This document shows, piece by piece, positions 1 to 64,000 of a stretch of DNA of 64,000 bases (within the stretch, counting starts at the first letter, position 1; each line of letters starts with the position of its first letter). Source of the stretch: Planctomycetota bacterium (lineage in GTDB: Bacteria > Planctomycetota > UBA1135); contig PAHY01000013.1 in NCBI GenBank assembly GCA_002705055.1, positions 1 to 64,000 on the forward strand. Direction: 5' to 3'. The notes beneath the pieces were generated by a model. The model was not told where the DNA came from. It searched no databases and saw nothing but the letters and a program-made list of their open reading frames with translations. Position numbers and translations under genes: made by a program.

Positions 1-2
1 AA

Positions 3-1922
3 GACGACCCCGAGCTCTACTGCGAGGCCTGCCTGGCCCTGGCCGAAATCGGGGACGGCGCCAACCGCCGCGCGGCCCTGCGCTATCTGCAGCGCACCCG
101 CGAGTCGATCGACGAGGACACGCAGCGGACCGGAGCGCTCGCGCTCGGCCGCACCGGCGCGGTACTCACGACGGATGTGCTCGACCTGCTCGAAGAGATG
201 GCCAACGGCTTCGGGCCGAACGCGGCGACCGCCACGGCGCTGCTCGCGCAGCAGGAGCAGCGCGAGCGCTTCCGCAGCAAGCTGGAAGCGATCGAGAAGG
301 CGCGCAGCGACGAGGCCGAGGCGCGGGCCGATGCCCGCGTGCTGACGCCGGAAGACGTCGAGATGCTGGAGACCATCCTCGAGATGGTGCGCAACGATCA
401 CATGGAAGGCGAGAAGTTCAGCCGCGAAGAGCTTCTGGCCGCCGCGGCCGACGGCATGCTGAAGACGGTCGACCCCTACTCGACCTACTTCACTGGCGAG
501 GAGTACGGCGAGTTCTGGTTCGATCTCAATCCCGAGTACGGCGGAATCGGCGCCTATGTGCGCACGATCGACGGCGTCTTCACCATCGTGCGTCCCATCT
601 ACTCGGGGCCGGCCTTCGAGGCCGGGCTGCTGTCCGGCGACAAGGTCTTCTCGGTCGACGGCTGGTCGACCGCCGATCAGCCGGATGATGAGATCATCAA
701 GCGGCTGAAGGGCCCTCCGGGCACCGAGGTCAAGCTCGAGGTTTATCGCGATGGCTGGACCGAGCCGCGCGAGTTTGAACTGAGCCGACGCAAGATCGAG
801 CTGCCGGTGCTGCAGACCGAGCGTCTGCCCGATGGCGTGCTCTATCTCGAGCTGATCAGCTTCACCGTCGACTGCGGCCGGCTGGTGGCGGAAGCCATCC
901 AGGAGGCCCAGCAGGACGGCGAGGTGCGCGGGGTGGTGCTGGATCTGCGCAACAACCCGGGCGGCTCGCTCGAGCAGGCGGTCGCGATCTGCGACGCCTT
1001 CCTGGATCGCGGCAAGCTCATCGTGACGACGCGGGCCCGTGTCGGCGAGGTCGAGCGCCATGTCACCCGGATGCCGGCGCTGGTCGATGAAGAGATCCCG
1101 CTGACGGTGCTGATCAACAAGTACAGCGCATCGGCCTCCGAGATCGTCGCCGGTGCTTTGTCGGTGCATGGTCGTGCGACCACGATCGGCGAGCGCACCC
1201 ACGGCAAGGGTTCGGTGCAGGTCATGCGGCGCATCCCCGGGCTGCCGGATGAGCGTTACATCGATGGCAATCGCAACCGGATCAAGGATGAGTGGGAAGA
1301 GTACGAAGACCGCAACGGCAACGGCCAGTACGACTTCGGCCCGAAGGTCAAGCTGACGGTGGCCTACTACTTCCTGCCGGACGGCTCGACCATTCACACC
1401 CAGCGCGACCATGAGGGTCGCGTCACCGAGAAGGGCGGCGTCGAGCCGGATGAGGCCGTCGAGTTCTGGCGTTACGAGCCGATCGTGCTGCGCGAGCTGG
1501 ATCGCCTGATCGAAAAGGGCGCGTTCCAGGACTACGCCGAGAAGATCGTCGCCGAGAACCTCACGCAAGCCATCGAACTGGCCGAGTACGACGGTCGTGA
1601 CGTCAGCCGCTACCCCGGCTGGAGCGAGTTCTACGCCTCGCTCGAGACCTTCCTCGACGAGGATGTGGCGCGCCAGTGGGTGCGGCGCGGTCTGCGCAAC
1701 GCGGCCGAAGTGTCGGATGCGCGGGGCAGCCTGTTCCCCGGTGGTGGCTTCCGCGGCGACTTCCAGGAGGACCCGCAGCTCGAGGCGGCGATCCGGCGCA
1801 TCATGGAGAAGTCCGGACGCGACACCCTGGCTGTGCCGGAGTACAAGGCGGCCTTCGGCGCCCAGGACGAGACCGCCGCCGCCCAAGAGGCGGAAGGCGG
1901 CGAGAAGCGCGAGAACGGCTAA
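3..1922 (+). CDS. S41 C-terminal processing peptidase with HEAT-like N-terminus (5' partial)
   Basis: The frame is open from the first bases of the window with no stop, so the true start lies upstream. The first internal ATG-like start near 177 would cut away helical repeats rich in Ala and Leu (motifs CLALAEIGD and ALALGRTGA) that look like HEAT repeats. A PDZ domain follows (about nt 540-770), then an S41 peptidase core. The catalytic pair is intact: Ser at codon 1131-1133 in SASASEIV and Lys at 1206-1208 in HGKGSVQ, 25 residues apart as in Prc/CtpA. After the Lys there is an acidic insert (about 1258-1345) with DRNGNGQYD, which resembles a calcium-binding loop. The protein probably acts outside the inner membrane, but the signal region is not in the window. 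Family call is secure; substrate is unknown. Confidence 0.9.
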   Translation, partial: DDPELYCEACLALAEIGDGANRRAALRYLQRTRESIDEDTQRTGALALGRTGAVLTTDVLDLLEEMANGFGPNAATATALLAQQEQRERFRSKLEAIEKARSDEAEARADARVLTPEDVEMLETILEMVRNDHMEGEKFSREELLAAAADGMLKTVDPYSTYFTGEEYGEFWFDLNPEYGGIGAYVRTIDGVFTIVRPIYSGPAFEAGLLSGDKVFSVDGWSTADQPDDEIIKRLKGPPGTEVKLEVYRDGWTEPREFELSRRKIELPVLQTERLPDGVLYLELISFTVDCGRLVAEAIQEAQQDGEVRGVVLDLRNNPGGSLEQAVAICDAFLDRGKLIVTTRARVGEVERHVTRMPALVDEEIPLTVLINKYSASASEIVAGALSVHGRATTIGERTHGKGSVQVMRRIPGLPDERYIDGNRNRIKDEWEEYEDRNGNGQYDFGPKVKLTVAYYFLPDGSTIHTQRDHEGRVTEKGGVEPDEAVEFWRYEPIVLRELDRLIEKGAFQDYAEKIVAENLTQAIELAEYDGRDVSRYPGWSEFYASLETFLDEDVARQWVRRGLRNAAEVSDARGSLFPGGGFRGDFQEDPQLEAAIRRIMEKSGRDTLAVPEYKAAFGAQDETAAAQEAEGGEKRENG

Positions 1923-1949
1923 GCGCGCGCCTTGCGCGGCGCTGGGGGC

Positions 1950-2726
1950 TTAGGCCTCGAGCGCCGCGATCAGGCCCATCCGGCCCGCGGCTTCCCCGTC
2001 GCGCCGATGGCTGAAGAACAGCCGCGGCAGTTCGGCCGTGTCCAGGCCGCTCACTTCCATGTTGCCCAGGCGCAGTCCGGCTGCCTGCAGCTGATCGTGA
2101 GCCCAGCCGGCGAGATCGACGTGCCAGCGCTCGCCGAAACGTACGCGTCGGGCTTCGGGGGCGGCCTCGGCCACTTCTTCCCCCACCTCGAAGTGAGTCA
2201 GACCGATGCAGGGGCCGATGCCCGCATGAAACTCGCTGGGGTCGCCGCCGCTGAGCTGCGCCAACTTTTCGACTCCGGCCTGGAGGATCTCGGCTGCCAG
2301 GCCGCGCCAGCCAGCGTGAAAGACACCTAGCGTGGGAGTCGGTCCGGCGGCGTGGATCAGCACCGGCGCGCAATCGGCGACGGCGACGTAGAGGGGAAGG
2401 CCTGCGCGCTGCGTGATCAGTCCGTCGGTATCGGGGATGACGGCGCTGGGGTCGAGCGCGCCGCGGCCCCGTTCGGCCTCGTCGACCACGGCGATGTTCG
2501 CGCCGTGCACCTGCCCTCCGACGACCCAGTCGGCGGCCGAGAGGCCGAGCTGTTCGGACCAGAATGCGCGCTCTTTGCGAGCGGCGTCCTGGTCACGCCC
2601 GCCGGACAGGCTCACATTTCCCCCGCCTTCGCGGTCGCGGGTGGTGAAGACATGGCGGACGGTGCCCTCGCGGCTGATGCCTTCGAAAGCCAGTCCGATT
2701 CGATCCTCGCAGTGGAGCTCGCGCAT
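1950..2726 (-). CDS. pgeF: Laccase-domain (YfiH/PgeF) protein, multi-copper-oxidase-like purine nucleoside phosphorylase
   Basis: 258 residues, the usual length. The metal-ligand signature of the family is present: His74 in GQVHG, Cys119 in VADCAP and His137 in FHAGWRG. Family members bind zinc and act on purine nucleosides (adenosine deamination or phosphorolysis); in E. coli PgeF is also linked to peptidoglycan fidelity. The gene lies 7 bases behind the AI-2E family gene on the same strand, so the two are probably cotranscribed. It converges on the S41 protease gene with a 27-base gap. Confidence 0.88.
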   Translation of the reverse strand: MRELHCEDRIGLAFEGISREGTVRHVFTTRDREGGGNVSLSGGRDQDAARKERAFWSEQLGLSAADWVVGGQVHGANIAVVDEAERGRGALDPSAVIPDTDGLITQRAGLPLYVAVADCAPVLIHAAGPTPTLGVFHAGWRGLAAEILQAGVEKLAQLSGGDPSEFHAGIGPCIGLTHFEVGEEVAEAAPEARRVRFGERWHVDLAGWAHDQLQAAGLRLGNMEVSGLDTAELPRLFFSHRRDGEAAGRMGLIAALEA

Positions 2727-2733
2727 GCGGCGC

Positions 2734-3825
2734 TCAGTCTACCGGCGCGGCCCCCGGATCGTCGTGTTCGGGATCCTGCATCAGCGGCCGGACGTACTCC
2801 ACCAGCAGCACCTGCCCCACCGCGACTGCCGGGATCGCGATCAGCAAGCCGAAGAAGCCCATCAGCGCGCCGCCGCCGAGCAGCGCGAGGATGACGACGA
2901 AGTCGGACATGCCCAACTCGCGGCCGACCAGCCGCGGCAGCAGCACGTAGCCCTCGACCAGCTCGGTGACCGCGTAGATTCCGATCGCCAATCCGAGCCC
3001 GAACAGCCCCTGCTCGACCACGCAGATCACCAGCAGAATCGAGGTCGAGACCAGCGCGCCGACGACGGGCACCAGCGAAGCCACGCCGACCAGGAGGCCC
3101 ATGGTGTAGGCGCCCGGGATGCTGAACAGGAACAGAATCGCCGCGACCATGGCGCCCTTGATCAGGGCGACCAGGAGCCGAGCCCGCACATAAGTCCGCA
3201 GCAGGTTCTGGATCTTCGGCATGGTGCGGTCAAAGCTCGCGCGCCAGCTCTTCGGGAGCTCGGCGCGGATCCGCGGCAGCCAGGGCGCCCCCTCGAGCAG
3301 ATAGAACAGGAAGATCGGCAGCAGCACGATCGCGCTGATGATCCCGATCATGCCGCCGAAGAAGCCGACGATCGAACTCACCACCTGAAAGGTGCCGCGG
3401 CCGATAGCCGGGCCGATGTCCTTCAGCCACTCCTTCTGGTCCAGGCCATCGAGGGTCGACTGCATGTCCTCCGGCAGACTGGACTGAAGCTGACGCAGCG
3501 GTTCGATGATGTGCAGTCGCGACCATTCCTGGGCGGCGGCGATCTCGGCCTGTGTCTGCGCTTTGCCGGGCAGCAGATCGCGCAGTTCATCAAACTCAAA
3601 GAAGATCGGCGCCAGGAAGAGCAGCGGTCCGATCAGCAGCGCGGCGATGCAGGCGAGGGTCGCCGGCAGATCGCCGATGCGCTTCTTCCAGCGCTGACGC
3701 CACGGCAGGCAGACCAGCATCAGCAGATAGGCGGCCACGAGGGGTACGGTGACCGCGCGGGCTTTCCAGCCGACCAGAAAGACCAGGCCGACGATCCCGA
3801 GGCGCAGCAGGTGCAGCCAGTTCAT
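2734..3825 (-). CDS. AI-2E family transporter (TqsA/PerM type membrane protein)
   Basis: 363 residues with about eight hydrophobic segments: two at the N-terminus (MNWLHLLRLGIVGLVFLVGW start), a soluble central stretch (about residues 70-145) and a membrane-rich C-terminal half with VGVASLVPVVGALVS and GYVLLPRLVGRELGMSDF, typical of the family. Members export autoinducer-2 or act as Na+/H+ antiporters or permeases; the substrate here cannot be told. The start codon at 3823-3825 has no Shine-Dalgarno sequence and directly abuts a perfect hairpin (3826-3842). Confidence 0.85.
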   Translation of the reverse strand: MNWLHLLRLGIVGLVFLVGWKARAVTVPLVAAYLLMLVCLPWRQRWKKRIGDLPATLACIAALLIGPLLFLAPIFFEFDELRDLLPGKAQTQAEIAAAQEWSRLHIIEPLRQLQSSLPEDMQSTLDGLDQKEWLKDIGPAIGRGTFQVVSSIVGFFGGMIGIISAIVLLPIFLFYLLEGAPWLPRIRAELPKSWRASFDRTMPKIQNLLRTYVRARLLVALIKGAMVAAILFLFSIPGAYTMGLLVGVASLVPVVGALVSTSILLVICVVEQGLFGLGLAIGIYAVTELVEGYVLLPRLVGRELGMSDFVVILALLGGGALMGFFGLLIAIPAVAVGQVLLVEYVRPLMQDPEHDDPGAAPVD

Positions 3826-3842
3826 GCCGCTACGGTAGCGGC
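3826..3842 (-). promoter_or_regulatory. Perfect hairpin abutting a start codon
   Basis: GCCGCTA and TAGCGGC form a 7-bp perfect stem with a 3-base loop. On the minus strand it lies between the stop of the Minf_1886 gene and the ATG of the AI-2E gene, touching the latter. There is no T-tract, so it does not look like a terminator. It may limit translation or make it depend on the upstream gene. Confidence 0.4.
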
Positions 3843-3858
3843 TGCGGCGGTCTCGACT

Positions 3859-4251
3859 CTACGCCTCTTGGGCGGAGTCGGCGGCGCGGAAGGCCTCTTC
3901 GAAGTCGAAGCCGTCGGCGAAGGCCTCGGGCGTGTCGGTCTCGCGGGCGTTCAGCAGCCCGCCGTCGCACATCTGGAAGACCAGTTCACCGAAGTCCTCG
4001 GTGCGCCAGACCCCCCAGCTGTGGAAGGCGTAAGGTGCCAGCGGCCCGAACTCCACCTGAGCGTATTCCCGGATGCCGTCGAGCAGATCGGCGCAGCTGA
4101 TGTGGCGGCCGGGCTCGCGCTCGTGGGTGCGCTGCTTGAAGATCGTGTAGTCCAGGGCTTCCAGGACGAAGAAATAGGCGGCCTCGGCGTACCGACGCTC
4201 GTGGAGTCGGCGGATCTCTCGGATGACCGGGCGCAGCTTGGAATCGTCCAT
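3859..4251 (-). CDS. Minf_1886 family protein
   Basis: 130 residues starting at MDDSKLRPVIREI. The C-terminal half holds the family hallmark: a Trp-Gly-x-Trp-Arg-Thr-Glu-Asp-Phe-Gly stretch, then FQMCDGGLLN and an acidic FADGFDFEEAF end. The family is known mainly from Planctomycetota and Verrucomicrobiota and has no assigned function. It is soluble, with no signal or membrane segment. The frame stays open upstream of 4251, but that part overlaps holB and does not look like the family, so the ATG at 4249-4251 is preferred. The 85 bases between it and holB hold no gene. Confidence 0.82.
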   Translation of the reverse strand: MDDSKLRPVIREIRRLHERRYAEAAYFFVLEALDYTIFKQRTHEREPGRHISCADLLDGIREYAQVEFGPLAPYAFHSWGVWRTEDFGELVFQMCDGGLLNARETDTPEAFADGFDFEEAFRAADSAQEA

Positions 4252-4336
4252 GGACTGAATCTCCCGGAGTGCTATCGACCTCCGGCGACGAGCGCTTTCC
4301 CTCTTTTTCGGAGAGCTTCCAAAGGGCCTCGCCCGC

Positions 4337-5257
4337 TTAGGAGATTGTATTCTCAGAAGTCGTCCTCTGGGGGCCGTCCAGGGCCCGGACTTGCTCCACC
4401 AGCTGTTCCAGGACCAGACTCGGAGAAATCTGATTCCCGATTTCTCCGATCGCCTCGGCCAGCTGGCCCGCGAGGCGGTCCAGCCTGAGGGCTTGTGCGG
4501 GATCTGCCTCCCCATAGGCGGCGGCCAGCCAGCCGAGGCAGCCCGCCAGGCGCCGGCTGAGGGTCTCGCGCTGCTCAGCCAGGGTGCCGTCCGGCAATTC
4601 CGCCCAGGCGGGCGGACTTCCGGGCTGGCGCAGCCAGGCCGCAAAGCGGGCCGCGGTCTGCAGGAGATCGGCGCGATGGTCCGGATCCAGGTCCAGGGCG
4701 GCCTCAGCGCGGCCCAGGGCCTGGGCGAGCAGCAGGAAGTCCGGCTCTTCGATGGCCGCGGCGGCAGCGCGCCGCAGCAGCTCCTCGCTGGGCGGCGCGG
4801 CGACCCGAGCGATCCGACAGCGGCTGAGGAGCGCGGGCAGAATCGGCGTCGGATCGGTCGCGGTGAGCAGGAAGTGCGTCTCCGGCGGCGGCTCCTCGGT
4901 GGTCTTCAGCAGCGCGGCCTGAGCGTCGGCGGTCATGCGATCGACCTCGAAGAGCAGCAAGGCCCGCCGCCCCCCTCGCAGAGGCTTGTAGCGCAGGGCG
5001 GCCTCGACCGACTCTTCATTCCCTTCGCGTTCGGCGACGTGCGCGACCTGAAGGCCGCGGACGCCGAGCGCGTCGGGGTCGAAGACCACGGCGTCGGGAT
5101 GATCCTCGAGGCTGCCGCGGGCCTCCAGAATGATCGCCGCGCAGGAGCGCGCCAGTTCGCGCAGGCGCGGGCGCGACGGGCCGAGGAAGAGCGTGCAATC
5201 GGCCAGGCGATCGCGCGCAGCCTCGCGCTGAAAGCGATCCAGCAGCGCCTCACTCAT
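4337..5257 (-). CDS. holB: DNA polymerase III delta' subunit (clamp loader)
   Basis: 306 residues. The AAA+ core is recognisable by FEVDRMTADAQAALLKTTEE followed by FLLTATDPTPILPALLSRC, the delta'/gamma sensor region with the SRC (Arg-finger-like) motif. The N-terminus lacks a Walker A motif and I see no zinc-binding cysteine cluster, as often in delta' subunits. It overlaps tmk by 4 bases (start inside the tmk end), the common tmk-holB pairing, so expression should be coupled. Role: loading the beta clamp at the replication fork. Confidence 0.88.
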   Translation of the reverse strand: MSEALLDRFQREAARDRLADCTLFLGPSRPRLRELARSCAAIILEARGSLEDHPDAVVFDPDALGVRGLQVAHVAEREGNEESVEAALRYKPLRGGRRALLLFEVDRMTADAQAALLKTTEEPPPETHFLLTATDPTPILPALLSRCRIARVAAPPSEELLRRAAAAAIEEPDFLLLAQALGRAEAALDLDPDHRADLLQTAARFAAWLRQPGSPPAWAELPDGTLAEQRETLSRRLAGCLGWLAAAYGEADPAQALRLDRLAGQLAEAIGEIGNQISPSLVLEQLVEQVRALDGPQRTTSENTIS

Positions 5258-5907
5258 CGGGCTGCGACTCCGAACTCAGCGGGAAAGTGCTGCTGCAATC
5301 GACTCCGAAGTTGCTGCTGCACGGTGTCGCGGTCGAGGCCGTCGACCTCGAGGAGCAGGCTGCGCTCCGGACGGGCTGCGGCGTACTGCAGATACCCTTC
5401 GCGCACCTTTTGCAGGAAGGCGCGACCACGCGCCTCCATGCCATCCAGGGCCTCCTGCCCGGCGCGGGACTGCGTGCGCTGCCAGGAGGTCTCGACCGGC
5501 AGATCCAGGATGATGACCGCGTCCGGCTGCTGCGCTCCGACCACGAGTTCGTCGAGCGCGAGGATGAACTCCGCGGCCGCCTCCTCCTGCCCCTGGTAGG
5601 CCAGGGTCGACGGAGTGAAGCGCTCGCACAGCACGTCGCGGCCGGCAGCGAGGGCGGGCGCCACCTCCTGACGCAGCAGCTCGCGTCGCGCGGCGAAGAA
5701 CAGCAGGGCCTCGGTCTCCGGGGCGATCGCGTCGCGCTCGGCGTCGAGCAGCAGCGCGCGCAGCCGTTCGCCGACCTGGGTGCTGCCCGGCTCGCGCAGA
5801 TGGACCGGGTCCCGCCCCAGGCTGCGAAGCCATGCCAGGAGCTCTTCGGCCTGGGTGGTCTTGCCCGAGCCGTCGACGCCCTCGATGACCAGAAAGCGCG
5901 CTGCCAT
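5254..5907 (-). CDS. tmk: Thymidylate kinase
   Basis: 217 residues. The P-loop GVDGSGKTT is at about residues 10-18, the DRx-type dTMP site reads REPGSTQVGERLR (the common form is REPGGT), and ERF/ST-x-AYQG follows in CERFTPSTLAYQGQ. Converts dTMP to dTDP for DNA synthesis. First gene of the tmk-holB pair. Its ATG lies only 6 bases below a TAGGAT -10-like element, so the mRNA may be nearly leaderless. Confidence 0.95.
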   Translation of the reverse strand: MAARFLVIEGVDGSGKTTQAEELLAWLRSLGRDPVHLREPGSTQVGERLRALLLDAERDAIAPETEALLFFAARRELLRQEVAPALAAGRDVLCERFTPSTLAYQGQEEAAAEFILALDELVVGAQQPDAVIILDLPVETSWQRTQSRAGQEALDGMEARGRAFLQKVREGYLQYAAARPERSLLLEVDGLDRDTVQQQLRSRLQQHFPAEFGVAAR

Positions 5908-5913
5908 GCGGCA

Positions 5914-5942
5914 ATCCTAGGATGGCGCGCTGGAAATGTCGT
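5914..5942 (-). promoter_or_regulatory. Candidate sigma-70 promoter of tmk-holB
   Basis: On the minus strand ACGACA, 17 bases, then TAGGAT, ending 6 bases before the tmk ATG. The -35 shares GACA with the consensus and the -10 shares TA...T. If real, transcription would begin at or next to the start codon. Medium to low confidence. Confidence 0.4.
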
Positions 5943-5970
5943 GGTCCCGCGGGGTAGTCTGCGGCCGACG

Positions 5971-7074
5971 ATGCCCGCCCTGCGTCCCACCTCCGCTCCC
6001 GCGACGGCCCTGACGGTCGCCGTTCTGGCGCTCCTGCCCGCCTGCCAGAGTCAGCGCCCAGTCGGCCCGACCGCGCTGGAAGCCCCGGTGCTGTCCCCGC
6101 CCGCGCATGCGACGGTCGAGGAGCGGATTCAGTACTGGGAAGACCGGATGCCGGCGATGTCGCCGATCGATCAGGCGGAGGCGCTGCTCTGCCTCGGCGA
6201 GCTGCAACTCGAGGCCGGAGATGCCCGCCAGGCGCGGATCAACTTCAACGCTGCCCGCAATAACGGCTATCTCTCGAAGGCCGAAGAGGCGCAGGCGGCC
6301 TGGGGCGTAGGCCGCGCCTACCTGCTCGAGCAGAAGCCGCAGCGGGCCGTCGTGCACCTGCGCGAGGCTTCGTACGGTCTGGGCGGACCGGAAGGCGAGG
6401 AATGCGCATACCTGCTCGCCTACGCCGAAGGGCGGCCGGTCGCCGCACCGGACGCGCGGCTCATGGCGCGCGTGGCACGCTTCACGACCTTCGAGCCGGC
6501 GGCCGAGTACCAGCCGCGCGTCGCTTCGGGTCAGGTCTCCGAGCTGATCGATGTGCCGCGTCGTGACTGGGGTGCACAGCGACTGCTCGCCAACCATGAT
6601 CCGATGGAAGCACCCTTCCGGATCACGGTGCACCACACCGCCGAACCCGCGGACACGCACGCGCTCGATTCGGGCAAGCGCGAGATGCGCGATCTGCAGC
6701 GCATGCACCAGCAGGGCAACGGCTGGGCGGATCTGGGCTATCACTTCCTGATCGATCAGGCGGGGCGCGTCTACGAGGGCCGTCCGCTCTCGGCCCAGGG
6801 AGCGCACGCCGGCAACTCGGAACTGAACCGCGGCAACATCGGCATCTGCCTGATCGGCAACTTCGTCGCCCAGCCCGAGCGAGGCTCGGACTACGCGCTG
6901 GCGCAGGCGCCGACTGGGGCCCAGCTCGACAAGCTCGACAACCTGGTCGCAGCTCTGCAGAGCAAGTACGGCATCAGCGACAGCCAGATCTGGGCGCACT
7001 CCCACCTCAAGGAAACCGCTTGCCCCGGCCCGGCTCTGCTGGAATGGGTGCGCGAGCGCCGCGCCACGCGCTAA
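5971..7074 (+). CDS. N-acetylmuramoyl-L-alanine amidase, lipoprotein with helical repeats
   Basis: 367 residues. Signal peptide with a lipobox ending in LLPAC (Cys25) indicates a lipoprotein. Residues about 45-155 are TPR-like helical repeats. The C-terminal part is an amidase_2 / PGRP domain: zinc ligands are expected from VHHTAEP, HLKETACPGP (His and Cys), and the GYHFLID and GNIGICLIGNF strands are typical. It should cleave the bond between N-acetylmuramate and L-alanine in peptidoglycan or in recycled muropeptides. Divergent from tmk with a 63-base gap; convergent with uppP. Confidence 0.87.
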   Translation: MPALRPTSAPATALTVAVLALLPACQSQRPVGPTALEAPVLSPPAHATVEERIQYWEDRMPAMSPIDQAEALLCLGELQLEAGDARQARINFNAARNNGYLSKAEEAQAAWGVGRAYLLEQKPQRAVVHLREASYGLGGPEGEECAYLLAYAEGRPVAAPDARLMARVARFTTFEPAAEYQPRVASGQVSELIDVPRRDWGAQRLLANHDPMEAPFRITVHHTAEPADTHALDSGKREMRDLQRMHQQGNGWADLGYHFLIDQAGRVYEGRPLSAQGAHAGNSELNRGNIGICLIGNFVAQPERGSDYALAQAPTGAQLDKLDNLVAALQSKYGISDSQIWAHSHLKETACPGPALLEWVRERRATR

Positions 7075-7081
7075 GGCCGCG

Positions 7082-7885
7082 CTACAGGCTGAGGGCCAGC
7101 GCGCCGGCCAGCCAGCAGTAGGGCGCGAACCAGCTCAGCTTGCGCCCGCGCGCCAGCCACAGCAGCGCGCCGAGGGCCAGATAGCCGACCACGAATGCGG
7201 TCGCGAAGGAGCCGATCAGCCAGCTGGTCTTCAGCTCGGTATCCGGGTCCTCGAACATCTGCGGAACCTTCAACACGGCCGCCCCGAGAATGGCCGGGAT
7301 CGACAGCAGGAAGCTGAAGGCGGCAGCGGCTTCGACGGTCAGGCCCAGGGCGACGCCGGTCACGATGGTCATGCCACTGCGCGAGATACCGGGGGCGATC
7401 GCAAGCGCCTGCACGAGCCCGATCAGAATCGCGGCCCGAGCGGTGAGGTGGACGAGGTCGCGATTGCCGTCGCGCAGCGAGCGCGAGATCCACAGCACGG
7501 TGCCAGTGAGGAGGAGCGCGATGCCGACCGCGGTCGCGCTCGCGAACAGCGGCTCGAGCTGCTTCTCGAAGAAGACGCCGACCACGCCAGCGGGGATGGT
7601 GCCGAGGATCAAAAAAGCGAACAGTCGGCGCTGCTCTCCCACTTCGCGGCCGCGCCCGAAGACCCCCTGCGCCAGCCGCACCACGCGCTCGCGATAGAAC
7701 AGCAGCACGGCGAGCAGCGTGCCGAGGTGCAGCCAGACCTCGACCGTCGCCCCGGTGGGCAGCACGTCGGTGTCGTCGGCGAGCAGGCGCGCCAGCACCA
7801 GGTGTCCCGAGGAGGAAACCGGCAGATACTCCGTCAGGCCCTGAATCACGGCCAGGAGCAACAAGGCCGCCAGGGGTCCGAACAT
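7082..7885 (-). CDS. uppP: Undecaprenyl-diphosphate phosphatase (BacA/UppP)
   Basis: 267 residues, highly hydrophobic. Both family signatures are present: QGLTEYLPVSSSGH near the N-terminus and PGISRSGMTI in the second half, which together build the active site. It dephosphorylates undecaprenyl diphosphate so that the lipid carrier can be reused for peptidoglycan and other envelope polymers. It lies 13 bases behind ald on the same strand. Confidence 0.95.
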   Translation of the reverse strand: MFGPLAALLLLAVIQGLTEYLPVSSSGHLVLARLLADDTDVLPTGATVEVWLHLGTLLAVLLFYRERVVRLAQGVFGRGREVGEQRRLFAFLILGTIPAGVVGVFFEKQLEPLFASATAVGIALLLTGTVLWISRSLRDGNRDLVHLTARAAILIGLVQALAIAPGISRSGMTIVTGVALGLTVEAAAAFSFLLSIPAILGAAVLKVPQMFEDPDTELKTSWLIGSFATAFVVGYLALGALLWLARGRKLSWFAPYCWLAGALALSL

Positions 7886-7898
7886 GCTGTTGAATCGG

Positions 7899-9017
7899 CT
7901 AGATGTTCAGCGCGACTTCAGTCGCCGGCTGCCACGGCAGATCGAAGGCCTGCGCGACCGCTTCGCAGGTGAGTTGCCCCCCCAGCGTGTTGGCGGCGGT
8001 CGCCAGGGCCTCGTCGGCGAGCACCGCGCTGCGCGGGCCGAACTCGGCAAGCCGCAGCACCCAGGGCAGGGTCGCGTTGGTCAGACCGAAGGTGCTGGTG
8101 CGCGGCACGGCGCCAGGCATGTTGGCGACGCAGTAGTGAATGACGTCCTCGACCACGTAGGTCGGGTTGTCGTGCGTCGTCGGCTTACAGGTTTCGATGC
8201 AGCCGCCCTGGTCGACCGCGACGTCGACCACCACCGAGCCCTTGGGCATCAGCTTGAGGTCTTCGCGGGTCACCAGCTTGGGAGCGCGCGCGCCCGGAAT
8301 GAGCACCGCGCCGATCAGCAGGTCGGTGCGTTCGAGCAGCGTCAGGATGGCCGGCCGGGTGCTAAACACCGTGGTCACATTGGCCGGCATGACGTCCTCG
8401 AGATAGCGCAGCCGATCCAGGTCCAGGTCGACGATGGTCACGCGCGCGCCCAGGCCCGCGGCCATCCACGCCGCGTTGGTGCCGACCACGCCGCCACCCA
8501 GGATGGTGACGTACGCGGGTTCGACGCCCGGCAGGCCGGACAGCAGCACGCCGCGCCCGCCCTGCGGCGCTTCGAGGTAGCGCGCCCCTTCCTGCACCGC
8601 CATGCGACCGGCCACCTCCGACATCGGCGTGAGCAGCGGCAGGGTCCGACCGATTTCGAGGGTCTCGTACGCGAAGCAGTGCGCGCCGCTCTCGATCATG
8701 CCCTCGGTCAGGTCGCGATCGGCGGCGAAGTGGAAGTAGGTGAAGATCGTCTGGCCGGCGCGCGCCCGGGCGATTTCCTCGGGCTGCGGCTCTTTGACCT
8801 TGAGGATCATCTCGGCTTCCGCCCAGACCTCCGCGACATCGTCGATGATGCGCGCGCCGGCGGCGGAGTAATCCGCGTCCTCGAAGCCGGAGCCGACCCC
8901 GGCTCCTGCCTGGACGAGAACCTCGTGGCCAGCATCGATCAACGACTGCGCGCCGCCCGGAGTGAGGGCGACACGGGCTTCGAGGGTTTTGATTTCAGTG
9001 GGAACGCCGACGATCAT
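7899..9017 (-). CDS. ald: Alanine dehydrogenase
   Basis: 372 residues from MIVGVPTEIKTLE, the classic N-terminus. Key features: RVALTPGG, KVKEP (Lys), YFHFAADRDLTEGM (substrate His), the NAD-binding GGGVVGTNAA glycine motif and the C-terminal TNATLPWVL. It interconverts L-alanine and pyruvate with NAD. The frame continues upstream of 9017, but that part overlaps the divergent yggS and lacks homology, so the ATG at 9015-9017 is chosen. Together with uppP and the amidase it fits cell-wall amino acid supply. Confidence 0.95.
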   Translation of the reverse strand: MIVGVPTEIKTLEARVALTPGGAQSLIDAGHEVLVQAGAGVGSGFEDADYSAAGARIIDDVAEVWAEAEMILKVKEPQPEEIARARAGQTIFTYFHFAADRDLTEGMIESGAHCFAYETLEIGRTLPLLTPMSEVAGRMAVQEGARYLEAPQGGRGVLLSGLPGVEPAYVTILGGGVVGTNAAWMAAGLGARVTIVDLDLDRLRYLEDVMPANVTTVFSTRPAILTLLERTDLLIGAVLIPGARAPKLVTREDLKLMPKGSVVVDVAVDQGGCIETCKPTTHDNPTYVVEDVIHYCVANMPGAVPRTSTFGLTNATLPWVLRLAEFGPRSAVLADEALATAANTLGGQLTCEAVAQAFDLPWQPATEVALNI

Positions 9018-9113
9018 GGTGCTACGTGGGAACCTTTGGACGCGCGGCCCTAGGATTTCCGGGCTGCCGTCTGCGCACAGGGCCGGAGATCTTAGCAGCG
9101 CCACCCCCATCGC

Positions 9114-9821
9114 ATGAACGCCCGCTTTGTCGACCGACGCGCGGCCATCCTTGACCGGATCGCGGCCGCAGCCTCGCGTGCCGGGCGGGATCCCGCGGAG
9201 GTCCGGCTGGTCGCGGTGGCCAAGACCGCCGGTCCTGCCTCCCTCCGCGAGGCCTGGGAGGCGGGCCACCGCCACTTTGCACACAACCGGGTTCAGCCGC
9301 TGATGGAGCACCACGAGGTGCTGCCCGAGGCAAACTGGCACCTGATCGGGCCCTTGCAGCGCAATAAGGCGCGCAAGGCGGTGGAGCGGGTCTGCATGAT
9401 CGAGACGGTCGCCGATCTCAAGCTGGCGAGCAGCCTCAATCGTCTCGCCGCCGAGCTGCGGCCCACCCCGCTGCCGGTGCTGCTGCAGCTCAATCTCCAT
9501 CCTGCGGATGGCCGGCCGGGCTTTCCGGCAGCCGGGGGCGCGGCGCTCGACGCGCTGGCCGCCTTCGCAGGCCAACTCCAGGGCCTGGAGCATCTGGAAC
9601 TGCAGGGGCTGATGACCATCGCCGCCGCCGACGCGGATGACCAGGCGCTTCATCGCCACTTTGCCAGGGTCCGCGAGCTCGGCGATCAGCTGGCCAAGAT
9701 GGAGTTGCTGCCATCCGACCCGGTGCTATCCATGGGCATGAGCGGGGACTTCGAGATCGCCGTCGAGGAAGGCGCTACCCTAGTACGCGTCGGTCGGGCC
9801 CTTTTCCCGCCGGCCGATTGA
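9114..9821 (+). CDS. YggS/PROSC family PLP-binding protein
   Basis: 235 residues. The PLP lysine sits in LVAVAKTAG (about residue 37), HLIGPLQRNK is the phosphate-side motif, and the C-terminus reads SMGMSGDFEIAVEEGATLVRVG, the family signature. These proteins keep pyridoxal phosphate and amino acid pools balanced and have no proven catalytic activity. It is followed after 3 bases by the Ser/Thr kinase gene. Confidence 0.92.
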   Translation: MNARFVDRRAAILDRIAAAASRAGRDPAEVRLVAVAKTAGPASLREAWEAGHRHFAHNRVQPLMEHHEVLPEANWHLIGPLQRNKARKAVERVCMIETVADLKLASSLNRLAAELRPTPLPVLLQLNLHPADGRPGFPAAGGAALDALAAFAGQLQGLEHLELQGLMTIAAADADDQALHRHFARVRELGDQLAKMELLPSDPVLSMGMSGDFEIAVEEGATLVRVGRALFPPAD

Positions 9822-9824
9822 GTC

Positions 9825-12383
9825 GTGAGTCTGAGAGTCCGCTGGCAGACCGACGAGGACGAAGGTGCGTTTCCGCTGCGCGCCCGTCCTTTGCACCTGG
9901 TTTTCTTCGACGGAGCATTCGACGTCGCCCCCCAACTTGCTGAAGGGCAGGACGGGCTGACGCTGGCTCCGCCCGATGCCGAGGGCAAGATTGACGCACA
10001 GGGTCACGGCGAGCTGCGCTTCGTCGCAGGTGGCAAACAGTCGGCCCGCGTCCGCCTGCCCGTCGGGGGTCAGGTCGGCTTTGTGCTCGGCGATGAGCAG
10101 GGCATGCTGCGCGCCGAAGGCAAGGCCCCGGTCTCGGATCCGCTGGTCGGCGCGGAGCTCGGCGGCCACCGCATTCTTGGCCGTCTCGGCTCGGGTGCGG
10201 TCGGCGTGGTCTATCGCGCGCTGCAGATTGACCTCGACCGCGAGGTGGCGCTCAAGCTGCTGGACGCCGAAGTGGCCAAGCGACCGGATGCGGTCGACAG
10301 CTTCCGTCGCGAAGCCCAGGCAGCGGGGCGGCTCACCCACCCGCACGTGGTGCAGGTCTACAACGTCGGCGAAGACGGCGGCCGGTACTACTACACGATG
10401 GAGCTGGTGCCTGGCGGCGACCTGGAAGATCGGCTCGACGAGATCGGTCCTTTGCCCTGGCAGGAAGCGAGCGCTGCGGTGCGCGACTGCTGCCGCGCCT
10501 TGGCCTACGCCGAGGAGAAGGGCCTGGTGCACCGCGACGTCAAGCCCGAGAACCTGATGCTCGCCCCCGGCGGGATCGTCAAGCTCGCCGACCTGGGGCT
10601 CGCCGCCACGCGCGGCATGCTCGACACCGAAGCGGCTGGGGGTACCCCCCACTTCATGGCGCCCGAAGCGGTGGGCAAGGGCACGGTCGATCACCGCTCC
10701 GACCTCTACTCGGTCGGCTGCACGCTGTATCGGCTGCTCACGCAGGACACGGTCTTTGCCGGTTCCACCGTCAAGGAGATCCTGCTCGCACACCGCGACG
10801 AGGAGCCGCCGACCCTGCGCGCGTCCGGGGTCGATGCGCCGCGCGAACTGGACGAGCTGCTCGCCGGGCTGCTCGCCAAGGATCCGGACGAACGCTATCA
10901 GCACGCTTCCGAGGTCGTCGAGGATCTCGAGGCCATCCTCGAGCCGCGCGCCGGCAATAAGATGGCGCTGGTCGCCATTCCCCTGCTGGCGGTTCTCGGC
11001 GGAATCGGCTGGGTGCTGTTCGGGCCCAAGGCCGAAGAACCCACCGAGCCGGAGCGAGTCGTCGAATACGTCGAACGTGGCGGCGCGGACGAAGCCGAGC
11101 TCGAGCGCGAGCGGATTCGCGCGGCCTACTTTGAAGCGCTGGCCAAGCCCGAGGCCGAAGGCGTGCGGCAGGCGGCGCTGCAGCAGTTCCTGCTCGACTA
11201 TCCCGAGGCCGACCAGGCGGAAGAAGCACAGGCCGAGATCGACCGCCTCCTGGAAGCGGCGGCGACCGAGTCCAGCACGCCGACCGAAGAGGTTGAGACT
11301 CCCGAGGAGCGGGCAGCGCGCGAGGCGCTCGCGGCTGAACTGGCCAGCGTCCGCCAGGTCCTGGACGCGCAGCGATTTGGCGACGCGCGCGCGCAGGCGA
11401 GTGCTTCAAGCAAGGCCGCCGATCCCGCCATGCTCGCGCTCGGCAGCGAGATCGAATCGCGCGCCGCCGCCGCCTTTGAAGGCTGGGAACAGGAGCACGC
11501 GACGGCCCTTCAGGGTCAGGATTGGGCCGGCGCGCGAGCGGTGCGGGCCAGCTTTGAGGCCTCGCTCGGCGAGGCCGCGCCGGCGGCTTGGCTGGCTCGT
11601 CTGCAGACGCTGGAAGAGCTCGCCATGCAGGCCAAGGCAGCAGCCGATGCGGCCGCATTCCGCACTCAGCGGGAGTCCTTCCTGGGGCTCGCCGGCGACC
11701 CGGTGCGCGAGAAGCTCCGCTCCTTTGAAATCGCTGCCGCCCAGGAAGCCTGGGATGCGGCCGCGCAGTCGATCGAACACCCGGAACTGCAGCAGCTTGC
11801 CGCCCTGCGCAGTCAGCTCTTTGCACGCGCCGCGCAGGCGCGCGCCAGCCTCGACGCGCGGGTTGCCAGCGAATCGCTTGAGATCGAGGAGTACAAGGAA
11901 CAGCGCAAGGCCGACGTCCTGGGCCTGGGGCCGGAAGGGCTGCGCCTGCGCGTGCAGATCAGCGGCGAGCGGGTCGAACGCGTCGATCCCTGGTCGGCCT
12001 ACCTGTCGCCGAAGCTACTCGCATCCGTTCTGACCGAGCTCGGCCCCGAGTCCGGCAGCGAAGCCGAACTCGCTGCGCTGGCCTACCTGATTGCCTGCGA
12101 TCGACTGGCGGTCTCGCTGAACGCGCTCGGCTCGTCACCGGACGCAGCAAGCGCGGCGCGCCTGCGTCAGGAAGTGGAAGCCTGGCAGGCGGCGCTGCTC
12201 TATCCCGAGCAGCTGCCAGCCGGCGCGCTCGCCAGCCTGCAGCAGGTCATCGATCTCTGCACCGCGCTGGAAGCGGGCGATGACTACCTCGCGCTGAACC
12301 GCGCCGAGGATCTGCAGGCGCGCTTCGGCCTGCTCTCCGTCTGGACCACCGGCGGCGAGACCGATTGGGGACTCGAGCCTTGA
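9825..12383 (+). CDS. Membrane Ser/Thr protein kinase (PknB-like) with unknown N-terminal domain
   Basis: 852 residues from a GTG 3 bases after yggS. Residues 1-105 form a beta-rich domain I do not recognise. The Hanks-type kinase spans about 110-375: Gly-rich loop GRLGSGAVGVVY, Lys144, HRDVKPEN (Asp238, Asn243), DLG instead of DFG (Asp256) and APE near 280, so it should be active. One membrane helix follows at 380-402 (MALVAIPLLAVLGG), then about 450 residues of Ala/Glu-rich, helical, coiled-coil-like sequence outside. No PASTA or WD repeats are seen. Its stop overlaps the purN start, which links the kinase to a metabolic operon. Confidence 0.9.
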   Translation: MSLRVRWQTDEDEGAFPLRARPLHLVFFDGAFDVAPQLAEGQDGLTLAPPDAEGKIDAQGHGELRFVAGGKQSARVRLPVGGQVGFVLGDEQGMLRAEGKAPVSDPLVGAELGGHRILGRLGSGAVGVVYRALQIDLDREVALKLLDAEVAKRPDAVDSFRREAQAAGRLTHPHVVQVYNVGEDGGRYYYTMELVPGGDLEDRLDEIGPLPWQEASAAVRDCCRALAYAEEKGLVHRDVKPENLMLAPGGIVKLADLGLAATRGMLDTEAAGGTPHFMAPEAVGKGTVDHRSDLYSVGCTLYRLLTQDTVFAGSTVKEILLAHRDEEPPTLRASGVDAPRELDELLAGLLAKDPDERYQHASEVVEDLEAILEPRAGNKMALVAIPLLAVLGGIGWVLFGPKAEEPTEPERVVEYVERGGADEAELERERIRAAYFEALAKPEAEGVRQAALQQFLLDYPEADQAEEAQAEIDRLLEAAATESSTPTEEVETPEERAAREALAAELASVRQVLDAQRFGDARAQASASSKAADPAMLALGSEIESRAAAAFEGWEQEHATALQGQDWAGARAVRASFEASLGEAAPAAWLARLQTLEELAMQAKAAADAAAFRTQRESFLGLAGDPVREKLRSFEIAAAQEAWDAAAQSIEHPELQQLAALRSQLFARAAQARASLDARVASESLEIEEYKEQRKADVLGLGPEGLRLRVQISGERVERVDPWSAYLSPKLLASVLTELGPESGSEAELAALAYLIACDRLAVSLNALGSSPDAASAARLRQEVEAWQAALLYPEQLPAGALASLQQVIDLCTALEAGDDYLALNRAEDLQARFGLLSVWTTGGETDWGLEP

Positions 12384-13030
12384 GTCGGGCCCGGCTGGTC
12401 GTCTTGGCCTCCGGCGGCGGGCGGACACTCGAGAACCTTCAGGAACAGATTCTGGCCGGCCGGCTGGATGCCGAGATCGTTCTGGTTGTGCTGTCCAAGT
12501 CAGGCCTCGGCGCAGAGCAGCGCGCGACCCGGCTCGGCCTTCCGGTCGTGATCATCGGCAAGGAATCTCATCCGGATCGGTCGGAGCGCGATCAGGCCCT
12601 GCTCGCCGCGCTGGATGCGGCGGCGCCGGATCTGGTGCTGATGGCGGGCTGGTTGCAGCTCCTGCCGATTCCTGAGCGTTACGAGGGCAAGGTGCTCAAC
12701 ATTCACCCGTCTCTGCTCCCCGCCTACGGGGGGCGCGGCTTCTACGGGCATCATGTGCACGAAGCCGTCGCGCGAGACCGGCAGCCGATCTCTGGCTGTA
12801 CCGTGCACTTTGCGACCGAAGCCTATGACGAAGGGCCGATCGTGCTGCAGGAAGCGGTGCTGCTGCCCGCCGACGCCGAACCCGATGCGATCGCCGCGCT
12901 GGTCTTCGCTGCCGAATGCCGCGCCTACCCCGATGCGGTGCGCGCAATCCTGGCCGGGGAAGCCCGCTGGGTGGCCGGCCAGGTCTGCTGGAGTGAGACC
13001 GCCGCCGACGGCCTCAGTCGCTCGCGCTGA
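12380..13030 (+). CDS. purN: Phosphoribosylglycinamide formyltransferase
   Basis: 216 residues from a TTG that overlaps the kinase stop as TTGA; an in-frame TTG at 12365 is the alternative. The GART signatures are clear: LASGGGRTLENL at the N-terminus, NIHPSLLPAYGG with catalytic Asn and His, and GCTVHFATEAYDEGPIVLQ with the catalytic Asp. It adds the first formyl group from 10-formyl-THF in purine synthesis; folD at 35627 supplies that cofactor. The 3' end overlaps the convergent DUF4340 gene by 17 bases. Confidence 0.92.
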   Translation: MSRARLVVLASGGGRTLENLQEQILAGRLDAEIVLVVLSKSGLGAEQRATRLGLPVVIIGKESHPDRSERDQALLAALDAAAPDLVLMAGWLQLLPIPERYEGKVLNIHPSLLPAYGGRGFYGHHVHEAVARDRQPISGCTVHFATEAYDEGPIVLQEAVLLPADAEPDAIAALVFAAECRAYPDAVRAILAGEARWVAGQVCWSETAADGLSRSR

Positions 13031-14348
13031 GGATCTCTTCGAACAGCGCGTCGAAGTCGGTCGCGATCGCGTAGGCCTGGGTGCTGGAGCCTTCCGCGCC
13101 CACGCTGCCTTCGGCGCTTGGCCACCAGCGGAAAACCGTCGAGCCGCGTTCGGTGACCCGCGCCGAGATCGACAGCACCAGCTGCCGGGCCGAAACCCCG
13201 GCAGGACGCTCCGCCTCCTGGACGGATTCCAGGTTGGCGATTTCGACCAGGGTCCGGGTCAGGAGCTTTTGAGCCGGCGAGGGCAGCACTTCCCCATCGC
13301 TGCGCGCCCATCCCAGGCTGCCTCGCCGCAGCTCGACCGTTCCTTCGGGGCGCGTCAGACGCAGCGAGGAAATATGCGTGGGGTCGAAGCCGAGCAGACG
13401 TCGACTGCGCAGCTCCTGGGCGGGGTAACTGAGGACGGCGAGGTCGTCTTCGTAGGTGGGCAGGAGATAAGCCCGGTCGCGGTCGTAAGCCATGCCCTCG
13501 AACAGCCGCAGCACCTGCTCGACCTTGCGATCGCCGTCCACCAGGCTGGTGATCCGCAGCTCGCCACCAGCGCCCTCCAGCTGAGCTCGCAGCTCGTCAG
13601 ACGATGCGTCGGTCGGCAGCGAGGAAGCGCGCATGCCGATCATGCGATCCAGGCCGCGGCCTCGAATCGGATCGACCAGACCTTGGATCGGTTCGACCAG
13701 CTCCCAGTTGCGGCCGGACTTGCGGATCCGGAAGCCCACGCCCTGGGGCGGCGACCAAGCGAGTTCGATCACCTGGCGCGGGAAGCTCAGGATGGAGTGA
13801 TCGCGCCACTGCGTGGCGGGCCGCGTCAGCATCTCGGCCAGCGCGCGCGGAGCCAGGATGCGCTCGCCGTTGCGGGCCGCGAAGACCTGGGAACCCCCGG
13901 CGTGCCGGGCGCCCAGGGCAAGTCGATAAAGCGATCCATCCTCGAGCAGAATCTCGAGATCGACCCGCGGCGCGGCGATGCCTAGTTCCGCGTCGGTACG
14001 CGCGGCCCAGGCCGCTTCCATCTCGCGGGCCGGTGTGCGGCTGAGGATCATCAGCAGCTGGCCGATCAGCGCCGGCTCGGCGCGGTCCACCAGCGGATCG
14101 GTCAGCTGATAGTGGCCATCTTCGCGCGGCTCGAGGCGGACCACGTCCTGGGTCTCCGCGCGGTGGATCAGGATCTCGCGGATCGACGAGGGATCGGCCG
14201 CGAAGAGCACGTCCGGAGTCTCTTCGTCCGAAGACGGGCCCGGCTCCTCCTGGATCTTCGGGGTTTCCGCCTCGGGAAACAAGCTGGGAATCCAGACCGC
14301 GATGCCGATCAGGCACAGCGCGAGGACGAAGAGTGCGCGAGGATTCAT
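13014..14348 (-). CDS. DUF4340 domain protein, membrane-anchored
   Basis: 444 residues from MNPRALFVLALCLIGIAVW, a single N-terminal membrane helix, followed by an acidic linker (PEAETPKIQEEPG) and a long beta-rich periplasmic part with repeated short domains, typical of DUF4340. It is the last gene of the ABC transporter operon: its ATG overlaps the end of the GldG-like gene (ATGA). In planctomycetes and relatives DUF4340 proteins usually sit beside GldFG-type transporters; their role is not established. Confidence 0.8.
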   Translation of the reverse strand: MNPRALFVLALCLIGIAVWIPSLFPEAETPKIQEEPGPSSDEETPDVLFAADPSSIREILIHRAETQDVVRLEPREDGHYQLTDPLVDRAEPALIGQLLMILSRTPAREMEAAWAARTDAELGIAAPRVDLEILLEDGSLYRLALGARHAGGSQVFAARNGERILAPRALAEMLTRPATQWRDHSILSFPRQVIELAWSPPQGVGFRIRKSGRNWELVEPIQGLVDPIRGRGLDRMIGMRASSLPTDASSDELRAQLEGAGGELRITSLVDGDRKVEQVLRLFEGMAYDRDRAYLLPTYEDDLAVLSYPAQELRSRRLLGFDPTHISSLRLTRPEGTVELRRGSLGWARSDGEVLPSPAQKLLTRTLVEIANLESVQEAERPAGVSARQLVLSISARVTERGSTVFRWWPSAEGSVGAEGSSTQAYAIATDFDALFEEILSASD

Positions 14349-15814
14349 CGACGACGTCTCCAGTACACGAGGAGTGCAACCAGCAGAGTCAGGCCAGGGA
14401 TGCCCAAGGTGAGAATGTTGGTGATCCGGACCTGATCCGTGCGTTCCAGCCGCAGCGGCAGGCTGGTGAGCGAGACCAGACCGCTCGGCGCCGCATCCTG
14501 GCCGGCCAGCCAGCGCAGCGCGCCGCTCGTGAACTCCTGCACGAAGGGCAGGCGCGGGCCGGTCAGCGAGATCACGCTGCCGAGCACGACCGTGCGGCCG
14601 GCGACGCTTGGCTCTTGAGCCTCCCATCGCTCGGCGGCCGCTGCCAGAGGGAAGCTCTGCCGCAGCTCCCCGGGGCCGGGCGCGTAGTCGCGGTCGAGAT
14701 CCGCCCAGGCATCGCCGGTGGTGAGCATCAGCGGAGTGCGCAGGTAGGCGTTGCTCCCCCCTTCCAGGCGCAGCGGGCGTGCGGCCAGCAGACCTTGCGC
14801 GCGGCCCGAATCCGCGAGCACCTGCGTGACCGGATGCTGTCCGCTGAGCTGACCCGAGGCAATGTCGAGGGTGGCGACTGCGCTGGTTCCCGGGGGCGCT
14901 CCGGCGCGGGGGCGCGCCTCGCAGACCAGGCCGGAGCCGAACTGCAGTCCGGTCTCGCCGAGCAGTTCATTCCACTGCTGCAGAACCTCGACCGGGGCGG
15001 TCGGCCCCAGCGCGAGCAGGACCGGTCGACCGGCGTGGATCCAGTTGCGCGCGGCCTCCAGATCGCTGGCCTGGAAGGGCGCGGTCTGGCCGATCACCAC
15101 GAGGACGTCAAACTCTTCTTCGCTGGCCGGGCCGGAGACTTCGATGGTGTCGAGGCCTTCAGAGCGAATCAGCTGCACCAGCGGGCGCAGGCCCCGATCG
15201 GCGTCCAGGCGCGGCTGTCCGTATCCGCTGACGATGCCCGCCTGCAGTGCTTCCCCCGAGGCCAGGCGCACTGCGGCATCGCCCAGGGCGCTGTCGACGC
15301 GCTCTTGGGTAAGCCGCGCGGGGCGGCCATCCGGGGTCGGGTCGGTGGCCAGGAACAGCTCATTGAAGATGAACTTGCGGCGACCGCCGTCCGGGACATC
15401 GAGGATGAGGACCTCAAGCGGCTCGCGCTCCAGCTCGTCCTCCCAGCGCGTCCAGTCGACCGGCGAGCTGAATTCTTCCAGCACGACCAGCTCGAGTTTG
15501 CCGCGGGCGCGGATCCGGGCGTCCTCCAGCAGAGCGCGCAGACGCGCGAAGGCGCGCGGATAGACCAGATTGCCGTTGATCCGAAGGCGCTGGTCCTCGG
15601 GCCGCAGGAAAGCCACCGCGCGCGTGCCCTCCGGCAGATTCGCCAGCGCCTCGGCGGTGCGCTCGGAGACCCCCGCCTGCCCGCCGCTGCTGAGATCCCA
15701 GCGCAGGCGCGCTTCCGGGCGCACCAGCACGCTGAGCAGGGTGACGACGACCGCGATCCCGGCGCCAGCCGCGAGCAGCGTGAGCATGCCCAGACGGAAG
15801 CGACGCGCGTTCAT
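14345..15814 (-). CDS. GldG-like ABC transporter auxiliary protein
   Basis: 489 residues. A membrane helix near residues 10-30 (LTLLAAGAGIAVVVTLLSVL), a large extracytoplasmic part of the GldG / ABC_transp_aux type (RWDLSSGGQAGVSERTAEAL, then LVVIGQ and PVLLALGPTAP), and a C-terminal helix followed by WRRRR. The start ATG overlaps the permease stop and its own stop overlaps the DUF4340 start. GldG works with GldF and GldA in Bacteroidota gliding, but homologues in non-gliding bacteria serve unknown transport. No evidence for gliding here. Confidence 0.82.
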   Translation of the reverse strand: MNARRFRLGMLTLLAAGAGIAVVVTLLSVLVRPEARLRWDLSSGGQAGVSERTAEALANLPEGTRAVAFLRPEDQRLRINGNLVYPRAFARLRALLEDARIRARGKLELVVLEEFSSPVDWTRWEDELEREPLEVLILDVPDGGRRKFIFNELFLATDPTPDGRPARLTQERVDSALGDAAVRLASGEALQAGIVSGYGQPRLDADRGLRPLVQLIRSEGLDTIEVSGPASEEEFDVLVVIGQTAPFQASDLEAARNWIHAGRPVLLALGPTAPVEVLQQWNELLGETGLQFGSGLVCEARPRAGAPPGTSAVATLDIASGQLSGQHPVTQVLADSGRAQGLLAARPLRLEGGSNAYLRTPLMLTTGDAWADLDRDYAPGPGELRQSFPLAAAAERWEAQEPSVAGRTVVLGSVISLTGPRLPFVQEFTSGALRWLAGQDAAPSGLVSLTSLPLRLERTDQVRITNILTLGIPGLTLLVALLVYWRRRR

Positions 15815-16554
15815 GGCACCCACCTCCGCGAAACCAGGCGCACCCAAGTCAGGAAGAGGAACAGGCCGGCCAGCAGCGGGAAGTACAGCAGCGCGTAACT
15901 GTCGATCAGCCCGACCGTGAAGCCGCGGTCGACCATGTCCGGGATGTTCATCGCGTGGGCGATGCCCTGCAGAGGGTTGCCCTGCTGATCGAACAGCACC
16001 GGCAGGAAGAGCAGCAGGAAGTTGAGCGCCGCGCCGCCGGCCGCCGCGAACAGCAGATTGCCTCCCCAGGCCGAGGCCCAAAGGCCGGTCGCGAGAAACA
16101 GCAGGCTGATCATCAGCGCGCCGTAGAAGCCGGACAGCACCAGATTCCAGTCGAGGTTCGCGCCGAAGCTGCCGAGGACCACGAACTGCAGCAGGACCCC
16201 GGCCCAGAAGACCAGGAAGAACACGCAGGCCGCGAGATACTTGGCGAGGACGACTTCAATGTCCCGAATCGGCGCGGTCAGCAGAGGTTCGAGCGTGCCG
16301 AGCCGGTGCTCTTCCGCGAACAGGCGCAAGGTCAGGAGCGGCGGAAAGGCCGGCAGCAGCAGCCAGACCAGCACGCCCGAGCCGAACATGTATTGGGGCA
16401 GCACATCGACGTCGGCGCGAATCGGTTCGCTGGCCAGCAGATAGGCGAAGAAGATGCCGTTGAGCAGGAACCAGAAGCCCAGCAGCACGTAGCTGAAGGG
16501 CGAGACGCTCAGCGACCAGACCTCGCGGATCAGCAGGGCGCGGAAGGCTCTCAT
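15811..16554 (-). CDS. ABC-2 type transporter permease (GldF-like)
   Basis: 247 residues with six predicted membrane segments. The conserved cytoplasmic stretch LRLFAEEHRLGTLEPLLTAPI between helices 2 and 3 is the coupling region of ABC-2 permeases (EExRxGTLE). Overlaps the ATPase gene upstream (ATGA) and the GldG-like gene downstream (ATGA), so the operon makes one complex. Confidence 0.9.
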   Translation of the reverse strand: MRAFRALLIREVWSLSVSPFSYVLLGFWFLLNGIFFAYLLASEPIRADVDVLPQYMFGSGVLVWLLLPAFPPLLTLRLFAEEHRLGTLEPLLTAPIRDIEVVLAKYLAACVFFLVFWAGVLLQFVVLGSFGANLDWNLVLSGFYGALMISLLFLATGLWASAWGGNLLFAAAGGAALNFLLLFLPVLFDQQGNPLQGIAHAMNIPDMVDRGFTVGLIDSYALLYFPLLAGLFLFLTWVRLVSRRWVP

Positions 16555-17483
16555 GGCCGGGCCTCCGTGGTCATCGAGCGGAACAGGTCTTCCAGGGTCG
16601 GCGTGAGGGTGCGGAACTCGGCGACCTCCACCTCCTGGGCTGCGAGCCAGCGGAACAGCGCCTGCCGGCGCGCGCCGTCGACGGGGCGCAGGCGCAGCTG
16701 AATGCCGTCGACCTGCAGGCTGTCCGCTTCGCTCTCGAGCAGGAAACCGCGCAGTGCAGTGAGGAAGGCCTCGTCCACATGACTTGTGCGGAACTGCACG
16801 GGAGCCTCGTCGGCCGCACGTTGCTGCAGGCGCGCGAGCTCGCCGTCCGCGCGCGCTTTGCCGTGGTGAATGATCAGCACCCGGTCGGCGATCTCTTCGA
16901 CCTCCGGGAGAACGTGAGAGCTGAACAGCACGGCCTTGCCCTGGCCAGCCAACTCGCGCAGGAAGTTGCGGAAGTCCTGGCGCTGCACCGGATCGAGGCC
17001 GCCGAAGGGTTCGTCCAGCAGCAGCGCCGGCGGATCGGCGAGCAGCGCGTCGGCCAGCCCCACGCGCTGGCGGTAGCCCTTCGAGAGCGCTGCAAAGGGC
17101 TGGCGCACGCGATCTTCCAGCCCCAGGGTTTCCACCACCCGGGCGGCACGCTGGCGCGCCTCGCCGCGTTTCAGCCCTTTGAGCCGGGCGCGAAAGCGCA
17201 GGTACTCGCCGACCCGCAGCTCGGGCGGCGCAACAAAGTTCTCGGGCAGATAGCCGATCCGCTGGCGGGCCTGGAGCGAGGCATCCTGCAGATCGCAGCC
17301 GTCGATCCGGGCGCGCCCCGAGCTGGGCGGCTGAAAGCCGGACAGGATCCGCAGCGTCGTGCTCTTGCCGGCCCCGTTCGGCCCCAGAAAGCCCAGAATC
17401 TCACCCGGCTCGACGCCGAAAGTGAGCGCATCGACCGCGGTGAGCGATCCGTAGCGTTTGGTCAGGGCTTCCGCCTCGATCAT
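16551..17483 (-). CDS. ABC transporter ATP-binding protein
   Basis: 310 residues from MIEAEALTKRYG; an in-frame TTG at 17501 is less likely because it lies inside the dnaK terminator tail. Walker A GPNGAGKST is at residues 34-42, the signature reads LSKGYRQRVGLADALL, Walker B LLLDEPFGGLDP, H-loop in SSHVLPEVE. About 80 residues after the ATPase domain form a DUF4162-like C-terminal domain. First gene of the four-gene operon with permease, GldG-like and DUF4340 proteins. Confidence 0.93.
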   Translation of the reverse strand: MIEAEALTKRYGSLTAVDALTFGVEPGEILGFLGPNGAGKSTTLRILSGFQPPSSGRARIDGCDLQDASLQARQRIGYLPENFVAPPELRVGEYLRFRARLKGLKRGEARQRAARVVETLGLEDRVRQPFAALSKGYRQRVGLADALLADPPALLLDEPFGGLDPVQRQDFRNFLRELAGQGKAVLFSSHVLPEVEEIADRVLIIHHGKARADGELARLQQRAADEAPVQFRTSHVDEAFLTALRGFLLESEADSLQVDGIQLRLRPVDGARRQALFRWLAAQEVEVAEFRTLTPTLEDLFRSMTTEARP

Positions 17484-17500
17484 GGTCCGGGCCTGTTGCA

Positions 17501-17557
17501 AAAAACGGGCCGCGGACAGGGTAACGCCCCCTTCGGGGTGCTGCCTCGTCCGCGGCC
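17501..17557 (-). terminator. Intrinsic terminator of dnaK
   Basis: GGCCGCGGAC (17508-17517) pairs perfectly with GTCCGCGGCC (17548-17557), with a further inner CCCC/GGGG stem. On the minus strand the stem is followed by CGTTTTTTGC, a run of six T. It begins 16 bases after the dnaK stop. It separates dnaK from the ABC operon. Confidence 0.9.
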
Positions 17558-17573
17558 GCGATCCTGGAGAGGA

Positions 17574-19472
17574 TCAGTCCTTCACTTCGTAGTCGGCATC
17601 GACCACGTCTTCGCCGCCGGCGCCCCCGCCCTGAGGCGGAGTTTCCGGCGCGGCGCCCGGAGCCTGGGCCGAGGCCGCCGCGTAGAGCTTCTCGCCGAGC
17701 TGACTGAGCTGCGTCTGCAGCGCTTCGGTGGCCGAGCTGACCGCGCTCAAATCCTCGCCCTGCAGCGCCTCTTCCAGCGCGGCGATCTTGGCTTCGACGG
17801 CCTGCTTGTCGGCGTCCTCGAGCTTGTCCTCGTGCTCGCCCATCAGCTTGCGCGCCTGGTGGATGGTCTGGTCCGCCATGTTGCGGGTGTCGGCCGCTTC
17901 CTTGGCGGCTTCATCCTGCTCCTTGAACTTCTCGGCGTCTTCCTTCATGCGCGAGATGTCGTCTTCGGAGAGGCCCGAGTTCTGCTCGATGCGGACCTTC
18001 TGCTCCTTGCCGGTGGCCTGATCCTTGGCGCGCACGTTCAGGATGCCGTCCGCGTCAATGTCGAACTCGACCTCGATCTGCGGGACACCGCGCGGCGCGG
18101 CCGGGATGCCGTCCAGCTTGAAGGTCGACAGCAGGCGGTTGCCCTCGGCCATCTGACGCTCGCCCTGGTAGACCTTGACGTCCACGGCCGGCTGGCTGTC
18201 GCTGGCCGTCGTGAAGGTCTCCTTCTTGGAAGTCGGGATGGTCGTGTTGCGCGGGATCATGACGGTCATGACGCCGCCCATCGTCTCGATGCCCAGCGAC
18301 AGCGGAGTGACGTCGAGCAGGACCAGATCGCTGTCCAGATCGCCCGACAGCTGACCACCCTGAATGGCCGCGCCCATGGCGACGACCTCGTCCGGGTTAA
18401 CCGACTTGTTGGCCTCCTTGCCGAAGACCTCCTTGACGACCTCTTGCACCTTCGGGATGCGGGTCGAGCCACCGACCAGAATGACTTCGGCAATCTCCGA
18501 GGGCTGCAGGCCAGCATCCTTCAGCGCATTGACGCAGGGGACCTTGGTGCGCTCAAACAGGCTGGTGCACAGCGACTCGAACTTGGCGCGCGAGATCGTC
18601 TGCATCAGGTGCTTCGGGCCGCTCTGATCGGCCGTGATGAACGGCAGGTTGATCTGCGTCTCGGTGCCCGAGGAGAGCTCGCACTTGGCCTTCTCGCAGG
18701 CCTCCTTGAGGCGCTGGAGCGCCATCGGATCCTTGCGCAGGTCGATGCCGTTCTCGCGCTCGAACTCGCCGGCGACCCAGTCGATCAGCGTCTCGTCGAA
18801 GTCGTCACCGCCGAGGTGCGTATCGCCGTTGGTCGAGAGCACCTCGAAGACGCCCTCGCCGATGTCGAGGATCGAAACGTCGAAGGTGCCGCCGCCCAGG
18901 TCGAAGACCGCGATCTTGCCGGCCTTGTCCTTGTCCAGGCCATAGGCGAGCGCCGCCGCGGTGGGCTCGTTGATGATCCGCTTGACCTCGAGGCCCGCGA
19001 TCTTGCCGGCGTCCTTGGTGGCCTGGCGCTGCGAGTCGTTGAAGTAGGCCGGGACGGTGATGACCGCTTCGGTGACCTCGGTGCCGAGGTAGTCCTCGGC
19101 GCATTCCTTGAGGTAGCCGAGCACGTAGGAGCTGATCTCCGGTGGGGTGTACGACTTGTCGCGCACCGCGATCTTGACCAGCTCTTTGGGCGCGCCCTCG
19201 ACCTGGTACGGGACCATCTTCTCTTCCGAGCCGACCTCTTCGTGGCGGCGGCCCATGAAGCGCTTCACGGAGAAGATCGTGTTCTCCGGGTTGGTGACAG
19301 CCTGACGCTTCGCCGGTCCGCCGACGAGCCGCTGGCCATTCTCTTGGAAGGCGACCACCGACGGGGTGGTCCGGTTGCCTTCTTTGTTGGGGATTACCTT
19401 GGCTTCGCCGCCTTCGAGAACGGCGACGACGCTGTTGGTGGTACCGAGGTCGATTCCGATGATCTTGCCCAT
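17574..19472 (-). CDS. dnaK: Hsp70 chaperone DnaK
   Basis: 632 residues, normal length. GIDLGTTNS at the N-terminus, [21 protein letters not shown], the [10 protein letters not shown] phosphate loop, [11 protein letters not shown], linker [16 protein letters not shown], and an acidic [12 protein letters not shown] tail. ATP-driven folding of client proteins in the cytoplasm. No grpE or dnaJ is next to it. Its 102-base leader region carries a strong sigma-54 promoter and lies directly behind an NtrC-type regulator gene; no CIRCE (HrcA) element is seen. A strong terminator follows. Confidence 0.98.
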
Positions 19473-19482
19473 GATTCTTGCT

Positions 19483-19495
19483 CCGCCCGAGGCGG
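19483..19495 (-). promoter_or_regulatory. Small hairpin over the dnaK ribosome binding site
   Basis: CCGCC and GGCGG form a 5-bp stem with a 3-base loop. On the minus strand its distal arm runs into GGCGGAGC, which contains the GGAG likely used as Shine-Dalgarno about 8 bases before the dnaK ATG. It could act as a weak temperature-sensitive gate. The stem is short, so this is tentative. Confidence 0.3.
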
Positions 19496-19506
19496 GATTC
19501 TCACAG

Positions 19507-19522
19507 GGCAACTGCCGTGCCA
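19507..19522 (-). promoter_or_regulatory. Sigma-54 (-24/-12) promoter upstream of dnaK
   Basis: Minus strand reads TGGCACGGCAGTTGCC. The published sigma-54 consensus is YTGGCACG-N4-TTGCW; here the preceding base is C, TGGCACG is exact, the spacer is 4 and TTGC is exact; only the last W is C. The expected start of transcription is near 19497, giving a leader of about 25 bases before the dnaK ATG at 19472. The only gene behind it is dnaK, and the gene just upstream encodes a sigma-54 activator. Confidence 0.8.
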
Positions 19523-19530
19523 GCGCTTTC

Positions 19531-19545
19531 CTGCCGATTTGGCAG
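19531..19545. promoter_or_regulatory. Palindrome upstream of the dnaK sigma-54 promoter
   Basis: CTGCC-N5-GGCAG, centred about 17 bases upstream of the -24 element. Two more copies of the half-site are near: CTGCC at 19512-19516 and GGCAG at 19564-19568. Four half-sites in 57 bases could form an activator site, though such sites usually lie further upstream. Confidence 0.4.
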
Positions 19546-19574
19546 CGACCGAAGTCCTTTGCTGGCAGGATCTT

Positions 19575-21050
<1,476 letters not shown>

Positions 21051-21060
21051 TGCCGGGATT

Positions 21061-21813
21061 CTACGGCTGCGGCGTGGGATCCGTGGAGCCGCTCTCGGTG
21101 CGCGGCAGCCGCAGCATGACCCGCGTGCCGTGCCCGGGGCTGCTCTGCATCTCGACCTGGCCGCCATGCGCCTCGATCACCCGGCGCACCAGGGCGAGGC
21201 CCAGCCCGGAGCCGCCCTTCTTGGTGCTGTAGTAGACCTCGAAGGCGCGGGCCAAGGTGTCGGCGTCCATGCCCGGGCCGTCGTCGACGATCTCGACGAT
21301 CTCGCCGTGGCCCGCGGCGCTGTCGGGGCGAGTGATGACGGTGATCCGACCATGCCCGCGCTCGCTCATGGCCTGCCGGGCGTTGATCAGCAGGTTCAGG
21401 ATCACCTGCTTGATGCGCGCCGGGTCGAGCTGGAGCAGCGGCAGATTGGCATCCAGGAAGGTCTCGATCTCGATGCCGCGCGCTTCGGCCTCGGGCCGCA
21501 AGAAGGCCACGACCTGTTCGATGAGATCGTTGAGCGAGGTCGCCTCCAGCTCGAGCTCGCCGGTGCGGGCGAAGCGCAGGAAGTCTTCGAGGATGTCGTT
21601 CAGTCGCGACACCTCCTTCTCGATCGTGTTCAGCGATCGGACGCTGCGGTGCGCCAGCGGACTCTCTTCCTCTTCCCACTGCTCGCGCAGCAGCGCGAGG
21701 TGCATCCCGAGCGTCGAGAGCGGGTTCTTCAGCTCGTGCGCCAGGCCGCCCGCGAGGCGGGACAGCCACTCCGGATCGATCCCGGGCGGGGCGGGGTCGG
21801 AACCGCTTGCCAC
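21061..21813 (-). CDS. Cytosolic histidine kinase (NtrB-like, no sensor domain)
   Basis: 250 residues from a GTG at 21811-21813. An upstream ATG-type start would overlap the divergent gene, so GTG is preferred. Phospho-His26 lies in LAHELKNPLS; N box NLLINARQAM, G1 DDGPGMD, F box YYSTKKGGSG, G2 GSGLGLAL. There is no membrane segment and almost nothing before the dimerisation domain, so input must come through a partner protein or the catalytic core. Partner of the regulator 10 bases downstream. Confidence 0.92.
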   Translation of the reverse strand: MASGSDPAPPGIDPEWLSRLAGGLAHELKNPLSTLGMHLALLREQWEEEESPLAHRSVRSLNTIEKEVSRLNDILEDFLRFARTGELELEATSLNDLIEQVVAFLRPEAEARGIEIETFLDANLPLLQLDPARIKQVILNLLINARQAMSERGHGRITVITRPDSAAGHGEIVEIVDDGPGMDADTLARAFEVYYSTKKGGSGLGLALVRRVIEAHGGQVEMQSSPGHGTRVMLRLPRTESGSTDPTPQP

Positions 21814-21818
21814 GCGCC

Positions 21819-21824
21819 TAGAAT
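21819..21824 (+). promoter_or_regulatory. TAGAAT -10-like element before the TsaC fusion gene
   Basis: TAGAAT with 10 bases to the ATG, in a 21-base gap between divergent genes. No good -35 is seen. If used, the mRNA would be leaderless or nearly so. Confidence 0.35.
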
Positions 21825-21834
21825 AGCCGCCCCG

Positions 21835-22941
21835 ATGGCAGGCTCCGCTCCGCTCCGGCCCGACCAACCGACCGAGGTCGCGACTCTGATCGCGCACCTG
21901 GGTGCGGGCGGCCTGGCGGTGCTGCCGACGGATACCGTCCCCGGCCTCGCGGCCGAGATCACCCAGCCCGGGGCGGCCGATCGCCTAGCCGAAGCCAAGA
22001 GTTCGACGCCGGGCCGCCCCTTCTCGCTGCACCTGCGCAGCGAGCAGGAACTGCGCGCGCTCGTTCCGGCGCCGCCGCCCGGCATGGCGGCCTGGCTGGC
22101 CCATCATCTTCCGGGCCCCTGGACGGTCGTCCTCCCGCGCTCCTGGGTGGCGCTGCCGCGCGAATGGGACTGGCCGTGGGAAACGGTCGGCATCCGCCTC
22201 CCCGGCGGCGATGCCTGGCGCCAGTGGGGCCACCAGCTGGCTGCCCCGCTGCTGATGACCAGCATCAACCCGGCCGGCGAGCCGCCGCTGGTCGGCGAGG
22301 CGCTTCAGAGCTGGTGCGCGGCGCGGCCGCAGGTCGCGCTCGCGGTGGATCCGATGCAGGTCTTCCCCTCGGCCGCCTCGACGGTGGTCGCCTTCGACCC
22401 TTATCCGCGGCTGCTGCGCCAGGAGGATTCCGCGGTCGAGCTCGCGCTGCCCGGCAGGCGGGTGCTGTGCGTCTGCACTGGCAACACCTGCCGCTCGCCG
22501 CTGGCCGAGGCGCTGCTGCGACGCGAACTGGCCGCGGCCTGGGGCGTCGAAGAAGCCCGTCTCCACGAGCTGGGTTGGGTCGTGCGCTCGGGTGGCACGA
22601 TGGGTTTCGGCGGCGCGCCGGCCAGCGAAGGTTCGCAGATTGTGGCCGCCGAAGATGGCCTGGATCTCAGTGAGCATCGCAGCGCTTCGCTGGAGGATCG
22701 GCTCGAAGAAGGCGTCGATCTGGTGCTGGGAATGACCGAGTCGCACCTCGCCGTGCTGCCGCCCGGCTTGCCGGGAGAACTGCTCGATCCCGAGGGTCGT
22801 TCGATCCCCGATCCCTACGGCGCAGCGGTCGAGATTTACCGCCGCACACGCGAGGTCCTGCAGGAATGCGTCGAAGCGCGCGTCCGGGCCTTCAGCGCCT
22901 GGCCGGAAAGCGGTCAAAGTTCTGTAACAGGCTCTCGTTAA
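21835..22941 (+). CDS. Fusion: threonylcarbamoyl-AMP synthase (TsaC/Sua5) domain plus low-molecular-weight protein phosphatase
   Basis: 368 residues. Residues 1-200 are a YrdC/TsaC domain: LPTDTVPGLAAEI, the Lys/Arg motif LAEAKSSTPGRPFSL and TSINPAGEPP in place of SxN. That domain makes threonylcarbamoyl-AMP for the t6A37 base of tRNAs. From about 208 an LMW phosphotyrosine phosphatase follows: VLCVCTGNTCRSPLAEALL with catalytic Cys214 and Arg220 (CX5R) and a late acid in SIPDPYG. Both halves look intact. The phosphatase could act on protein-tyrosine or protein-arginine phosphate. The frame is continuous with no linker stop. Confidence 0.88.
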   Translation: MAGSAPLRPDQPTEVATLIAHLGAGGLAVLPTDTVPGLAAEITQPGAADRLAEAKSSTPGRPFSLHLRSEQELRALVPAPPPGMAAWLAHHLPGPWTVVLPRSWVALPREWDWPWETVGIRLPGGDAWRQWGHQLAAPLLMTSINPAGEPPLVGEALQSWCAARPQVALAVDPMQVFPSAASTVVAFDPYPRLLRQEDSAVELALPGRRVLCVCTGNTCRSPLAEALLRRELAAAWGVEEARLHELGWVVRSGGTMGFGGAPASEGSQIVAAEDGLDLSEHRSASLEDRLEEGVDLVLGMTESHLAVLPPGLPGELLDPEGRSIPDPYGAAVEIYRRTREVLQECVEARVRAFSAWPESGQSSVTGSR

Positions 22942-23387
22942 GCCCAGCAGGCGACCGCTGCTTCGCCGTCTTGGACGGCCAGCAGCCGGGCCCGGAAGTC
23001 GGCCGATCCCAGGCGCCGCGCAACTTCCGTAAGTGTTGCCAGATGAAGGACTTTCTCCTTCTTGGGCACGAGCAGAAGAATGACGATCTGGGCGGGTTTT
23101 CCGTCCACCGACTGGAACTCAAGACCGGCCGGAATGAGCCCCATCGCAACCTTGAGACAATCCAAATCGTCCAGCGCTGCGTGAGGTACGGCGATACCGT
23201 GTTCCATGCCGGTCGAGACCGATTTCTCGCGCTCGACCAGGGCCGCTTTCGCCGCCTCTTCCATGCCTGCATCCAGACTGCCGCTGGCCACCATGCACTC
23301 GACCATGCGGTCGATGAGTTCCCACTTGTGGGCAACTTTCGGTGCCAGGAGAACGTCAGCTGCGGTCAGGTGTTCGACGAGGGCCAC
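22938..23387 (-). CDS. PTS EIIA type-2 domain protein (PtsN/EIIA-Ntr like)
   Basis: 149 residues from a GTG. The phospho-His is His69 in GIAVPHA; the rest follows the EIIA(Ntr)/fructose fold (LLAPKVAHKWELIDRM, VILLLVPKKEKVLHL). No other PTS gene is in the window, so a regulatory role is more likely than sugar uptake. In many bacteria ptsN is linked to rpoN; here a sigma-54 activator is 2 kb away. Converges on the TsaC fusion gene, the two stops sharing a TTAA palindrome. Confidence 0.85.
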   Translation of the reverse strand: MALVEHLTAADVLLAPKVAHKWELIDRMVECMVASGSLDAGMEEAAKAALVEREKSVSTGMEHGIAVPHAALDDLDCLKVAMGLIPAGLEFQSVDGKPAQIVILLLVPKKEKVLHLATLTEVARRLGSADFRARLLAVQDGEAAVACWA

Positions 23388-23462
23388 GGTGTTCAGAAGA
23401 GGGTCCTGGGACGGCCAACAGATTACCCTGCGCGCCAGCGCAAATCCTGCAAACTTGGGGCT

Positions 23463-23491
23463 TTGAGATCGATCCCCGCCAGCCGTAGACT
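23463..23491 (+). promoter_or_regulatory. Sigma-70 promoter of the gsp operon
   Basis: TTGAGA, a 17-base spacer, then TAGACT. The start would be near 23498, leaving a leader of about 40 bases with the Shine-Dalgarno GGAGAGG at 23521-23527, 10 bases before the gspD ATG. It is the best -35/-10 pair I found in the window. Confidence 0.65.
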
Positions 23492-23537
23492 TTCATTTCC
23501 AGGGGCCTCGCACCCCGCCCGGAGAGGACTCACGCGC

Positions 23538-25856
23538 ATGCTGCTGACTGTTTCCCTGTGGACCGCCCTGCTTGGGGCGCCCTTGTCCGCGATCGCCCCC
23601 ATGGCCCCGGCCGCCCCGGCTCCGCTTGCTGCTCAAGAGCCGGGCGATCAGCTCGAGGTGCCGGCAGGCGTCACCGAGGACGATGGCGATTACATCTGGC
23701 TCCGTTTCAGCGAGGTCGAGGGGCAGCAGCTCCGCTACGACCAGCTGATCAAGCTCTGCCAGAAGCTGACCGGCAAGAACTTCACGATTGACGGCGAAAA
23801 CACCGCGGTCAAGACGCGCCTCGAGAACCCGGTCATTCTTTATGGCCCGAAGCGCATCCGCAAGGACGAGTTCTACGCCTTCTTCCAGACCCTGATGAAG
23901 ATCAACGGGCTGGTCTGCGTGCAGCAGGGTTCGGGGGATCTGTCGGTGATCATGATCACGGCCGACAAGATCTCGGGCACCGCGGTGAATCCCACCGTGA
24001 CCGCCAACACGATCCTGGTCGAGCCCGATGACACCGCCGAGTTCGCCGATCAGCCGGGCACCTACATCGCCACGGTGGTCAAGCTGAACTACGTCGATCC
24101 GGGCGGCATCTCGGTGGCCCTGGGCAAGCTGCTCGGCGCCAACGCGCAGTCCACGGTGCAGGCGCTGACGACCGACAACGCGCTGATGATCCAAGGCTAC
24201 GGTCCGGTCGTGGCTTCGACGGTGCGCTTCGTGCGCTACCTCGACGTCAAGCCCGAGATCGAAACCGCGGTGTTCAAGAAGGTCAAGCTGAACGAAGCCA
24301 GCGCCGAGGAGATGGCCGAGCTGCTCACCGAGCTCGCGGATGAACTGGCCTCGACTTCGGACGGCAACATCCGCAACGTCAACTCGCGCAATCGCAACAA
24401 CAACCAGGCGGTCAGCAACGACCCGATCGAGACGCGCATCCTCGCCAGCACCCGCGACAACTCGCTGATCATTACCGCAAGCCAGGAGAACCTCGACCGC
24501 ATCCTCGACCTGATCGCCGAGCTGGATACACGCGTCGATGTGCCGGAATCGAATCTGCACCTCTACGTGCTCAAGCACATCCCGGTGCAGGACCTCGACG
24601 AGCCGCTCCAGGACTTCCTGCAGCGCGCGGACGCGGCCGAACAGGAGGCGCAGCAGTCCGGCGGTTCGACCATCAACAGCCGCGAGCAGGACATCGTGGT
24701 CGAGATGCAAGAGACCACCAACTCGCTGCTGGTCTCGGCGACCCGCACCAAGTGGGCGGAGCTCAAGCTGCTGCTGGATCGTCTGGATCAGCCGCAGCCG
24801 CAGGTGCTGATCGAGACCGCGCTGATCGAGATCTCGGAGAACTTCGGCCGCGACATCGGCTTCGAATGGGCCAACTCGGAGATCCCGGCGGATGGCGTGC
24901 TGCGCGGCAGCGTGACCACCAACGCCGGCATCACCTCGCCGGACGCCAACGGAAACCGCACGGTGGACATCTTCCAGTCGGGCATCACTGCCGGCATCCT
25001 GGACGGCCAGGGCAACGACGAGTTCGCCATTCCGTTCATTCTGCGGGCAGCCCAGAACTCAGGCGAAGCCAACGTGCTGTCCAAGCCTTCGGTGCTGGTC
25101 AGCAACAACAAGCAGGCCGAAGTCACCAGCACGGACCAGGTCCCCTACACGGTGACCACTCAGGGCCAGGTCGGCTTCCAGGAATCGGTCGAGTTCGCTG
25201 AAGCCGGCATCACGCTGGGCATCACGCCCTCGATCTCGAGCTCGAACTTCCTGCGCCTGTCGATCTCGCTGACGGTCTCGAGTTTCTCGGGCGATGCGGT
25301 GGGCAACCAGCCGCCGCCCTCGACCGAGCGGACCATCGACACCGAAGTGCTGGTGCCGGACGGCGCCACCATGTGGATCGGCGGCATCGTCCGCGATGAC
25401 GAGCTGAAGAGTCGCCAGGGGATCCCCTTCCTCAGCGACATCCCGATCTTCGGGGTGCTCTTCGGCCAGGATTCGAACAGCAGCTCGAAGACCACGCTGT
25501 TCTTCTTCTGCACGCCGAAGATCATCAACGAGTTCGCCGAGCTGCAGGCCGAGTCGGAGGCTGCCAAAGCGGCAGCGGCCGAGACGATCGGTCTGGAACG
25601 CCTGCGCGTGATTGATCCCAACTACGGCCGCGAGACGCCCGCCGACATCATCCTCGGCGAGGACGATGGCCGCCTGCTCGACCCGGGCGCGCTCAATGCA
25701 CCGGTCCTCGTCTCGCCCAGCGGCGAACAGGATCCCACGCAGCCCTCCGCCGTCGAAGAGATTGATCCGCTGACGCTCAGCGAGCCGCGCCGGAGCGATC
25801 CGATCCACGCCGAGCCGGCCTCCGCGACCAACCAAGAGCCCACCGAGCCCAAGTGA
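23538..25856 (+). CDS. gspD: Type II secretion secretin GspD
   Basis: 772 residues. Signal peptide (MLLTVSLWTALLGAPLSAIA) then N0 (about 50-140), N1 (about 170-240), N2 and N3 domains (to about 420), and the secretin core. The signature VPDGATMWIGGIV and the exit LSDIPIFGVLFGQ are clear. After the core there is a 110-residue acidic, Pro-rich tail with no lipid-anchor signal and no clear pilotin-binding site. It forms the outer-membrane channel for folded proteins. First gene of gspD-J, with its own promoter and a good Shine-Dalgarno. Confidence 0.95.
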   Translation: MLLTVSLWTALLGAPLSAIAPMAPAAPAPLAAQEPGDQLEVPAGVTEDDGDYIWLRFSEVEGQQLRYDQLIKLCQKLTGKNFTIDGENTAVKTRLENPVILYGPKRIRKDEFYAFFQTLMKINGLVCVQQGSGDLSVIMITADKISGTAVNPTVTANTILVEPDDTAEFADQPGTYIATVVKLNYVDPGGISVALGKLLGANAQSTVQALTTDNALMIQGYGPVVASTVRFVRYLDVKPEIETAVFKKVKLNEASAEEMAELLTELADELASTSDGNIRNVNSRNRNNNQAVSNDPIETRILASTRDNSLIITASQENLDRILDLIAELDTRVDVPESNLHLYVLKHIPVQDLDEPLQDFLQRADAAEQEAQQSGGSTINSREQDIVVEMQETTNSLLVSATRTKWAELKLLLDRLDQPQPQVLIETALIEISENFGRDIGFEWANSEIPADGVLRGSVTTNAGITSPDANGNRTVDIFQSGITAGILDGQGNDEFAIPFILRAAQNSGEANVLSKPSVLVSNNKQAEVTSTDQVPYTVTTQGQVGFQESVEFAEAGITLGITPSISSSNFLRLSISLTVSSFSGDAVGNQPPPSTERTIDTEVLVPDGATMWIGGIVRDDELKSRQGIPFLSDIPIFGVLFGQDSNSSSKTTLFFFCTPKIINEFAELQAESEAAKAAAAETIGLERLRVIDPNYGRETPADIILGEDDGRLLDPGALNAPVLVSPSGEQDPTQPSAVEEIDPLTLSEPRRSDPIHAEPASATNQEPTEPK

Positions 25857-27586
25857 GCCAGTCCGAGACGCCCACCGCCGCAGCGGCGGCGGACATTATC
25901 TCGCTCCTCCATGCCGAAACCGGCATGGAGGAGACCGAGTTGAAGAAGCTGCGCGATCAGGCCGCGGCGACCGGCACCAGTTTCGATCGCATCCTGCTCA
26001 ACCGCGGGGTCGACGAGGAGAAGGTGCTCAAGGCCTTCGCGACCGACCTCGAACTCGAGTACTGGGAGTCGCTGGAAGGCACGCAGGTGCCGCGCGGCTA
26101 CGTCGAGATCGTGCCGCTGTCGCTGGCGCGGGCTTACGACATGATCGCGGTCGGCGTCCACGGGCGCCGCCTGCTGGTGGCGACGGCCCACCCGCTCGAT
26201 CTGCACGCCCAGGACGATCTCGCCTCGCTGCTGCCCGAAGGCGTCGACTTCGTGCTGGCGCCGCGGGGCGAGATTCTCGAGCTGCTGAACCGCGCCTTCC
26301 GCCACAAGGCGGACGGAGTCGATCAGGCGCTCGAAGATCTCGAAGACACCGACATCGCCTCGCTTGCGGCGGAGATCGAAGAATCGGAAGACCTGCTGGA
26401 CGTCGCCAACAAGGCGCCGATCATCAAGCTGGTCAACTCGATCCTGTTCCAGTCGCTCAAGTTGCGGGCCTCGGATGTGCACTTCCAGCCCTACGTCGAC
26501 CGGCTGCAGGTGCGCTTCCGGATTGACGGCATCCTCTACGCGATGGAGACCATCCCCAAGGCTGCGCAGGACGCCGTGCTGTCCCGTATCAAGGTCATGG
26601 GCAAGATGGACATCGCGGAGCGCCGGCTGCCGCAGGACGGTCGTGCGTCGATCCGAATCGGCGACGGCGAGGTCGACGTGCGAATTTCGGTGGTGCCCAC
26701 CGCCAACGGCGAACGCGCCGTGCTGCGTCTGCTCGACAAGACGGCGGGCGTCTTCGCGCTTGAGGAGATCGGCCTCGACGCCCAGAACCTCAAGACGCTG
26801 CGGCACTACATCAGCTACCCGCACGGCATCGTGCTGGTCACGGGGCCAACCGGTTCGGGTAAGACGACCACCCTGTACGGTTCGCTCACCGAGATCTCGA
26901 CCGGCGAGAAGAACATCCTCACCATCGAGGACCCGGTCGAATACCAGCTCGACGGCATCTCGCAGGTCCAGGTGAACGCCAAGAAGGGGCTCACCTTCGC
27001 GGCCGGCCTGCGCTCCTTCCTGCGCCAGGATCCGGACGTGATGATGGTCGGTGAGATCCGCGACCTCGACACCTGCGAGATCGCCATTCGTGCTGCGATC
27101 ACCGGCCACCTGGTGTTCTCGACCGTCCACACCAACGACGCGCCCTCGACGGTCACGCGTCTGATCGACCTCGGGGTCGAGCCCTACCTGGTCTCCTCCT
27201 CGCTGGTGCTGGTCATCGCGCAGCGCCTGGTCCGCAAGCTGTGCAACTCCTGCAAGGAGTGGCGCGAGCCGACGACCGCCGAGATCGCCACCCTGCGCGA
27301 CCTGGGTCTGGACCCGGCCGAGCTCAAGGATGGCAAGATCGCACACTCCCCCGGCTGTGACGACTGCTTCCAGTCGGGCCACCAGGGTCGTACCGCGATC
27401 TACGAGCTGCTGCCGATGTCGGAGGATCTCCGTTCGCTGGTCATGCGCCAGGCGCCGGCCAGTGAACTCAAGGCGCAGGCCGTCAAGGAAGGCATGCGCA
27501 CGCTGCGCATGGACGGCATGTCCAAGGTGGTCGCAGGGCAGACCTCGGCCGAAGAAATCATGCGCGTGACGCAGCTCGACGTCTAA
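25853..27586 (+). CDS. gspE: Type II secretion ATPase GspE
   Basis: 577 residues from a GTG that overlaps the gspD stop (GTGA). N1E/N2E domains cover about 1-180; the ATPase has Walker A GPTGSGKTTT (Lys337), Asp box, Walker B VGEIRDLDT and His box HTNDAPSTVTRL. The zinc tetracysteine site is intact (LCNSC ... GCDDC). It powers pseudopilus growth from the cytoplasm. A perfect 13-bp hairpin lies 51 bases into the gene. Confidence 0.96.
   Translation: MSQSETPTAAAAADIISLLHAETGMEETELKKLRDQAAATGTSFDRILLNRGVDEEKVLKAFATDLELEYWESLEGTQVPRGYVEIVPLSLARAYDMIAVGVHGRRLLVATAHPLDLHAQDDLASLLPEGVDFVLAPRGEILELLNRAFRHKADGVDQALEDLEDTDIASLAAEIEESEDLLDVANKAPIIKLVNSILFQSLKLRASDVHFQPYVDRLQVRFRIDGILYAMETIPKAAQDAVLSRIKVMGKMDIAERRLPQDGRASIRIGDGEVDVRISVVPTANGERAVLRLLDKTAGVFALEEIGLDAQNLKTLRHYISYPHGIVLVTGPTGSGKTTTLYGSLTEISTGEKNILTIEDPVEYQLDGISQVQVNAKKGLTFAAGLRSFLRQDPDVMMVGEIRDLDTCEIAIRAAITGHLVFSTVHTNDAPSTVTRLIDLGVEPYLVSSSLVLVIAQRLVRKLCNSCKEWREPTTAEIATLRDLGLDPAELKDGKIAHSPGCDDCFQSGHQGRTAIYELLPMSEDLRSLVMRQAPASELKAQAVKEGMRTLRMDGMSKVVAGQTSAEEIMRVTQLDV
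25904..25933 (+). promoter_or_regulatory. Perfect 13-bp hairpin inside the start of gspE
   Basis: CTCCTCCATGCCG (25904-25916), loop AAAC, CGGCATGGAGGAG (25921-25933). The stem has no mismatch and lies within codons for LLHAETGMEE. No T-tract follows. The right arm contains GGAGGAG, and the left arm the complement CTCCTCC, so the stem would also hide an internal ribosome-binding-like sequence in front of no start codon. Function unknown. Confidence 0.6.
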
Positions 27587-27602
27587 CCAAGAGGATTGCG
27601 GC

Positions 27603-28904
27603 GTGCCGGTTTTTGATTGGAAGGGCTACAACGCAAAAGGCAAGACGGTCTCCGGAGTCGTCGATGCCGATTCGCCGCGCGATGCCCGCGTCAAGCTGCG
27701 CCGGGACCACATCATGGTCACTCAGGTCAAGCCCGTGAAGGGCTCGGCCGGCGCAGTCGTCAAGAAGAAGGGCAAGGACGAGAAGCCGGCGAAGCGTTCG
27801 CTGTTCTCCTCCGAACTCCAGGAGAAGCTGCGTAAGGCGCGCGGTCGCGGAGGCGGCGGCGCCAAGTCGAAGAAGCGACTGGAAGAAGTCGGCACCTTCA
27901 CTCGACAGCTCTCCACCCTCTCACGCGCGAACATCCCGATCACTGAATCGCTGCGCGCGATCATCGAGCAGACCGAGAATAAGCGGCTCGGCGTGGTCTA
28001 CCGCGACATCCGCGAGCGCATTTCGCAGGGCTCTTCGACCGCCGATGCCCTCTCGGCGCACCCGGACTACTTCGACGAACTGTACGTCGCGATGGTGCGC
28101 TCCGGCGAGGCCGCCGGCAAGCTCGACGAGGTTCTCGAGCGCCTGTCGGTCTTCATGCAGGAGCAGGCGCGGGTCCGCAACAAGGTCGCTGCCGCGCTGG
28201 CCTACCCGATCATCATGCTGGTGGTCGGCCTGCTGATCGTCTCGGTGCTGATGGTCGCGGTGGTGCCCAAGATCACCCAGATGATCAAGGGCCGCGGCCA
28301 GGAGTTGCCCTGGGCGACCCAGTTCCTTCAGGACCTCGCCGACTTCCTGGTCGGCTGGTGGTGGCTGCTGCTGCTGGCCGTGATCTTCGTGGCCCTGCTG
28401 TTCAATCTGTACTACTCCAGCGAGAAGGGCCGGCTCAAAGTCGACACCAAGCTTTTACGCTTCCCCGTCCTGGGCGACATGCTCACGAAACAGGCTTTGT
28501 CGCGGTTTTCGCAGACTTTTGCCACCCTGCTGCGCTCGGGCGTGCCGGTGGTTCGTTGCCTGGAAGTGACCAAGACCGTGCTCGGCAACCGTCTTTTGGA
28601 GAATACGATTGATGGTGTGCGGGAGAAGATTCTCGAAGGCGCCGACATCGCCTCGCCGATCAAGCAATCGGGCGTCTTCCCCCCGCTGGTCGGCTACATG
28701 ATCGCCGTCGGGGAACAGTCCGGTGAACTGGATTCGATGATGGTTCAGGTCGGCGACTCGTACCAGGAAGAGGTCGAGATCGCGACCAACCGATTCACCT
28801 CGCTGATCGAGCCGGTCATCATTTTGTTTCTCGCCCTGCTGGTGGGTTTCATCGTGATGGCGATTCTGATGCCGATCATGCAAATGTCTCAGTCCTTCGG
28901 CTGA
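27603..28904 (+). CDS. gspF: Type II secretion inner-membrane platform protein GspF
   Basis: 433 residues from a GTG with AGAGGA upstream. N-terminal PVFDWKGYNAKGKTVSGVVDA is typical. Two T2SSF domains (about 105-230 and 305-430) are separated by membrane helices (AYPIIMLVVGLLIVSVLMV and WWWLLLLAVIFVALL) with a last helix at the C-terminus. Residues about 50-95 form an unusually Lys-rich linker (VKKKGKDEKPAKR, ARGRGGGGAKSKKR). It anchors the assembly platform and contacts GspE. Confidence 0.95.
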   Translation: MPVFDWKGYNAKGKTVSGVVDADSPRDARVKLRRDHIMVTQVKPVKGSAGAVVKKKGKDEKPAKRSLFSSELQEKLRKARGRGGGGAKSKKRLEEVGTFTRQLSTLSRANIPITESLRAIIEQTENKRLGVVYRDIRERISQGSSTADALSAHPDYFDELYVAMVRSGEAAGKLDEVLERLSVFMQEQARVRNKVAAALAYPIIMLVVGLLIVSVLMVAVVPKITQMIKGRGQELPWATQFLQDLADFLVGWWWLLLLAVIFVALLFNLYYSSEKGRLKVDTKLLRFPVLGDMLTKQALSRFSQTFATLLRSGVPVVRCLEVTKTVLGNRLLENTIDGVREKILEGADIASPIKQSGVFPPLVGYMIAVGEQSGELDSMMVQVGDSYQEEVEIATNRFTSLIEPVIILFLALLVGFIVMAILMPIMQMSQSFG

Positions 28905-28923
28905 TCCCAGCCGAACTCAGCTC

Positions 28924-28939
28924 GCGGCGCCTGCGCCGC
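28924..28939 (+). promoter_or_regulatory. GC hairpin just before gspG
   Basis: GCGGCGC-CT-GCGCCGC, ending 7 bases before the gspG ATG in the 42-base gspF-gspG gap. The gap has no Shine-Dalgarno sequence. The hairpin may protect the downstream mRNA or mark a processing site so that the major pseudopilin can be made in excess. Confidence 0.4.
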
Positions 28940-28946
28940 TTCCGTC

Positions 28947-29366
28947 ATGAAGAAAATGCTCCGTCGTTCTGCTGGCAAGCGTGCCGGCTTCACCCTGATC
29001 GAGATCATGGCAGTCGTCCTGATCATCGGTCTGCTGATCGCCGCTGTGGGCGGTCCGATCGGTCGTGCTCTGTTCAAGGGCACCGAGACTCGCGTCAAGG
29101 CCGACATTCGCACGATTGATCAAGCGGTCAGCTTCTACAAGAACGAGCTCCGCAAGTACCCGGACAGCTGGTCCGATCTGACCGACGCCGAGCCGGAGCC
29201 TTTCCTGAAGGTGATCCCGCTCGACCCTTGGGGCAACGAGTACTTCTACGAGCCGCCGCAGTCGGGTTCTGATTACGTGATCGGCACCTACGGCGCGGAT
29301 GGCAGCCCGGGTGGTGAAGGGGAAGACGCCGACATCACCAACCAGACGATCGAGCAGCGCAACTAG
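28947..29366 (+). CDS. gspG: Major pseudopilin GspG
   Basis: 139 residues. Prepilin site after RAG with FTLIEIMAVVLIIGLLIA (Glu at +5). GspG hallmarks follow: ALFKG, the RVKADIRTIDQAVSFYKNE helix, PDSWSDL, LDPWGNEYFY, and the Ca-binding tail GTYGADGSPGGEGEDADI. It polymerises into the pseudopilus after cleavage by a prepilin peptidase, whose gene is not in the window. Confidence 0.96.
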   Translation: MKKMLRRSAGKRAGFTLIEIMAVVLIIGLLIAAVGGPIGRALFKGTETRVKADIRTIDQAVSFYKNELRKYPDSWSDLTDAEPEPFLKVIPLDPWGNEYFYEPPQSGSDYVIGTYGADGSPGGEGEDADITNQTIEQRN

Positions 29367-29368
29367 CG

Positions 29369-29929
29369 TTGATCCGGGGCCCCCGCACCCGCCAGGGTGG
29401 CTTCACCCTGATCGAGATCATGGCCGTGGTCCTCCTGCTGGGCCTGGCCATGAGCGGGGTTTCGATTGGCCTGGATCGCTTCGTTCCAGGCCAGCAGATC
29501 GACAGCGAGGGGCGGCAGTTCCTGTCGCGGATGGACCTGGCACGCAGCTCCGCGATCGCCGCGGGTCGCCCCTACCGCGTGGTCATTCAGCTCGATGATC
29601 ACGCCTACCGGGTCTTCACCCCTTACGACGAGGAAGGCCGGATCGCGGTCAGCAAGGAAGAGCAGACCGACCTCGGCAAGGAGGTCCTCGAGTCGGGGGT
29701 CAACTTCGCCGGCGTGCTGCTGCCCGGCAGCGACGGTCCGACCACCGAAGGCGAAGTCGAGCTCATCTTCCAGCCCACGGGGATCAGCTATGACGTCGTG
29801 GTCTACCTCTCGAGCGATGGCGGCGAAGCGTACGACAAGACGGCGTTCGTCGGCGGCCTGACCGGCCGAACCGAGCTCTTGGATGGCCACATCGTTCCGG
29901 GGACAGTCCGAGATCAGGATTTCGACTGA
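29369..29929 (+). CDS. gspH: Minor pseudopilin GspH
   Basis: 186 residues from a TTG 3 bases after the gspG stop. Prepilin site GG before FTLIEIMAVVLLLGLAMSG. C-terminal GspH domain with beta strands (PYRVVIQLDDHAYRVF). Its first 26 bases around the cleavage site are almost identical to those of gspG. The next gene begins within its stop codon. Confidence 0.85.
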   Translation: MIRGPRTRQGGFTLIEIMAVVLLLGLAMSGVSIGLDRFVPGQQIDSEGRQFLSRMDLARSSAIAAGRPYRVVIQLDDHAYRVFTPYDEEGRIAVSKEEQTDLGKEVLESGVNFAGVLLPGSDGPTTEGEVELIFQPTGISYDVVVYLSSDGGEAYDKTAFVGGLTGRTELLDGHIVPGTVRDQDFD

Positions 29930-30501
29930 TGCGGCCTCTCCCACCCACCCGCGGCCCGCGCGCCGGCTTCACCCTGATGGAGGTCATGGTGTCGGTCATG
30001 TTGGTGGCGGTGGCGATGACCACGCTGATGCAGCTGCGCCAGGATTCGATCGGCCGAGCTAGCAAGGGTCGGGATATCTCGGTGGCGGCGCGGCTGGCTT
30101 CTCAGCTGCTGCATCGGATCGAGGCCGCCCGGATGCTGGATCTGTTCGATGGCATGAACGGAGACTTCTCCGAAGAGGGCTTCCCGGACTTCAGCTACGT
30201 GGTCGCCCTCGGTGATGGATCGAACTACGCCGAGGACACCAGCGTCGATTCCAACTCGCCGGAGTGGGCCTGGCGCGAGGCGCTGCGCAAGCGCGAGGAC
30301 GACCGGATCGATGAAGAAGGCGATGACCAACGCCCGGAGAAGACCCGCGTCGTGATCCGTGTGACCTACACGGCCTTCGACGACGAGGTCGAAGAGTACC
30401 GCCTCGAGGCCATGATCGACTCCTGGGCGGTCTATCGCGATTTTGAGCTCTACCGCGATCTGTGGGGCTCCAACAACGAGGATCGGGATCAGATCCAATG
30501 A
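29929..30501 (+). CDS. gspI: Minor pseudopilin GspI
   Basis: 190 residues. Prepilin site AG before FTLMEVMVSVMLVAVAMTT (Glu at +5). The globular part is longer than the usual 110-130 residues and carries a strongly charged middle (REALRKREDDRIDEEGDDQ) and tail (NNEDRDQIQ). Position between gspH and gspJ and one-base (TGATG) and ATGA overlaps support the call; sequence alone would only say pseudopilin. Confidence 0.78.
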   Translation: MRPLPPTRGPRAGFTLMEVMVSVMLVAVAMTTLMQLRQDSIGRASKGRDISVAARLASQLLHRIEAARMLDLFDGMNGDFSEEGFPDFSYVVALGDGSNYAEDTSVDSNSPEWAWREALRKREDDRIDEEGDDQRPEKTRVVIRVTYTAFDDEVEEYRLEAMIDSWAVYRDFELYRDLWGSNNEDRDQIQ

Positions 30502-31376
30502 TCGTGCGCGCATCTTCTCGCCTTCGTGCCGGCTTCACCCTGATGGAGGTGCTGGTCTCGATGTTCATCAGCGCGCTGATCATGACCGCGATCCTCAACT
30601 CGCTGGAAGCGACTCAGAAGGCGGTCGATGCGATCCACAACATCACCGAGACCGAGCGCGCCGGCCCCATGCTGGTGCGGATGTTCCGGCGCGATCTCGA
30701 GCGCCTCGCGGTCTACGATTCCGGCGAGTACACCCTGCTCAAGGGCGAGTCGAAGAACCTCAACGGCGTCGACGCCGACCGGATCAACATGATCGTGGTG
30801 GGTCGCTCGGTGATCCCGCACTACGACCTGGTGCTCGACCGGCGCACCTACGCGCCGATCAACGAGGTCGGCTACTGGGTGCGCAACCGCGATGGTTCAG
30901 CCGACTTTCTTGAGCTTTATCGGCGCGAGGATTTCCTGGTCGATGATGAGTTCGATCGAGATGGCAACTTCTCGATGCTGAACAATCGAATCATCAGCTT
31001 CAACCTGCAGTACTACGACGAGCCGGACTACGACCCGGTCCCCGAGGACAATTGGGATTCCACCCTCGAGGCCCAGCTCCCCTACTGCATCGAGCTGTTT
31101 CTCGAGCTCGAGATCCAGCCCCGCAAGTCGGCCGAGAGTCGGCAGATCCTGGGCGCCAACCGCGCGCGGCTCGAGTTCGGGGATCTCATGGTGATCCCGG
31201 AGTCCACCCGCTTCCTGTTCCGCAATCGCCTCCATCCGGTGGTGCCGGGCGTCACCATGGGCGGCGCTTCAGGGGCCGGCGTGGACAGCGCCGCCAACCC
31301 GACCGACAGCGAGCTGCAGGACATCGGCGACTCGTCGGGCGTCAACGTGAACACCAGCACGACGCGCGGCGGCTAG
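30498..31376 (+). CDS. gspJ: Minor pseudopilin GspJ
   Basis: 292 residues from the ATG overlapping the gspI stop. Prepilin site AG before FTLMEVLVSMFISALIMTA, then the GspJ-like helix ERAGPMLVRMFRRDLERL. It is about 80 residues longer than usual GspJ, with an acidic loop (about 140-200) and a Gly/Ser/Thr-rich disordered end. Last gene of the operon; gspC, K, L, M and the peptidase are not here. Converges on serS. Confidence 0.82.
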   Translation: MIVRASSRLRAGFTLMEVLVSMFISALIMTAILNSLEATQKAVDAIHNITETERAGPMLVRMFRRDLERLAVYDSGEYTLLKGESKNLNGVDADRINMIVVGRSVIPHYDLVLDRRTYAPINEVGYWVRNRDGSADFLELYRREDFLVDDEFDRDGNFSMLNNRIISFNLQYYDEPDYDPVPEDNWDSTLEAQLPYCIELFLELEIQPRKSAESRQILGANRARLEFGDLMVIPESTRFLFRNRLHPVVPGVTMGGASGAGVDSAANPTDSELQDIGDSSGVNVNTSTTRGG

Positions 31377-31389
31377 AAGCGGCCCGCGC

Positions 31390-32661
31390 CTAGCTTTCGC
31401 CCAGGTACTCGGCCCCGAAGCGGGCCTGCAGCACTTCCGGAACCCGGACCCGGCCGTCTTCCTGCTGGTGATTCTCGAGCAGCGCGATCAGGACGCGCGG
31501 CGAAGCGATCACCGTGTTGTTCAGCGTGTGACAGTGCACCGGCTTTGCCCCGTTCTCCGGGCGGTAGCGCAGCTGCAGTCGGCGCGACTGGAAGTCGTAG
31601 AAACGGGAGGCCGAGTGGGTCTCCCCGTAGTTCCCGCGGCTGGGCATCCAGGTCTCGATGTCGAACTTCTGGACCTGTCCCTGGCCGAGATCCCCGGTGC
31701 AGACGTTGACGACCCGATACGGGAGCTCGAGCGCGTCCATCAGATCGGTGGCGTGCGCGAGCATGCGCTGATGCTCTTCCGTGGACCAGGCTTCGTCGGC
31801 CGGGCCGATCACGACCTGTTCGACCTTCCAGAACTGGTGGACGCGGTAGAGCCCTTTGGTGTCCTTGCCGTAGGTGCCCGCCTCGCGGCGGTAGCAGGGG
31901 CTCATCGCGACGCGCCGAATCGGCAGCGCCTCCGCGTCGAGGACTTCACCGGAATGGATCGAGGTCAGCGGCACTTCGGAGGTGCCGACGAGCGCCAGCT
32001 GATCGCGCTCGGCCATGTACGCCTGCTCTTCGCCGCCCGGGAAGTAACCGGTGCCCTCCATGCAGGCATAGCTCACCAAGGTCGGGACCGAGACAGGCTC
32101 GAAGCCGCGCTCGATCATGTGATCCATGGCGTACTGCAGCACGACCTGCTCGAGTCGGGCCAGCTGCCCCAGCAGCAGGTAGTTGCGCGAACCGGCGATC
32201 TTGACGCCGCGCGGGATGTCGAGCACCCCGTGCATCTCGCCCAGCTCGATGTGGCTGCGCGGTTCAAAGCCGAAGTCCGGGACCTCGCCGACGCGCCGCA
32301 GCTCGACGTTGTCGGTGTCGTCCTTGCCGTCGGGCACCTCCGAGGACGGCGGCATCGGCAGCAGCAGCGCCAGCGCCTGGTGCTCGGCGCGCAGCGCTGA
32401 CTCCTCGGCCTCACGCTCCTTGAGCACGGCCTTCATCTGCTTCTGCTCGCCCAGCGCCGCTTCGCGCTCTTCGGGGCTGAGCTTGCCGATCTTCTTCGAA
32501 GCGACCTTCAGCTCGGCGCGCATCGATTCGACGACCTGCTGCACCTCGCGCAGCTTCTCGTCGATGCCAAGGAAGGCATCCACGTCGACGGAAATCCGCT
32601 TGCGCTCCGCGGCATCGCGGACGGCAGCGGGGTTCTCACGGACCCACTTCAGGTCGAGCAT
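31390..32661 (-). CDS. serS: Seryl-tRNA synthetase
   Basis: 423 residues. N-terminal antiparallel coiled-coil arm (about 30-105) and class II core: VPTLVSYACMEGTGYFPG, the TSEVPLT serine-site loop, motif 2 CYRREAGTYGKDTKGLYRVHQF. Motif 3 reads HTLNNTVIASPRVLIALLE instead of the common LNGSG-x-AVGR form; the Arg that contacts ATP is kept. It charges tRNA-Ser and tRNA-Sec with serine. It lies 50 bases behind the secreted-protein gene on the same strand. Confidence 0.96.
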   Translation of the reverse strand: MLDLKWVRENPAAVRDAAERKRISVDVDAFLGIDEKLREVQQVVESMRAELKVASKKIGKLSPEEREAALGEQKQMKAVLKEREAEESALRAEHQALALLLPMPPSSEVPDGKDDTDNVELRRVGEVPDFGFEPRSHIELGEMHGVLDIPRGVKIAGSRNYLLLGQLARLEQVVLQYAMDHMIERGFEPVSVPTLVSYACMEGTGYFPGGEEQAYMAERDQLALVGTSEVPLTSIHSGEVLDAEALPIRRVAMSPCYRREAGTYGKDTKGLYRVHQFWKVEQVVIGPADEAWSTEEHQRMLAHATDLMDALELPYRVVNVCTGDLGQGQVQKFDIETWMPSRGNYGETHSASRFYDFQSRRLQLRYRPENGAKPVHCHTLNNTVIASPRVLIALLENHQQEDGRVRVPEVLQARFGAEYLGES

Positions 32662-32711
32662 CGGCTCTTTCGGGGGAGATTAGGGACGCAGCGGAGCGAA
32701 ACGCGAGAGCC

Positions 32712-34730
32712 TTAGTCCTCGCCGATCCATTCGGATTGAAGCTTACCGAACCACGGGTGCTTTTTCACCGTGAGCCGGACGATGGCTTCGCCGCTCTTAG
32801 GCAGCTCGGCGCTCTCCGAGACCGGGAAGTAAGCCGCGTGCCAGTTGCCAGCGACGGCCTCGGGCTCGGCCTGAGTCATCAGGAACTTCTTGCCGCCCTT
32901 GACCTCGACCTCGATCTCGTCGAAGGGAGCATAGAGATGCTGCATGTAGGTCTCGCCCGCGACCCCGACGACACGGAAGCTCTCGGGATCGATCCGGACT
33001 TCATTCCCTTCGATCACCGGCTCCGCCACGATCGTAAAGGGCTTGCCGAACTCCAGCACGGCCGGATCGCCCTGGTCGACGATGACTGAGAAGGGAATAT
33101 CCGACGGCGGCTGAATGATGCACTCCTCGCCGTCATCGCCGCGCAGCATGCCCTGCACCACGACGTAGCGGCCGATCGGCACCTCGAAGGGGCTCTTGCC
33201 CGAGACGTCGATGTAGAGCCCTTCGTTCTTCTTGGTCTCATGGCGCAAGATCAGGCTGACCAGATCCAGCCCCTTCGGCCCTTTGAACTTGACCTGGAGG
33301 GTGCCCAGATTGGGGCCTGCCTCGCGGATGCGCACCATCTCGGCTTTGCCCGGGTGCTCCGGCCATTCGATCTCGTACCAGGTCTTGCCGTCTGAGATCC
33401 AGCGCGAGAACGGCAGGGCCTGCTTCATCTTGCCCAGGGTCATCGCGTCGAAGCGGTTGTAGTAGACGTCGGTCGGCATCGCTGCCGAGCCCGCGACCCG
33501 AGCCGGGAACCGGCCGAACTGGCCATCCGAATCACAGTCGTAGAGCACCAGATCGCCAAAGGGCGTTTCGCCGGTGCGGATGGCCACCGAGCGATAGAAG
33601 ATGACTCCGCCCAGCTCCGACATGCCGGTGTTGACCTGCAAGCCCTGGAACTGGTCCTGCTCGGCGCCGCCCGCGACCAGGATCGCGCGCGGCACCACGG
33701 CGCCGTCGGCCAGCTTTTGAGTGAACTCGACTAGGGTCGGCTTGCTCTTCAGGGTGAACTCTTCGCTGGGTTCATCCCCGGCATGGATCACGAACTTGTT
33801 GCCGCGCAGGCGCTCGACCTGGACGGGGCCGCCCGGGCCGGCGAACATCACGTCGTCGCCGCCATAGGCCGGAGTGATCGGGAAGCGCTCACCCTCGCCT
33901 CCGATCGCGATCGTGAGCCAGTGGCGCGAATCGAGATCGGCGATGTCCGACGGGAACTGCATGGAGCCCGGCTTCTTGATCGAGCCCGCTTCAAGCGGCA
34001 CCTCAATCCACTCCGCGCCCTCGAGGGGTTGAATGGTGAAGGGCGACTCCTTGACCTCGCGCTCTTCCTTCTCGACCTCGATCCCCAGGCGCGCCTGCAG
34101 CTCGCCCAGCAGCTTTTCCATGTTCTGGAAGTCGGGGTCGTTGGTGAGATCGAGCTCCTTGCGCAGCTTGAGGTAGTTCTCCGTCGCCTTCAGCGCCTGG
34201 AAGTCGTCACCGCCGCCGTCGCGGTAGGCGGTGTTGTAGGCGTAGGCCAGGAACATCTGGCTGATGCCCTGGTAGTACTTGTCGCCAGCCTCCATCAGGT
34301 CGAGCAGAATCCCGCCCGCCTCGATGCCTTCGATCATCTTCTGCCAGTCCGCAGGGTCCCGCGAAGAGATGGCCTGGCGGTTGACGTCGTAGAGCTGCGA
34401 CAGCCGGTAAATCGCGTCCGAGCGCTTGCTGGACAGCTCGGGGCTGAGATCCGTCAGGTACTTGGAGTAGATCTCCGGGAAGTCCGAGCGGAAGACGCGC
34501 TTCCACGAGGCAGCGAAGGCCTGGATCCACTCGTCGTCCCACTTGGCGCGCTCGGCCTTGGCCATGTACGCGTCAAAAGCGGCCCGGCGGTACTTCTGCA
34601 CCGCCCGATCCTGGTTGACGCGGTCGGCCAGCTCGATGGCGCGGTCGAACTGCTTGAGAAAAGCGGCGTCGGCATCCTGTTGCGGTGCCGCGACGACAGC
34701 TGCGAAGGCGAGGAGAATCCCCGAAAGCAT
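32712..34730 (-). CDS. Large secreted protein of unknown function
   Basis: 672 residues. N-terminal signal MLSGILLAFAAVVAAPQQ; no lipobox. Residues about 20-230 are helical and charged (tetratricopeptide-like: YRLSQLYDVNRQAI, QMFLAYAYNTAYRDGGGDDFQALKATENYLKLR). The rest is beta-rich. It contains the EF-hand-like string DCDSDGQFGRFP (about 395-406), which by placement may form part of a calcium-binding or TlpA/redoxin-like extracytoplasmic module, but I cannot assign a family. Planctomycete genomes hold many such large secreted proteins. A TAGAAT -10-like box ends 6 bases from its ATG. Confidence 0.7.
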   Translation of the reverse strand: MLSGILLAFAAVVAAPQQDADAAFLKQFDRAIELADRVNQDRAVQKYRRAAFDAYMAKAERAKWDDEWIQAFAASWKRVFRSDFPEIYSKYLTDLSPELSSKRSDAIYRLSQLYDVNRQAISSRDPADWQKMIEGIEAGGILLDLMEAGDKYYQGISQMFLAYAYNTAYRDGGGDDFQALKATENYLKLRKELDLTNDPDFQNMEKLLGELQARLGIEVEKEEREVKESPFTIQPLEGAEWIEVPLEAGSIKKPGSMQFPSDIADLDSRHWLTIAIGGEGERFPITPAYGGDDVMFAGPGGPVQVERLRGNKFVIHAGDEPSEEFTLKSKPTLVEFTQKLADGAVVPRAILVAGGAEQDQFQGLQVNTGMSELGGVIFYRSVAIRTGETPFGDLVLYDCDSDGQFGRFPARVAGSAAMPTDVYYNRFDAMTLGKMKQALPFSRWISDGKTWYEIEWPEHPGKAEMVRIREAGPNLGTLQVKFKGPKGLDLVSLILRHETKKNEGLYIDVSGKSPFEVPIGRYVVVQGMLRGDDGEECIIQPPSDIPFSVIVDQGDPAVLEFGKPFTIVAEPVIEGNEVRIDPESFRVVGVAGETYMQHLYAPFDEIEVEVKGGKKFLMTQAEPEAVAGNWHAAYFPVSESAELPKSGEAIVRLTVKKHPWFGKLQSEWIGED

Positions 34731-34736
34731 GCCCCA

Positions 34737-34742
34737 ATTCTA
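34737..34742 (-). promoter_or_regulatory. TAGAAT -10-like element before the 672-residue secreted protein
   Basis: Minus-strand TAGAAT lies 6 bases from the ATG at 34728-34730. No -35 match is obvious 16-18 bases upstream. Use of this box would give a leaderless mRNA. Confidence 0.35.
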
Positions 34743-34783
34743 ACCGTTCGGAGCGCTTCCCGGGGCGTCCGGGCGGGCCTGCG

Positions 34784-35569
34784 TCAGCGCTTGCTGCGCT
34801 GCTCGAGGAACTTGCGCTCGGCGGGGCTCAGCGAGCCGATGCCCTCGCGGCTGATCTTGGCCAGAATGCGGTCCAGCTCCTGCTCGTCGCGAGCGGCGTT
34901 TTGCTGCTTCTGCTCGTCGCGACGCTGGGCGCGGCGCTGCCGCAGGCCGGCAATCAGCGGAAAGCGCTGCCAGCCCCCCGCCGCGGTCCAGCCCACCACC
35001 GCGCCGGCCAAATGGACCTCGCTCGAGACGCTGCCGGGCGCGCCGGCGAGGTCGGCGATCAGCCGGAGCAGATCGAAGCTGGTGAGAACCAGGAACAGCG
35101 GCAGCAGGCGGACCGAAATGACCAGCAGCGAGACCCGGAGGCCCGGATAGATCGCCGCCATGTACGCAAAGACGCAGGTCACCAGGCCGGAGCCGCCGTA
35201 GACCGGGCCAGGGAACTTGCCGCTGAGCAGGTGCAGCAGGCTCATGGCCGCCGCGCCCGCCAGGGCCGCGATCGCGAGCAACTTGACGAAGCGCCGGCCC
35301 GGGTTCATCCGCTCGACCTCGGGGGCCAGGTAGAAGAACAGCAGGCAGTTGAACAGCAGGTGCCAGGGCGGAATGCTCGGCTGGTGCAGGAAGGGATAGC
35401 TCACCAGCCCGACCAGCGAGAGCAGCTCGCCTCCGAACAGCAGGCTGGGCGAAAAGCCGAGCCAGACCATCGCCTGCACCTTGAGCACCGCCTCGAGCAG
35501 GAAGCCGAGTACCCAAAGCGCCGCCCAGCTGATCATCAGGGCGCGAACGATCGGAGTGAGGGTGGTCAC
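34784..35569 (-). CDS. Rhomboid family intramembrane serine protease
   Basis: 261 residues from a GTG at 35567-35569; the frame is open further upstream but overlaps folD. Six membrane segments. The catalytic Ser lies in YGGSGLVTCVF (GxSG) and the catalytic His in HLAGAVVGW (HxxGxxxG), and the N-terminal HLLFNCLLFFYLAPEVE motif matches the His-Asn helix. A C-terminal cytosolic domain ends LAKISREGIGSLSPAERKFLEQ, the DUF6576-like tail known from many rhomboids. Active protease expected; substrates unknown. Divergent from folD. Confidence 0.93.
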   Translation of the reverse strand: MTTLTPIVRALMISWAALWVLGFLLEAVLKVQAMVWLGFSPSLLFGGELLSLVGLVSYPFLHQPSIPPWHLLFNCLLFFYLAPEVERMNPGRRFVKLLAIAALAGAAAMSLLHLLSGKFPGPVYGGSGLVTCVFAYMAAIYPGLRVSLLVISVRLLPLFLVLTSFDLLRLIADLAGAPGSVSSEVHLAGAVVGWTAAGGWQRFPLIAGLRQRRAQRRDEQKQQNAARDEQELDRILAKISREGIGSLSPAERKFLEQRSKR

Positions 35570-35626
35570 CGTCTGAACTCGCTGGCATTCTAGGCGTCGG
35601 CGCCTCCCGTTTCTGCGCCCGAATGC

Positions 35627-36493
35627 ATGCAGTCTTCCTCCGCCCAGATCCTCGACGGCAAAGCACTGGCAGCCCGCGTCCGCCAAGAGCTTCGCGACCA
35701 GATCGACGCTGGATTGGCCGCGGGCCGGGCCCGACCGGGGCTCGCGACGGTCATCGTCGGCGAGGATCCCGCCAGCCAGGTGTACGTGCGCAACAAGCGC
35801 CGAGCCTGCGAGGAGGTGGGCATGGCCAACTTCCACACCGAGCTTCCTGCAGAGGCCGGCCAGGCGGCACTGCTCGACGAAGTGGCACGCCTGAACGCGG
35901 ACGGGGCCGTGCATGGCATCCTGGTGCAGCTCCCGCTGCCGCGCGGCTTCGACTACGACGAGAACGCGGTGCTCGAGGCCATCGACCCCGCCAAGGACGC
36001 CGACGGCTTCCATCCGCTCAATCAGGGCGCGCTGATGCAGGCGCGCCGCGCCCCGGTCCCCTGTACCCCGAAGGGCTGCATGCGGCTCCTCGCCGAGACC
36101 GGGGTCGAGACCAGCGGCAAGAAGGCCGTGGTCGTCGGGCGCAGCAACATCGTCGGCAAGCCGGTCGCTCTGCTCCTGCTGCAGCAGAACTGCACGGTCA
36201 CGATCTGCCACTCACGGACCGCCGATCTCGAAGCCGAAGTCCGCGCGGCCGACATCGTCGTCGCAGCAGTGGGCGTCGCCGAGCTGGTCCGCGGCTCCTG
36301 GATCAAGCCGGGCGCAGTGGTCCTCGATGTCGGCATCAACCGCAATGAGGCCGGCAAGCTGGTCGGCGACGTCGAGTTTGCGGCCGCCGCCGAGCGCGCC
36401 GGCTGGATCACGCCGGTTCCGGGAGGAGTCGGGCCGATGACAATCGCGATGCTGCTGGCGAACACGCTGGAAGCCGCCTGGCCCGACGCCTGA
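35627..36493 (+). CDS. folD: Bifunctional methylene-THF dehydrogenase / methenyl-THF cyclohydrolase
   Basis: 288 residues. Catalytic Tyr and Lys in [36 protein letters not shown], the Rossmann [13 protein letters not shown] and [11 protein letters not shown] are all intact. It interconverts methylene-, methenyl- and 10-formyl-THF and feeds the purN reaction encoded at 12380. The 57-base divergent gap to the rhomboid gene holds a TAGAAT box on the minus strand (35587-35592). Confidence 0.97.
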
Positions 36494-36497
36494 TCGC

Positions 36498-37682
36498 TTA
36501 CTGCACGGGCGCTTCCGGCGGCGGAGCCATCATGCCCTCTGCGGGCACGACACTCATGTCGGTGTACCGGTGCAGGCTCGATTGCGAGGCCGGCAGGTAG
36601 CCGAACAGCTGGAAGGTGATGTAGATCGACAGCCCGCCAAAGGCCAGGATCCACATGCCCTTCTCGCCGCGCCATCCCGCGACGTAACGCAGGTGCAGGT
36701 AGATGACGTAGAAAAGCCAGGAGATCAGCGCGCTGACCTCTTTCGAGTCCCAGCCCCAATACAACGCCCAGGCTTCCTGCGCCCAGAGGCCGCCCTGGAT
36801 CAGGCCGGCCGTTAGGAAGGGGAAACCGACCACGAAGATCAGCCAGGTGAAGCGATCGCTGCCCTGCTCCCAGCGGTCGAACCAGGCCAGATGAGATCCC
36901 ACACGCTTGGAAAGCGCTGCGATCACCCCGGTCACGAGCAGCAGTCCGGGGCCGAGGCCCAGCCCCATGGGGCCGAATGGCGCGGAGATCAGCGCGAAGC
37001 TGGGCACGCCCCACTTAGTGAGCGAGCTCATCGGGTGGTTCTGGCCGTCAAGCACGCCGCGCCAGAACTTGAAGCAGAACAGAAGCCAGGCCGCCGCCGT
37101 CGCGATGAACAGCGTGAAGTAGCCGAACATGTACGCGGTGATGTGGGTGCTGAACCAGTACGACTGCAGCGCCGGCGGCAGGGCGCGGCCGGTCGGGTCG
37201 AGCTTCAGCACGCTGACCAGGGTCAGCCAGGCACCCAGGAAGATCACCGCCAGGAAGAGGTCGCTGAAGCCGCGGGCCGCGCCGCGGGTGCGCTGGAGGC
37301 CGAGCACGAAGTACAGCACCAGGCAGGACAGGAAGCCCGCCGTGGTCCCCAGCGGGATGACCTCGTACATGGTCTGCGCCGGCCAGTGCATGACCTCGAA
37401 GAAGCGCGCCGTCTGCGCCGTGAGGTTGAGCACGAAGCAGAGACCTGCCAGCCAGGGCAGCAGCCGCGAGAACAGCAGCAGCATGCCCGGTTCACGGGGT
37501 TCCCCTGCTGAGCTGACCGAAATCTGGGCGCCTTCCGGAGTGGTGGCGACACCGCTGTTGCGGCGCGCGAGGCGGGGCAGCAGGAACCAGCCCACCGAGG
37601 TGAGGAAAGCCACCAAGGTCGACGCCATTGCGGCGAACTTGGTCATTTCCAGGAGGCGGCGGTACTCGAAGAAGTTCTCCAT
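36498..37682 (-). CDS. ccsA: Cytochrome c biogenesis protein CcsA/ResC
   Basis: 394 residues with about eight membrane helices. The Trp-rich heme-handling WWD motif is present: LWAQEAWALYWGWDSKEV. Conserved histidines lie near the helices before it (FSTHITAYMFGY) and after it. With ResB it makes the system II heme export and ligation complex. Translated just after resB (7-base gap), last gene of a long minus-strand run. Confidence 0.93.
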   Translation of the reverse strand: MENFFEYRRLLEMTKFAAMASTLVAFLTSVGWFLLPRLARRNSGVATTPEGAQISVSSAGEPREPGMLLLFSRLLPWLAGLCFVLNLTAQTARFFEVMHWPAQTMYEVIPLGTTAGFLSCLVLYFVLGLQRTRGAARGFSDLFLAVIFLGAWLTLVSVLKLDPTGRALPPALQSYWFSTHITAYMFGYFTLFIATAAAWLLFCFKFWRGVLDGQNHPMSSLTKWGVPSFALISAPFGPMGLGLGPGLLLVTGVIAALSKRVGSHLAWFDRWEQGSDRFTWLIFVVGFPFLTAGLIQGGLWAQEAWALYWGWDSKEVSALISWLFYVIYLHLRYVAGWRGEKGMWILAFGGLSIYITFQLFGYLPASQSSLHRYTDMSVVPAEGMMAPPPEAPVQ

Positions 37683-37689
37683 GGACCGA

Positions 37690-40236
37690 TCAGAGGGTAC
37701 GGTGACGGCGGGTGATCAGCGGCTTGATCAGGAAGACCACGGCCGTCCCGAACATCACCAGATAGTACCCGGTGAGAACCCAGGGAATGCCCGGGTCGTA
37801 GACAACCCCGATCCCCGAATAGGTCGGGTCGCGCGGGTCGTGGTTGGTTTGGAAGAAGCGATAGCCCTTGTAGTGGAAGTAGTCGTTGACCCGAATGGTG
37901 CTGTCGGAGACGGGCGTCCAGTTTGCCCCGCTCGCGTCCTCTTCCAGAATCTGCAGACGCGACTGCCACTCGATCGGCAGGCCCTCGGTCTGCTCGCGGA
38001 ACACCAAGACCAGGTCGCGGGTCACCCCATCCGCGCCGGTGTAGCTGATCGCGTGCTGGCGTCGCCCCTCTCGGGTGCGCAGCCAGACCTCGTCGGTCTC
38101 CGGACCTTCCGGGCCAGGAGTGGTGATCGCGAGATGCACCGCAGCCGGCGAGTTGTCGAAGAAGTCGACGCCCGCCTTGGGCAGGTACTCTGGCGCAACG
38201 CTCGCGTTCGGGAGCGCCTGCAGCAGTTCAATCTGCTCGGCCGGGCCGCCCGAGAAGCCCGTGCCGTCCTCGCCCAGGCGGAAGCGTTCTCCTTCCTTCG
38301 CCTCCTGGAGCGAGTCCGGGTCGCCGACGGTGCCCCACCACAGGCCGCCGCTCGCCGACATCATCAGCAGGTAGCGCGCGCGGGCCGGCGCACGCCACTC
38401 ATCCCAGAGGAAGCCGTAGCGCAGCTGCTCGAACTTGACCGGCAGGCTGTTGCCGGTGTCGGCGGCGAGCACCCAACGATCCTCGACCTCCCCACTGGGC
38501 GCCGTGATGCGCAGGCGGACCGCCGGATTGCGCGGCTCCAGAAACTCGACCTCACGATCGAGCGGTGCCGGGACGATCTCGCTTGCGTTGACCTCCTGCA
38601 CGCGCAGGAAGGGCTGCGCGTCGACGACCTCGACGGTGTAGACACCATCGGCGAGCTCTTCCTCGAAGATGACGCCGGGTACCACGTCGTGATACTTATG
38701 GGCGTTGTCAGCCGTGTCGCGCTGCAGGATGCCCCAGCGCTCGGACGGCATCTCGGCGAGCAGCGCCTGGGCCTGGGCCTCATCCTCGACGGCGGCGAGC
38801 AGCACCCGGCTGCCCGATTCACCGTGCACGAAAGGCACCTGCAGCGCCGCAGCCAAAGCCGCCTCGCGGATGGCGTGGCCATGCGAATCGATCAGCGCCA
38901 GCCGCGCCATCGGGTGGGCGGTATCGCCGGGCTCGGCAGGCCGCAGGCGCTGGTCGAGCACCGACTGCTCGATCTTCTCCAAGACCTCGATCCGCAGCTG
39001 CGGGTCGCCCATCGAACCATCCTCTTCGAGGACCCGGTCGTAGCGCAGGACCTTGCCGGTCCACAGCCGCTCTTCCGGCTGACGATCGAGCGCGAACTCA
39101 AAGTTCTGCCGGCCCAGCTCGTCGACGGTGAGGTAGTTGAGCGACAGGACGTCGTGGTGGTCCGCACGGAAGCCGGTGAGCCGCACGGCGAAGGGCGGCT
39201 CGTTTCGCCCGGTGGAGTCGCCATGGAAGGTGCGGGTCTCGCCTGCCCAGGTCTTCCACAGATCGGAAGTCCGGCCGACGTTCAGCTCGAGGATGCCGCG
39301 CTGCTCGTGCATCCGGCTCCAGAGCCCGCCGACGCAGACCATCATCACGCCGATGTGCGTGACCACAAAGCCCCAGCGCCCCGGCTTGAAGTTGCGCTTC
39401 CAGCCACCCCGGAAGGTGTTGACCAGCACCCCGCCGAACAGGATCGCCCAGTACATCGCGAACCAGTCCGACTTGTAAGCCCGGATCAGATCCAGGCGAT
39501 CCGACCAGACGAACAGGGTCCACCAGAAGTCATCGAACTTCTGCTCCACCGCCTCGATGCGGCGGTCGCGGCCCTGCGTGAGCAGGCCGGTTTCGCTCTG
39601 CGAGGCGAGCGCGATCGAGAAGTCCTTGCCGAAGCGCGCCTCCAGCTCCGGGAGGCGTTCGACCAGCGGCTCCAGCCGCTGCTCGATTGCGTCGCGGTCG
39701 ATCGACAGCTCCTCGTCGAGTCCGAACAGACCATCGAGACCCAGGCCTTCCGCGAAGCGGTAGGCGAAGAAAGCCTGCGCGTTGCGGAAGCCCGCGCCGC
39801 GGCCGGACAGGCTGGCGTAGGTGTCGTAGGCGTAGAACTCGTCGGCGGTCCAGGGGCGATCCGCCCCCTCTTCCGCCCACTGGGCAAGCGATGCGACCGC
39901 GCCCTCGGGGATCGGGAAGTCCGCGTCTTCCTGGAAGAATAGTACCCCGACGATCGAACCCAGGCCGATCAGCATCAGGTTGGTCACCCCCACGCGGACC
40001 GAGCGGAAGAACTCGAAGATCCACCAGGGACGGAAGGCCAGCGTCGCGAACACGGGCAGGATCGCGAAGAACAGACCGACCGCCATGCCGACGCGCGCGC
40101 CGCCTTCGGCCTCTGGCAGGTGGCGGGCGAGCCAGCCCACGATCGGCGCCCAGGCCGAGAGCGCGAGCAGAATCAGCGCGGCACGCCGAAAGGTCCAGAA
40201 CTCACGCGCCGCCTTCTGTTGCGGAGAAAGTGCCAT
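37690..40236 (-). CDS. resB: ResB-like cytochrome c biogenesis protein with a very large periplasmic domain
   Basis: 848 residues; ResB proteins are mostly 400-600. Helices at about 18-36, 48-68 and 80-100 (NLMLIGLGSIVGVLFF), then at about 250-320 (AMYWAILFGGVLVNTFRGGW; FVVTHIGVMMVCVGGLWSRM) and at the C-terminus (WVLTGYYLVMFGTAVVFLI). The ResB ending DYFHYKGYRFFQTNHDPRDPTYSGIGV is typical. About 440 residues between the middle and last helices form a large periplasmic part, twice the usual size. It acts with CcsA to attach heme to CxxCH proteins. Confidence 0.9.
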   Translation of the reverse strand: MALSPQQKAAREFWTFRRAALILLALSAWAPIVGWLARHLPEAEGGARVGMAVGLFFAILPVFATLAFRPWWIFEFFRSVRVGVTNLMLIGLGSIVGVLFFQEDADFPIPEGAVASLAQWAEEGADRPWTADEFYAYDTYASLSGRGAGFRNAQAFFAYRFAEGLGLDGLFGLDEELSIDRDAIEQRLEPLVERLPELEARFGKDFSIALASQSETGLLTQGRDRRIEAVEQKFDDFWWTLFVWSDRLDLIRAYKSDWFAMYWAILFGGVLVNTFRGGWKRNFKPGRWGFVVTHIGVMMVCVGGLWSRMHEQRGILELNVGRTSDLWKTWAGETRTFHGDSTGRNEPPFAVRLTGFRADHHDVLSLNYLTVDELGRQNFEFALDRQPEERLWTGKVLRYDRVLEEDGSMGDPQLRIEVLEKIEQSVLDQRLRPAEPGDTAHPMARLALIDSHGHAIREAALAAALQVPFVHGESGSRVLLAAVEDEAQAQALLAEMPSERWGILQRDTADNAHKYHDVVPGVIFEEELADGVYTVEVVDAQPFLRVQEVNASEIVPAPLDREVEFLEPRNPAVRLRITAPSGEVEDRWVLAADTGNSLPVKFEQLRYGFLWDEWRAPARARYLLMMSASGGLWWGTVGDPDSLQEAKEGERFRLGEDGTGFSGGPAEQIELLQALPNASVAPEYLPKAGVDFFDNSPAAVHLAITTPGPEGPETDEVWLRTREGRRQHAISYTGADGVTRDLVLVFREQTEGLPIEWQSRLQILEEDASGANWTPVSDSTIRVNDYFHYKGYRFFQTNHDPRDPTYSGIGVVYDPGIPWVLTGYYLVMFGTAVVFLIKPLITRRHRTL

Positions 40237-40238
40237 GT

Positions 40239-41231
40239 CTAGCGAGTGCGGCTACCCAGGAAACGAGTCAGATCAATCAGCTGCTGCCGCGGGCCGGCCT
40301 CGGGCAGCGCCTCGAGGGCCTGACAGCTCTGCTCGAGCGTCTCGGCAATCTCGGCCCGACTGCGCGCGACGGCGTCCTCCAGGGCCTCGGCGAAGGGGCC
40401 GTCGAACAGCACCTCGCGCGGCGCGCCGGTGCCAAACTGCGCGCGCAGCGCCTCGCGCTGCTCTTCATCGAGTGCATCGCGCAGCCGGATGAGCGGCAAG
40501 GTCATCTTGCCGTTCGCCCAGTCGGTTCCCAGCGACTTGCGGGCGCGGTCCTCGTCGCCGACCAGATCGAGCAGATCATCCTGCATCTGGAAGGCGCGTC
40601 CTGCGAGCAGGCCGTGGCGCGCGCAACGCTCGCGCAGCTCCAGGTCGGCGCCGGCATAGGCCGCGCCGAGGCGGCCGGCGGCCTCGAACAGCGCGGCGGT
40701 CTTGCCATCGATTTGGTCGAGGTACTCGGCTTCGTCGAGGTCAAAATCCCCCGCGCTGAGGTTCTGGCGGATCTCCCCCCGGCAGACGCGCGCCGTGGCA
40801 CGCGCCAGTTCGCGCGAACAGAGGTTGTCCGAGAGCTCGGTCGCCTGCAGGAATGCCTGGGCGTAAATCCAGTCGCCCAGGAGCACGCTCGAATGCGCAT
40901 CCCAGCGCCGGTGGACGCAATCCATGCCGCGCCGCTCGGCGGCGCCATCCAGCAGGTCATCGTGCACCAGCGTGGCGGCGTGGATCATCTCGACCACGCC
41001 GGCGACCACCGTGTGCTCGGGGCGAATGCCGCCGCAGCCCTGCGCCACCAGCATGACCTGCGCGGCGCGCACCTGTTTGCCGCGGAATCCCCGCACATGC
41101 TCGATCAGAGGAGCCAGCCGCGGGTGGTCGGGCTGGTACCGTTCGTCGAGCCACGCGTTAACGCGGTCGAGGTCCGAGCTGATCGTATCGAGCAGCAGAG
41201 TGAGCGAGGGGGCCTGGGCGCTACGGGTCAC
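40239..41231 (-). CDS. Long-chain polyprenyl diphosphate synthase
   Basis: 330 residues from a GTG overlapping the mobA stop (GTGA). First Asp-rich motif DDLLD in LVHDDLLDGAAERRG and second in QMQDDLLDLVGD, with GDWIYAQAF and KTAALFEAAGRLGA. Residues before the first motif suggest a long-chain (C30-C40) product for a quinone tail, which fits the cytochrome c and molybdenum neighbours; product length cannot be fixed by eye. Confidence 0.92.
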   Translation of the reverse strand: MTRSAQAPSLTLLLDTISSDLDRVNAWLDERYQPDHPRLAPLIEHVRGFRGKQVRAAQVMLVAQGCGGIRPEHTVVAGVVEMIHAATLVHDDLLDGAAERRGMDCVHRRWDAHSSVLLGDWIYAQAFLQATELSDNLCSRELARATARVCRGEIRQNLSAGDFDLDEAEYLDQIDGKTAALFEAAGRLGAAYAGADLELRERCARHGLLAGRAFQMQDDLLDLVGDEDRARKSLGTDWANGKMTLPLIRLRDALDEEQREALRAQFGTGAPREVLFDGPFAEALEDAVARSRAEIAETLEQSCQALEALPEAGPRQQLIDLTRFLGSRTR

Positions 41232-41890
41232 GGGAGTTTCCCTTCCTTGGACCAAGCCAGGAGCTGTTCCCAGTCCTGTTCTCGGTTCAGGTTGAAGCAA
41301 GGGTGAATTGTAGCCCTGCCTGCGCGGGGACTCGTCACGGAGACCGTGACTTCCGGGGCCAATTCGACCCCGCTCCATCCCCTCTCCAGAAGCGCGTGCA
41401 TCGAGCGTTTCCCCTCATCAAGCAGCGCAGAAAGCGGGAGCAGATGCCGGGTGGCGTAGAGTGCGCACAAGGGCTGCGGCCTGCCTTGTGCATCCAGGGC
41501 GCAGACCGGAGGGGTTTGCGGGTCGGCGCGGAGGCGCGGGAGCTGCTCCAGGAGGGCCTGCAGGTGGCGGGTCTGGATCAAGGGCAGGTCGGCTGCCAGC
41601 AGCAAGACTGCGTCGAGCCCCTGCGCCTCGGCGTGGCGCAGCGCGCTCGCCAGCGCCGCGGCGGGCCCCCGCCCCGGATCCTGCAGCCAGTCCCAGCCGT
41701 CGGGAAGGGCGCCGGGCTCCGGCGCAGCGGGCGCGAGCCATGCGTGATGCGCGCATTCCAGGCCGAGGAACTGCTCGGCCGCGCGTCGCGCCAAGCTGCG
41801 GGGATCGCCCGGGAGCTGCAGCTGAAGCTTGTTGCCGGGGAATCGAGACGAGCTGCCGCCGGCGAGCAGCGCAGCCGCACAGCCTCGCAC
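41228..41890 (-). CDS. mobA: Molybdenum cofactor guanylyltransferase (MobA-like)
   Basis: 220 residues. N-terminal LLAGGSSSRFPGNK is the nucleotide-binding loop (GGxSxRxGxxK), DLPLI the metal-binding Asp region, and the end FNLNREQDW resembles the MobA FFNxNTPED motif. It transfers GMP to molybdopterin. Other NTP transferases such as MocA share the fold, so the exact nucleotide is not certain. Sits between tatA and the polyprenyl synthase; Mo enzymes are common Tat substrates. Confidence 0.75.
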   Translation of the reverse strand: MRGCAAALLAGGSSSRFPGNKLQLQLPGDPRSLARRAAEQFLGLECAHHAWLAPAAPEPGALPDGWDWLQDPGRGPAAALASALRHAEAQGLDAVLLLAADLPLIQTRHLQALLEQLPRLRADPQTPPVCALDAQGRPQPLCALYATRHLLPLSALLDEGKRSMHALLERGWSGVELAPEVTVSVTSPRAGRATIHPCFNLNREQDWEQLLAWSKEGKLP

Positions 41891-41894
41891 CGGG

Positions 41895-42158
41895 CTAGGA
41901 GGCGTCCTTCTCGCCGTCCTTCAGCTCCTTCTTGGGAGCGTCACCGTCTTCCTCGCCTTCGCCCTCTTTCAGGCCCCGCTTGAACTCGTGAATGCCCGAG
42001 CCCAGGCCACGCATGAGGCCCGGCAGCTTCGCGCCACCGAACAGCAGCAGTGCGATGAGGCCGATCCACATCCATTCCATGCCACCCGGCATGGCGCAGG
42101 AGGGCAGGCCAAGAAGCAGGACAAACGCGAGGAGCAGGCGAAGGCCAGGGGTCGTCAT
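41895..42158 (-). CDS. tatA: Sec-independent translocase TatA/TatE with lipoprotein-like N-terminal extension
   Basis: 87 residues from the ATG at 42156-42158 (a TTG at 42170 is possible). The TatA core is clear: membrane helix MEWMWIGLIALLLFG, the FGG hinge, KLPGLMRGLGSGIHEFKRGL amphipathic helix and an acidic tail. Upstream of it in the same frame is a second hydrophobic stretch, LRLLLAFVLLLGLPSC, ending in a lipobox-like LPSC. Starts at 42092 or 42080 would give an ordinary 61-65-residue TatA; there is no clear Shine-Dalgarno for either, and only the longer form fills the 104-base gap. Confidence 0.85.
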   Translation of the reverse strand: MTTPGLRLLLAFVLLLGLPSCAMPGGMEWMWIGLIALLLFGGAKLPGLMRGLGSGIHEFKRGLKEGEGEEDGDAPKKELKDGEKDAS

Positions 42159-42184
42159 GACAGTTCCCAAAGGGGCGCAATAGC

Positions 42185-42868
42185 TTACGCGCGCGGCCCG
42201 GAAGGCGCGAGTCGGGCGCGCAGGGTGTCACGGATGTCCGGCCGGCGCAGGATCTCGAGCTCCCAGCCCAGGCCCTCGAGCGCGTCCCGCACCACCCGCG
42301 CGCAGGTGAAGCTGGTCAGGACCGATCCCGGGTGGGCCCGCGCCGTGAGCGCCTCGAGCAGGCCCGGGTGCCACTCGTCTTCGTGCCGCCCTGGCGAGAA
42401 CAGGTCGAGGAAGATCCAGTCGTAGGACTCCGCCCCGAGCGGCCGGCGCAGGCTCTGCTCGAAGCAGGCCGGTGCGGCCTCGTGGACGAGCAGCACGCGC
42501 CCGTCCACCCAGCCCAGCGGGAAGACATCGGCGCCGCCGCCCCACCACGGCGCGCACCCTTCATAGACTTTCGGGCAGCTCGGCCAGGGCTCGAGGCGCT
42601 GGGGAAAGGCCTCGCAGCCGTCGATCTCGACTCGGCTGGGCTGGACGCCGCGCCGCAGCAGCTCGCGCAAGGCGGTTGCCGAGGCGAGGCCGCGGCCAAA
42701 GCCCACCTCGATCCAGCGCAGCGGACGGCCGCTCTGGGGCGGCAGGCTCTCCCACGCGGGAAGCACCGAGACCTGAAGCGCTTCGCGCAGCGGGTCGCGG
42801 ACATCATGTGCCCATTCCCCGCTGCGCGGATGGCGATAGGACAGGGCGGCCCCGTCCAGTTCTTCCAA
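42185..42868 (-). CDS. MnmD-like tRNA wobble-uridine methyltransferase (DUF752 family)
   Basis: 227 residues. SAM-binding VGFGRGLASA (about 54-63) and the family's hallmark DLFSPGRHEDEWHPGLLEAL, then SFTCARVVRDALEGLGWELE. It corresponds to the methyltransferase half of MnmC, without the FAD domain, as in stand-alone MnmD. It would finish mnm5(s2)U34 in tRNAs; MnmA, the thiolase for the same base, is at 50296. The gene lies 2 bases after sucD. Confidence 0.78.
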   Translation of the reverse strand: MEELDGAALSYRHPRSGEWAHDVRDPLREALQVSVLPAWESLPPQSGRPLRWIEVGFGRGLASATALRELLRRGVQPSRVEIDGCEAFPQRLEPWPSCPKVYEGCAPWWGGGADVFPLGWVDGRVLLVHEAAPACFEQSLRRPLGAESYDWIFLDLFSPGRHEDEWHPGLLEALTARAHPGSVLTSFTCARVVRDALEGLGWELEILRRPDIRDTLRARLAPSGPRA

Positions 42869-42870
42869 GC

Positions 42871-43761
42871 CTAGAGGCCGCGCTCAGCGCGGAGCTTGAC
42901 CAGGGTGCTGCCCAGATCGGACGGAGTCGGTGCGATCACCGCGCCCGCCTTCTCGAGAGCTTCCATCTTCGACTCGGCGGTGCCTGCACCGCCGGAGATG
43001 ATCGCGCCCGCGTGACCCATGCGCTTGCCCGGAGGGGCCGTGCGGCCGGCGATGAAGCTGACGACCGGCTTGGTCACGTTCGACTGGATGAACTCGGCGG
43101 CCTCTTCCTCGGCCGAACCGCCGATCTCGCCGATCATGATGATCGAGTCGGTGGCGTCGTCCTCCTGGAAGGCGTCGAGCACGTCGATGAAGTTGGTGCC
43201 CGGGATCGGGTCGCCGCCGATGCCCACGCAGGTGGTCTGGCCGAGGCCTTCCTGGGTGCACTGCCAGGCCGCCTCGTAAGTGAGGGTGCCCGAGCGGCTG
43301 ACGATGCCGACCGACCCCGGCTTGTGGATGTGCGCCGGCATGATGCCGATCTTGCAGCCGTTGGCTTCGGCCGGGGTGATCACGCCGGGGCAGTTCGGGC
43401 CGACCAGGCGCGACTTCGAGCCCTTCATGGCCGCCTTGACGCGGGACATGTCGAGCACCGGGATGCCCTCGGTGATGCAGACGATCAGCTCGACTTCGGC
43501 CTCGACGGCCTCGAGGATCGAATCGGCCGCGAAGGCAGCCGGCACATAGATGACCGAGGCCTGCGCGCCGGTCGCCTGGACCGCGTCCATCACGGTGTCA
43601 AAGACCGGCAGGCCGAGGTGCTCGGAGCCGCCCTTGCCCGGGGTGACGCCGCCGACCATCTGCGTGCCGTAGGCCATGGCCTGCTCGCAGTGGAAGGTGC
43701 CCGTCTTGCCGGTGAAGCCCTGGCAGATGACCTTGGTGTTCTCGTCGATGAAAATAGCCAT
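42871..43761 (-). CDS. sucD: Succinyl-CoA synthetase alpha subunit
   Basis: 296 residues. CoA-binding [10 protein letters not shown] and [18 protein letters not shown]; the phospho-His (about 246) in [14 protein letters not shown]. Subunit of the TCA enzyme that makes ATP or GTP from succinyl-CoA. 12 bases behind sucC. Confidence 0.97.
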
Positions 43762-43773
43762 GGTTCTGTCTCC

Positions 43774-44955
43774 TTAGGCGTGGGCTGCGACCGCTTCGCA
43801 GATGAGCTTGGCGCCTTCGTCGAGCGAGGTCGCCGGGGTGATGGCCATGCCGCTCTCGGCGAGCAGCTTGCGACCCTCTTCGACGTTGGTGCCTTCCAGG
43901 CGCACCACCAGCGGCACCTGGACGCCGACGTCCTTGGCCGCGTTGATCACGCCGCGTGCGATCACATCGCACTTCATGATGCCGCCGAAAATGTTGACCA
44001 GGATGCCCTGGACGTTCGGATCCGACAGGATGATGCGCAGGGCCTGGTTGATCGCCTCTTCGCTCGCGCCGCCCCCCACGTCGAGGAAGTTGGCCGGCTC
44101 GCTGCCGTGCAGCTTGATGGTGTCCATGGTCGCCATGGCCAAGCCGGCGCCGTTCACCATGCAGCCGATGTTGCCGTCGAGCGCGATGTAGTTGAGGCCG
44201 TACTTGGAGGCCTCCACTTCCTTGGGATCTTCCTCGTGCTCATCCCGCATCGCGGCGATGTCCGGGTGACGGAACAGCGCGTTGCTGTCGAGGTTGACCT
44301 TGGCGTCGAGGGCGACGATCTCGCCCTGTTCGGTGACCACCAGCGGGTTGATCTCGGCGATCTCGCAGTCGAGCTCGAGGTAGGCCTGGGACAGCCCCAT
44401 CAGGAAGGGCACCGCCTGCTTGACCTGGGCGCCATCGAGCCCCAGGAAGAAGGCCGCGCGACGCGCCTGGAAGGGCTGCAGGCCCATCTCCGGGCAGATC
44501 GGGATCTTGAGCAGGGCCTCCGGGCGCTCCTCGGCGATCGTCTCGATCTCGACGCCGCCCTCGGCGGAGACCATCAGGACCGGCTGGCCCTTCTGGCGGT
44601 CGAGCGCGATGCCGACGTAGAACTCCTTGGCGAGATCCAGCGCTTCGCAGACGGCGATCTTGCGCACCTTCTGGCCTTCCGGGCCGGTCTGGTGCGTGAT
44701 CAGCTGCATGCCCATCATGGCCTCGGCGGCCTCGATGGCGGCTTCCTTGGAGGTGACGAACTTGACGCCCCCGCCCTTGCCGCGGCCACCCGCGTGGATC
44801 TGCGCCTTGATCACGGCGGCCTCGCCGCCCCAGTGATCAAATGCCTTGCCGACTTCGGCGGCGATGTCGGCGCCCTCGTTGACGACGAGCGCGCGCTGCA
44901 CGCGCACGCCGTAGCGCTCGAGAATCTCCTTGCCCTGGTACTCGTGGATCTTCAT
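43774..44955 (-). CDS. sucC: Succinyl-CoA synthetase beta subunit
   Basis: 393 residues. [12 protein letters not shown] at the N-terminus, [16 protein letters not shown] (ATP-grasp), [16 protein letters not shown] and [17 protein letters not shown]-grasp subunit partnering SucD. First gene of the run down to ccsA, starting about 60 bases after the rpmH terminator; the Shine-Dalgarno GGAG is partly inside a small CCGGG/CCCGG stem (44966-44981). Confidence 0.97.
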
Positions 44956-45017
44956 CTGCTCAGCTCCGGGATCTCGCCCGGCCGGTCGTGCTCACGGGCG
45001 TGGCCCGAGATAGAAGA

Positions 45018-45064
45018 CGACCGCTCCCACCAGATCCTTCACGGTTTTCGGGCGGGAGCGGTCG
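45018..45064 (-). terminator. Probable intrinsic terminator of rpmH
   Basis: CGACCGCTCCC (45018-45028) pairs perfectly with GGGAGCGGTCG (45054-45064), 11 bp, loop of 25 bases. It lies 19 bases after the rpmH stop and 62 bases before the sucC start. On the minus strand it is followed by TCTTCTATCTC, only moderately T-rich, and the loop is long. Confidence 0.6.
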
Positions 45065-45083
45065 AGGGGAGAACGTGCCCGGA

Positions 45084-45224
45084 TTAAGGGGCGACGAACT
45101 TGCCGCGCTTGCGGCGCTTGCGACGGATGATGTTGCGACCGCCGGCGGTCTTCGAGCGGCTACGGAAGCCGTACTTGCGACGCTTACGGTTCGACTTCCG
45201 GATCTTGGTCTTGCGGCCCTTCAC
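45084..45224 (-). CDS. rpmH: 50S ribosomal protein bL34
   Basis: 46 residues from a GTG with GAGGA 8 bases upstream. Very basic: MKGRKTKIRKSNRKRRKYGF, then RSRSKTAGGRNIIRRKRRKR and the end GKFVAP. The GFRxRxxTxGGRxxxxRRRxKGR core is that of bL34, but the usual MKRTxQPS start is missing and the last residues differ. It is too short to be found by ORF length alone. It lies 25 bases after pyk and not beside dnaA or rnpA, its usual place. Confidence 0.86.
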   Translation of the reverse strand: MKGRKTKIRKSNRKRRKYGFRSRSKTAGGRNIIRRKRRKRGKFVAP

Positions 45225-45249
45225 TGTGATTTCCTCTTGGCTGGTGCCC

Positions 45250-46704
45250 CTAGACTGATGAACGCAGATCTTGGAGGCGAATGACTCTCATGGTGTTCGT
45301 CCCCCCGGCCACCGAGAAGGTGCCGGCGAGCGAGACCAGGAGATCCTTGTCCCGCAACCACCGGCGCTCGACCAGGACGTCTGCTGCCAGACGGTGGAGC
45401 TCCAGGACCGTCCGCGGTTCGCGGATGAGGCCAGGGAGCACCCCCCAGATGAGGGCCATGCGGTGGTAGGCGGATTCTCGCGCTGTCAGACAGATCAACG
45501 GCCTGCTGGCGCGAAAAGAGGCGACGAGTCTAGCAGTGCGGCCACTCTCGGTAAAGGCCAGGATCAGCTTGGCCTTGGCGAGGTGGGCGGCGAAGACCGC
45601 CGAGTTGGCCACGGCCATCCCGACCCCCGCCTGATCGCGGCCCCGGCGCTCGACGTTGGGCCGGAGGCGCCAGTGGGCCTTGAACATCTCCTCCTCGGTC
45701 TGGTCGATGATGTCGTGCATCACCTGGCAGGTCTGGACGGGATATTCCCCCACGGCGGTCTCGCCGGACAGCATCACCGCGTCGACCGCGTCCATGACCG
45801 CGTTGGCCACGTCCGAGACCTCGGCCCGGGTGGGCTGCGGGCTGCTGATCATCGACTCGAGCATCTGCGTCGCGACGATGACTGGGGTCGCCTTGGCGAG
45901 GCAGGCCTGGGCGATCCGGGCCTGGAGCATGGGCACCTTGGCGTGCCCCACCTCGACCGCCAGATCGCCGCGGGCCACCATGACGGCATCGGTGGCCTCG
46001 ATGATCTCGTCGAGATTCTCAATCGCGCTGGGGTGCTCGATCTTGGCGCAGATCGGCATGTTCGAGCCGCGCCGGTGCAGCGCCCGCTGCAGGGTCTCGA
46101 CATCCTTGGCGGTGCGCACGAAGGACAGCGCGATCCAGTCGGCGTCGTGCTCGACCGCGAAGTCGATGTCTTCCTTGTCCTTGGCCGAGAGCGCCGGTGC
46201 GGACACCGCGCTATCGGGCAGGTTGACGCCTTGGTGCGAGACGAGGTGGGTCGCGCGCTTGACCTTGCAGATCAGGGTCTTGCCCTCGATCGCTTTCACC
46301 TTGAGTTCGGCTCGACCGTCGCGAATGAGGATGCGGTGGCCGACCTGGAGGTCGGTCAGCAGGCGCGGATAGTCGATCGCGAGCGCCCCCGAGCGCGGGC
46401 ACTTCTTGGCGTTGACCACCTCGATCGTCTCTCCCACGACCAGCTTGCGCTGCTCGGGAAGCTCGCCCAGGCGAATCCGCGGGCCGCGCAGATCGACGAA
46501 GATCGAAACCGGCCGGTTGAGCTCCTTGCGGACCTTCTTGACCATGCGCACCCACTTGGCGCGGGTGGCATTGTCGCCGTGGCTCATGTTGAAGCGGAAG
46601 GCATCGACCCCCGCCACGATCATGCGTTTGATGCGGTCCTCGCGCGCGCTGGCCGGGCCGAGCGTGGCGAGGATCTTCGTGCGGGCGAGGGTCTTCTCGA
46701 GCAT
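45250..46704 (-). CDS. pyk: Pyruvate kinase
   Basis: 484 residues. RTKILATLGPAS, NMSHGD, VDLRGPRIRLGE (B-domain start), the catalytic KIEHPSAIENLDEII, MVARGDLAVEVG and MLESMISSPQPTRAEVSDVANAV. It makes pyruvate and ATP from PEP. 15 bases behind mdh. Confidence 0.97.
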   Translation of the reverse strand: MLEKTLARTKILATLGPASAREDRIKRMIVAGVDAFRFNMSHGDNATRAKWVRMVKKVRKELNRPVSIFVDLRGPRIRLGELPEQRKLVVGETIEVVNAKKCPRSGALAIDYPRLLTDLQVGHRILIRDGRAELKVKAIEGKTLICKVKRATHLVSHQGVNLPDSAVSAPALSAKDKEDIDFAVEHDADWIALSFVRTAKDVETLQRALHRRGSNMPICAKIEHPSAIENLDEIIEATDAVMVARGDLAVEVGHAKVPMLQARIAQACLAKATPVIVATQMLESMISSPQPTRAEVSDVANAVMDAVDAVMLSGETAVGEYPVQTCQVMHDIIDQTEEEMFKAHWRLRPNVERRGRDQAGVGMAVANSAVFAAHLAKAKLILAFTESGRTARLVASFRASRPLICLTARESAYHRMALIWGVLPGLIREPRTVLELHRLAADVLVERRWLRDKDLLVSLAGTFSVAGGTNTMRVIRLQDLRSSV

Positions 46705-46719
46705 GGCGAGCGCGAAGGC

Positions 46720-47658
46720 CTAGAGCAGGCCCTTCTCGCGCAGCGTCTCGATGTCGGCGCGGATCGCTTCGGCCGAGGCGTTGAGCTTGGCCATGCCGCC
46801 GTCCTCGATTTCGAGTTCGACGATGCGCTCGACACCGTTCTTGCCGAGCACGCAGGGCACGCCCATGTACAGTCCGGACAGACCGTACTGACCATCGAGA
46901 TAAGCCGCGCAGGGCAGCAGGCGGTGCTCATCGCGCAGGATCGACTTGGCCATGGCCACCGCGGCGGCCGAAGGCGCGTAGTAAGCCGAACCGGTCTTGA
47001 GCAGGTTGACGATCTCGGCGCCCCCGTGCTGGGTGCGGTGGTTGAGAGCGTCGATCTCGTCGGTGGGAATCAGGTTGGGGATCGAGACCCCGTCCACCGT
47101 CGAGAACTGCGGCATGGGCACCATCGAGTCGCCGTGGCCACCCAGCACCATGCAGCGCACGTCGCGCACCCCGCCGCCGAGGTTGTCGGCGATGAACCAG
47201 GCCATCCGCGCCGAGTCGAGCACGCCGGCCATGCCCACCACGCGGTTGCGCTCGAAGCCGAGCCGCTCGGCCATGAGGTAGACCATGGTGTCGAGCGGGT
47301 TGGAGACGACGATCACGCGCGCCTCCGGCGAGCCGGCCTTCACGTAGTCGCCGACCGCGTTGATGATCTTGCCGTTGACCTCGAGCAGATCGCTGCGGTC
47401 CATGCCCGGCTTGCGCGGCATGCCGGCGGTCATGATCACCAGATCCGAGCCGGCGGTGTCGGCCGGGTCGTTGGTGCCGACGACGCGGGCGGCGTAGCCC
47501 TCGACGGCGGCAGCCTGGTTGAGGTCGAGCGCGATGCCCTGGGGGCGCCCTTCGAGGATGTCGATCAGGACGATCTCTTGTGCGATCTCCTGCTCGGCCA
47601 ACCGCTGGGCGCAGGTCATGCCGACAAAGCCGGCTCCTACGACGGTGACACGGGTCAT
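46720..47658 (-). CDS. mdh: Malate dehydrogenase
   Basis: 312 residues. NAD-binding VVGAGFVGMTCA, the active-site loop AGMPRKPGMDRSDLL with Arg in the 102-type position (malate, not lactate), the catalytic region GMAGVLDSARM and GGHGDSMVP. The LDH-like (tetrameric) MDH type. It has its own TAGAAT -10 box in the 51-base gap upstream. Confidence 0.96.
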   Translation of the reverse strand: MTRVTVVGAGFVGMTCAQRLAEQEIAQEIVLIDILEGRPQGIALDLNQAAAVEGYAARVVGTNDPADTAGSDLVIMTAGMPRKPGMDRSDLLEVNGKIINAVGDYVKAGSPEARVIVVSNPLDTMVYLMAERLGFERNRVVGMAGVLDSARMAWFIADNLGGGVRDVRCMVLGGHGDSMVPMPQFSTVDGVSIPNLIPTDEIDALNHRTQHGGAEIVNLLKTGSAYYAPSAAAVAMAKSILRDEHRLLPCAAYLDGQYGLSGLYMGVPCVLGKNGVERIVELEIEDGGMAKLNASAEAIRADIETLREKGLL

Positions 47659-47695
47659 GGTCTGTTCAGCGCCTCCGGGACGGAGACGGGCGCAG

Positions 47696-47701
47696 ATTCT
47701 A
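47696..47701 (-). promoter_or_regulatory. TAGAAT -10-like element of mdh
   Basis: Minus-strand TAGAAT, 37 bases from the mdh ATG. A possible TTTCTG -35 lies 17 bases upstream, inside the end of the preceding gene. Weak match. Confidence 0.35.
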
Positions 47702-47709
47702 GGCCCGAG

Positions 47710-48756
47710 TCAGGCTTCCAGAAAGGACTTTCCGTTGGTGTTCCACCAGGTCGTCCAGGCGTCGTAGGCCTGCTTGCGCTTGGCCTCGGTGCCGTTGTGG
47801 TCGTAGCGGAAGTTCTGACCAGTAATCAGCCGTAGGCTCTGGACCGCCGCCTGGCGGACAAAGCCGATCTCATCCATCAGCGCCTCGACCAGGTGCGGGA
47901 CCGAGGGCTTCGAACGCCAGTCCCCCAGGGTCTTCGCCGCGTAGAAACGGTTGAACTCGTAAGGGTCGGTCAGCATCGGAATCAGATGCGGGACCAGCCG
48001 GGCGTCTTCCTGGGTCGACAGCTTCTCGAGCGCGTCCAGCCGCTCGTCCTGGTCGCTGGAGCGCAGCTGACGGACCAGTCCGGCGATCGCGGGCGGGAAC
48101 TCTTCGGCGCTGCCCTCGCCGCTGCCGGCAGCCGGGCCGCGGGCGGCCAGATCGCGCTGCGTGGCCTCGAGGGTGTCGAGGCGGTCGCGCAGCGCCGAAG
48201 CCACCCCGCGCTGTTCGGCCAGACGCTCGGTGGCGAGCGTGAGTTCGGCCTCGGACTTACCGAGGCGACGGCCCAGGGCGTCGATCTCGAGGGCGAGCTG
48301 GCCCAGCTGCTCGGTTTCCTCCTGCAGGCTGCGCAGCCGCCCGTCCATGGTCTCTTCCACCGAGCTCAGGCGGTCGCCCAGTTCGTCGATCTGAGCCGCG
48401 GTCAGTCCGGATTCACGATCGATGGCGGTGAGCACCTCCTGGATCTTGTCCTCGACGGTGCCGGCGTACATCTTGGCCTGCACTTCGAGGGTATCCGCCG
48501 TGTCTTCCCGCAGCCGCTGGCGCGCCTGATCGCCGTCCCACCAGACGTAGCCGGCTCCACCCAACGCGATCACCGCGAGGAAGAAGGCCACCAGGCCGCC
48601 GCCCCCGCCGCTGCTCCGGCCGCCCTCGACGACGCCGAGCAGGCCCATGCAATCCGGGCAGACGGACCGCTCTCCCTGCACCACGGCATTTCCGGAGTCG
48701 ACTTCGGCCTGAGGGACAGAGACGCCACAGACGGTGCAGAAGTGAAGCTCAGCCAT
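47710..48756 (-). CDS. Membrane protein with zinc ribbon, coiled coil and HEAT repeats
   Basis: 348 residues from MAELHFCTVCGVSVP; the open frame upstream of this ATG has no family features. A CxxC ... CxxC ribbon (CTVC, CPDC) at residues 7-40, a membrane helix GLVAFFLAVIALGGAGYVWW at about 55-75, a long coiled coil (about 80-215) and two to three HEAT repeats at the C-terminus (LVPHLIPMLTDPYEFNRFYAAKTLGDW, PHLVEALMDEIGFVRQAAVQSL). No known family name. It follows two pilin-related membrane genes and precedes mdh. Confidence 0.72.
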   Translation of the reverse strand: MAELHFCTVCGVSVPQAEVDSGNAVVQGERSVCPDCMGLLGVVEGGRSSGGGGGLVAFFLAVIALGGAGYVWWDGDQARQRLREDTADTLEVQAKMYAGTVEDKIQEVLTAIDRESGLTAAQIDELGDRLSSVEETMDGRLRSLQEETEQLGQLALEIDALGRRLGKSEAELTLATERLAEQRGVASALRDRLDTLEATQRDLAARGPAAGSGEGSAEEFPPAIAGLVRQLRSSDQDERLDALEKLSTQEDARLVPHLIPMLTDPYEFNRFYAAKTLGDWRSKPSVPHLVEALMDEIGFVRQAAVQSLRLITGQNFRYDHNGTEAKRKQAYDAWTTWWNTNGKSFLEA

Positions 48757-48829
48757 ATCCGCAGCATAGCGGGACAGGTCGCCCGGGTCACAGCCCCCGA
48801 ACGGGCTGAGCGCCGCGAAATCACGAGGA

Positions 48830-49444
48830 TCAACGCCGACTGAGCGTGCGAAGCTCCGGAATCGGCGCATCCGGGCCGAAGGGAAGCGCGTCTGAGGCCC
48901 GCTGCTCTGGGCTCAAAAGGCCTGCTTCCACCAACTCCTCAGCGGACAGCCAGTCCGTCGAGCCGTCGCCGCGCAGGAGCCAGATCTGCCCACGTGGCGT
49001 GATCCGCGCGCTGGCGGCCAGGACGAGATCGCGTGATGGATGCGCGAGCTGATCCCGCAGCGACGGATCCCCGAAGTCATCGAAGGCCGCGAATCCCAGG
49101 ACCGCAGCTTCGGTCCTCGCTCGCTCGAGATCCCGCTCGGCCGCTTCCTTCGAGCGATCCGGCCATTCGTGACCAGGGAAGAAACGCAGAGGCGAAAGAC
49201 TTCCCTGCCTGGCCCGATCGGCATCCCAGAGCGCCAGCAGGAAGTCCTCGCCGTTGCCCGGCGGCCACTGCTGCTCGTGCTCATTCCGATACATCATCAG
49301 TTGGGAATAGAGCTCACGCAGCTGGATCCGCTCAACCGGCTTGGGCGGCCCACAGCCCTCCGGACGGTCGACGAAAAGGGCGACCGCCCCGGTGGAGCCA
49401 ATCAGGAAAACCAGGCCCAGAGCCAGCCGCAACCAATCAGTCAT
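48830..49444 (-). CDS. Membrane-anchored relative of the pilin-like protein, third member
   Basis: 204 residues from MTDWLRLALGLVFLIG, one N-terminal helix with no prepilin site. The following domain aligns with the two paralogues at 49437-50243 and 56876-57571: RELYSQLMMYRNEHEQQWPPGNGEDFLLALW, then a stretch with FFPG, DPSLRDQLAHP, and the ending PIPELRTL. It is the most divergent of the three. The 5' end overlaps its neighbour by 8 bases. No function known. Confidence 0.65.
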   Translation of the reverse strand: MTDWLRLALGLVFLIGSTGAVALFVDRPEGCGPPKPVERIQLRELYSQLMMYRNEHEQQWPPGNGEDFLLALWDADRARQGSLSPLRFFPGHEWPDRSKEAAERDLERARTEAAVLGFAAFDDFGDPSLRDQLAHPSRDLVLAASARITPRGQIWLLRGDGSTDWLSAEELVEAGLLSPEQRASDALPFGPDAPIPELRTLSRR

Positions 49445-50243
49445 TCGACACGGTGCGAAGCTGCGGGATCGGCGAGCTCGGCCCGACCGGAACGATGCCC
49501 GCGTCGATGTCGTCCTGATGAAGCAAGCCCTGCTCCAGCAGCTGGTCGATCTGCAGCGCATGCACCGCACCATCGGCGGTCATGTAGACGATCGCGTTGC
49601 GATGCGCGAAGGTCGCGTTCGCCAGGATGGTGACCTCATGCGGGTGCGTCATCATCCGCGCGCGCAAGCTGGGATCGTGCCGAGTATCCAGCGCCGCGTA
49701 GTTGATCATGCCGGGCATCAGACTGCTGCGGTCGGAGAGGTACTCCACCACCGACTGCTCATGCGGATCAAGTCCAAGCAGGGCCAGGTACTCGGTCGCG
49801 TTCTCGCTGGCCGAGAAGAAGCGCTCGGCCTCTTCCTGGGTCCGCCGCACGGTCCCCTCCCACCAAAGCTCCAGCAGGAAAGCCTGACCGTTTCCACGAG
49901 GCCAGCGCTGATCGTTGGCGTTCAGGTGCATCATGAAGTGCACGTAGTGCTGCCGCATTTGCGCCTTCTCCGCCGCCACCGTCGATTCGGCGATCGCTTC
50001 ATGAACCGATTGCCTGGAGTCGACGAAGACCAGCGTTCCGACCAGGGTCAGCAGCCCGAGAACGACCAGCTGCGAACCAAAGCCCAGCGCCAGGAGCAGG
50101 GCGAGAGCCAGGACCCAAAGCAGAGCCCCGGTCCCGACGGCCACCGATTCGGCGGGCGCGGGCTCCTGCCCCAGGGCCAGGCCCGTCAAGCCGAGGGCGA
50201 CGGCCACGATCAGCAGGAGGAGACGCAGGGTGCGAGGGCTCAC
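49437..50243 (-). CDS. Membrane-anchored relative of the pilin-like protein, second member
   Basis: 268 residues from a GTG. A signal-like helix (RLLLLIVAVALGLTGLALGQ), then two more hydrophobic stretches (about 40-75), then a domain that is roughly half identical to the pilin-like protein at 56876-57571: MRQHYVHFMMHL, RWPRGNGQAFLLELW, RFFSASENATEYLALLGLD, INYAALDT, TILANATFAHRNAIVYMT and SPIPQLRTVSND. It has no prepilin cleavage motif. It is 52 bases behind mnmA on the same strand. Confidence 0.68.
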   Translation of the reverse strand: MSPRTLRLLLLIVAVALGLTGLALGQEPAPAESVAVGTGALLWVLALALLLALGFGSQLVVLGLLTLVGTLVFVDSRQSVHEAIAESTVAAEKAQMRQHYVHFMMHLNANDQRWPRGNGQAFLLELWWEGTVRRTQEEAERFFSASENATEYLALLGLDPHEQSVVEYLSDRSSLMPGMINYAALDTRHDPSLRARMMTHPHEVTILANATFAHRNAIVYMTADGAVHALQIDQLLEQGLLHQDDIDAGIVPVGPSSPIPQLRTVSND

Positions 50244-50295
50244 GAACCCAGCCTAGCAGGCCAAACCGGCCCCCCGACCTGCGCGGTCAGCTGCT

Positions 50296-51399
50296 CTAAA
50301 CCCGCATTTCCACGGCCGGCGTCGCCTCGTGGAGCCAACCGCCGCCCAGCAGCCGGTCGCCGCGATACACCGCCAGCCCCTGACCCGGGGTGACGCTCTC
50401 GGCCGGGCGGGCGAACTCGATGCGGACCCGCTGCTTGCCCAGGCCCTCGACGCGCGCCGGCACCCCGCCGGGCGAGCTGCGGTACTGCACCGTGACCTCG
50501 TCCCAGACCTCGCCCTCGGCAAGCGAGCAGCCAAAGCCACGAAATTCCGCGACCGTCGCGACCGCGCAGCCGGTCGCCGCGCGCGGGCCGACGATCACAT
50601 CGCCGGTGTCCGGCCGAATATCGACCACGTACATCGGCTCGGTGGCGGCGAAGCCCAGCCCGCGCCGCTGGCCCCGGGTGAATCCCATGTAGCCCTCGTG
50701 CCGGGCCCGCTCCTTGCCGTCGAGGTCAACGATGCGGCCGGGCTTACCGAGCCCGCCGCGCTTGCGCAGCACATCGCGGTAGTCGCCGCTGGGGACGAAG
50801 CAGATCTCCTGGCTGTCTGGCTTACCGAAGACCGGCAGCCCGGCTTCTTCCGCGATCCGGCGCGTCTCGGACTTCTGAAGCCCGCCGACCGGCAGCAGCG
50901 TGCGCGCCAGAATAGAGGGCGCCACCGGGAACAGCACGTAGGACTGATCCTTGTGGGCGTCGGCGCCGCGCAGCAGCTCGGGGCCCTGTTCGCCTTGGCG
51001 GATCTGAGCGTAGTGGCCGGTCGCGATCCACTGCGCGCCGATGGCATCGGCGAAGTCCGCCAGCGCGCCGAATTTGATGTCGCGGTTGCAGACCGCGCAG
51101 GGGTTAGGGGTGCGGCCGGCCGCGTACTCGTCGTGGAAGTAGTTCTGCACGGAAGCGAACTCCTCGTGCATATCGACGGCGTGGTACGGAATGCCGAGTT
51201 GGTCGGCAACCAGCGCGGCATCCCGGGCGTCTTCGGCCGAGCAGCAGCCCTGCTTGGTCGAGCAGGATCCAGCCGGCCGGCTGATCCCGTTGCGCAGGAA
51301 GCAGCCGACCACCTCGTAGCCCTGCTGCGCGAGCAGCAGAGCGGCGACGCTGGAGTCGACTCCGCCCGAAAGGGCGACCAGAACGCGTTCGGAGCTCAT
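50296..51399 (-). CDS. mnmA: tRNA 2-thiouridine synthase (MnmA/TrmU)
   Basis: 367 residues from MSSERVLVALSGGVDSS; the frame stays open upstream but overlaps the yajC region. PP-loop SGGVDSSVAA, first catalytic Cys in NPCAVCNRDIKF, second in DSQEICFVP, and FTRGQRRGLG. It makes s2U34 in tRNAs for Glu, Gln and Lys. Divergent from yajC with an 88-base gap that holds a palindrome. Confidence 0.95.
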   Translation of the reverse strand: MSSERVLVALSGGVDSSVAALLLAQQGYEVVGCFLRNGISRPAGSCSTKQGCCSAEDARDAALVADQLGIPYHAVDMHEEFASVQNYFHDEYAAGRTPNPCAVCNRDIKFGALADFADAIGAQWIATGHYAQIRQGEQGPELLRGADAHKDQSYVLFPVAPSILARTLLPVGGLQKSETRRIAEEAGLPVFGKPDSQEICFVPSGDYRDVLRKRGGLGKPGRIVDLDGKERARHEGYMGFTRGQRRGLGFAATEPMYVVDIRPDTGDVIVGPRAATGCAVATVAEFRGFGCSLAEGEVWDEVTVQYRSSPGGVPARVEGLGKQRVRIEFARPAESVTPGQGLAVYRGDRLLGGGWLHEATPAVEMRV

Positions 51400-51442
51400 C
51401 GGATGCGCACCGCGGACCAGGGCGGCGCTAGACTGACTCGCC

Positions 51443-51471
51443 ATTTTCGCACGAACCTCCGTTCGTGCCAA
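51443..51471 (-). promoter_or_regulatory. Candidate sigma-70 promoter of mnmA
   Basis: Minus strand TTGGCA (51466-51471), 17-base spacer, GAAAAT (51443-51448). The spacer is almost entirely filled by the palindrome at 51449-51468, so a protein bound there would block RNA polymerase. Confidence 0.45.
51449..51468. promoter_or_regulatory. LexA-box-like palindrome between mnmA and yajC
   Basis: GCACGAAC-CTCC-GTTCGTGC, an 8-bp perfect inverted repeat with a 4-base centre. The inner CGAAC-N4-GTTCG equals the core of the LexA (SOS) box of Firmicutes and Actinobacteria. It overlaps a candidate mnmA promoter. It may instead be a hairpin in a transcript. On the other strand the yajC gene begins at 51488 and has a TAGACT box at 51429-51434. 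Confidence 0.5.
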
Positions 51472-51487
51472 CGGAATCAACAGACCT

Positions 51488-51913
51488 GTGATTGAGTTCC
51501 TCCAGCAAGGCGGCGATTCCTTCGCCCCGCCCTCCACCCTCGGCGACGCCCCGAGCCTGAACGCCACCACCGAACAGTCGGGAGGCGCGGCCGGCGGAGC
51601 CAACGGGGGCGCGCAGCCCTCGCCGTACGGCGGCATGTGGATGCTCGGCCTGATGTTCCTGGTGATCTGGATGTTCCTGATCCGCCCGGAGCGCAAGCGT
51701 CAGCGCGAGGCGCAGCAGATGCGCGACTCGATCAAGAAAGGCGACGCGGTCGTGACCGCGGGCGGCATCCACGGCAAGGTCGCCGCCATGGACGAAGCGA
51801 CGCTCACCCTGGAGGTCGCGGACAAGGTGCGGATCAAATTCAACCGTAACGCTGTGGCCGCGGTCTCGTCTTCCGAGAAGAAGGCCGAAGCCAAGGAAGA
51901 GAGCAAGGAGTAG
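51488..51913 (+). CDS. yajC: Preprotein translocase accessory subunit YajC
   Basis: 141 residues from a GTG; longer than the usual 90-110. A Gly/Ser/Ala-rich N-terminal stretch of about 45 residues comes before the membrane helix MWMLGLMFLVIWMFLI, followed by RPERKRQREAQQMRDSIKKGDAVVTAGGIHGKV, the family signature. It binds SecDF-YidC. secD and secF are not in the window. Confidence 0.92.
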   Translation: MIEFLQQGGDSFAPPSTLGDAPSLNATTEQSGGAAGGANGGAQPSPYGGMWMLGLMFLVIWMFLIRPERKRQREAQQMRDSIKKGDAVVTAGGIHGKVAAMDEATLTLEVADKVRIKFNRNAVAAVSSSEKKAEAKEESKE

Positions 51914-51948
51914 TCCTCGCTCCTGGGTGGCGGCCTGGTGTCGCGCCC

Positions 51949-52332
51949 ATGAGTTCCTCCGATCCCCGTCACGTCCTCGGCCAGCGCGCCGAGGACTTTG
52001 TCCATCAAGCGCTGTGTGCGGCGGGCTGGCAGTGCTGGGCGCGCAACACGCGTGCGCTGCACGCCGAGGTGGACTGGCTCGGCCTGCCTCCTGCCGGCGA
52101 TGTTCTGGTCGCCATCGAGGTCAAGGCGCGCCACGAGCTGGATCCCGGCCACCCCGGCGACTGGCTGCGCTGGCGTCAGCGACGGCGGCTCGCGCGCACG
52201 CTGGAGGCTCTGGCGCTGCGCTGCAATTGGCCGGGGCCGGCGCGGCTGGATCTGGTCACGGTCACGGTCGTGGCTGGCCAGCCAGTCGCCTGGGAGCATT
52301 GGCCAGACGTGCTCGACGGGAGCGGCCCCTAG
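51949..52332 (+). CDS. YraN family endonuclease-like protein
   Basis: 127 residues. ARNTRALHAEVDWLG (the family form is ARNxRxxxGEIDL, so Gly is replaced by Ala-Glu here but the acid remains) and VAIEVKAR form the restriction-endonuclease-like catalytic core. The role of UPF0102 proteins is unsettled, perhaps in DNA processing. Its TAG stop overlaps the TAG of the convergent lipoprotein gene inside CTAG. Confidence 0.8.
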   Translation: MSSSDPRHVLGQRAEDFVHQALCAAGWQCWARNTRALHAEVDWLGLPPAGDVLVAIEVKARHELDPGHPGDWLRWRQRRRLARTLEALALRCNWPGPARLDLVTVTVVAGQPVAWEHWPDVLDGSGP

Positions 52333-54140
52333 TCCGTCTTCTGCCGCGCCTTCAGCATCAGCTGGCTCACGACCTCGCCCGGGATCGGCTGAATGCTCTG
52401 TTCGGCCAGCAGGCTCCGGGCCAGCTCTGCCAGCTGCGCTTCGCTGCGAGAGTGCCAACGCGCCAGCGCCGGCCAGCCGGCGGCGCGCGCGTGCATGACC
52501 AGCTCGCGCATCAGGCGGCGATACGGGCGGAAATAGGGCTGGCCGGGGTCTTGGGCGGTCTCGATCGTCTGCGCCAGCAGCAGCTTGGCGCGCGGGCCCG
52601 CCGCCAGCGCACGGAGCTGCGCGCGATACTCCCAGTCGGCCAGGACCCAGCCATCCTGAAACCACGACCCGACCGCGCGCTGCAGCTGGCCCCACCAGGC
52701 CGGGTTCTGGCCGCTCGCAATCGGCAGGACATCGGGGAGATGGCCCAGCTCATGCAGCAGGAGCGCCTCCCACTCGGCCTGTTCGGCGGTTGCGGCTTCC
52801 TCGGCAAGCAGCTGCGCCCGTAGACGCAGGCCCAGGTCGAGGCTCTCCGGCAGCGCCCCCGGAAGGTCCGGAACATCGACTCCGGACCAGGGATCCGTTG
52901 CGACTCCGGCGGGAAGCTCCCAGCTACTCAGGCGCTGCGCACGACGTTCCCAGGCGCGGGCCGTCCGGGCATTCAGATCGCGGCGGACGAAGAAGCCGCG
53001 GAAGACCGCCCCGCCGCTGACCCAGCCGGCCTCGCCGCGCGCGTCCGCGGCGCTCACGATCTCGACGGCCTGCTCGAGGCCCGGCCAGTCCAGCGACCAG
53101 CGTTCGACCCCGCGCAGTTCCACCGCGCGCGCTCCCTGGAGCCAGCTCCAGCCCACCAGGACCAGCCGCTGATGCCGATGCAGCAAGGCGCTGAGCTCGC
53201 CGGCGTCGAGTTCAGGGCGCAGCAGCAACCCGGCGCCGAAAGGAAGGCGATACATCGGGCTGTTGCCCCAGACGGCAGGGAGTCCAAGGTGCAGCGCCCA
53301 GCCATCCATCCGCGCGAGAAGCTCCGGCAGGCCGATCTGCGGCGCATAGGCGAGCTGCGCGTGCATCCGCTCCAGCAGTAGGTCCAGCGCCTGCTGCTCC
53401 TCCGCCGAGCCAGGTGCGACCGGGCTCGCGGCGGGTGGCTGACTGCGCAACGCGCGATCCGCGGCCGCGACGCGGATGATCGCCTCGGCGCCGGCCCGCC
53501 GAGCCATCTGCTCCAGTTCGCTGAGCGCTGCCGGGGATCCGTGGTCGAGCGCCGCGTCGAGGAGCCCCCGCCACGGGCGCGCTTCGCCTTGGGCTTCGCG
53601 CAGCCGCGCTTCGATCAGGCTGCGGAAATCGGCCGCGTCCGGCCAGGGCGGAGCCTCGCGCAGGTGCACCGCCGCCGCCTGCAGTTCGCCGTTCTGCAGG
53701 CAGGCCCCCGCCGCGCCGAGCCGGATCCAGGCATGCCGCGGATGGGCCTGCGCCAGCTCTTCGAAACGATGCAGGAGCCGCACCGGGTCCTCCAGGAGCC
53801 GCGCGTGCAGATAGGCCCGATCCGGGTCGAAGGGGGCTTCGGCGAGCCGTGCCGCGGCCTCCTTCAGCAGTCCCGCCCGTTGTCCGAGGAGCAGCAGCTC
53901 GGCCTGGTGGTAACGCTCCCCTTCAATCGAACCGGTGGCTTCCCAGCGCGCCTCCCAGGCCAGCTGACGGCTCGCGGCGGTGTCGCCGCGCCAGATGGCG
54001 GCCCAGAGCGCCTGGGGGTGAAAATCTGCCGGCGGGGTTGGCCCGGCGGCGAGAGTCTGGCAGGCAGCGGTCAGGAAGGCGAGGCCGAGCGCGACGGCCA
54101 GCCACCGTGCTTGTGCCCAGACCGCCTCGCAGCTTCTCAC
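52329..54140 (-). CDS. Putative zinc-protease lipoprotein with TPR-like repeats
   Basis: 603 residues from a GTG that overlaps the ribD stop (GTGA). Signal peptide with lipobox LTAAC (Cys27). Residues about 40-270 are helical, Ala-rich and TPR-like. The C-terminal part carries LLLHELGHL (HEXXH; His463, Glu464, His467) and a candidate third ligand Glu504 in LADWEYRAQ, 37 residues later, as in gluzincins. It may therefore be a surface or outer-membrane metalloprotease. The family is unknown to me; HEXXH alone can occur by chance. Confidence 0.6.
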   Translation of the reverse strand: MRSCEAVWAQARWLAVALGLAFLTAACQTLAAGPTPPADFHPQALWAAIWRGDTAASRQLAWEARWEATGSIEGERYHQAELLLLGQRAGLLKEAAARLAEAPFDPDRAYLHARLLEDPVRLLHRFEELAQAHPRHAWIRLGAAGACLQNGELQAAAVHLREAPPWPDAADFRSLIEARLREAQGEARPWRGLLDAALDHGSPAALSELEQMARRAGAEAIIRVAAADRALRSQPPAASPVAPGSAEEQQALDLLLERMHAQLAYAPQIGLPELLARMDGWALHLGLPAVWGNSPMYRLPFGAGLLLRPELDAGELSALLHRHQRLVLVGWSWLQGARAVELRGVERWSLDWPGLEQAVEIVSAADARGEAGWVSGGAVFRGFFVRRDLNARTARAWERRAQRLSSWELPAGVATDPWSGVDVPDLPGALPESLDLGLRLRAQLLAEEAATAEQAEWEALLLHELGHLPDVLPIASGQNPAWWGQLQRAVGSWFQDGWVLADWEYRAQLRALAAGPRAKLLLAQTIETAQDPGQPYFRPYRRLMRELVMHARAAGWPALARWHSRSEAQLAELARSLLAEQSIQPIPGEVVSQLMLKARQKTD

Positions 54141-55312
54141 CGCGCGTTCTCCCCCTCGCTCGGGGCGACCAGGAAAGCGCGGCGCAGCTCCGCCCCCCAG
54201 CCGCGTTCTTCGGGCATCGTCAGCTGCAGCGCCATCTGCGGACTGGCAAACGAGGGGCCCGCGCAGGCGGCCCGACCGCCGCCGAGCAGGATCGGAGCCT
54301 CGTAGCGCACCACGGCATCGACCAGGCCGGCCGCCAGCAGGCTGCCATGCAAGCGCGCCCCGCCTTCGACCAGCAGACGCCGGACACCGGACTGCTCGCG
54401 CAGCGCCTGCAGCACCGCCGCAAGGTCCAGGCCCTGCTGGCCGCGCGCGACCCGCAGGATCGGGTCCTGATGCTGCATCAGCGCAGCCGCGGGCTCTTGC
54501 TCGGGGTCGAGAACCCAAAGCCGGGCGGCTTCGCCCGCGAAGATCCGGGCATCCGCGTGCACGGCATCCCCGCCGCCCACAAGGACGCGCAGCGGCTGCC
54601 GCGTCGGGGCGGCCTGCCTGAGCCGCGGCGGGCCGTCCTGCGGTCGCGCATCCAGACTGGGGTTGTCCGCACGCAGGGTGCCGGCGCCGGCCGCGACGGC
54701 ATCCGAGCAGGCGCGCAGCGCGTGGACTTCGGCGCGCGCGTCCGGCCCGGTGATCCACTGGCTCGTTCCGTCGTCGGCGGCGAGCTTGCCATCCAGGCTG
54801 GCAGCCCACTTCAGCAGCACCCACGGCCGCTCCGGGTGCTGCAGGCCGCGCAGAAAGGCCGGATTGAGCGCGGCGAAGCGCGCCGAGGCTTCGGAGGCCT
54901 CGGCCTGCACCACTTCGACCCCGGCCTCTTCGAGCACCCGCAGACCCGCGCCCTGATGGCGGGGATCGGGATCGGTCGCCGCGCAGACGACTCGCCGCAC
55001 CCCGGCGTCCAGCAGCGCCTGCGTGCAGGGAGGCCGCTTCTTCCCGGTCGCCGAACAGGGCTCAAGCGTGACCACCACTTCGTCAACCACGCCGGGCCGG
55101 GCGCGGTTCTGCTCCTCGTCCCAGGCCCCGGCGTCGCGCAGCGCGGCCTCTTCGGCATGCGAGCCGCCGTAAACCGCGTGGTGCCCGTAGCCGATCACAT
55201 GACCCTGCGCGAGCGCCAAGGCCCCGACGCGCGGGTTGGGGGCGGTCAGCAGCCAGCTCGCGCGCGCGGCCTCGTGCCAGGCCTTCTCGAGCAGGGCCTG
55301 ATCGCGCGCCAT
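54137..55312 (-). CDS. ribD: Bifunctional riboflavin biosynthesis deaminase/reductase
   Basis: 391 residues. Deaminase half: PNPRVGALAL, zinc ligands in GGSHAEEAAL and EPCSATGKKRPPC (His and two Cys). Reductase half: KWAASLDGKLAA, GAGTLRADNP and VEGGARLHGSLL. Converts the GTP cyclohydrolase product toward the ribitylamino-uracil precursor. Starts on the last base of the miaB stop. Other rib genes are not in the window. Confidence 0.96.
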   Translation of the reverse strand: MARDQALLEKAWHEAARASWLLTAPNPRVGALALAQGHVIGYGHHAVYGGSHAEEAALRDAGAWDEEQNRARPGVVDEVVVTLEPCSATGKKRPPCTQALLDAGVRRVVCAATDPDPRHQGAGLRVLEEAGVEVVQAEASEASARFAALNPAFLRGLQHPERPWVLLKWAASLDGKLAADDGTSQWITGPDARAEVHALRACSDAVAAGAGTLRADNPSLDARPQDGPPRLRQAAPTRQPLRVLVGGGDAVHADARIFAGEAARLWVLDPEQEPAAALMQHQDPILRVARGQQGLDLAAVLQALREQSGVRRLLVEGGARLHGSLLAAGLVDAVVRYEAPILLGGGRAACAGPSFASPQMALQLTMPEERGWGAELRRAFLVAPSEGENAR

Positions 55313-56793
55313 CAGACTTGGAACTCGGAAGGCGCCGGAGTGGCCGCGTCGTGCGCGGAAGCGGCCGGAGCCGCAGCGGCCGCAGCAGGCGGAATCGACG
55401 CCACGCGGGTCAGCTCCTTGCCCTGGCGCGGCGCCCCGAGCGCGCGACCGATCAGGCTGCGCCCGTCGTGCTCGACCAGCTCGATCTCCAGCTGCATGCC
55501 GGCGTCATAGCCGTCCTGGTCCGGGACCACCACCGGGTGCCCGGTGTGGGTCCTTCCCGCCCAATGGCCCGGGTGACGCTTGGCGCCCTGCTCGAGCATG
55601 GTGCGGGTGCGCTTCCCGACCTCGTGCGGCGATTTTGCGTAGGCGAGTTTGCGCTGCAGCGCTAGCAAACGGTTGTTGCGCTCTTTCTTGACCTCGGTCG
55701 GGACGTTGTCCTCGATCTCGTAGGCGCGCGTACCCGGACGCGGCGAGTACTGGAAGACGTAGCTCTGCAGAAAGCCGATCTCGCGCAGCATCCGCTCGCT
55801 CTCGAGGTAGTCCTCGTCGGTCTCGCCGGGGAAGCCGACGATCCAGTCCGAGATCAGCTCGAGGTCCGGCATGCGCTCGCGCAGCAGATCGACGCGCTTG
55901 CGATACAGCGAGGTGTTGTAGCCACGCTTCATGGCCTTCAGCACCCGGTCGCTGCCGGCCTGCAGCGGAATGGGCAGAAAGCGCATGAACTGGGGCGAGC
56001 GGGCCATCGCATCGGCCAGTTCGGCGTCCACGTAGCTGGGGTGCAGCGTGATCATGCGCAAGCGCAGCAGCTCGTCGATCGGCGCCAGCTCGTCGAGCAG
56101 GCGGGCCAGGCTGGGGCGCTCATCTGAGGGCAGATCGCGGCCGTAGCTGTCAACCGTCTGGCCGAGCAGGTGCACCTCGGTCACGCCCTGATCGACCAGG
56201 CGCTTGACCTCGTCGACGATCTCGACCAGGGGGCGGCTCTCGACCCGGCCGCGCACGCTGGGCACGATGCAGTAGGTGCAGTTCAGATCACAGCCGCGCA
56301 TGACCGCGACGTGCGCCGACCAGTGCGCCGGACGACCAGACAGGTCGCGCACCGGAGCGTCGACCGCGGAATGCGCTTCGCCCAGCTCGCAGACCCGTTC
56401 CTCGCCGCCGAGGACTCGATCGATGAAGCTGTCGAGCTGCGGGAAGTGACGCGATCCACAGACGATGTCGACGTGCGGTTCGCGGTCAAACAGCTCCTTG
56501 CCTTCGCGATCGGCCATGCAGCCGATCACCCCGATGACCAGATCGGGGCGCTCGCGCTTGGCCCGGCGCAGCTCCCCCAGCAGACCGTGGACCCGCTCTT
56601 CTGCCCCTTCTCGGACCGAACAGGTGTGAAACAGCACCACATCCGCCTGATCCGGGTCGGCGCTTTCCTGGTAGCCGCGCCCCAGCAGCGAAGCTCGCAT
56701 CAGCTCGCCGTCGTAGAAGTTCATCTGACAGCCAAAGACACGCAGGTGGAAACTGCGTGCATCGCTGCGGCTCTGAGGGAGGGTGGCGGACAT
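55312..56793 (-). CDS. miaB: tRNA-2-methylthio-N6-dimethylallyladenosine synthase
   Basis: 493 residues. MTTase domain cysteines in FGCQMN, HTCSVRE and IGCMAD; radical-SAM cluster GCDLNCTYC (CxxxCxxC); TRAM domain near 400-450. A 45-residue Ala/Pro-rich tail follows, longer than usual. It adds the methylthio group to i6A37 of tRNAs that read UNN codons. First gene of miaB-ribD-lipoprotein, placed after a terminator. Confidence 0.96.
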   Translation of the reverse strand: MSATLPQSRSDARSFHLRVFGCQMNFYDGELMRASLLGRGYQESADPDQADVVLFHTCSVREGAEERVHGLLGELRRAKRERPDLVIGVIGCMADREGKELFDREPHVDIVCGSRHFPQLDSFIDRVLGGEERVCELGEAHSAVDAPVRDLSGRPAHWSAHVAVMRGCDLNCTYCIVPSVRGRVESRPLVEIVDEVKRLVDQGVTEVHLLGQTVDSYGRDLPSDERPSLARLLDELAPIDELLRLRMITLHPSYVDAELADAMARSPQFMRFLPIPLQAGSDRVLKAMKRGYNTSLYRKRVDLLRERMPDLELISDWIVGFPGETDEDYLESERMLREIGFLQSYVFQYSPRPGTRAYEIEDNVPTEVKKERNNRLLALQRKLAYAKSPHEVGKRTRTMLEQGAKRHPGHWAGRTHTGHPVVVPDQDGYDAGMQLEIELVEHDGRSLIGRALGAPRQGKELTRVASIPPAAAAAAPAASAHDAATPAPSEFQV

Positions 56794-56818
56794 GGTCCAG
56801 CGCGCATGATAGCCGACG

Positions 56819-56860
56819 CAACAAGAAAGCCGGCTGCCCCCGCGCGAGGGACAGCCGGCT
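56819..56860 (-). terminator. Intrinsic terminator after the pilin-like gene
   Basis: AGCCGGCTGCCCC (56828-56840) pairs with GGGACAGCCGGCT (56848-56860), 12 of 13 pairs, 7-base loop. On the minus strand TTTCTTGTTG follows. It lies 15 bases after the pilin-like stop, so it ends the secA-waaA-metK-ahcY-pilin run, and the miaB group needs its own promoter. Confidence 0.78.
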
Positions 56861-56875
56861 GCGTCGAGCTTGCGC

Positions 56876-57571
56876 CTAGTCGTTGGTGACCGTCTGCAGC
56901 TCGAGAATCGGCGAGCCCTGGCCCACCGGGACGTAGCCCGCGTCGATGTCTTCCTGGGTGAGCACACCCTCGTCGAGCAGGTTTTGGATGTTCAGCTCGT
57001 GGACCTCGCCGTCGGACGTCATGTAGACGATCGAGTTGCGGTGCGCGAAGGTCGCGTTGGCCACGATCGTCACCGTCGACGGCGCGTTGTTGAGCTTCCG
57101 GCGTAATGTCGGGTCGCCCTGCGGGTCGAAGGCAGCGTAGTTAATGTGGCCTGGCTGAATCGAATCCCAGTCGGTGAGGTACTCCAGCACCGACATCTCA
57201 TTGGGATCCATGCCCAGGGTGGCGAGGTACTCGGTGGAGTTCTCACCGGCGGAGAAGAATCGCTTGGCGTTCTTATCCGAGCGCTCGACCGTGCCGTCCT
57301 TCCACAGCTGCAGGATGAACTTCTGCCCGGTCCCGGTCGGCCAGCTCTGGTTGTTGCTGTTCTTGTACATCTGCAACCAGGTGTAAAGCTCGCGCATGTT
57401 GGCCTTCTCAGACGTCACGCTCGCCTGCCCCATCGCATCCATGATGTTCGGGACCAGGAAGGCGGCCAGCAGCCCGATGATGCCGATGACGACCATCATT
57501 TCGAGCAGCGTGAAGCCGGCACGCAGCGCGTGCGTGGCGGGGTGGAGAGCGTGACGGGTGGAGACCTTCAT
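56876..57571 (-). CDS. Type IV pilin-like / pseudopilin-like protein
   Basis: 231 residues. Prepilin motif RAG before FTLLEMMVVIGIIGLLAAFL (Glu at +5), so it should be cut by a prepilin peptidase. The globular domain (about 55-231) is not GspG-like: RELYTWLQMYKNSNNQSWPTG, KRFFSAGENSTEYLATLGMD, NYAAFDPQGDPTLRRKL, TIVANATFAHRNSIVYMT and the end SPILELQTVTND. The proteins at 49437-50243 and 48830-49444 share this domain but have other anchors. It starts 6 bases after ahcY and is followed by a terminator. Confidence 0.82.
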   Translation of the reverse strand: MKVSTRHALHPATHALRAGFTLLEMMVVIGIIGLLAAFLVPNIMDAMGQASVTSEKANMRELYTWLQMYKNSNNQSWPTGTGQKFILQLWKDGTVERSDKNAKRFFSAGENSTEYLATLGMDPNEMSVLEYLTDWDSIQPGHINYAAFDPQGDPTLRRKLNNAPSTVTIVANATFAHRNSIVYMTSDGEVHELNIQNLLDEGVLTQEDIDAGYVPVGQGSPILELQTVTND

Positions 57572-57577
57572 CTGAGC

Positions 57578-58849
57578 TTAGGTGCCTTGGCTGTAATCGG
57601 TAGCGTACGCGATCTGCTCGGCGGTGAGCTCGTCGATTTGGATACCCATCGACTCGAGCTTGATGCCCGCGATCTCCTGGTCGAGCTCCTCGGGCAGCTC
57701 GTGGACGCCCTTGCCCAGCGATTTGCCCTTCTCGGCCAGCATCATCATGGCCTGGAATTGGTTGGCGAAGCTCATGTCCATGACCTCCGAGGGGTGGCCC
57801 TCGGCGGCCGCGAGGTTGACCAGGCGACCATCCGCCAGCACGTAGATGCGGCGGCCGTCCTGCAGCGTGTACTCCACGCAGTTATCCCGCATCTGGCGGG
57901 TGGATACAGTGATGCTCTTGAGATCTTCGATGTTGATCTCGCAGTCGTAGTGGCCTGTGTTGCACACCACGGCGCCGTCCTTCATCGACTCGAAGTGACG
58001 CTTGACCAGGACGTCCTTCATCCCGGTCGCGGTGATAAAGACATCGCCTTGGGCGGCGGCTTCGTCCATGGTGAGCACGCGGATGCCCTCCAGGGTGGCC
58101 TTCAAGGCGGCGGTCGGCTTGATCTCGGTGGCGATCACGTTGGCGCCCATGCCCTTGGCCCGCATCGCGCAGCCCTTGCCGCAGTGGCCGTAACCGGCGA
58201 CGACCAGGTTCTTGCCGGCGAGCAGCACCGAGGTGGCGCGCAGGATGCCGTCGAGGGTCGACTGGCCGGTGCCGTAGACGTTGTCGAAGTCCCACTTGGT
58301 CTCGGCGTCGTTGACGGCGATGACCGGGTACTCGAGCTTGCCGTCTTCGGCCATGGCGCGCAGACGGTGCACGCCGGTGGTGGTCTCTTCCGAGCCGCCG
58401 ATGATGCCGTCGAACAGATCCGGGTGCGCGCTGTGCACGCGGAAGATCAGGTCGGCGCCGTCATCGAGCGTGAGGGTCGGCTTCTGATCCAGAGTGCGGT
58501 CGATCGACCAGTAGAAGTCCTCGGTGCTCTGGCCGTACCAGGCGTAGATGCCGATCCCCTCTTCTGCGAGCGCCGCCGCGACCGCGTCGTGGGTCGACAG
58601 CGGGTTGCAGCCACTCCAGGCCACCTGAGCGCCCGCAGCCTTCAGGGTGCGGATCAGAACGGCGGTTTCCTTGGTGACGTGCAGGCAGCCGGTGATGCGC
58701 TGTCCGGCGAGCGGCTTGGTCTTCTCGAACTTCTCGCGCAGCTTCATCAGCACAGGCATGCGGCTTTCTGCCCAGTCGATGAGCAGTCGGCCCTCAGCGG
58801 CCAGCGAGAGATCGGCGACTTTGTAGTTCGTGTCGGTTGCGGTAGTCAT
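57578..58849 (-). CDS. ahcY: S-adenosylhomocysteine hydrolase
   Basis: 423 residues from MTTATDTNYKVADL. CLHVTKETAVLI, the Glu/Asp/Lys-rich AVNDAETKWDFDNVYGTGQS with the NAD site VVAGYGHCGKGCA, and GHYDCEINIE. Shorter than the 460-470-residue proteobacterial form because the approx. 40-residue insert is missing, as in archaeal and thermophile types. Removes SAH to keep SAM methylations running. Directly behind metK. Confidence 0.96.
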   Translation of the reverse strand: MTTATDTNYKVADLSLAAEGRLLIDWAESRMPVLMKLREKFEKTKPLAGQRITGCLHVTKETAVLIRTLKAAGAQVAWSGCNPLSTHDAVAAALAEEGIGIYAWYGQSTEDFYWSIDRTLDQKPTLTLDDGADLIFRVHSAHPDLFDGIIGGSEETTTGVHRLRAMAEDGKLEYPVIAVNDAETKWDFDNVYGTGQSTLDGILRATSVLLAGKNLVVAGYGHCGKGCAMRAKGMGANVIATEIKPTAALKATLEGIRVLTMDEAAAQGDVFITATGMKDVLVKRHFESMKDGAVVCNTGHYDCEINIEDLKSITVSTRQMRDNCVEYTLQDGRRIYVLADGRLVNLAAAEGHPSEVMDMSFANQFQAMMMLAEKGKSLGKGVHELPEELDQEIAGIKLESMGIQIDELTAEQIAYATDYSQGT

Positions 58850-58862
58850 CTTGCGAAGGGGA

Positions 58863-60080
58863 TCAGGCGTGAGCGCCGACCGAGCGCAGGCTCTGCAGCT
58901 CTTCGACGAGGTCGAGGCCTTCCCACGGGAAGGCGGAGCGGCCGAAGTGGCCGTGACAGGCGGTCTGGCGGTAGGTCCAGCCGTCGTCGTTCTTGTAGCC
59001 CGTCGGCGTGGCCAACCCAAGGCGGCCGATGATCCAGTCCGGGGTGAGCGGGTCGTGTCCGCTGAAGGCCTGGAGGTGGCGCAGGTGCGCAACGATCTGC
59101 TCGTCGCTGAGGCCCTGGCCGGTGCCGAAGGTGTCGACCCGGATCGAAACCGGGTGCGCGACGCCGATGGCATAGGCGAGCTGCACCTCGCAGCGGTCGG
59201 CCCAGCCGGCGGCGACCACGTTCTTGGCCAGCCAGCGCGCGGCGTAGGCAGCCGAGCGGTCGACCTTGGTGGCGTCCTTGCCCGAGAAAGCGCCGCCGCC
59301 GTGGCGGGCATAACCGCCGTAGGTGTCGACGATGATCTTGCGACCCGTCAGCCCGGCGTCGCCGTGCGGTCCACCAATCACGAACTTGCCGGTCGGATTG
59401 ATGTGGATCTGCGTCTCGTTGTTGAGGTACTCCGCGGGCAGGACCTCGCGGATGATCTTCTCTTCGACCTCGCTGCGGATCACGTCGATCGACATGTCCT
59501 CGGTCTGGGTCGAGAGCACGACGGTGGAGATCGCCACCGGCTTGTCGCCGTCGTACCGGAAGGTGACCTGCGACTTGGCGTCCGGGCGGAGCCAGGCCAG
59601 TTCACCGCTTTGCCGCAGCTCGGCCTGACGTTCGACCAGGCGATGCGCCCAGTGGATCGGCGCCGGCATCAGCTCGTCGGTTTCACGGCAGGCGTAGCCG
59701 AACATCATGCCCTGGTCGCCCGCGCCCGTTTCTTGGCCAGCGCTGTCGGCCGCGGCGTCGACGCCCTGGGCGATGTCGCTGGACTGCTCGTGGATCAGCA
59801 CATGCACGCCGCAGCCATCGGCCTCGAAGCCCATGCCCGAGTGGGTGTAGCCGATCTCGCGCAGGACCTCGCGCACCTCGCGCTGCACATCGACGTAGGT
59901 CTCGGTGCGGATCTCACCGCCCACGACCACCGTGCCGGTGGTGACAAAGGTCTCGCACGCGACGCGCGAGTTCGGGTCCTCGCGCAGGCAGGCGTCGAGG
60001 ATGGTGTCGCTGACCTGGTCGGCCACCTTGTCCGGGTGGCCCATCGAGACGGACTCGGAGGTGAAGAGTTTGCGTTCCAT
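58863..60080 (-). CDS. metK: S-adenosylmethionine synthetase
   Basis: 405 residues. [31 protein letters not shown], the K+/Mg2+ loop and [19 protein letters not shown] are intact. Makes SAM, the substrate of the methyltransferases MnmD, MiaB and others in the window. The only 9 bases upstream are the end of waaA, so there is no room for a SAM riboswitch. Confidence 0.98.
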
Positions 60081-60089
60081 GGAGGGGGA

Positions 60090-61376
60090 TCAGAACAGGC
60101 TGGCTGCTTGGAGGGCTTCGAAAGTGGTCTCGGTTGCCCCGCGACGCTCATCGAGCGCGGTGCGGCCTGCAATACCAGCTTCTTGTGCAGCGCTTGGATT
60201 CTGGAGCCAGTCCCAAGCGAATTCTAGCAAAACCTGCACATCCTTCGCACGTCGTAGGCCACCCGAGCCCTCCAGCAAATCCACTTCTTCGCGGAAATTG
60301 TCCCGATGCGGCCCGATCACGACCGGGCGACCGAAGGCGGCAGGCTCGAGCACGTTCTGCCCGCCGTGCTCGATCAGAGAGCCGCCGAGGAAGGCGAGAT
60401 CCACCGCAGCGTAGATCGATTCCAGTTCGCCAAAGGTATCCACCAACAGGATGCTGGCCGGAGGGAGCGGGGTCGATGCATCGAGCTCGCTGCGCAGCAG
60501 AATCGGGACGCCCAGCTCGGCTTTGCGCATCGCGTCCAGCAGCTGCGGAGCGCGGCGCGGATGGCGCGGCACGACGAGCGTGCGCAGCTGCTGGAGCATG
60601 CCTCGCTGCGCCGCCGCTTCGAGTACCAGCAGTTCTTCGGGCTCGTGCGTGGAAGCCAGCACCCAGCTTGGCGCGTCAGCAAGCCAGTTCGACCAAGGGA
60701 CTTGCGCCTCGCCGCCCCCCCGCGGCAGGCTGTCAAACTTGAGGTTGCCGGTGACGACGACGCTTTCGCTTGGCACCTGCAGGCCGCGGAATCGCTCGGC
60801 GTAGCGCTCGTTCTGAACGCAGTACAGCGCGATGCGATCGAACTGCGGAAGCAGGCGCTGCACCTTGCGATAGCCTTCCAGCGAGCGCTCGGTGATGCGC
60901 CCGTTGACGATCGCGACCGGGATATCCCGCCGCGAGCAGGCGCGCAGAAAGTTGGGCCAGATCTCGAGCTCGGCCAGGATCACTGCGCTGGGGCCGACCC
61001 GCCGCAGAAAGCGCCGCACCGCGCCCGCGTAGTCGAGCGGGAAGGGCACGACCTCGAGGTCCGGGAAGGCTTGGCGCGCCGTGTCGAGGCCCGACGGCGT
61101 CGAAGCCGAAATCGTCAGCACATGCTCGGGGAGCTGCGCGCGCAGATGACGCACCAGGGGCCGCAGCGCCTTGACCTCCCCCACGCTGACGCCATGGAGC
61201 AGCACGCGCTTTTCATGCGCGGGCAGCGGCGGCACGAAGCCGAGCCGCCCCGGAAGCCCCTGGCGAAAGTCCTTCTGGAGCAGCAGGCGCAGCAGCGCCC
61301 ACGGCGCCAGCAGCACCGTTCCGACCGCCAGCAGCAGCTGGTAGACGAAGTAGACGCCGCGACGCCGTTCGCTCAT
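60090..61376 (-). CDS. waaA: Kdo transferase (3-deoxy-D-manno-octulosonate transferase)
   Basis: 428 residues. N-terminal membrane helix VYFVYQLLLAVGTVLLAPW, VLLHGVSVGEVKAL, ISASTPSGLDTA, LAELEIWPNFL and the GGSLIEHGGQNVLEPAAFG acceptor region, the GT30 signature. It adds Kdo to lipid A precursors, so the organism likely makes LPS. 19 bases behind secA. Confidence 0.93.
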   Translation of the reverse strand: MSERRRGVYFVYQLLLAVGTVLLAPWALLRLLLQKDFRQGLPGRLGFVPPLPAHEKRVLLHGVSVGEVKALRPLVRHLRAQLPEHVLTISASTPSGLDTARQAFPDLEVVPFPLDYAGAVRRFLRRVGPSAVILAELEIWPNFLRACSRRDIPVAIVNGRITERSLEGYRKVQRLLPQFDRIALYCVQNERYAERFRGLQVPSESVVVTGNLKFDSLPRGGGEAQVPWSNWLADAPSWVLASTHEPEELLVLEAAAQRGMLQQLRTLVVPRHPRRAPQLLDAMRKAELGVPILLRSELDASTPLPPASILLVDTFGELESIYAAVDLAFLGGSLIEHGGQNVLEPAAFGRPVVIGPHRDNFREEVDLLEGSGGLRRAKDVQVLLEFAWDWLQNPSAAQEAGIAGRTALDERRGATETTFEALQAASLF

Positions 61377-61395
61377 AGGCGCCTGCCCAAGAGGG

Positions 61396-64000
<2,605 letters not shown>

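Follow-up and report, generated by a model that had tools for sequence, protein, structure and literature searches.

A prepilin-type protein that is near-universal and mostly single-copy in a class of largely uncultured planctomycetes has seen its leader converted into an ordinary anchor at least four separate times. Two leaderless copies, P2 and P3, are encoded together with the pilin form, P1, in the window (the whole stretch of 64,000 nucleotides of contig PAHY01000013.1 analysed here). The favoured reading, held with somewhat better than even confidence, is that P2 and P3 are membrane-fixed, non-polymerisable heads derived from a P1-type pilin, by a conversion that is recurrent in the class.

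The pilin form and its two leaderless paralogs

The features of the window that bear on this family are as follows.

56876-57571, minus strand: P1, prepilin-type protein of 231 residues, ORF confirmed
49437-50243, minus strand: P2, leaderless paralog of P1, 268 residues, GTG start, ORF confirmed
48830-49444, minus strand: P3, divergent leaderless paralog of P1, 204 residues, ORF confirmed
47710-48756, minus strand: HEAT-repeat protein adjoining P3 (HEAT_2 PF13646, E = 7e-10)
50296-51402, minus strand: presumably mnmA, upstream neighbour of P2 (synteny; name read from the sequence without a family search)
57578-58849, minus strand: presumably sahH, directly upstream of P1 (name read likewise)
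55312-56790, minus strand: presumably miaB, directly downstream of P1 (name read likewise)
25853-31376, plus strand: T2SS-like gspE, gspF and four pseudopilin genes (28977, 29384, 29959 and 30519); ORFs read, with N_methyl matches there
ending at 25856: gspD, upstream of the T2SS-like gspE/gspF cluster

P1 bears a 19-residue leader ending in LRAG, followed by FTLLEMMVVIGIIGLLAAFL. A first-pass annotation of this DNA had noticed a prepilin peptidase site there, and the profile models confirm it: the prepilin motif (G/FxxxE plus a hydrophobic stretch) is recovered in matches to N_methyl PF07963 (25.2 bits, cut-off 21.2) and to TIGR02532 (27.9, cut-off 16.3). P1 is, by this sequence definition, a prepilin-type protein. 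Its AF2 model (pLDDT 93.1) displays a long alpha-1 helix (residues 23-72) and a soluble head with a four-strand sheet, and the head carries an H-X9-DG motif (H177...DG188). The genome encodes 25 N_methyl proteins and a single prepilin peptidase, the gene of which is located on another contig, and the T2SS-like machine of the window could assemble P1. The pilin gene itself adjoins housekeeping genes, not secretion genes.

P1, P2 and P3 are true paralogs, with a homology far beyond chance. With P1 as query against the genome of the window, P2 is retrieved at E = 3e-72 and P3 at E = 7e-21; the remaining matches (E>=2.8e-5) are restricted to the generic pilin N-terminus. In the alignment of the three proteins, a check proposed by the first-pass annotation, P2 is 51% and P3 30% identical to P1, and P2 reaches 54% from residue 24 on. 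The idea of a common domain behind differing anchors is borne out by this homology and by the presence of a leader in P1 only. The sequence strings quoted in its support hold in part: W-P-x-G-x-G occurs in all three proteins, and the others in two only. RELYxxLxMY is present in P1 and P3 (P2 has RQHYVHFMMH instead), ANATFAHRN in P1 and P2 (ASARITPRG in P3), and the C-terminal string of P3 reads TL, versus the TV quoted. GC3 amounts to 0.90, 0.84 and 0.74 for P1, P2 and P3, respectively.

P2 and P3 lack the G(-1) and E5 of a prepilin leader, and no Pfam or NCBIfam model, N_methyl included, matches either of them. A motif hidden behind another start would have spoken against the family as first described; none is found near the P2 and P3 starts, in any frame or with any alternative start. 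Judged from hydropathy and AF2, P2 would possess two extra hydrophobic helices (3-24 and 31-52) before the equivalent of alpha-1 (58-109), where GFTLLE of the pilin becomes GFGSQL; its head is intact. P3, the head of which is shortened and has lost the H of H-X9-DG, would have a single N-terminal membrane helix (LRLALGLVFLIGSTGAVALFV). The structure prediction that had been suggested agrees with the alignment, as the elements of the P2 AF2 model (pLDDT 87) match those of P1 one to one and in the same order, with the two N-terminal helices added. Foldseek comparison of the P1 and P2 models with the PDB returned nothing better than E about 1, and no pilin, and when PDB sequences were searched with a profile of the head domain, no credible match emerged.

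The invariant positions that the leaderless copies have lost lie mostly in the leader. Thirty-two pilin orthologs were aligned column by column with six leaderless proteins: G(-1), F1, T2, L3 and E5 occur in 31-32 of the 32 pilins and in none of the six leaderless proteins. The head columns P78, G82, F85, L87 and W90 (28-32 of the 32 pilins) are kept in all six leaderless proteins, wherever these are covered, as is A146, likewise conserved in pilins. Y145 is retained in all aligned leaderless proteins except P3, and D187, G188 and G217 in those with complete sequence there. P2 keeps all head invariants and has lost the leader G, F, T, L and E, while P3 keeps the equivalents of P78, G82, F85, L87, W90, A146, D187, G188 and G217. 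The codon differences between P1 and P2 (first position 0.39, second 0.24, third 0.53) are ordered third, first, second, as under purifying selection, and P2 thus looks constrained. Those between P1 and P3 are flat or saturated (0.56, 0.46 and 0.57), and the P3 branch is very divergent (length 1.55 in the tree); this sequence may be drifting.

Distribution, loci and leader loss across the class

When the domain and its anchors are sought in other genomes, as the first-pass annotation had proposed, the head turns out to be near-universal in the class and the anchors to vary. At E<=1e-7, 142 of the order's 154 genomes have the head, and 143 at E<=1e-6 (searching the class gave the identical 154 genomes). 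The 53 assemblies that are best in completeness and cleanness all have it, and most genomes have one copy. Other planctomycetes have it too, in a more distant form and patchily; over the whole phylum, 93 of 342 genomes contain it. The assignment of the DNA itself to Planctomycetota is based on a relative with 68% identity, isolate NIOZ-UU23.

In family f1, the pilin gene is always located between sahH and miaB, in the order secA-kdtA-metK-sahH-pilin-miaB-ribD, with sahH upstream in every f1 genome whose locus extends far enough. The P2 and P3 genes are found between mnmA and the HEAT gene, where the stop of P2 and the start of P3 overlap by 8 bp (ATGACTGA), so that the pair looks like one transcription unit. 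In two relatives, G013 and G007, mnmA directly abuts the HEAT gene; in three others, G005, G012 and G025, a search between the two genes gave no family member. Two leaderless copies stand directly before the HEAT gene at a contig end in G008, and one at a contig end in G011. The HEAT protein next to P3 is composed of a zinc-ribbon-like N-terminus, a TM helix, a coiled coil and HEAT repeats. A relative (34% identity over 118 residues) is the neighbour of the pilin itself in genomes of family f5 (L044/L068, L045/L071, L060, L132 and L134), and this recurrent adjacency to different family members hints at a shared function.

The recurrence of the conversion was examined on 67 distinct sequences. 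Their loci cover a part of the 154 genomes, chiefly close relatives and genomes with more than one copy. Nineteen of the sequences are devoid of the leader motif; they are spread over 16 genomes and four families (f1, f5, f7 and f8). The tree needs nine state changes, of which well-supported branches force at least four, and the grouping of all leaderless sequences in one clade is rejected (p = 5.7e-5); leader loss has therefore recurred. P2 and P3, which are sisters (support 96/97), are nested together with the G000, G008 and G011 pilins in a well-supported clade of eight (100/96). A common clade of the five f1 leaderless copies gains no support in the tree, although one origin is compatible with the data (p = 0.27). 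The other cases are a copy in tandem with the pilin in f5 (G046), those of G031 and G035 in f7, a well-supported clade of nine copies in f8, and the case of G084. Several f8 copies adjoin prolyl oligopeptidase and/or MoCF genes; these neighbours and an aminotransferase gene provide no functional clue. The G031 copy G031b keeps the G...E5 spacing (MGAKYSE), and it may hence be an intermediate or a still-processed form. The leaderless anchors are lipoprotein-like, single-helix or multi-helix, and a lipobox pattern of the PROSITE PS00013 type is matched by 5 of the 19 leaderless sequences versus none of the 48 pilins.

Duplication had been proposed at first with either loss or gain of the leader; the loss is supported and the gain is not. 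Nearly all genomes of the class have the pilin form, which is fixed between sahH and miaB in f1, whereas P2/P3-type copies are confined to few genomes, inside an mnmA-HEAT interval in which relatives have no family member. This difference from the relatives, together with the nesting of P2 and P3 among pilins, gives the direction as pilin to leaderless.

A proposed origin for the fixed heads and its alternatives

P1 represents the ancestral prepilin-type protein, which would be cut after Gly19 by the single prepilin peptidase and then assembled by the T2SS/type-4-filament machinery. A P1-type pilin would have been duplicated into the mnmA-HEAT interval, yielding P2 and P3, which have kept their heads and lost the cleavage Gly, Phe1 and Glu5. 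Their N-terminus would have become an uncleaved membrane anchor, made of two extra helices in P2 and of one helix in P3. With these residues lost and such an anchor, P2 and P3 would be barred from the filament and fixed in the membrane, their head being periplasmic. They may form an immobile counterpart of the pilin head, i.e., a docking, receptor or regulatory form at the membrane, and their heads probably bind the same putative partner or ligand as the pilin head. The independent conversions in the class would have led to lipoprotein-like or signal-anchored heads. In all this, the sequences show the homology, the loss of leaders, the conservation of heads and the recurrence, while processing, topology and function are inferred.

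The head may instead be an autonomous module that binds a ligand or the wall and that pilin, lipoprotein and signal anchors display at different envelope layers, with no interaction of P2 or P3 with P1. The diversity of anchors from case to case, lipobox counts included, fits this view, as do the nine f8 copies, which form one clade and of which several are near prolyl oligopeptidase and/or MoCF genes, away from pilus genes. The different cell fractions of SBP_bac_10 proteins according to their leader in Tuwongella (PMC8567305) point the same way. However, no known catalytic or binding motif is present in the head except H-X9-DG, and filament-type leaders carry the head in nearly all genomes examined, which leaves this explanation rather unlikely. 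It is improbable that P2 and P3 are decaying, non-functional duplicates of P1, although P3 is shortened and long-branched, with flat codon-position differences to P1, and the distribution of the pair is limited to one small f1 clade. P2 retains all head invariants and the third, first, second order of codon change, neither ORF is interrupted, GC3 is high in both and their overlap makes them a coupled pair, G008 possesses a pair in the same position before the HEAT gene, and leaderless copies are kept in nine f8 genomes.

Processing of P2 and P3 as unusual prepilins at a non-canonical site, e.g., between LG and FGSQL of P2, is suggested by the GF kept at the start of the alpha-1-equivalent helix of P2. 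This is very improbable, as P2 lacks Glu5 and, in place of a short charged leader, has about 55 residues, including two hydrophobic helices, before the GF, and P3 is devoid of the motif in any frame. An ancestral leaderless form with later gain of the pilin leader is hardly credible: state-change counts on an unrooted tree cannot set the direction by themselves, but the pilin form is found in nearly all genomes, mostly as one copy and in syntenic position, its leader is matched on all single copies examined, and the leaderless forms are scattered, nested and inserted.

The reading of P2 and P3 as membrane-fixed heads of pilin origin can be extended, tentatively and with less than even confidence, to the whole class: the pilin head would have been repeatedly freed, its duplicates becoming lipoprotein- or signal-anchored membrane docking sites or regulators for the pilin. 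If true, this would be a path, taken repeatedly in evolution, by which filament subunits turn into fixed envelope receptors. The evolution of type 4 filaments is usually told as that of pilins diversifying within filaments; here, the same head would repeatedly exit the filament to become a fixed envelope protein, while the pilin form persists in the same genome. Since leaderless and pilin paralogs are found in one genome, a non-polymerising role of the pilin head can be tested by comparing them.

Comparison with known systems

Residues 19-80 of P1 resemble the N-terminal half of GspG (TIGR01710, E = 5e-13). The P1 score of 49.1 bits is, however, below the equivalog cut-off of 88.85, its head is unmatched, and its gene is separate from the T2SS cluster, where four other pseudopilin genes are found. 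By its score, P1 does not qualify as the GspG major pseudopilin.

The H-x9-DG motif occurs in 36 of the 48 pilin and 12 of the 19 leaderless sequences, versus 2.3% in shuffles. Members from f8 match the H-X9-DG-CTERM model (TIGR04294, pre_pil_HX9DG) at the motif, but their best score, 17.2 bits, is under the 19-bit cut-off and the window proteins are unmatched. In the genome of the window, this model gives sub-threshold matches elsewhere only, none of them on P1-P3. It also gives below-cut-off matches in 10 of 14 control genomes, and the membership in the H-X9-DG group is thus taken as a lead and not claimed.

No report of the P1-P3 family or of its repeated leader loss was found in the literature searched, in which subscription journals are thinly covered. 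PF07596, the model of SBP_bac_10/DUF1559 of Planctomycetales, matches neither P1-P3 nor anything else in the genome at E<=1e-10, and a search of 16 genomes yielded fewer members than a comparison of profiles would need. The first-pass statement that no such set is described is nevertheless too strong. SBP_bac_10 is hugely expanded in Tuwongella immobilis, with 91 two-domain proteins; most members of the family have N_methyl and a few a Sec/SPI leader or none, and the cell fraction correlates with the leader type (PMC8567305). Repeated leader loss is undescribed there (PMC8567305), and the family is expanded, whereas the P1 family usually has one pilin per genome. With an N_methyl leader on most members and another leader or none on a few, Tuwongella SBP_bac_10 is the closest published parallel, as a looser precedent.

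Copies of the head without a prepilin leader

The soluble domain (the head) of the prepilin-type protein P1 also occurs in relatives' genomes in leaderless copies, devoid of the intact G-1, F1, E5 motif.

L148-L155: leaderless copies in f8, a family of the same order/class, retained in nine f8 genomes
L060:4514-5843: pilin and leaderless copy in tandem, genome G046, of another family than the window's
L070:6768-7730: second copy in genome G031, reading MGAKYSEQIVIIGAIVILALF
L158:7579-8487 and L157:7942-8841: two additional head copies in genome G084

Anchors of the f8 copies differ among close relatives, being either a lipobox or a signal anchor, and several of these copies adjoin a prolyl oligopeptidase gene and/or a MoCF-domain gene. 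The G046 tandem is an independent case, the leaderless copy of which retains an alpha-1-like helix (the long N-terminal pilin helix). The second G031 copy keeps the G-1 to E5 spacing, has lost F1 and T2, and harbors an additional inserted hydrophobic stretch; it is possibly an intermediate form. One of the extra G084 heads is preceded by ~130 in-frame residues unlike any membrane anchor.

The P1 pilin, its possible partner and the filament machinery

23500-31400: T2SS-like cluster of gspD-E-F plus four pseudopilin genes, lying in the window together with P1
47710-48756: HEAT-repeat protein with a zinc-ribbon-like N-terminus, a TM helix and a coiled coil

Genome-wide, 25 N_methyl proteins are found versus a single prepilin peptidase match. 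Relatives of the HEAT-repeat protein adjoin the pilin in family f5 and mnmA in f1, the window's family, which makes this protein a possible functional partner for the P1-type pilin family. The P1 pilin (56876-57571), encoded amid housekeeping genes, is near-universal in the class, mostly as one copy per genome, and its function appears to be so far undescribed.
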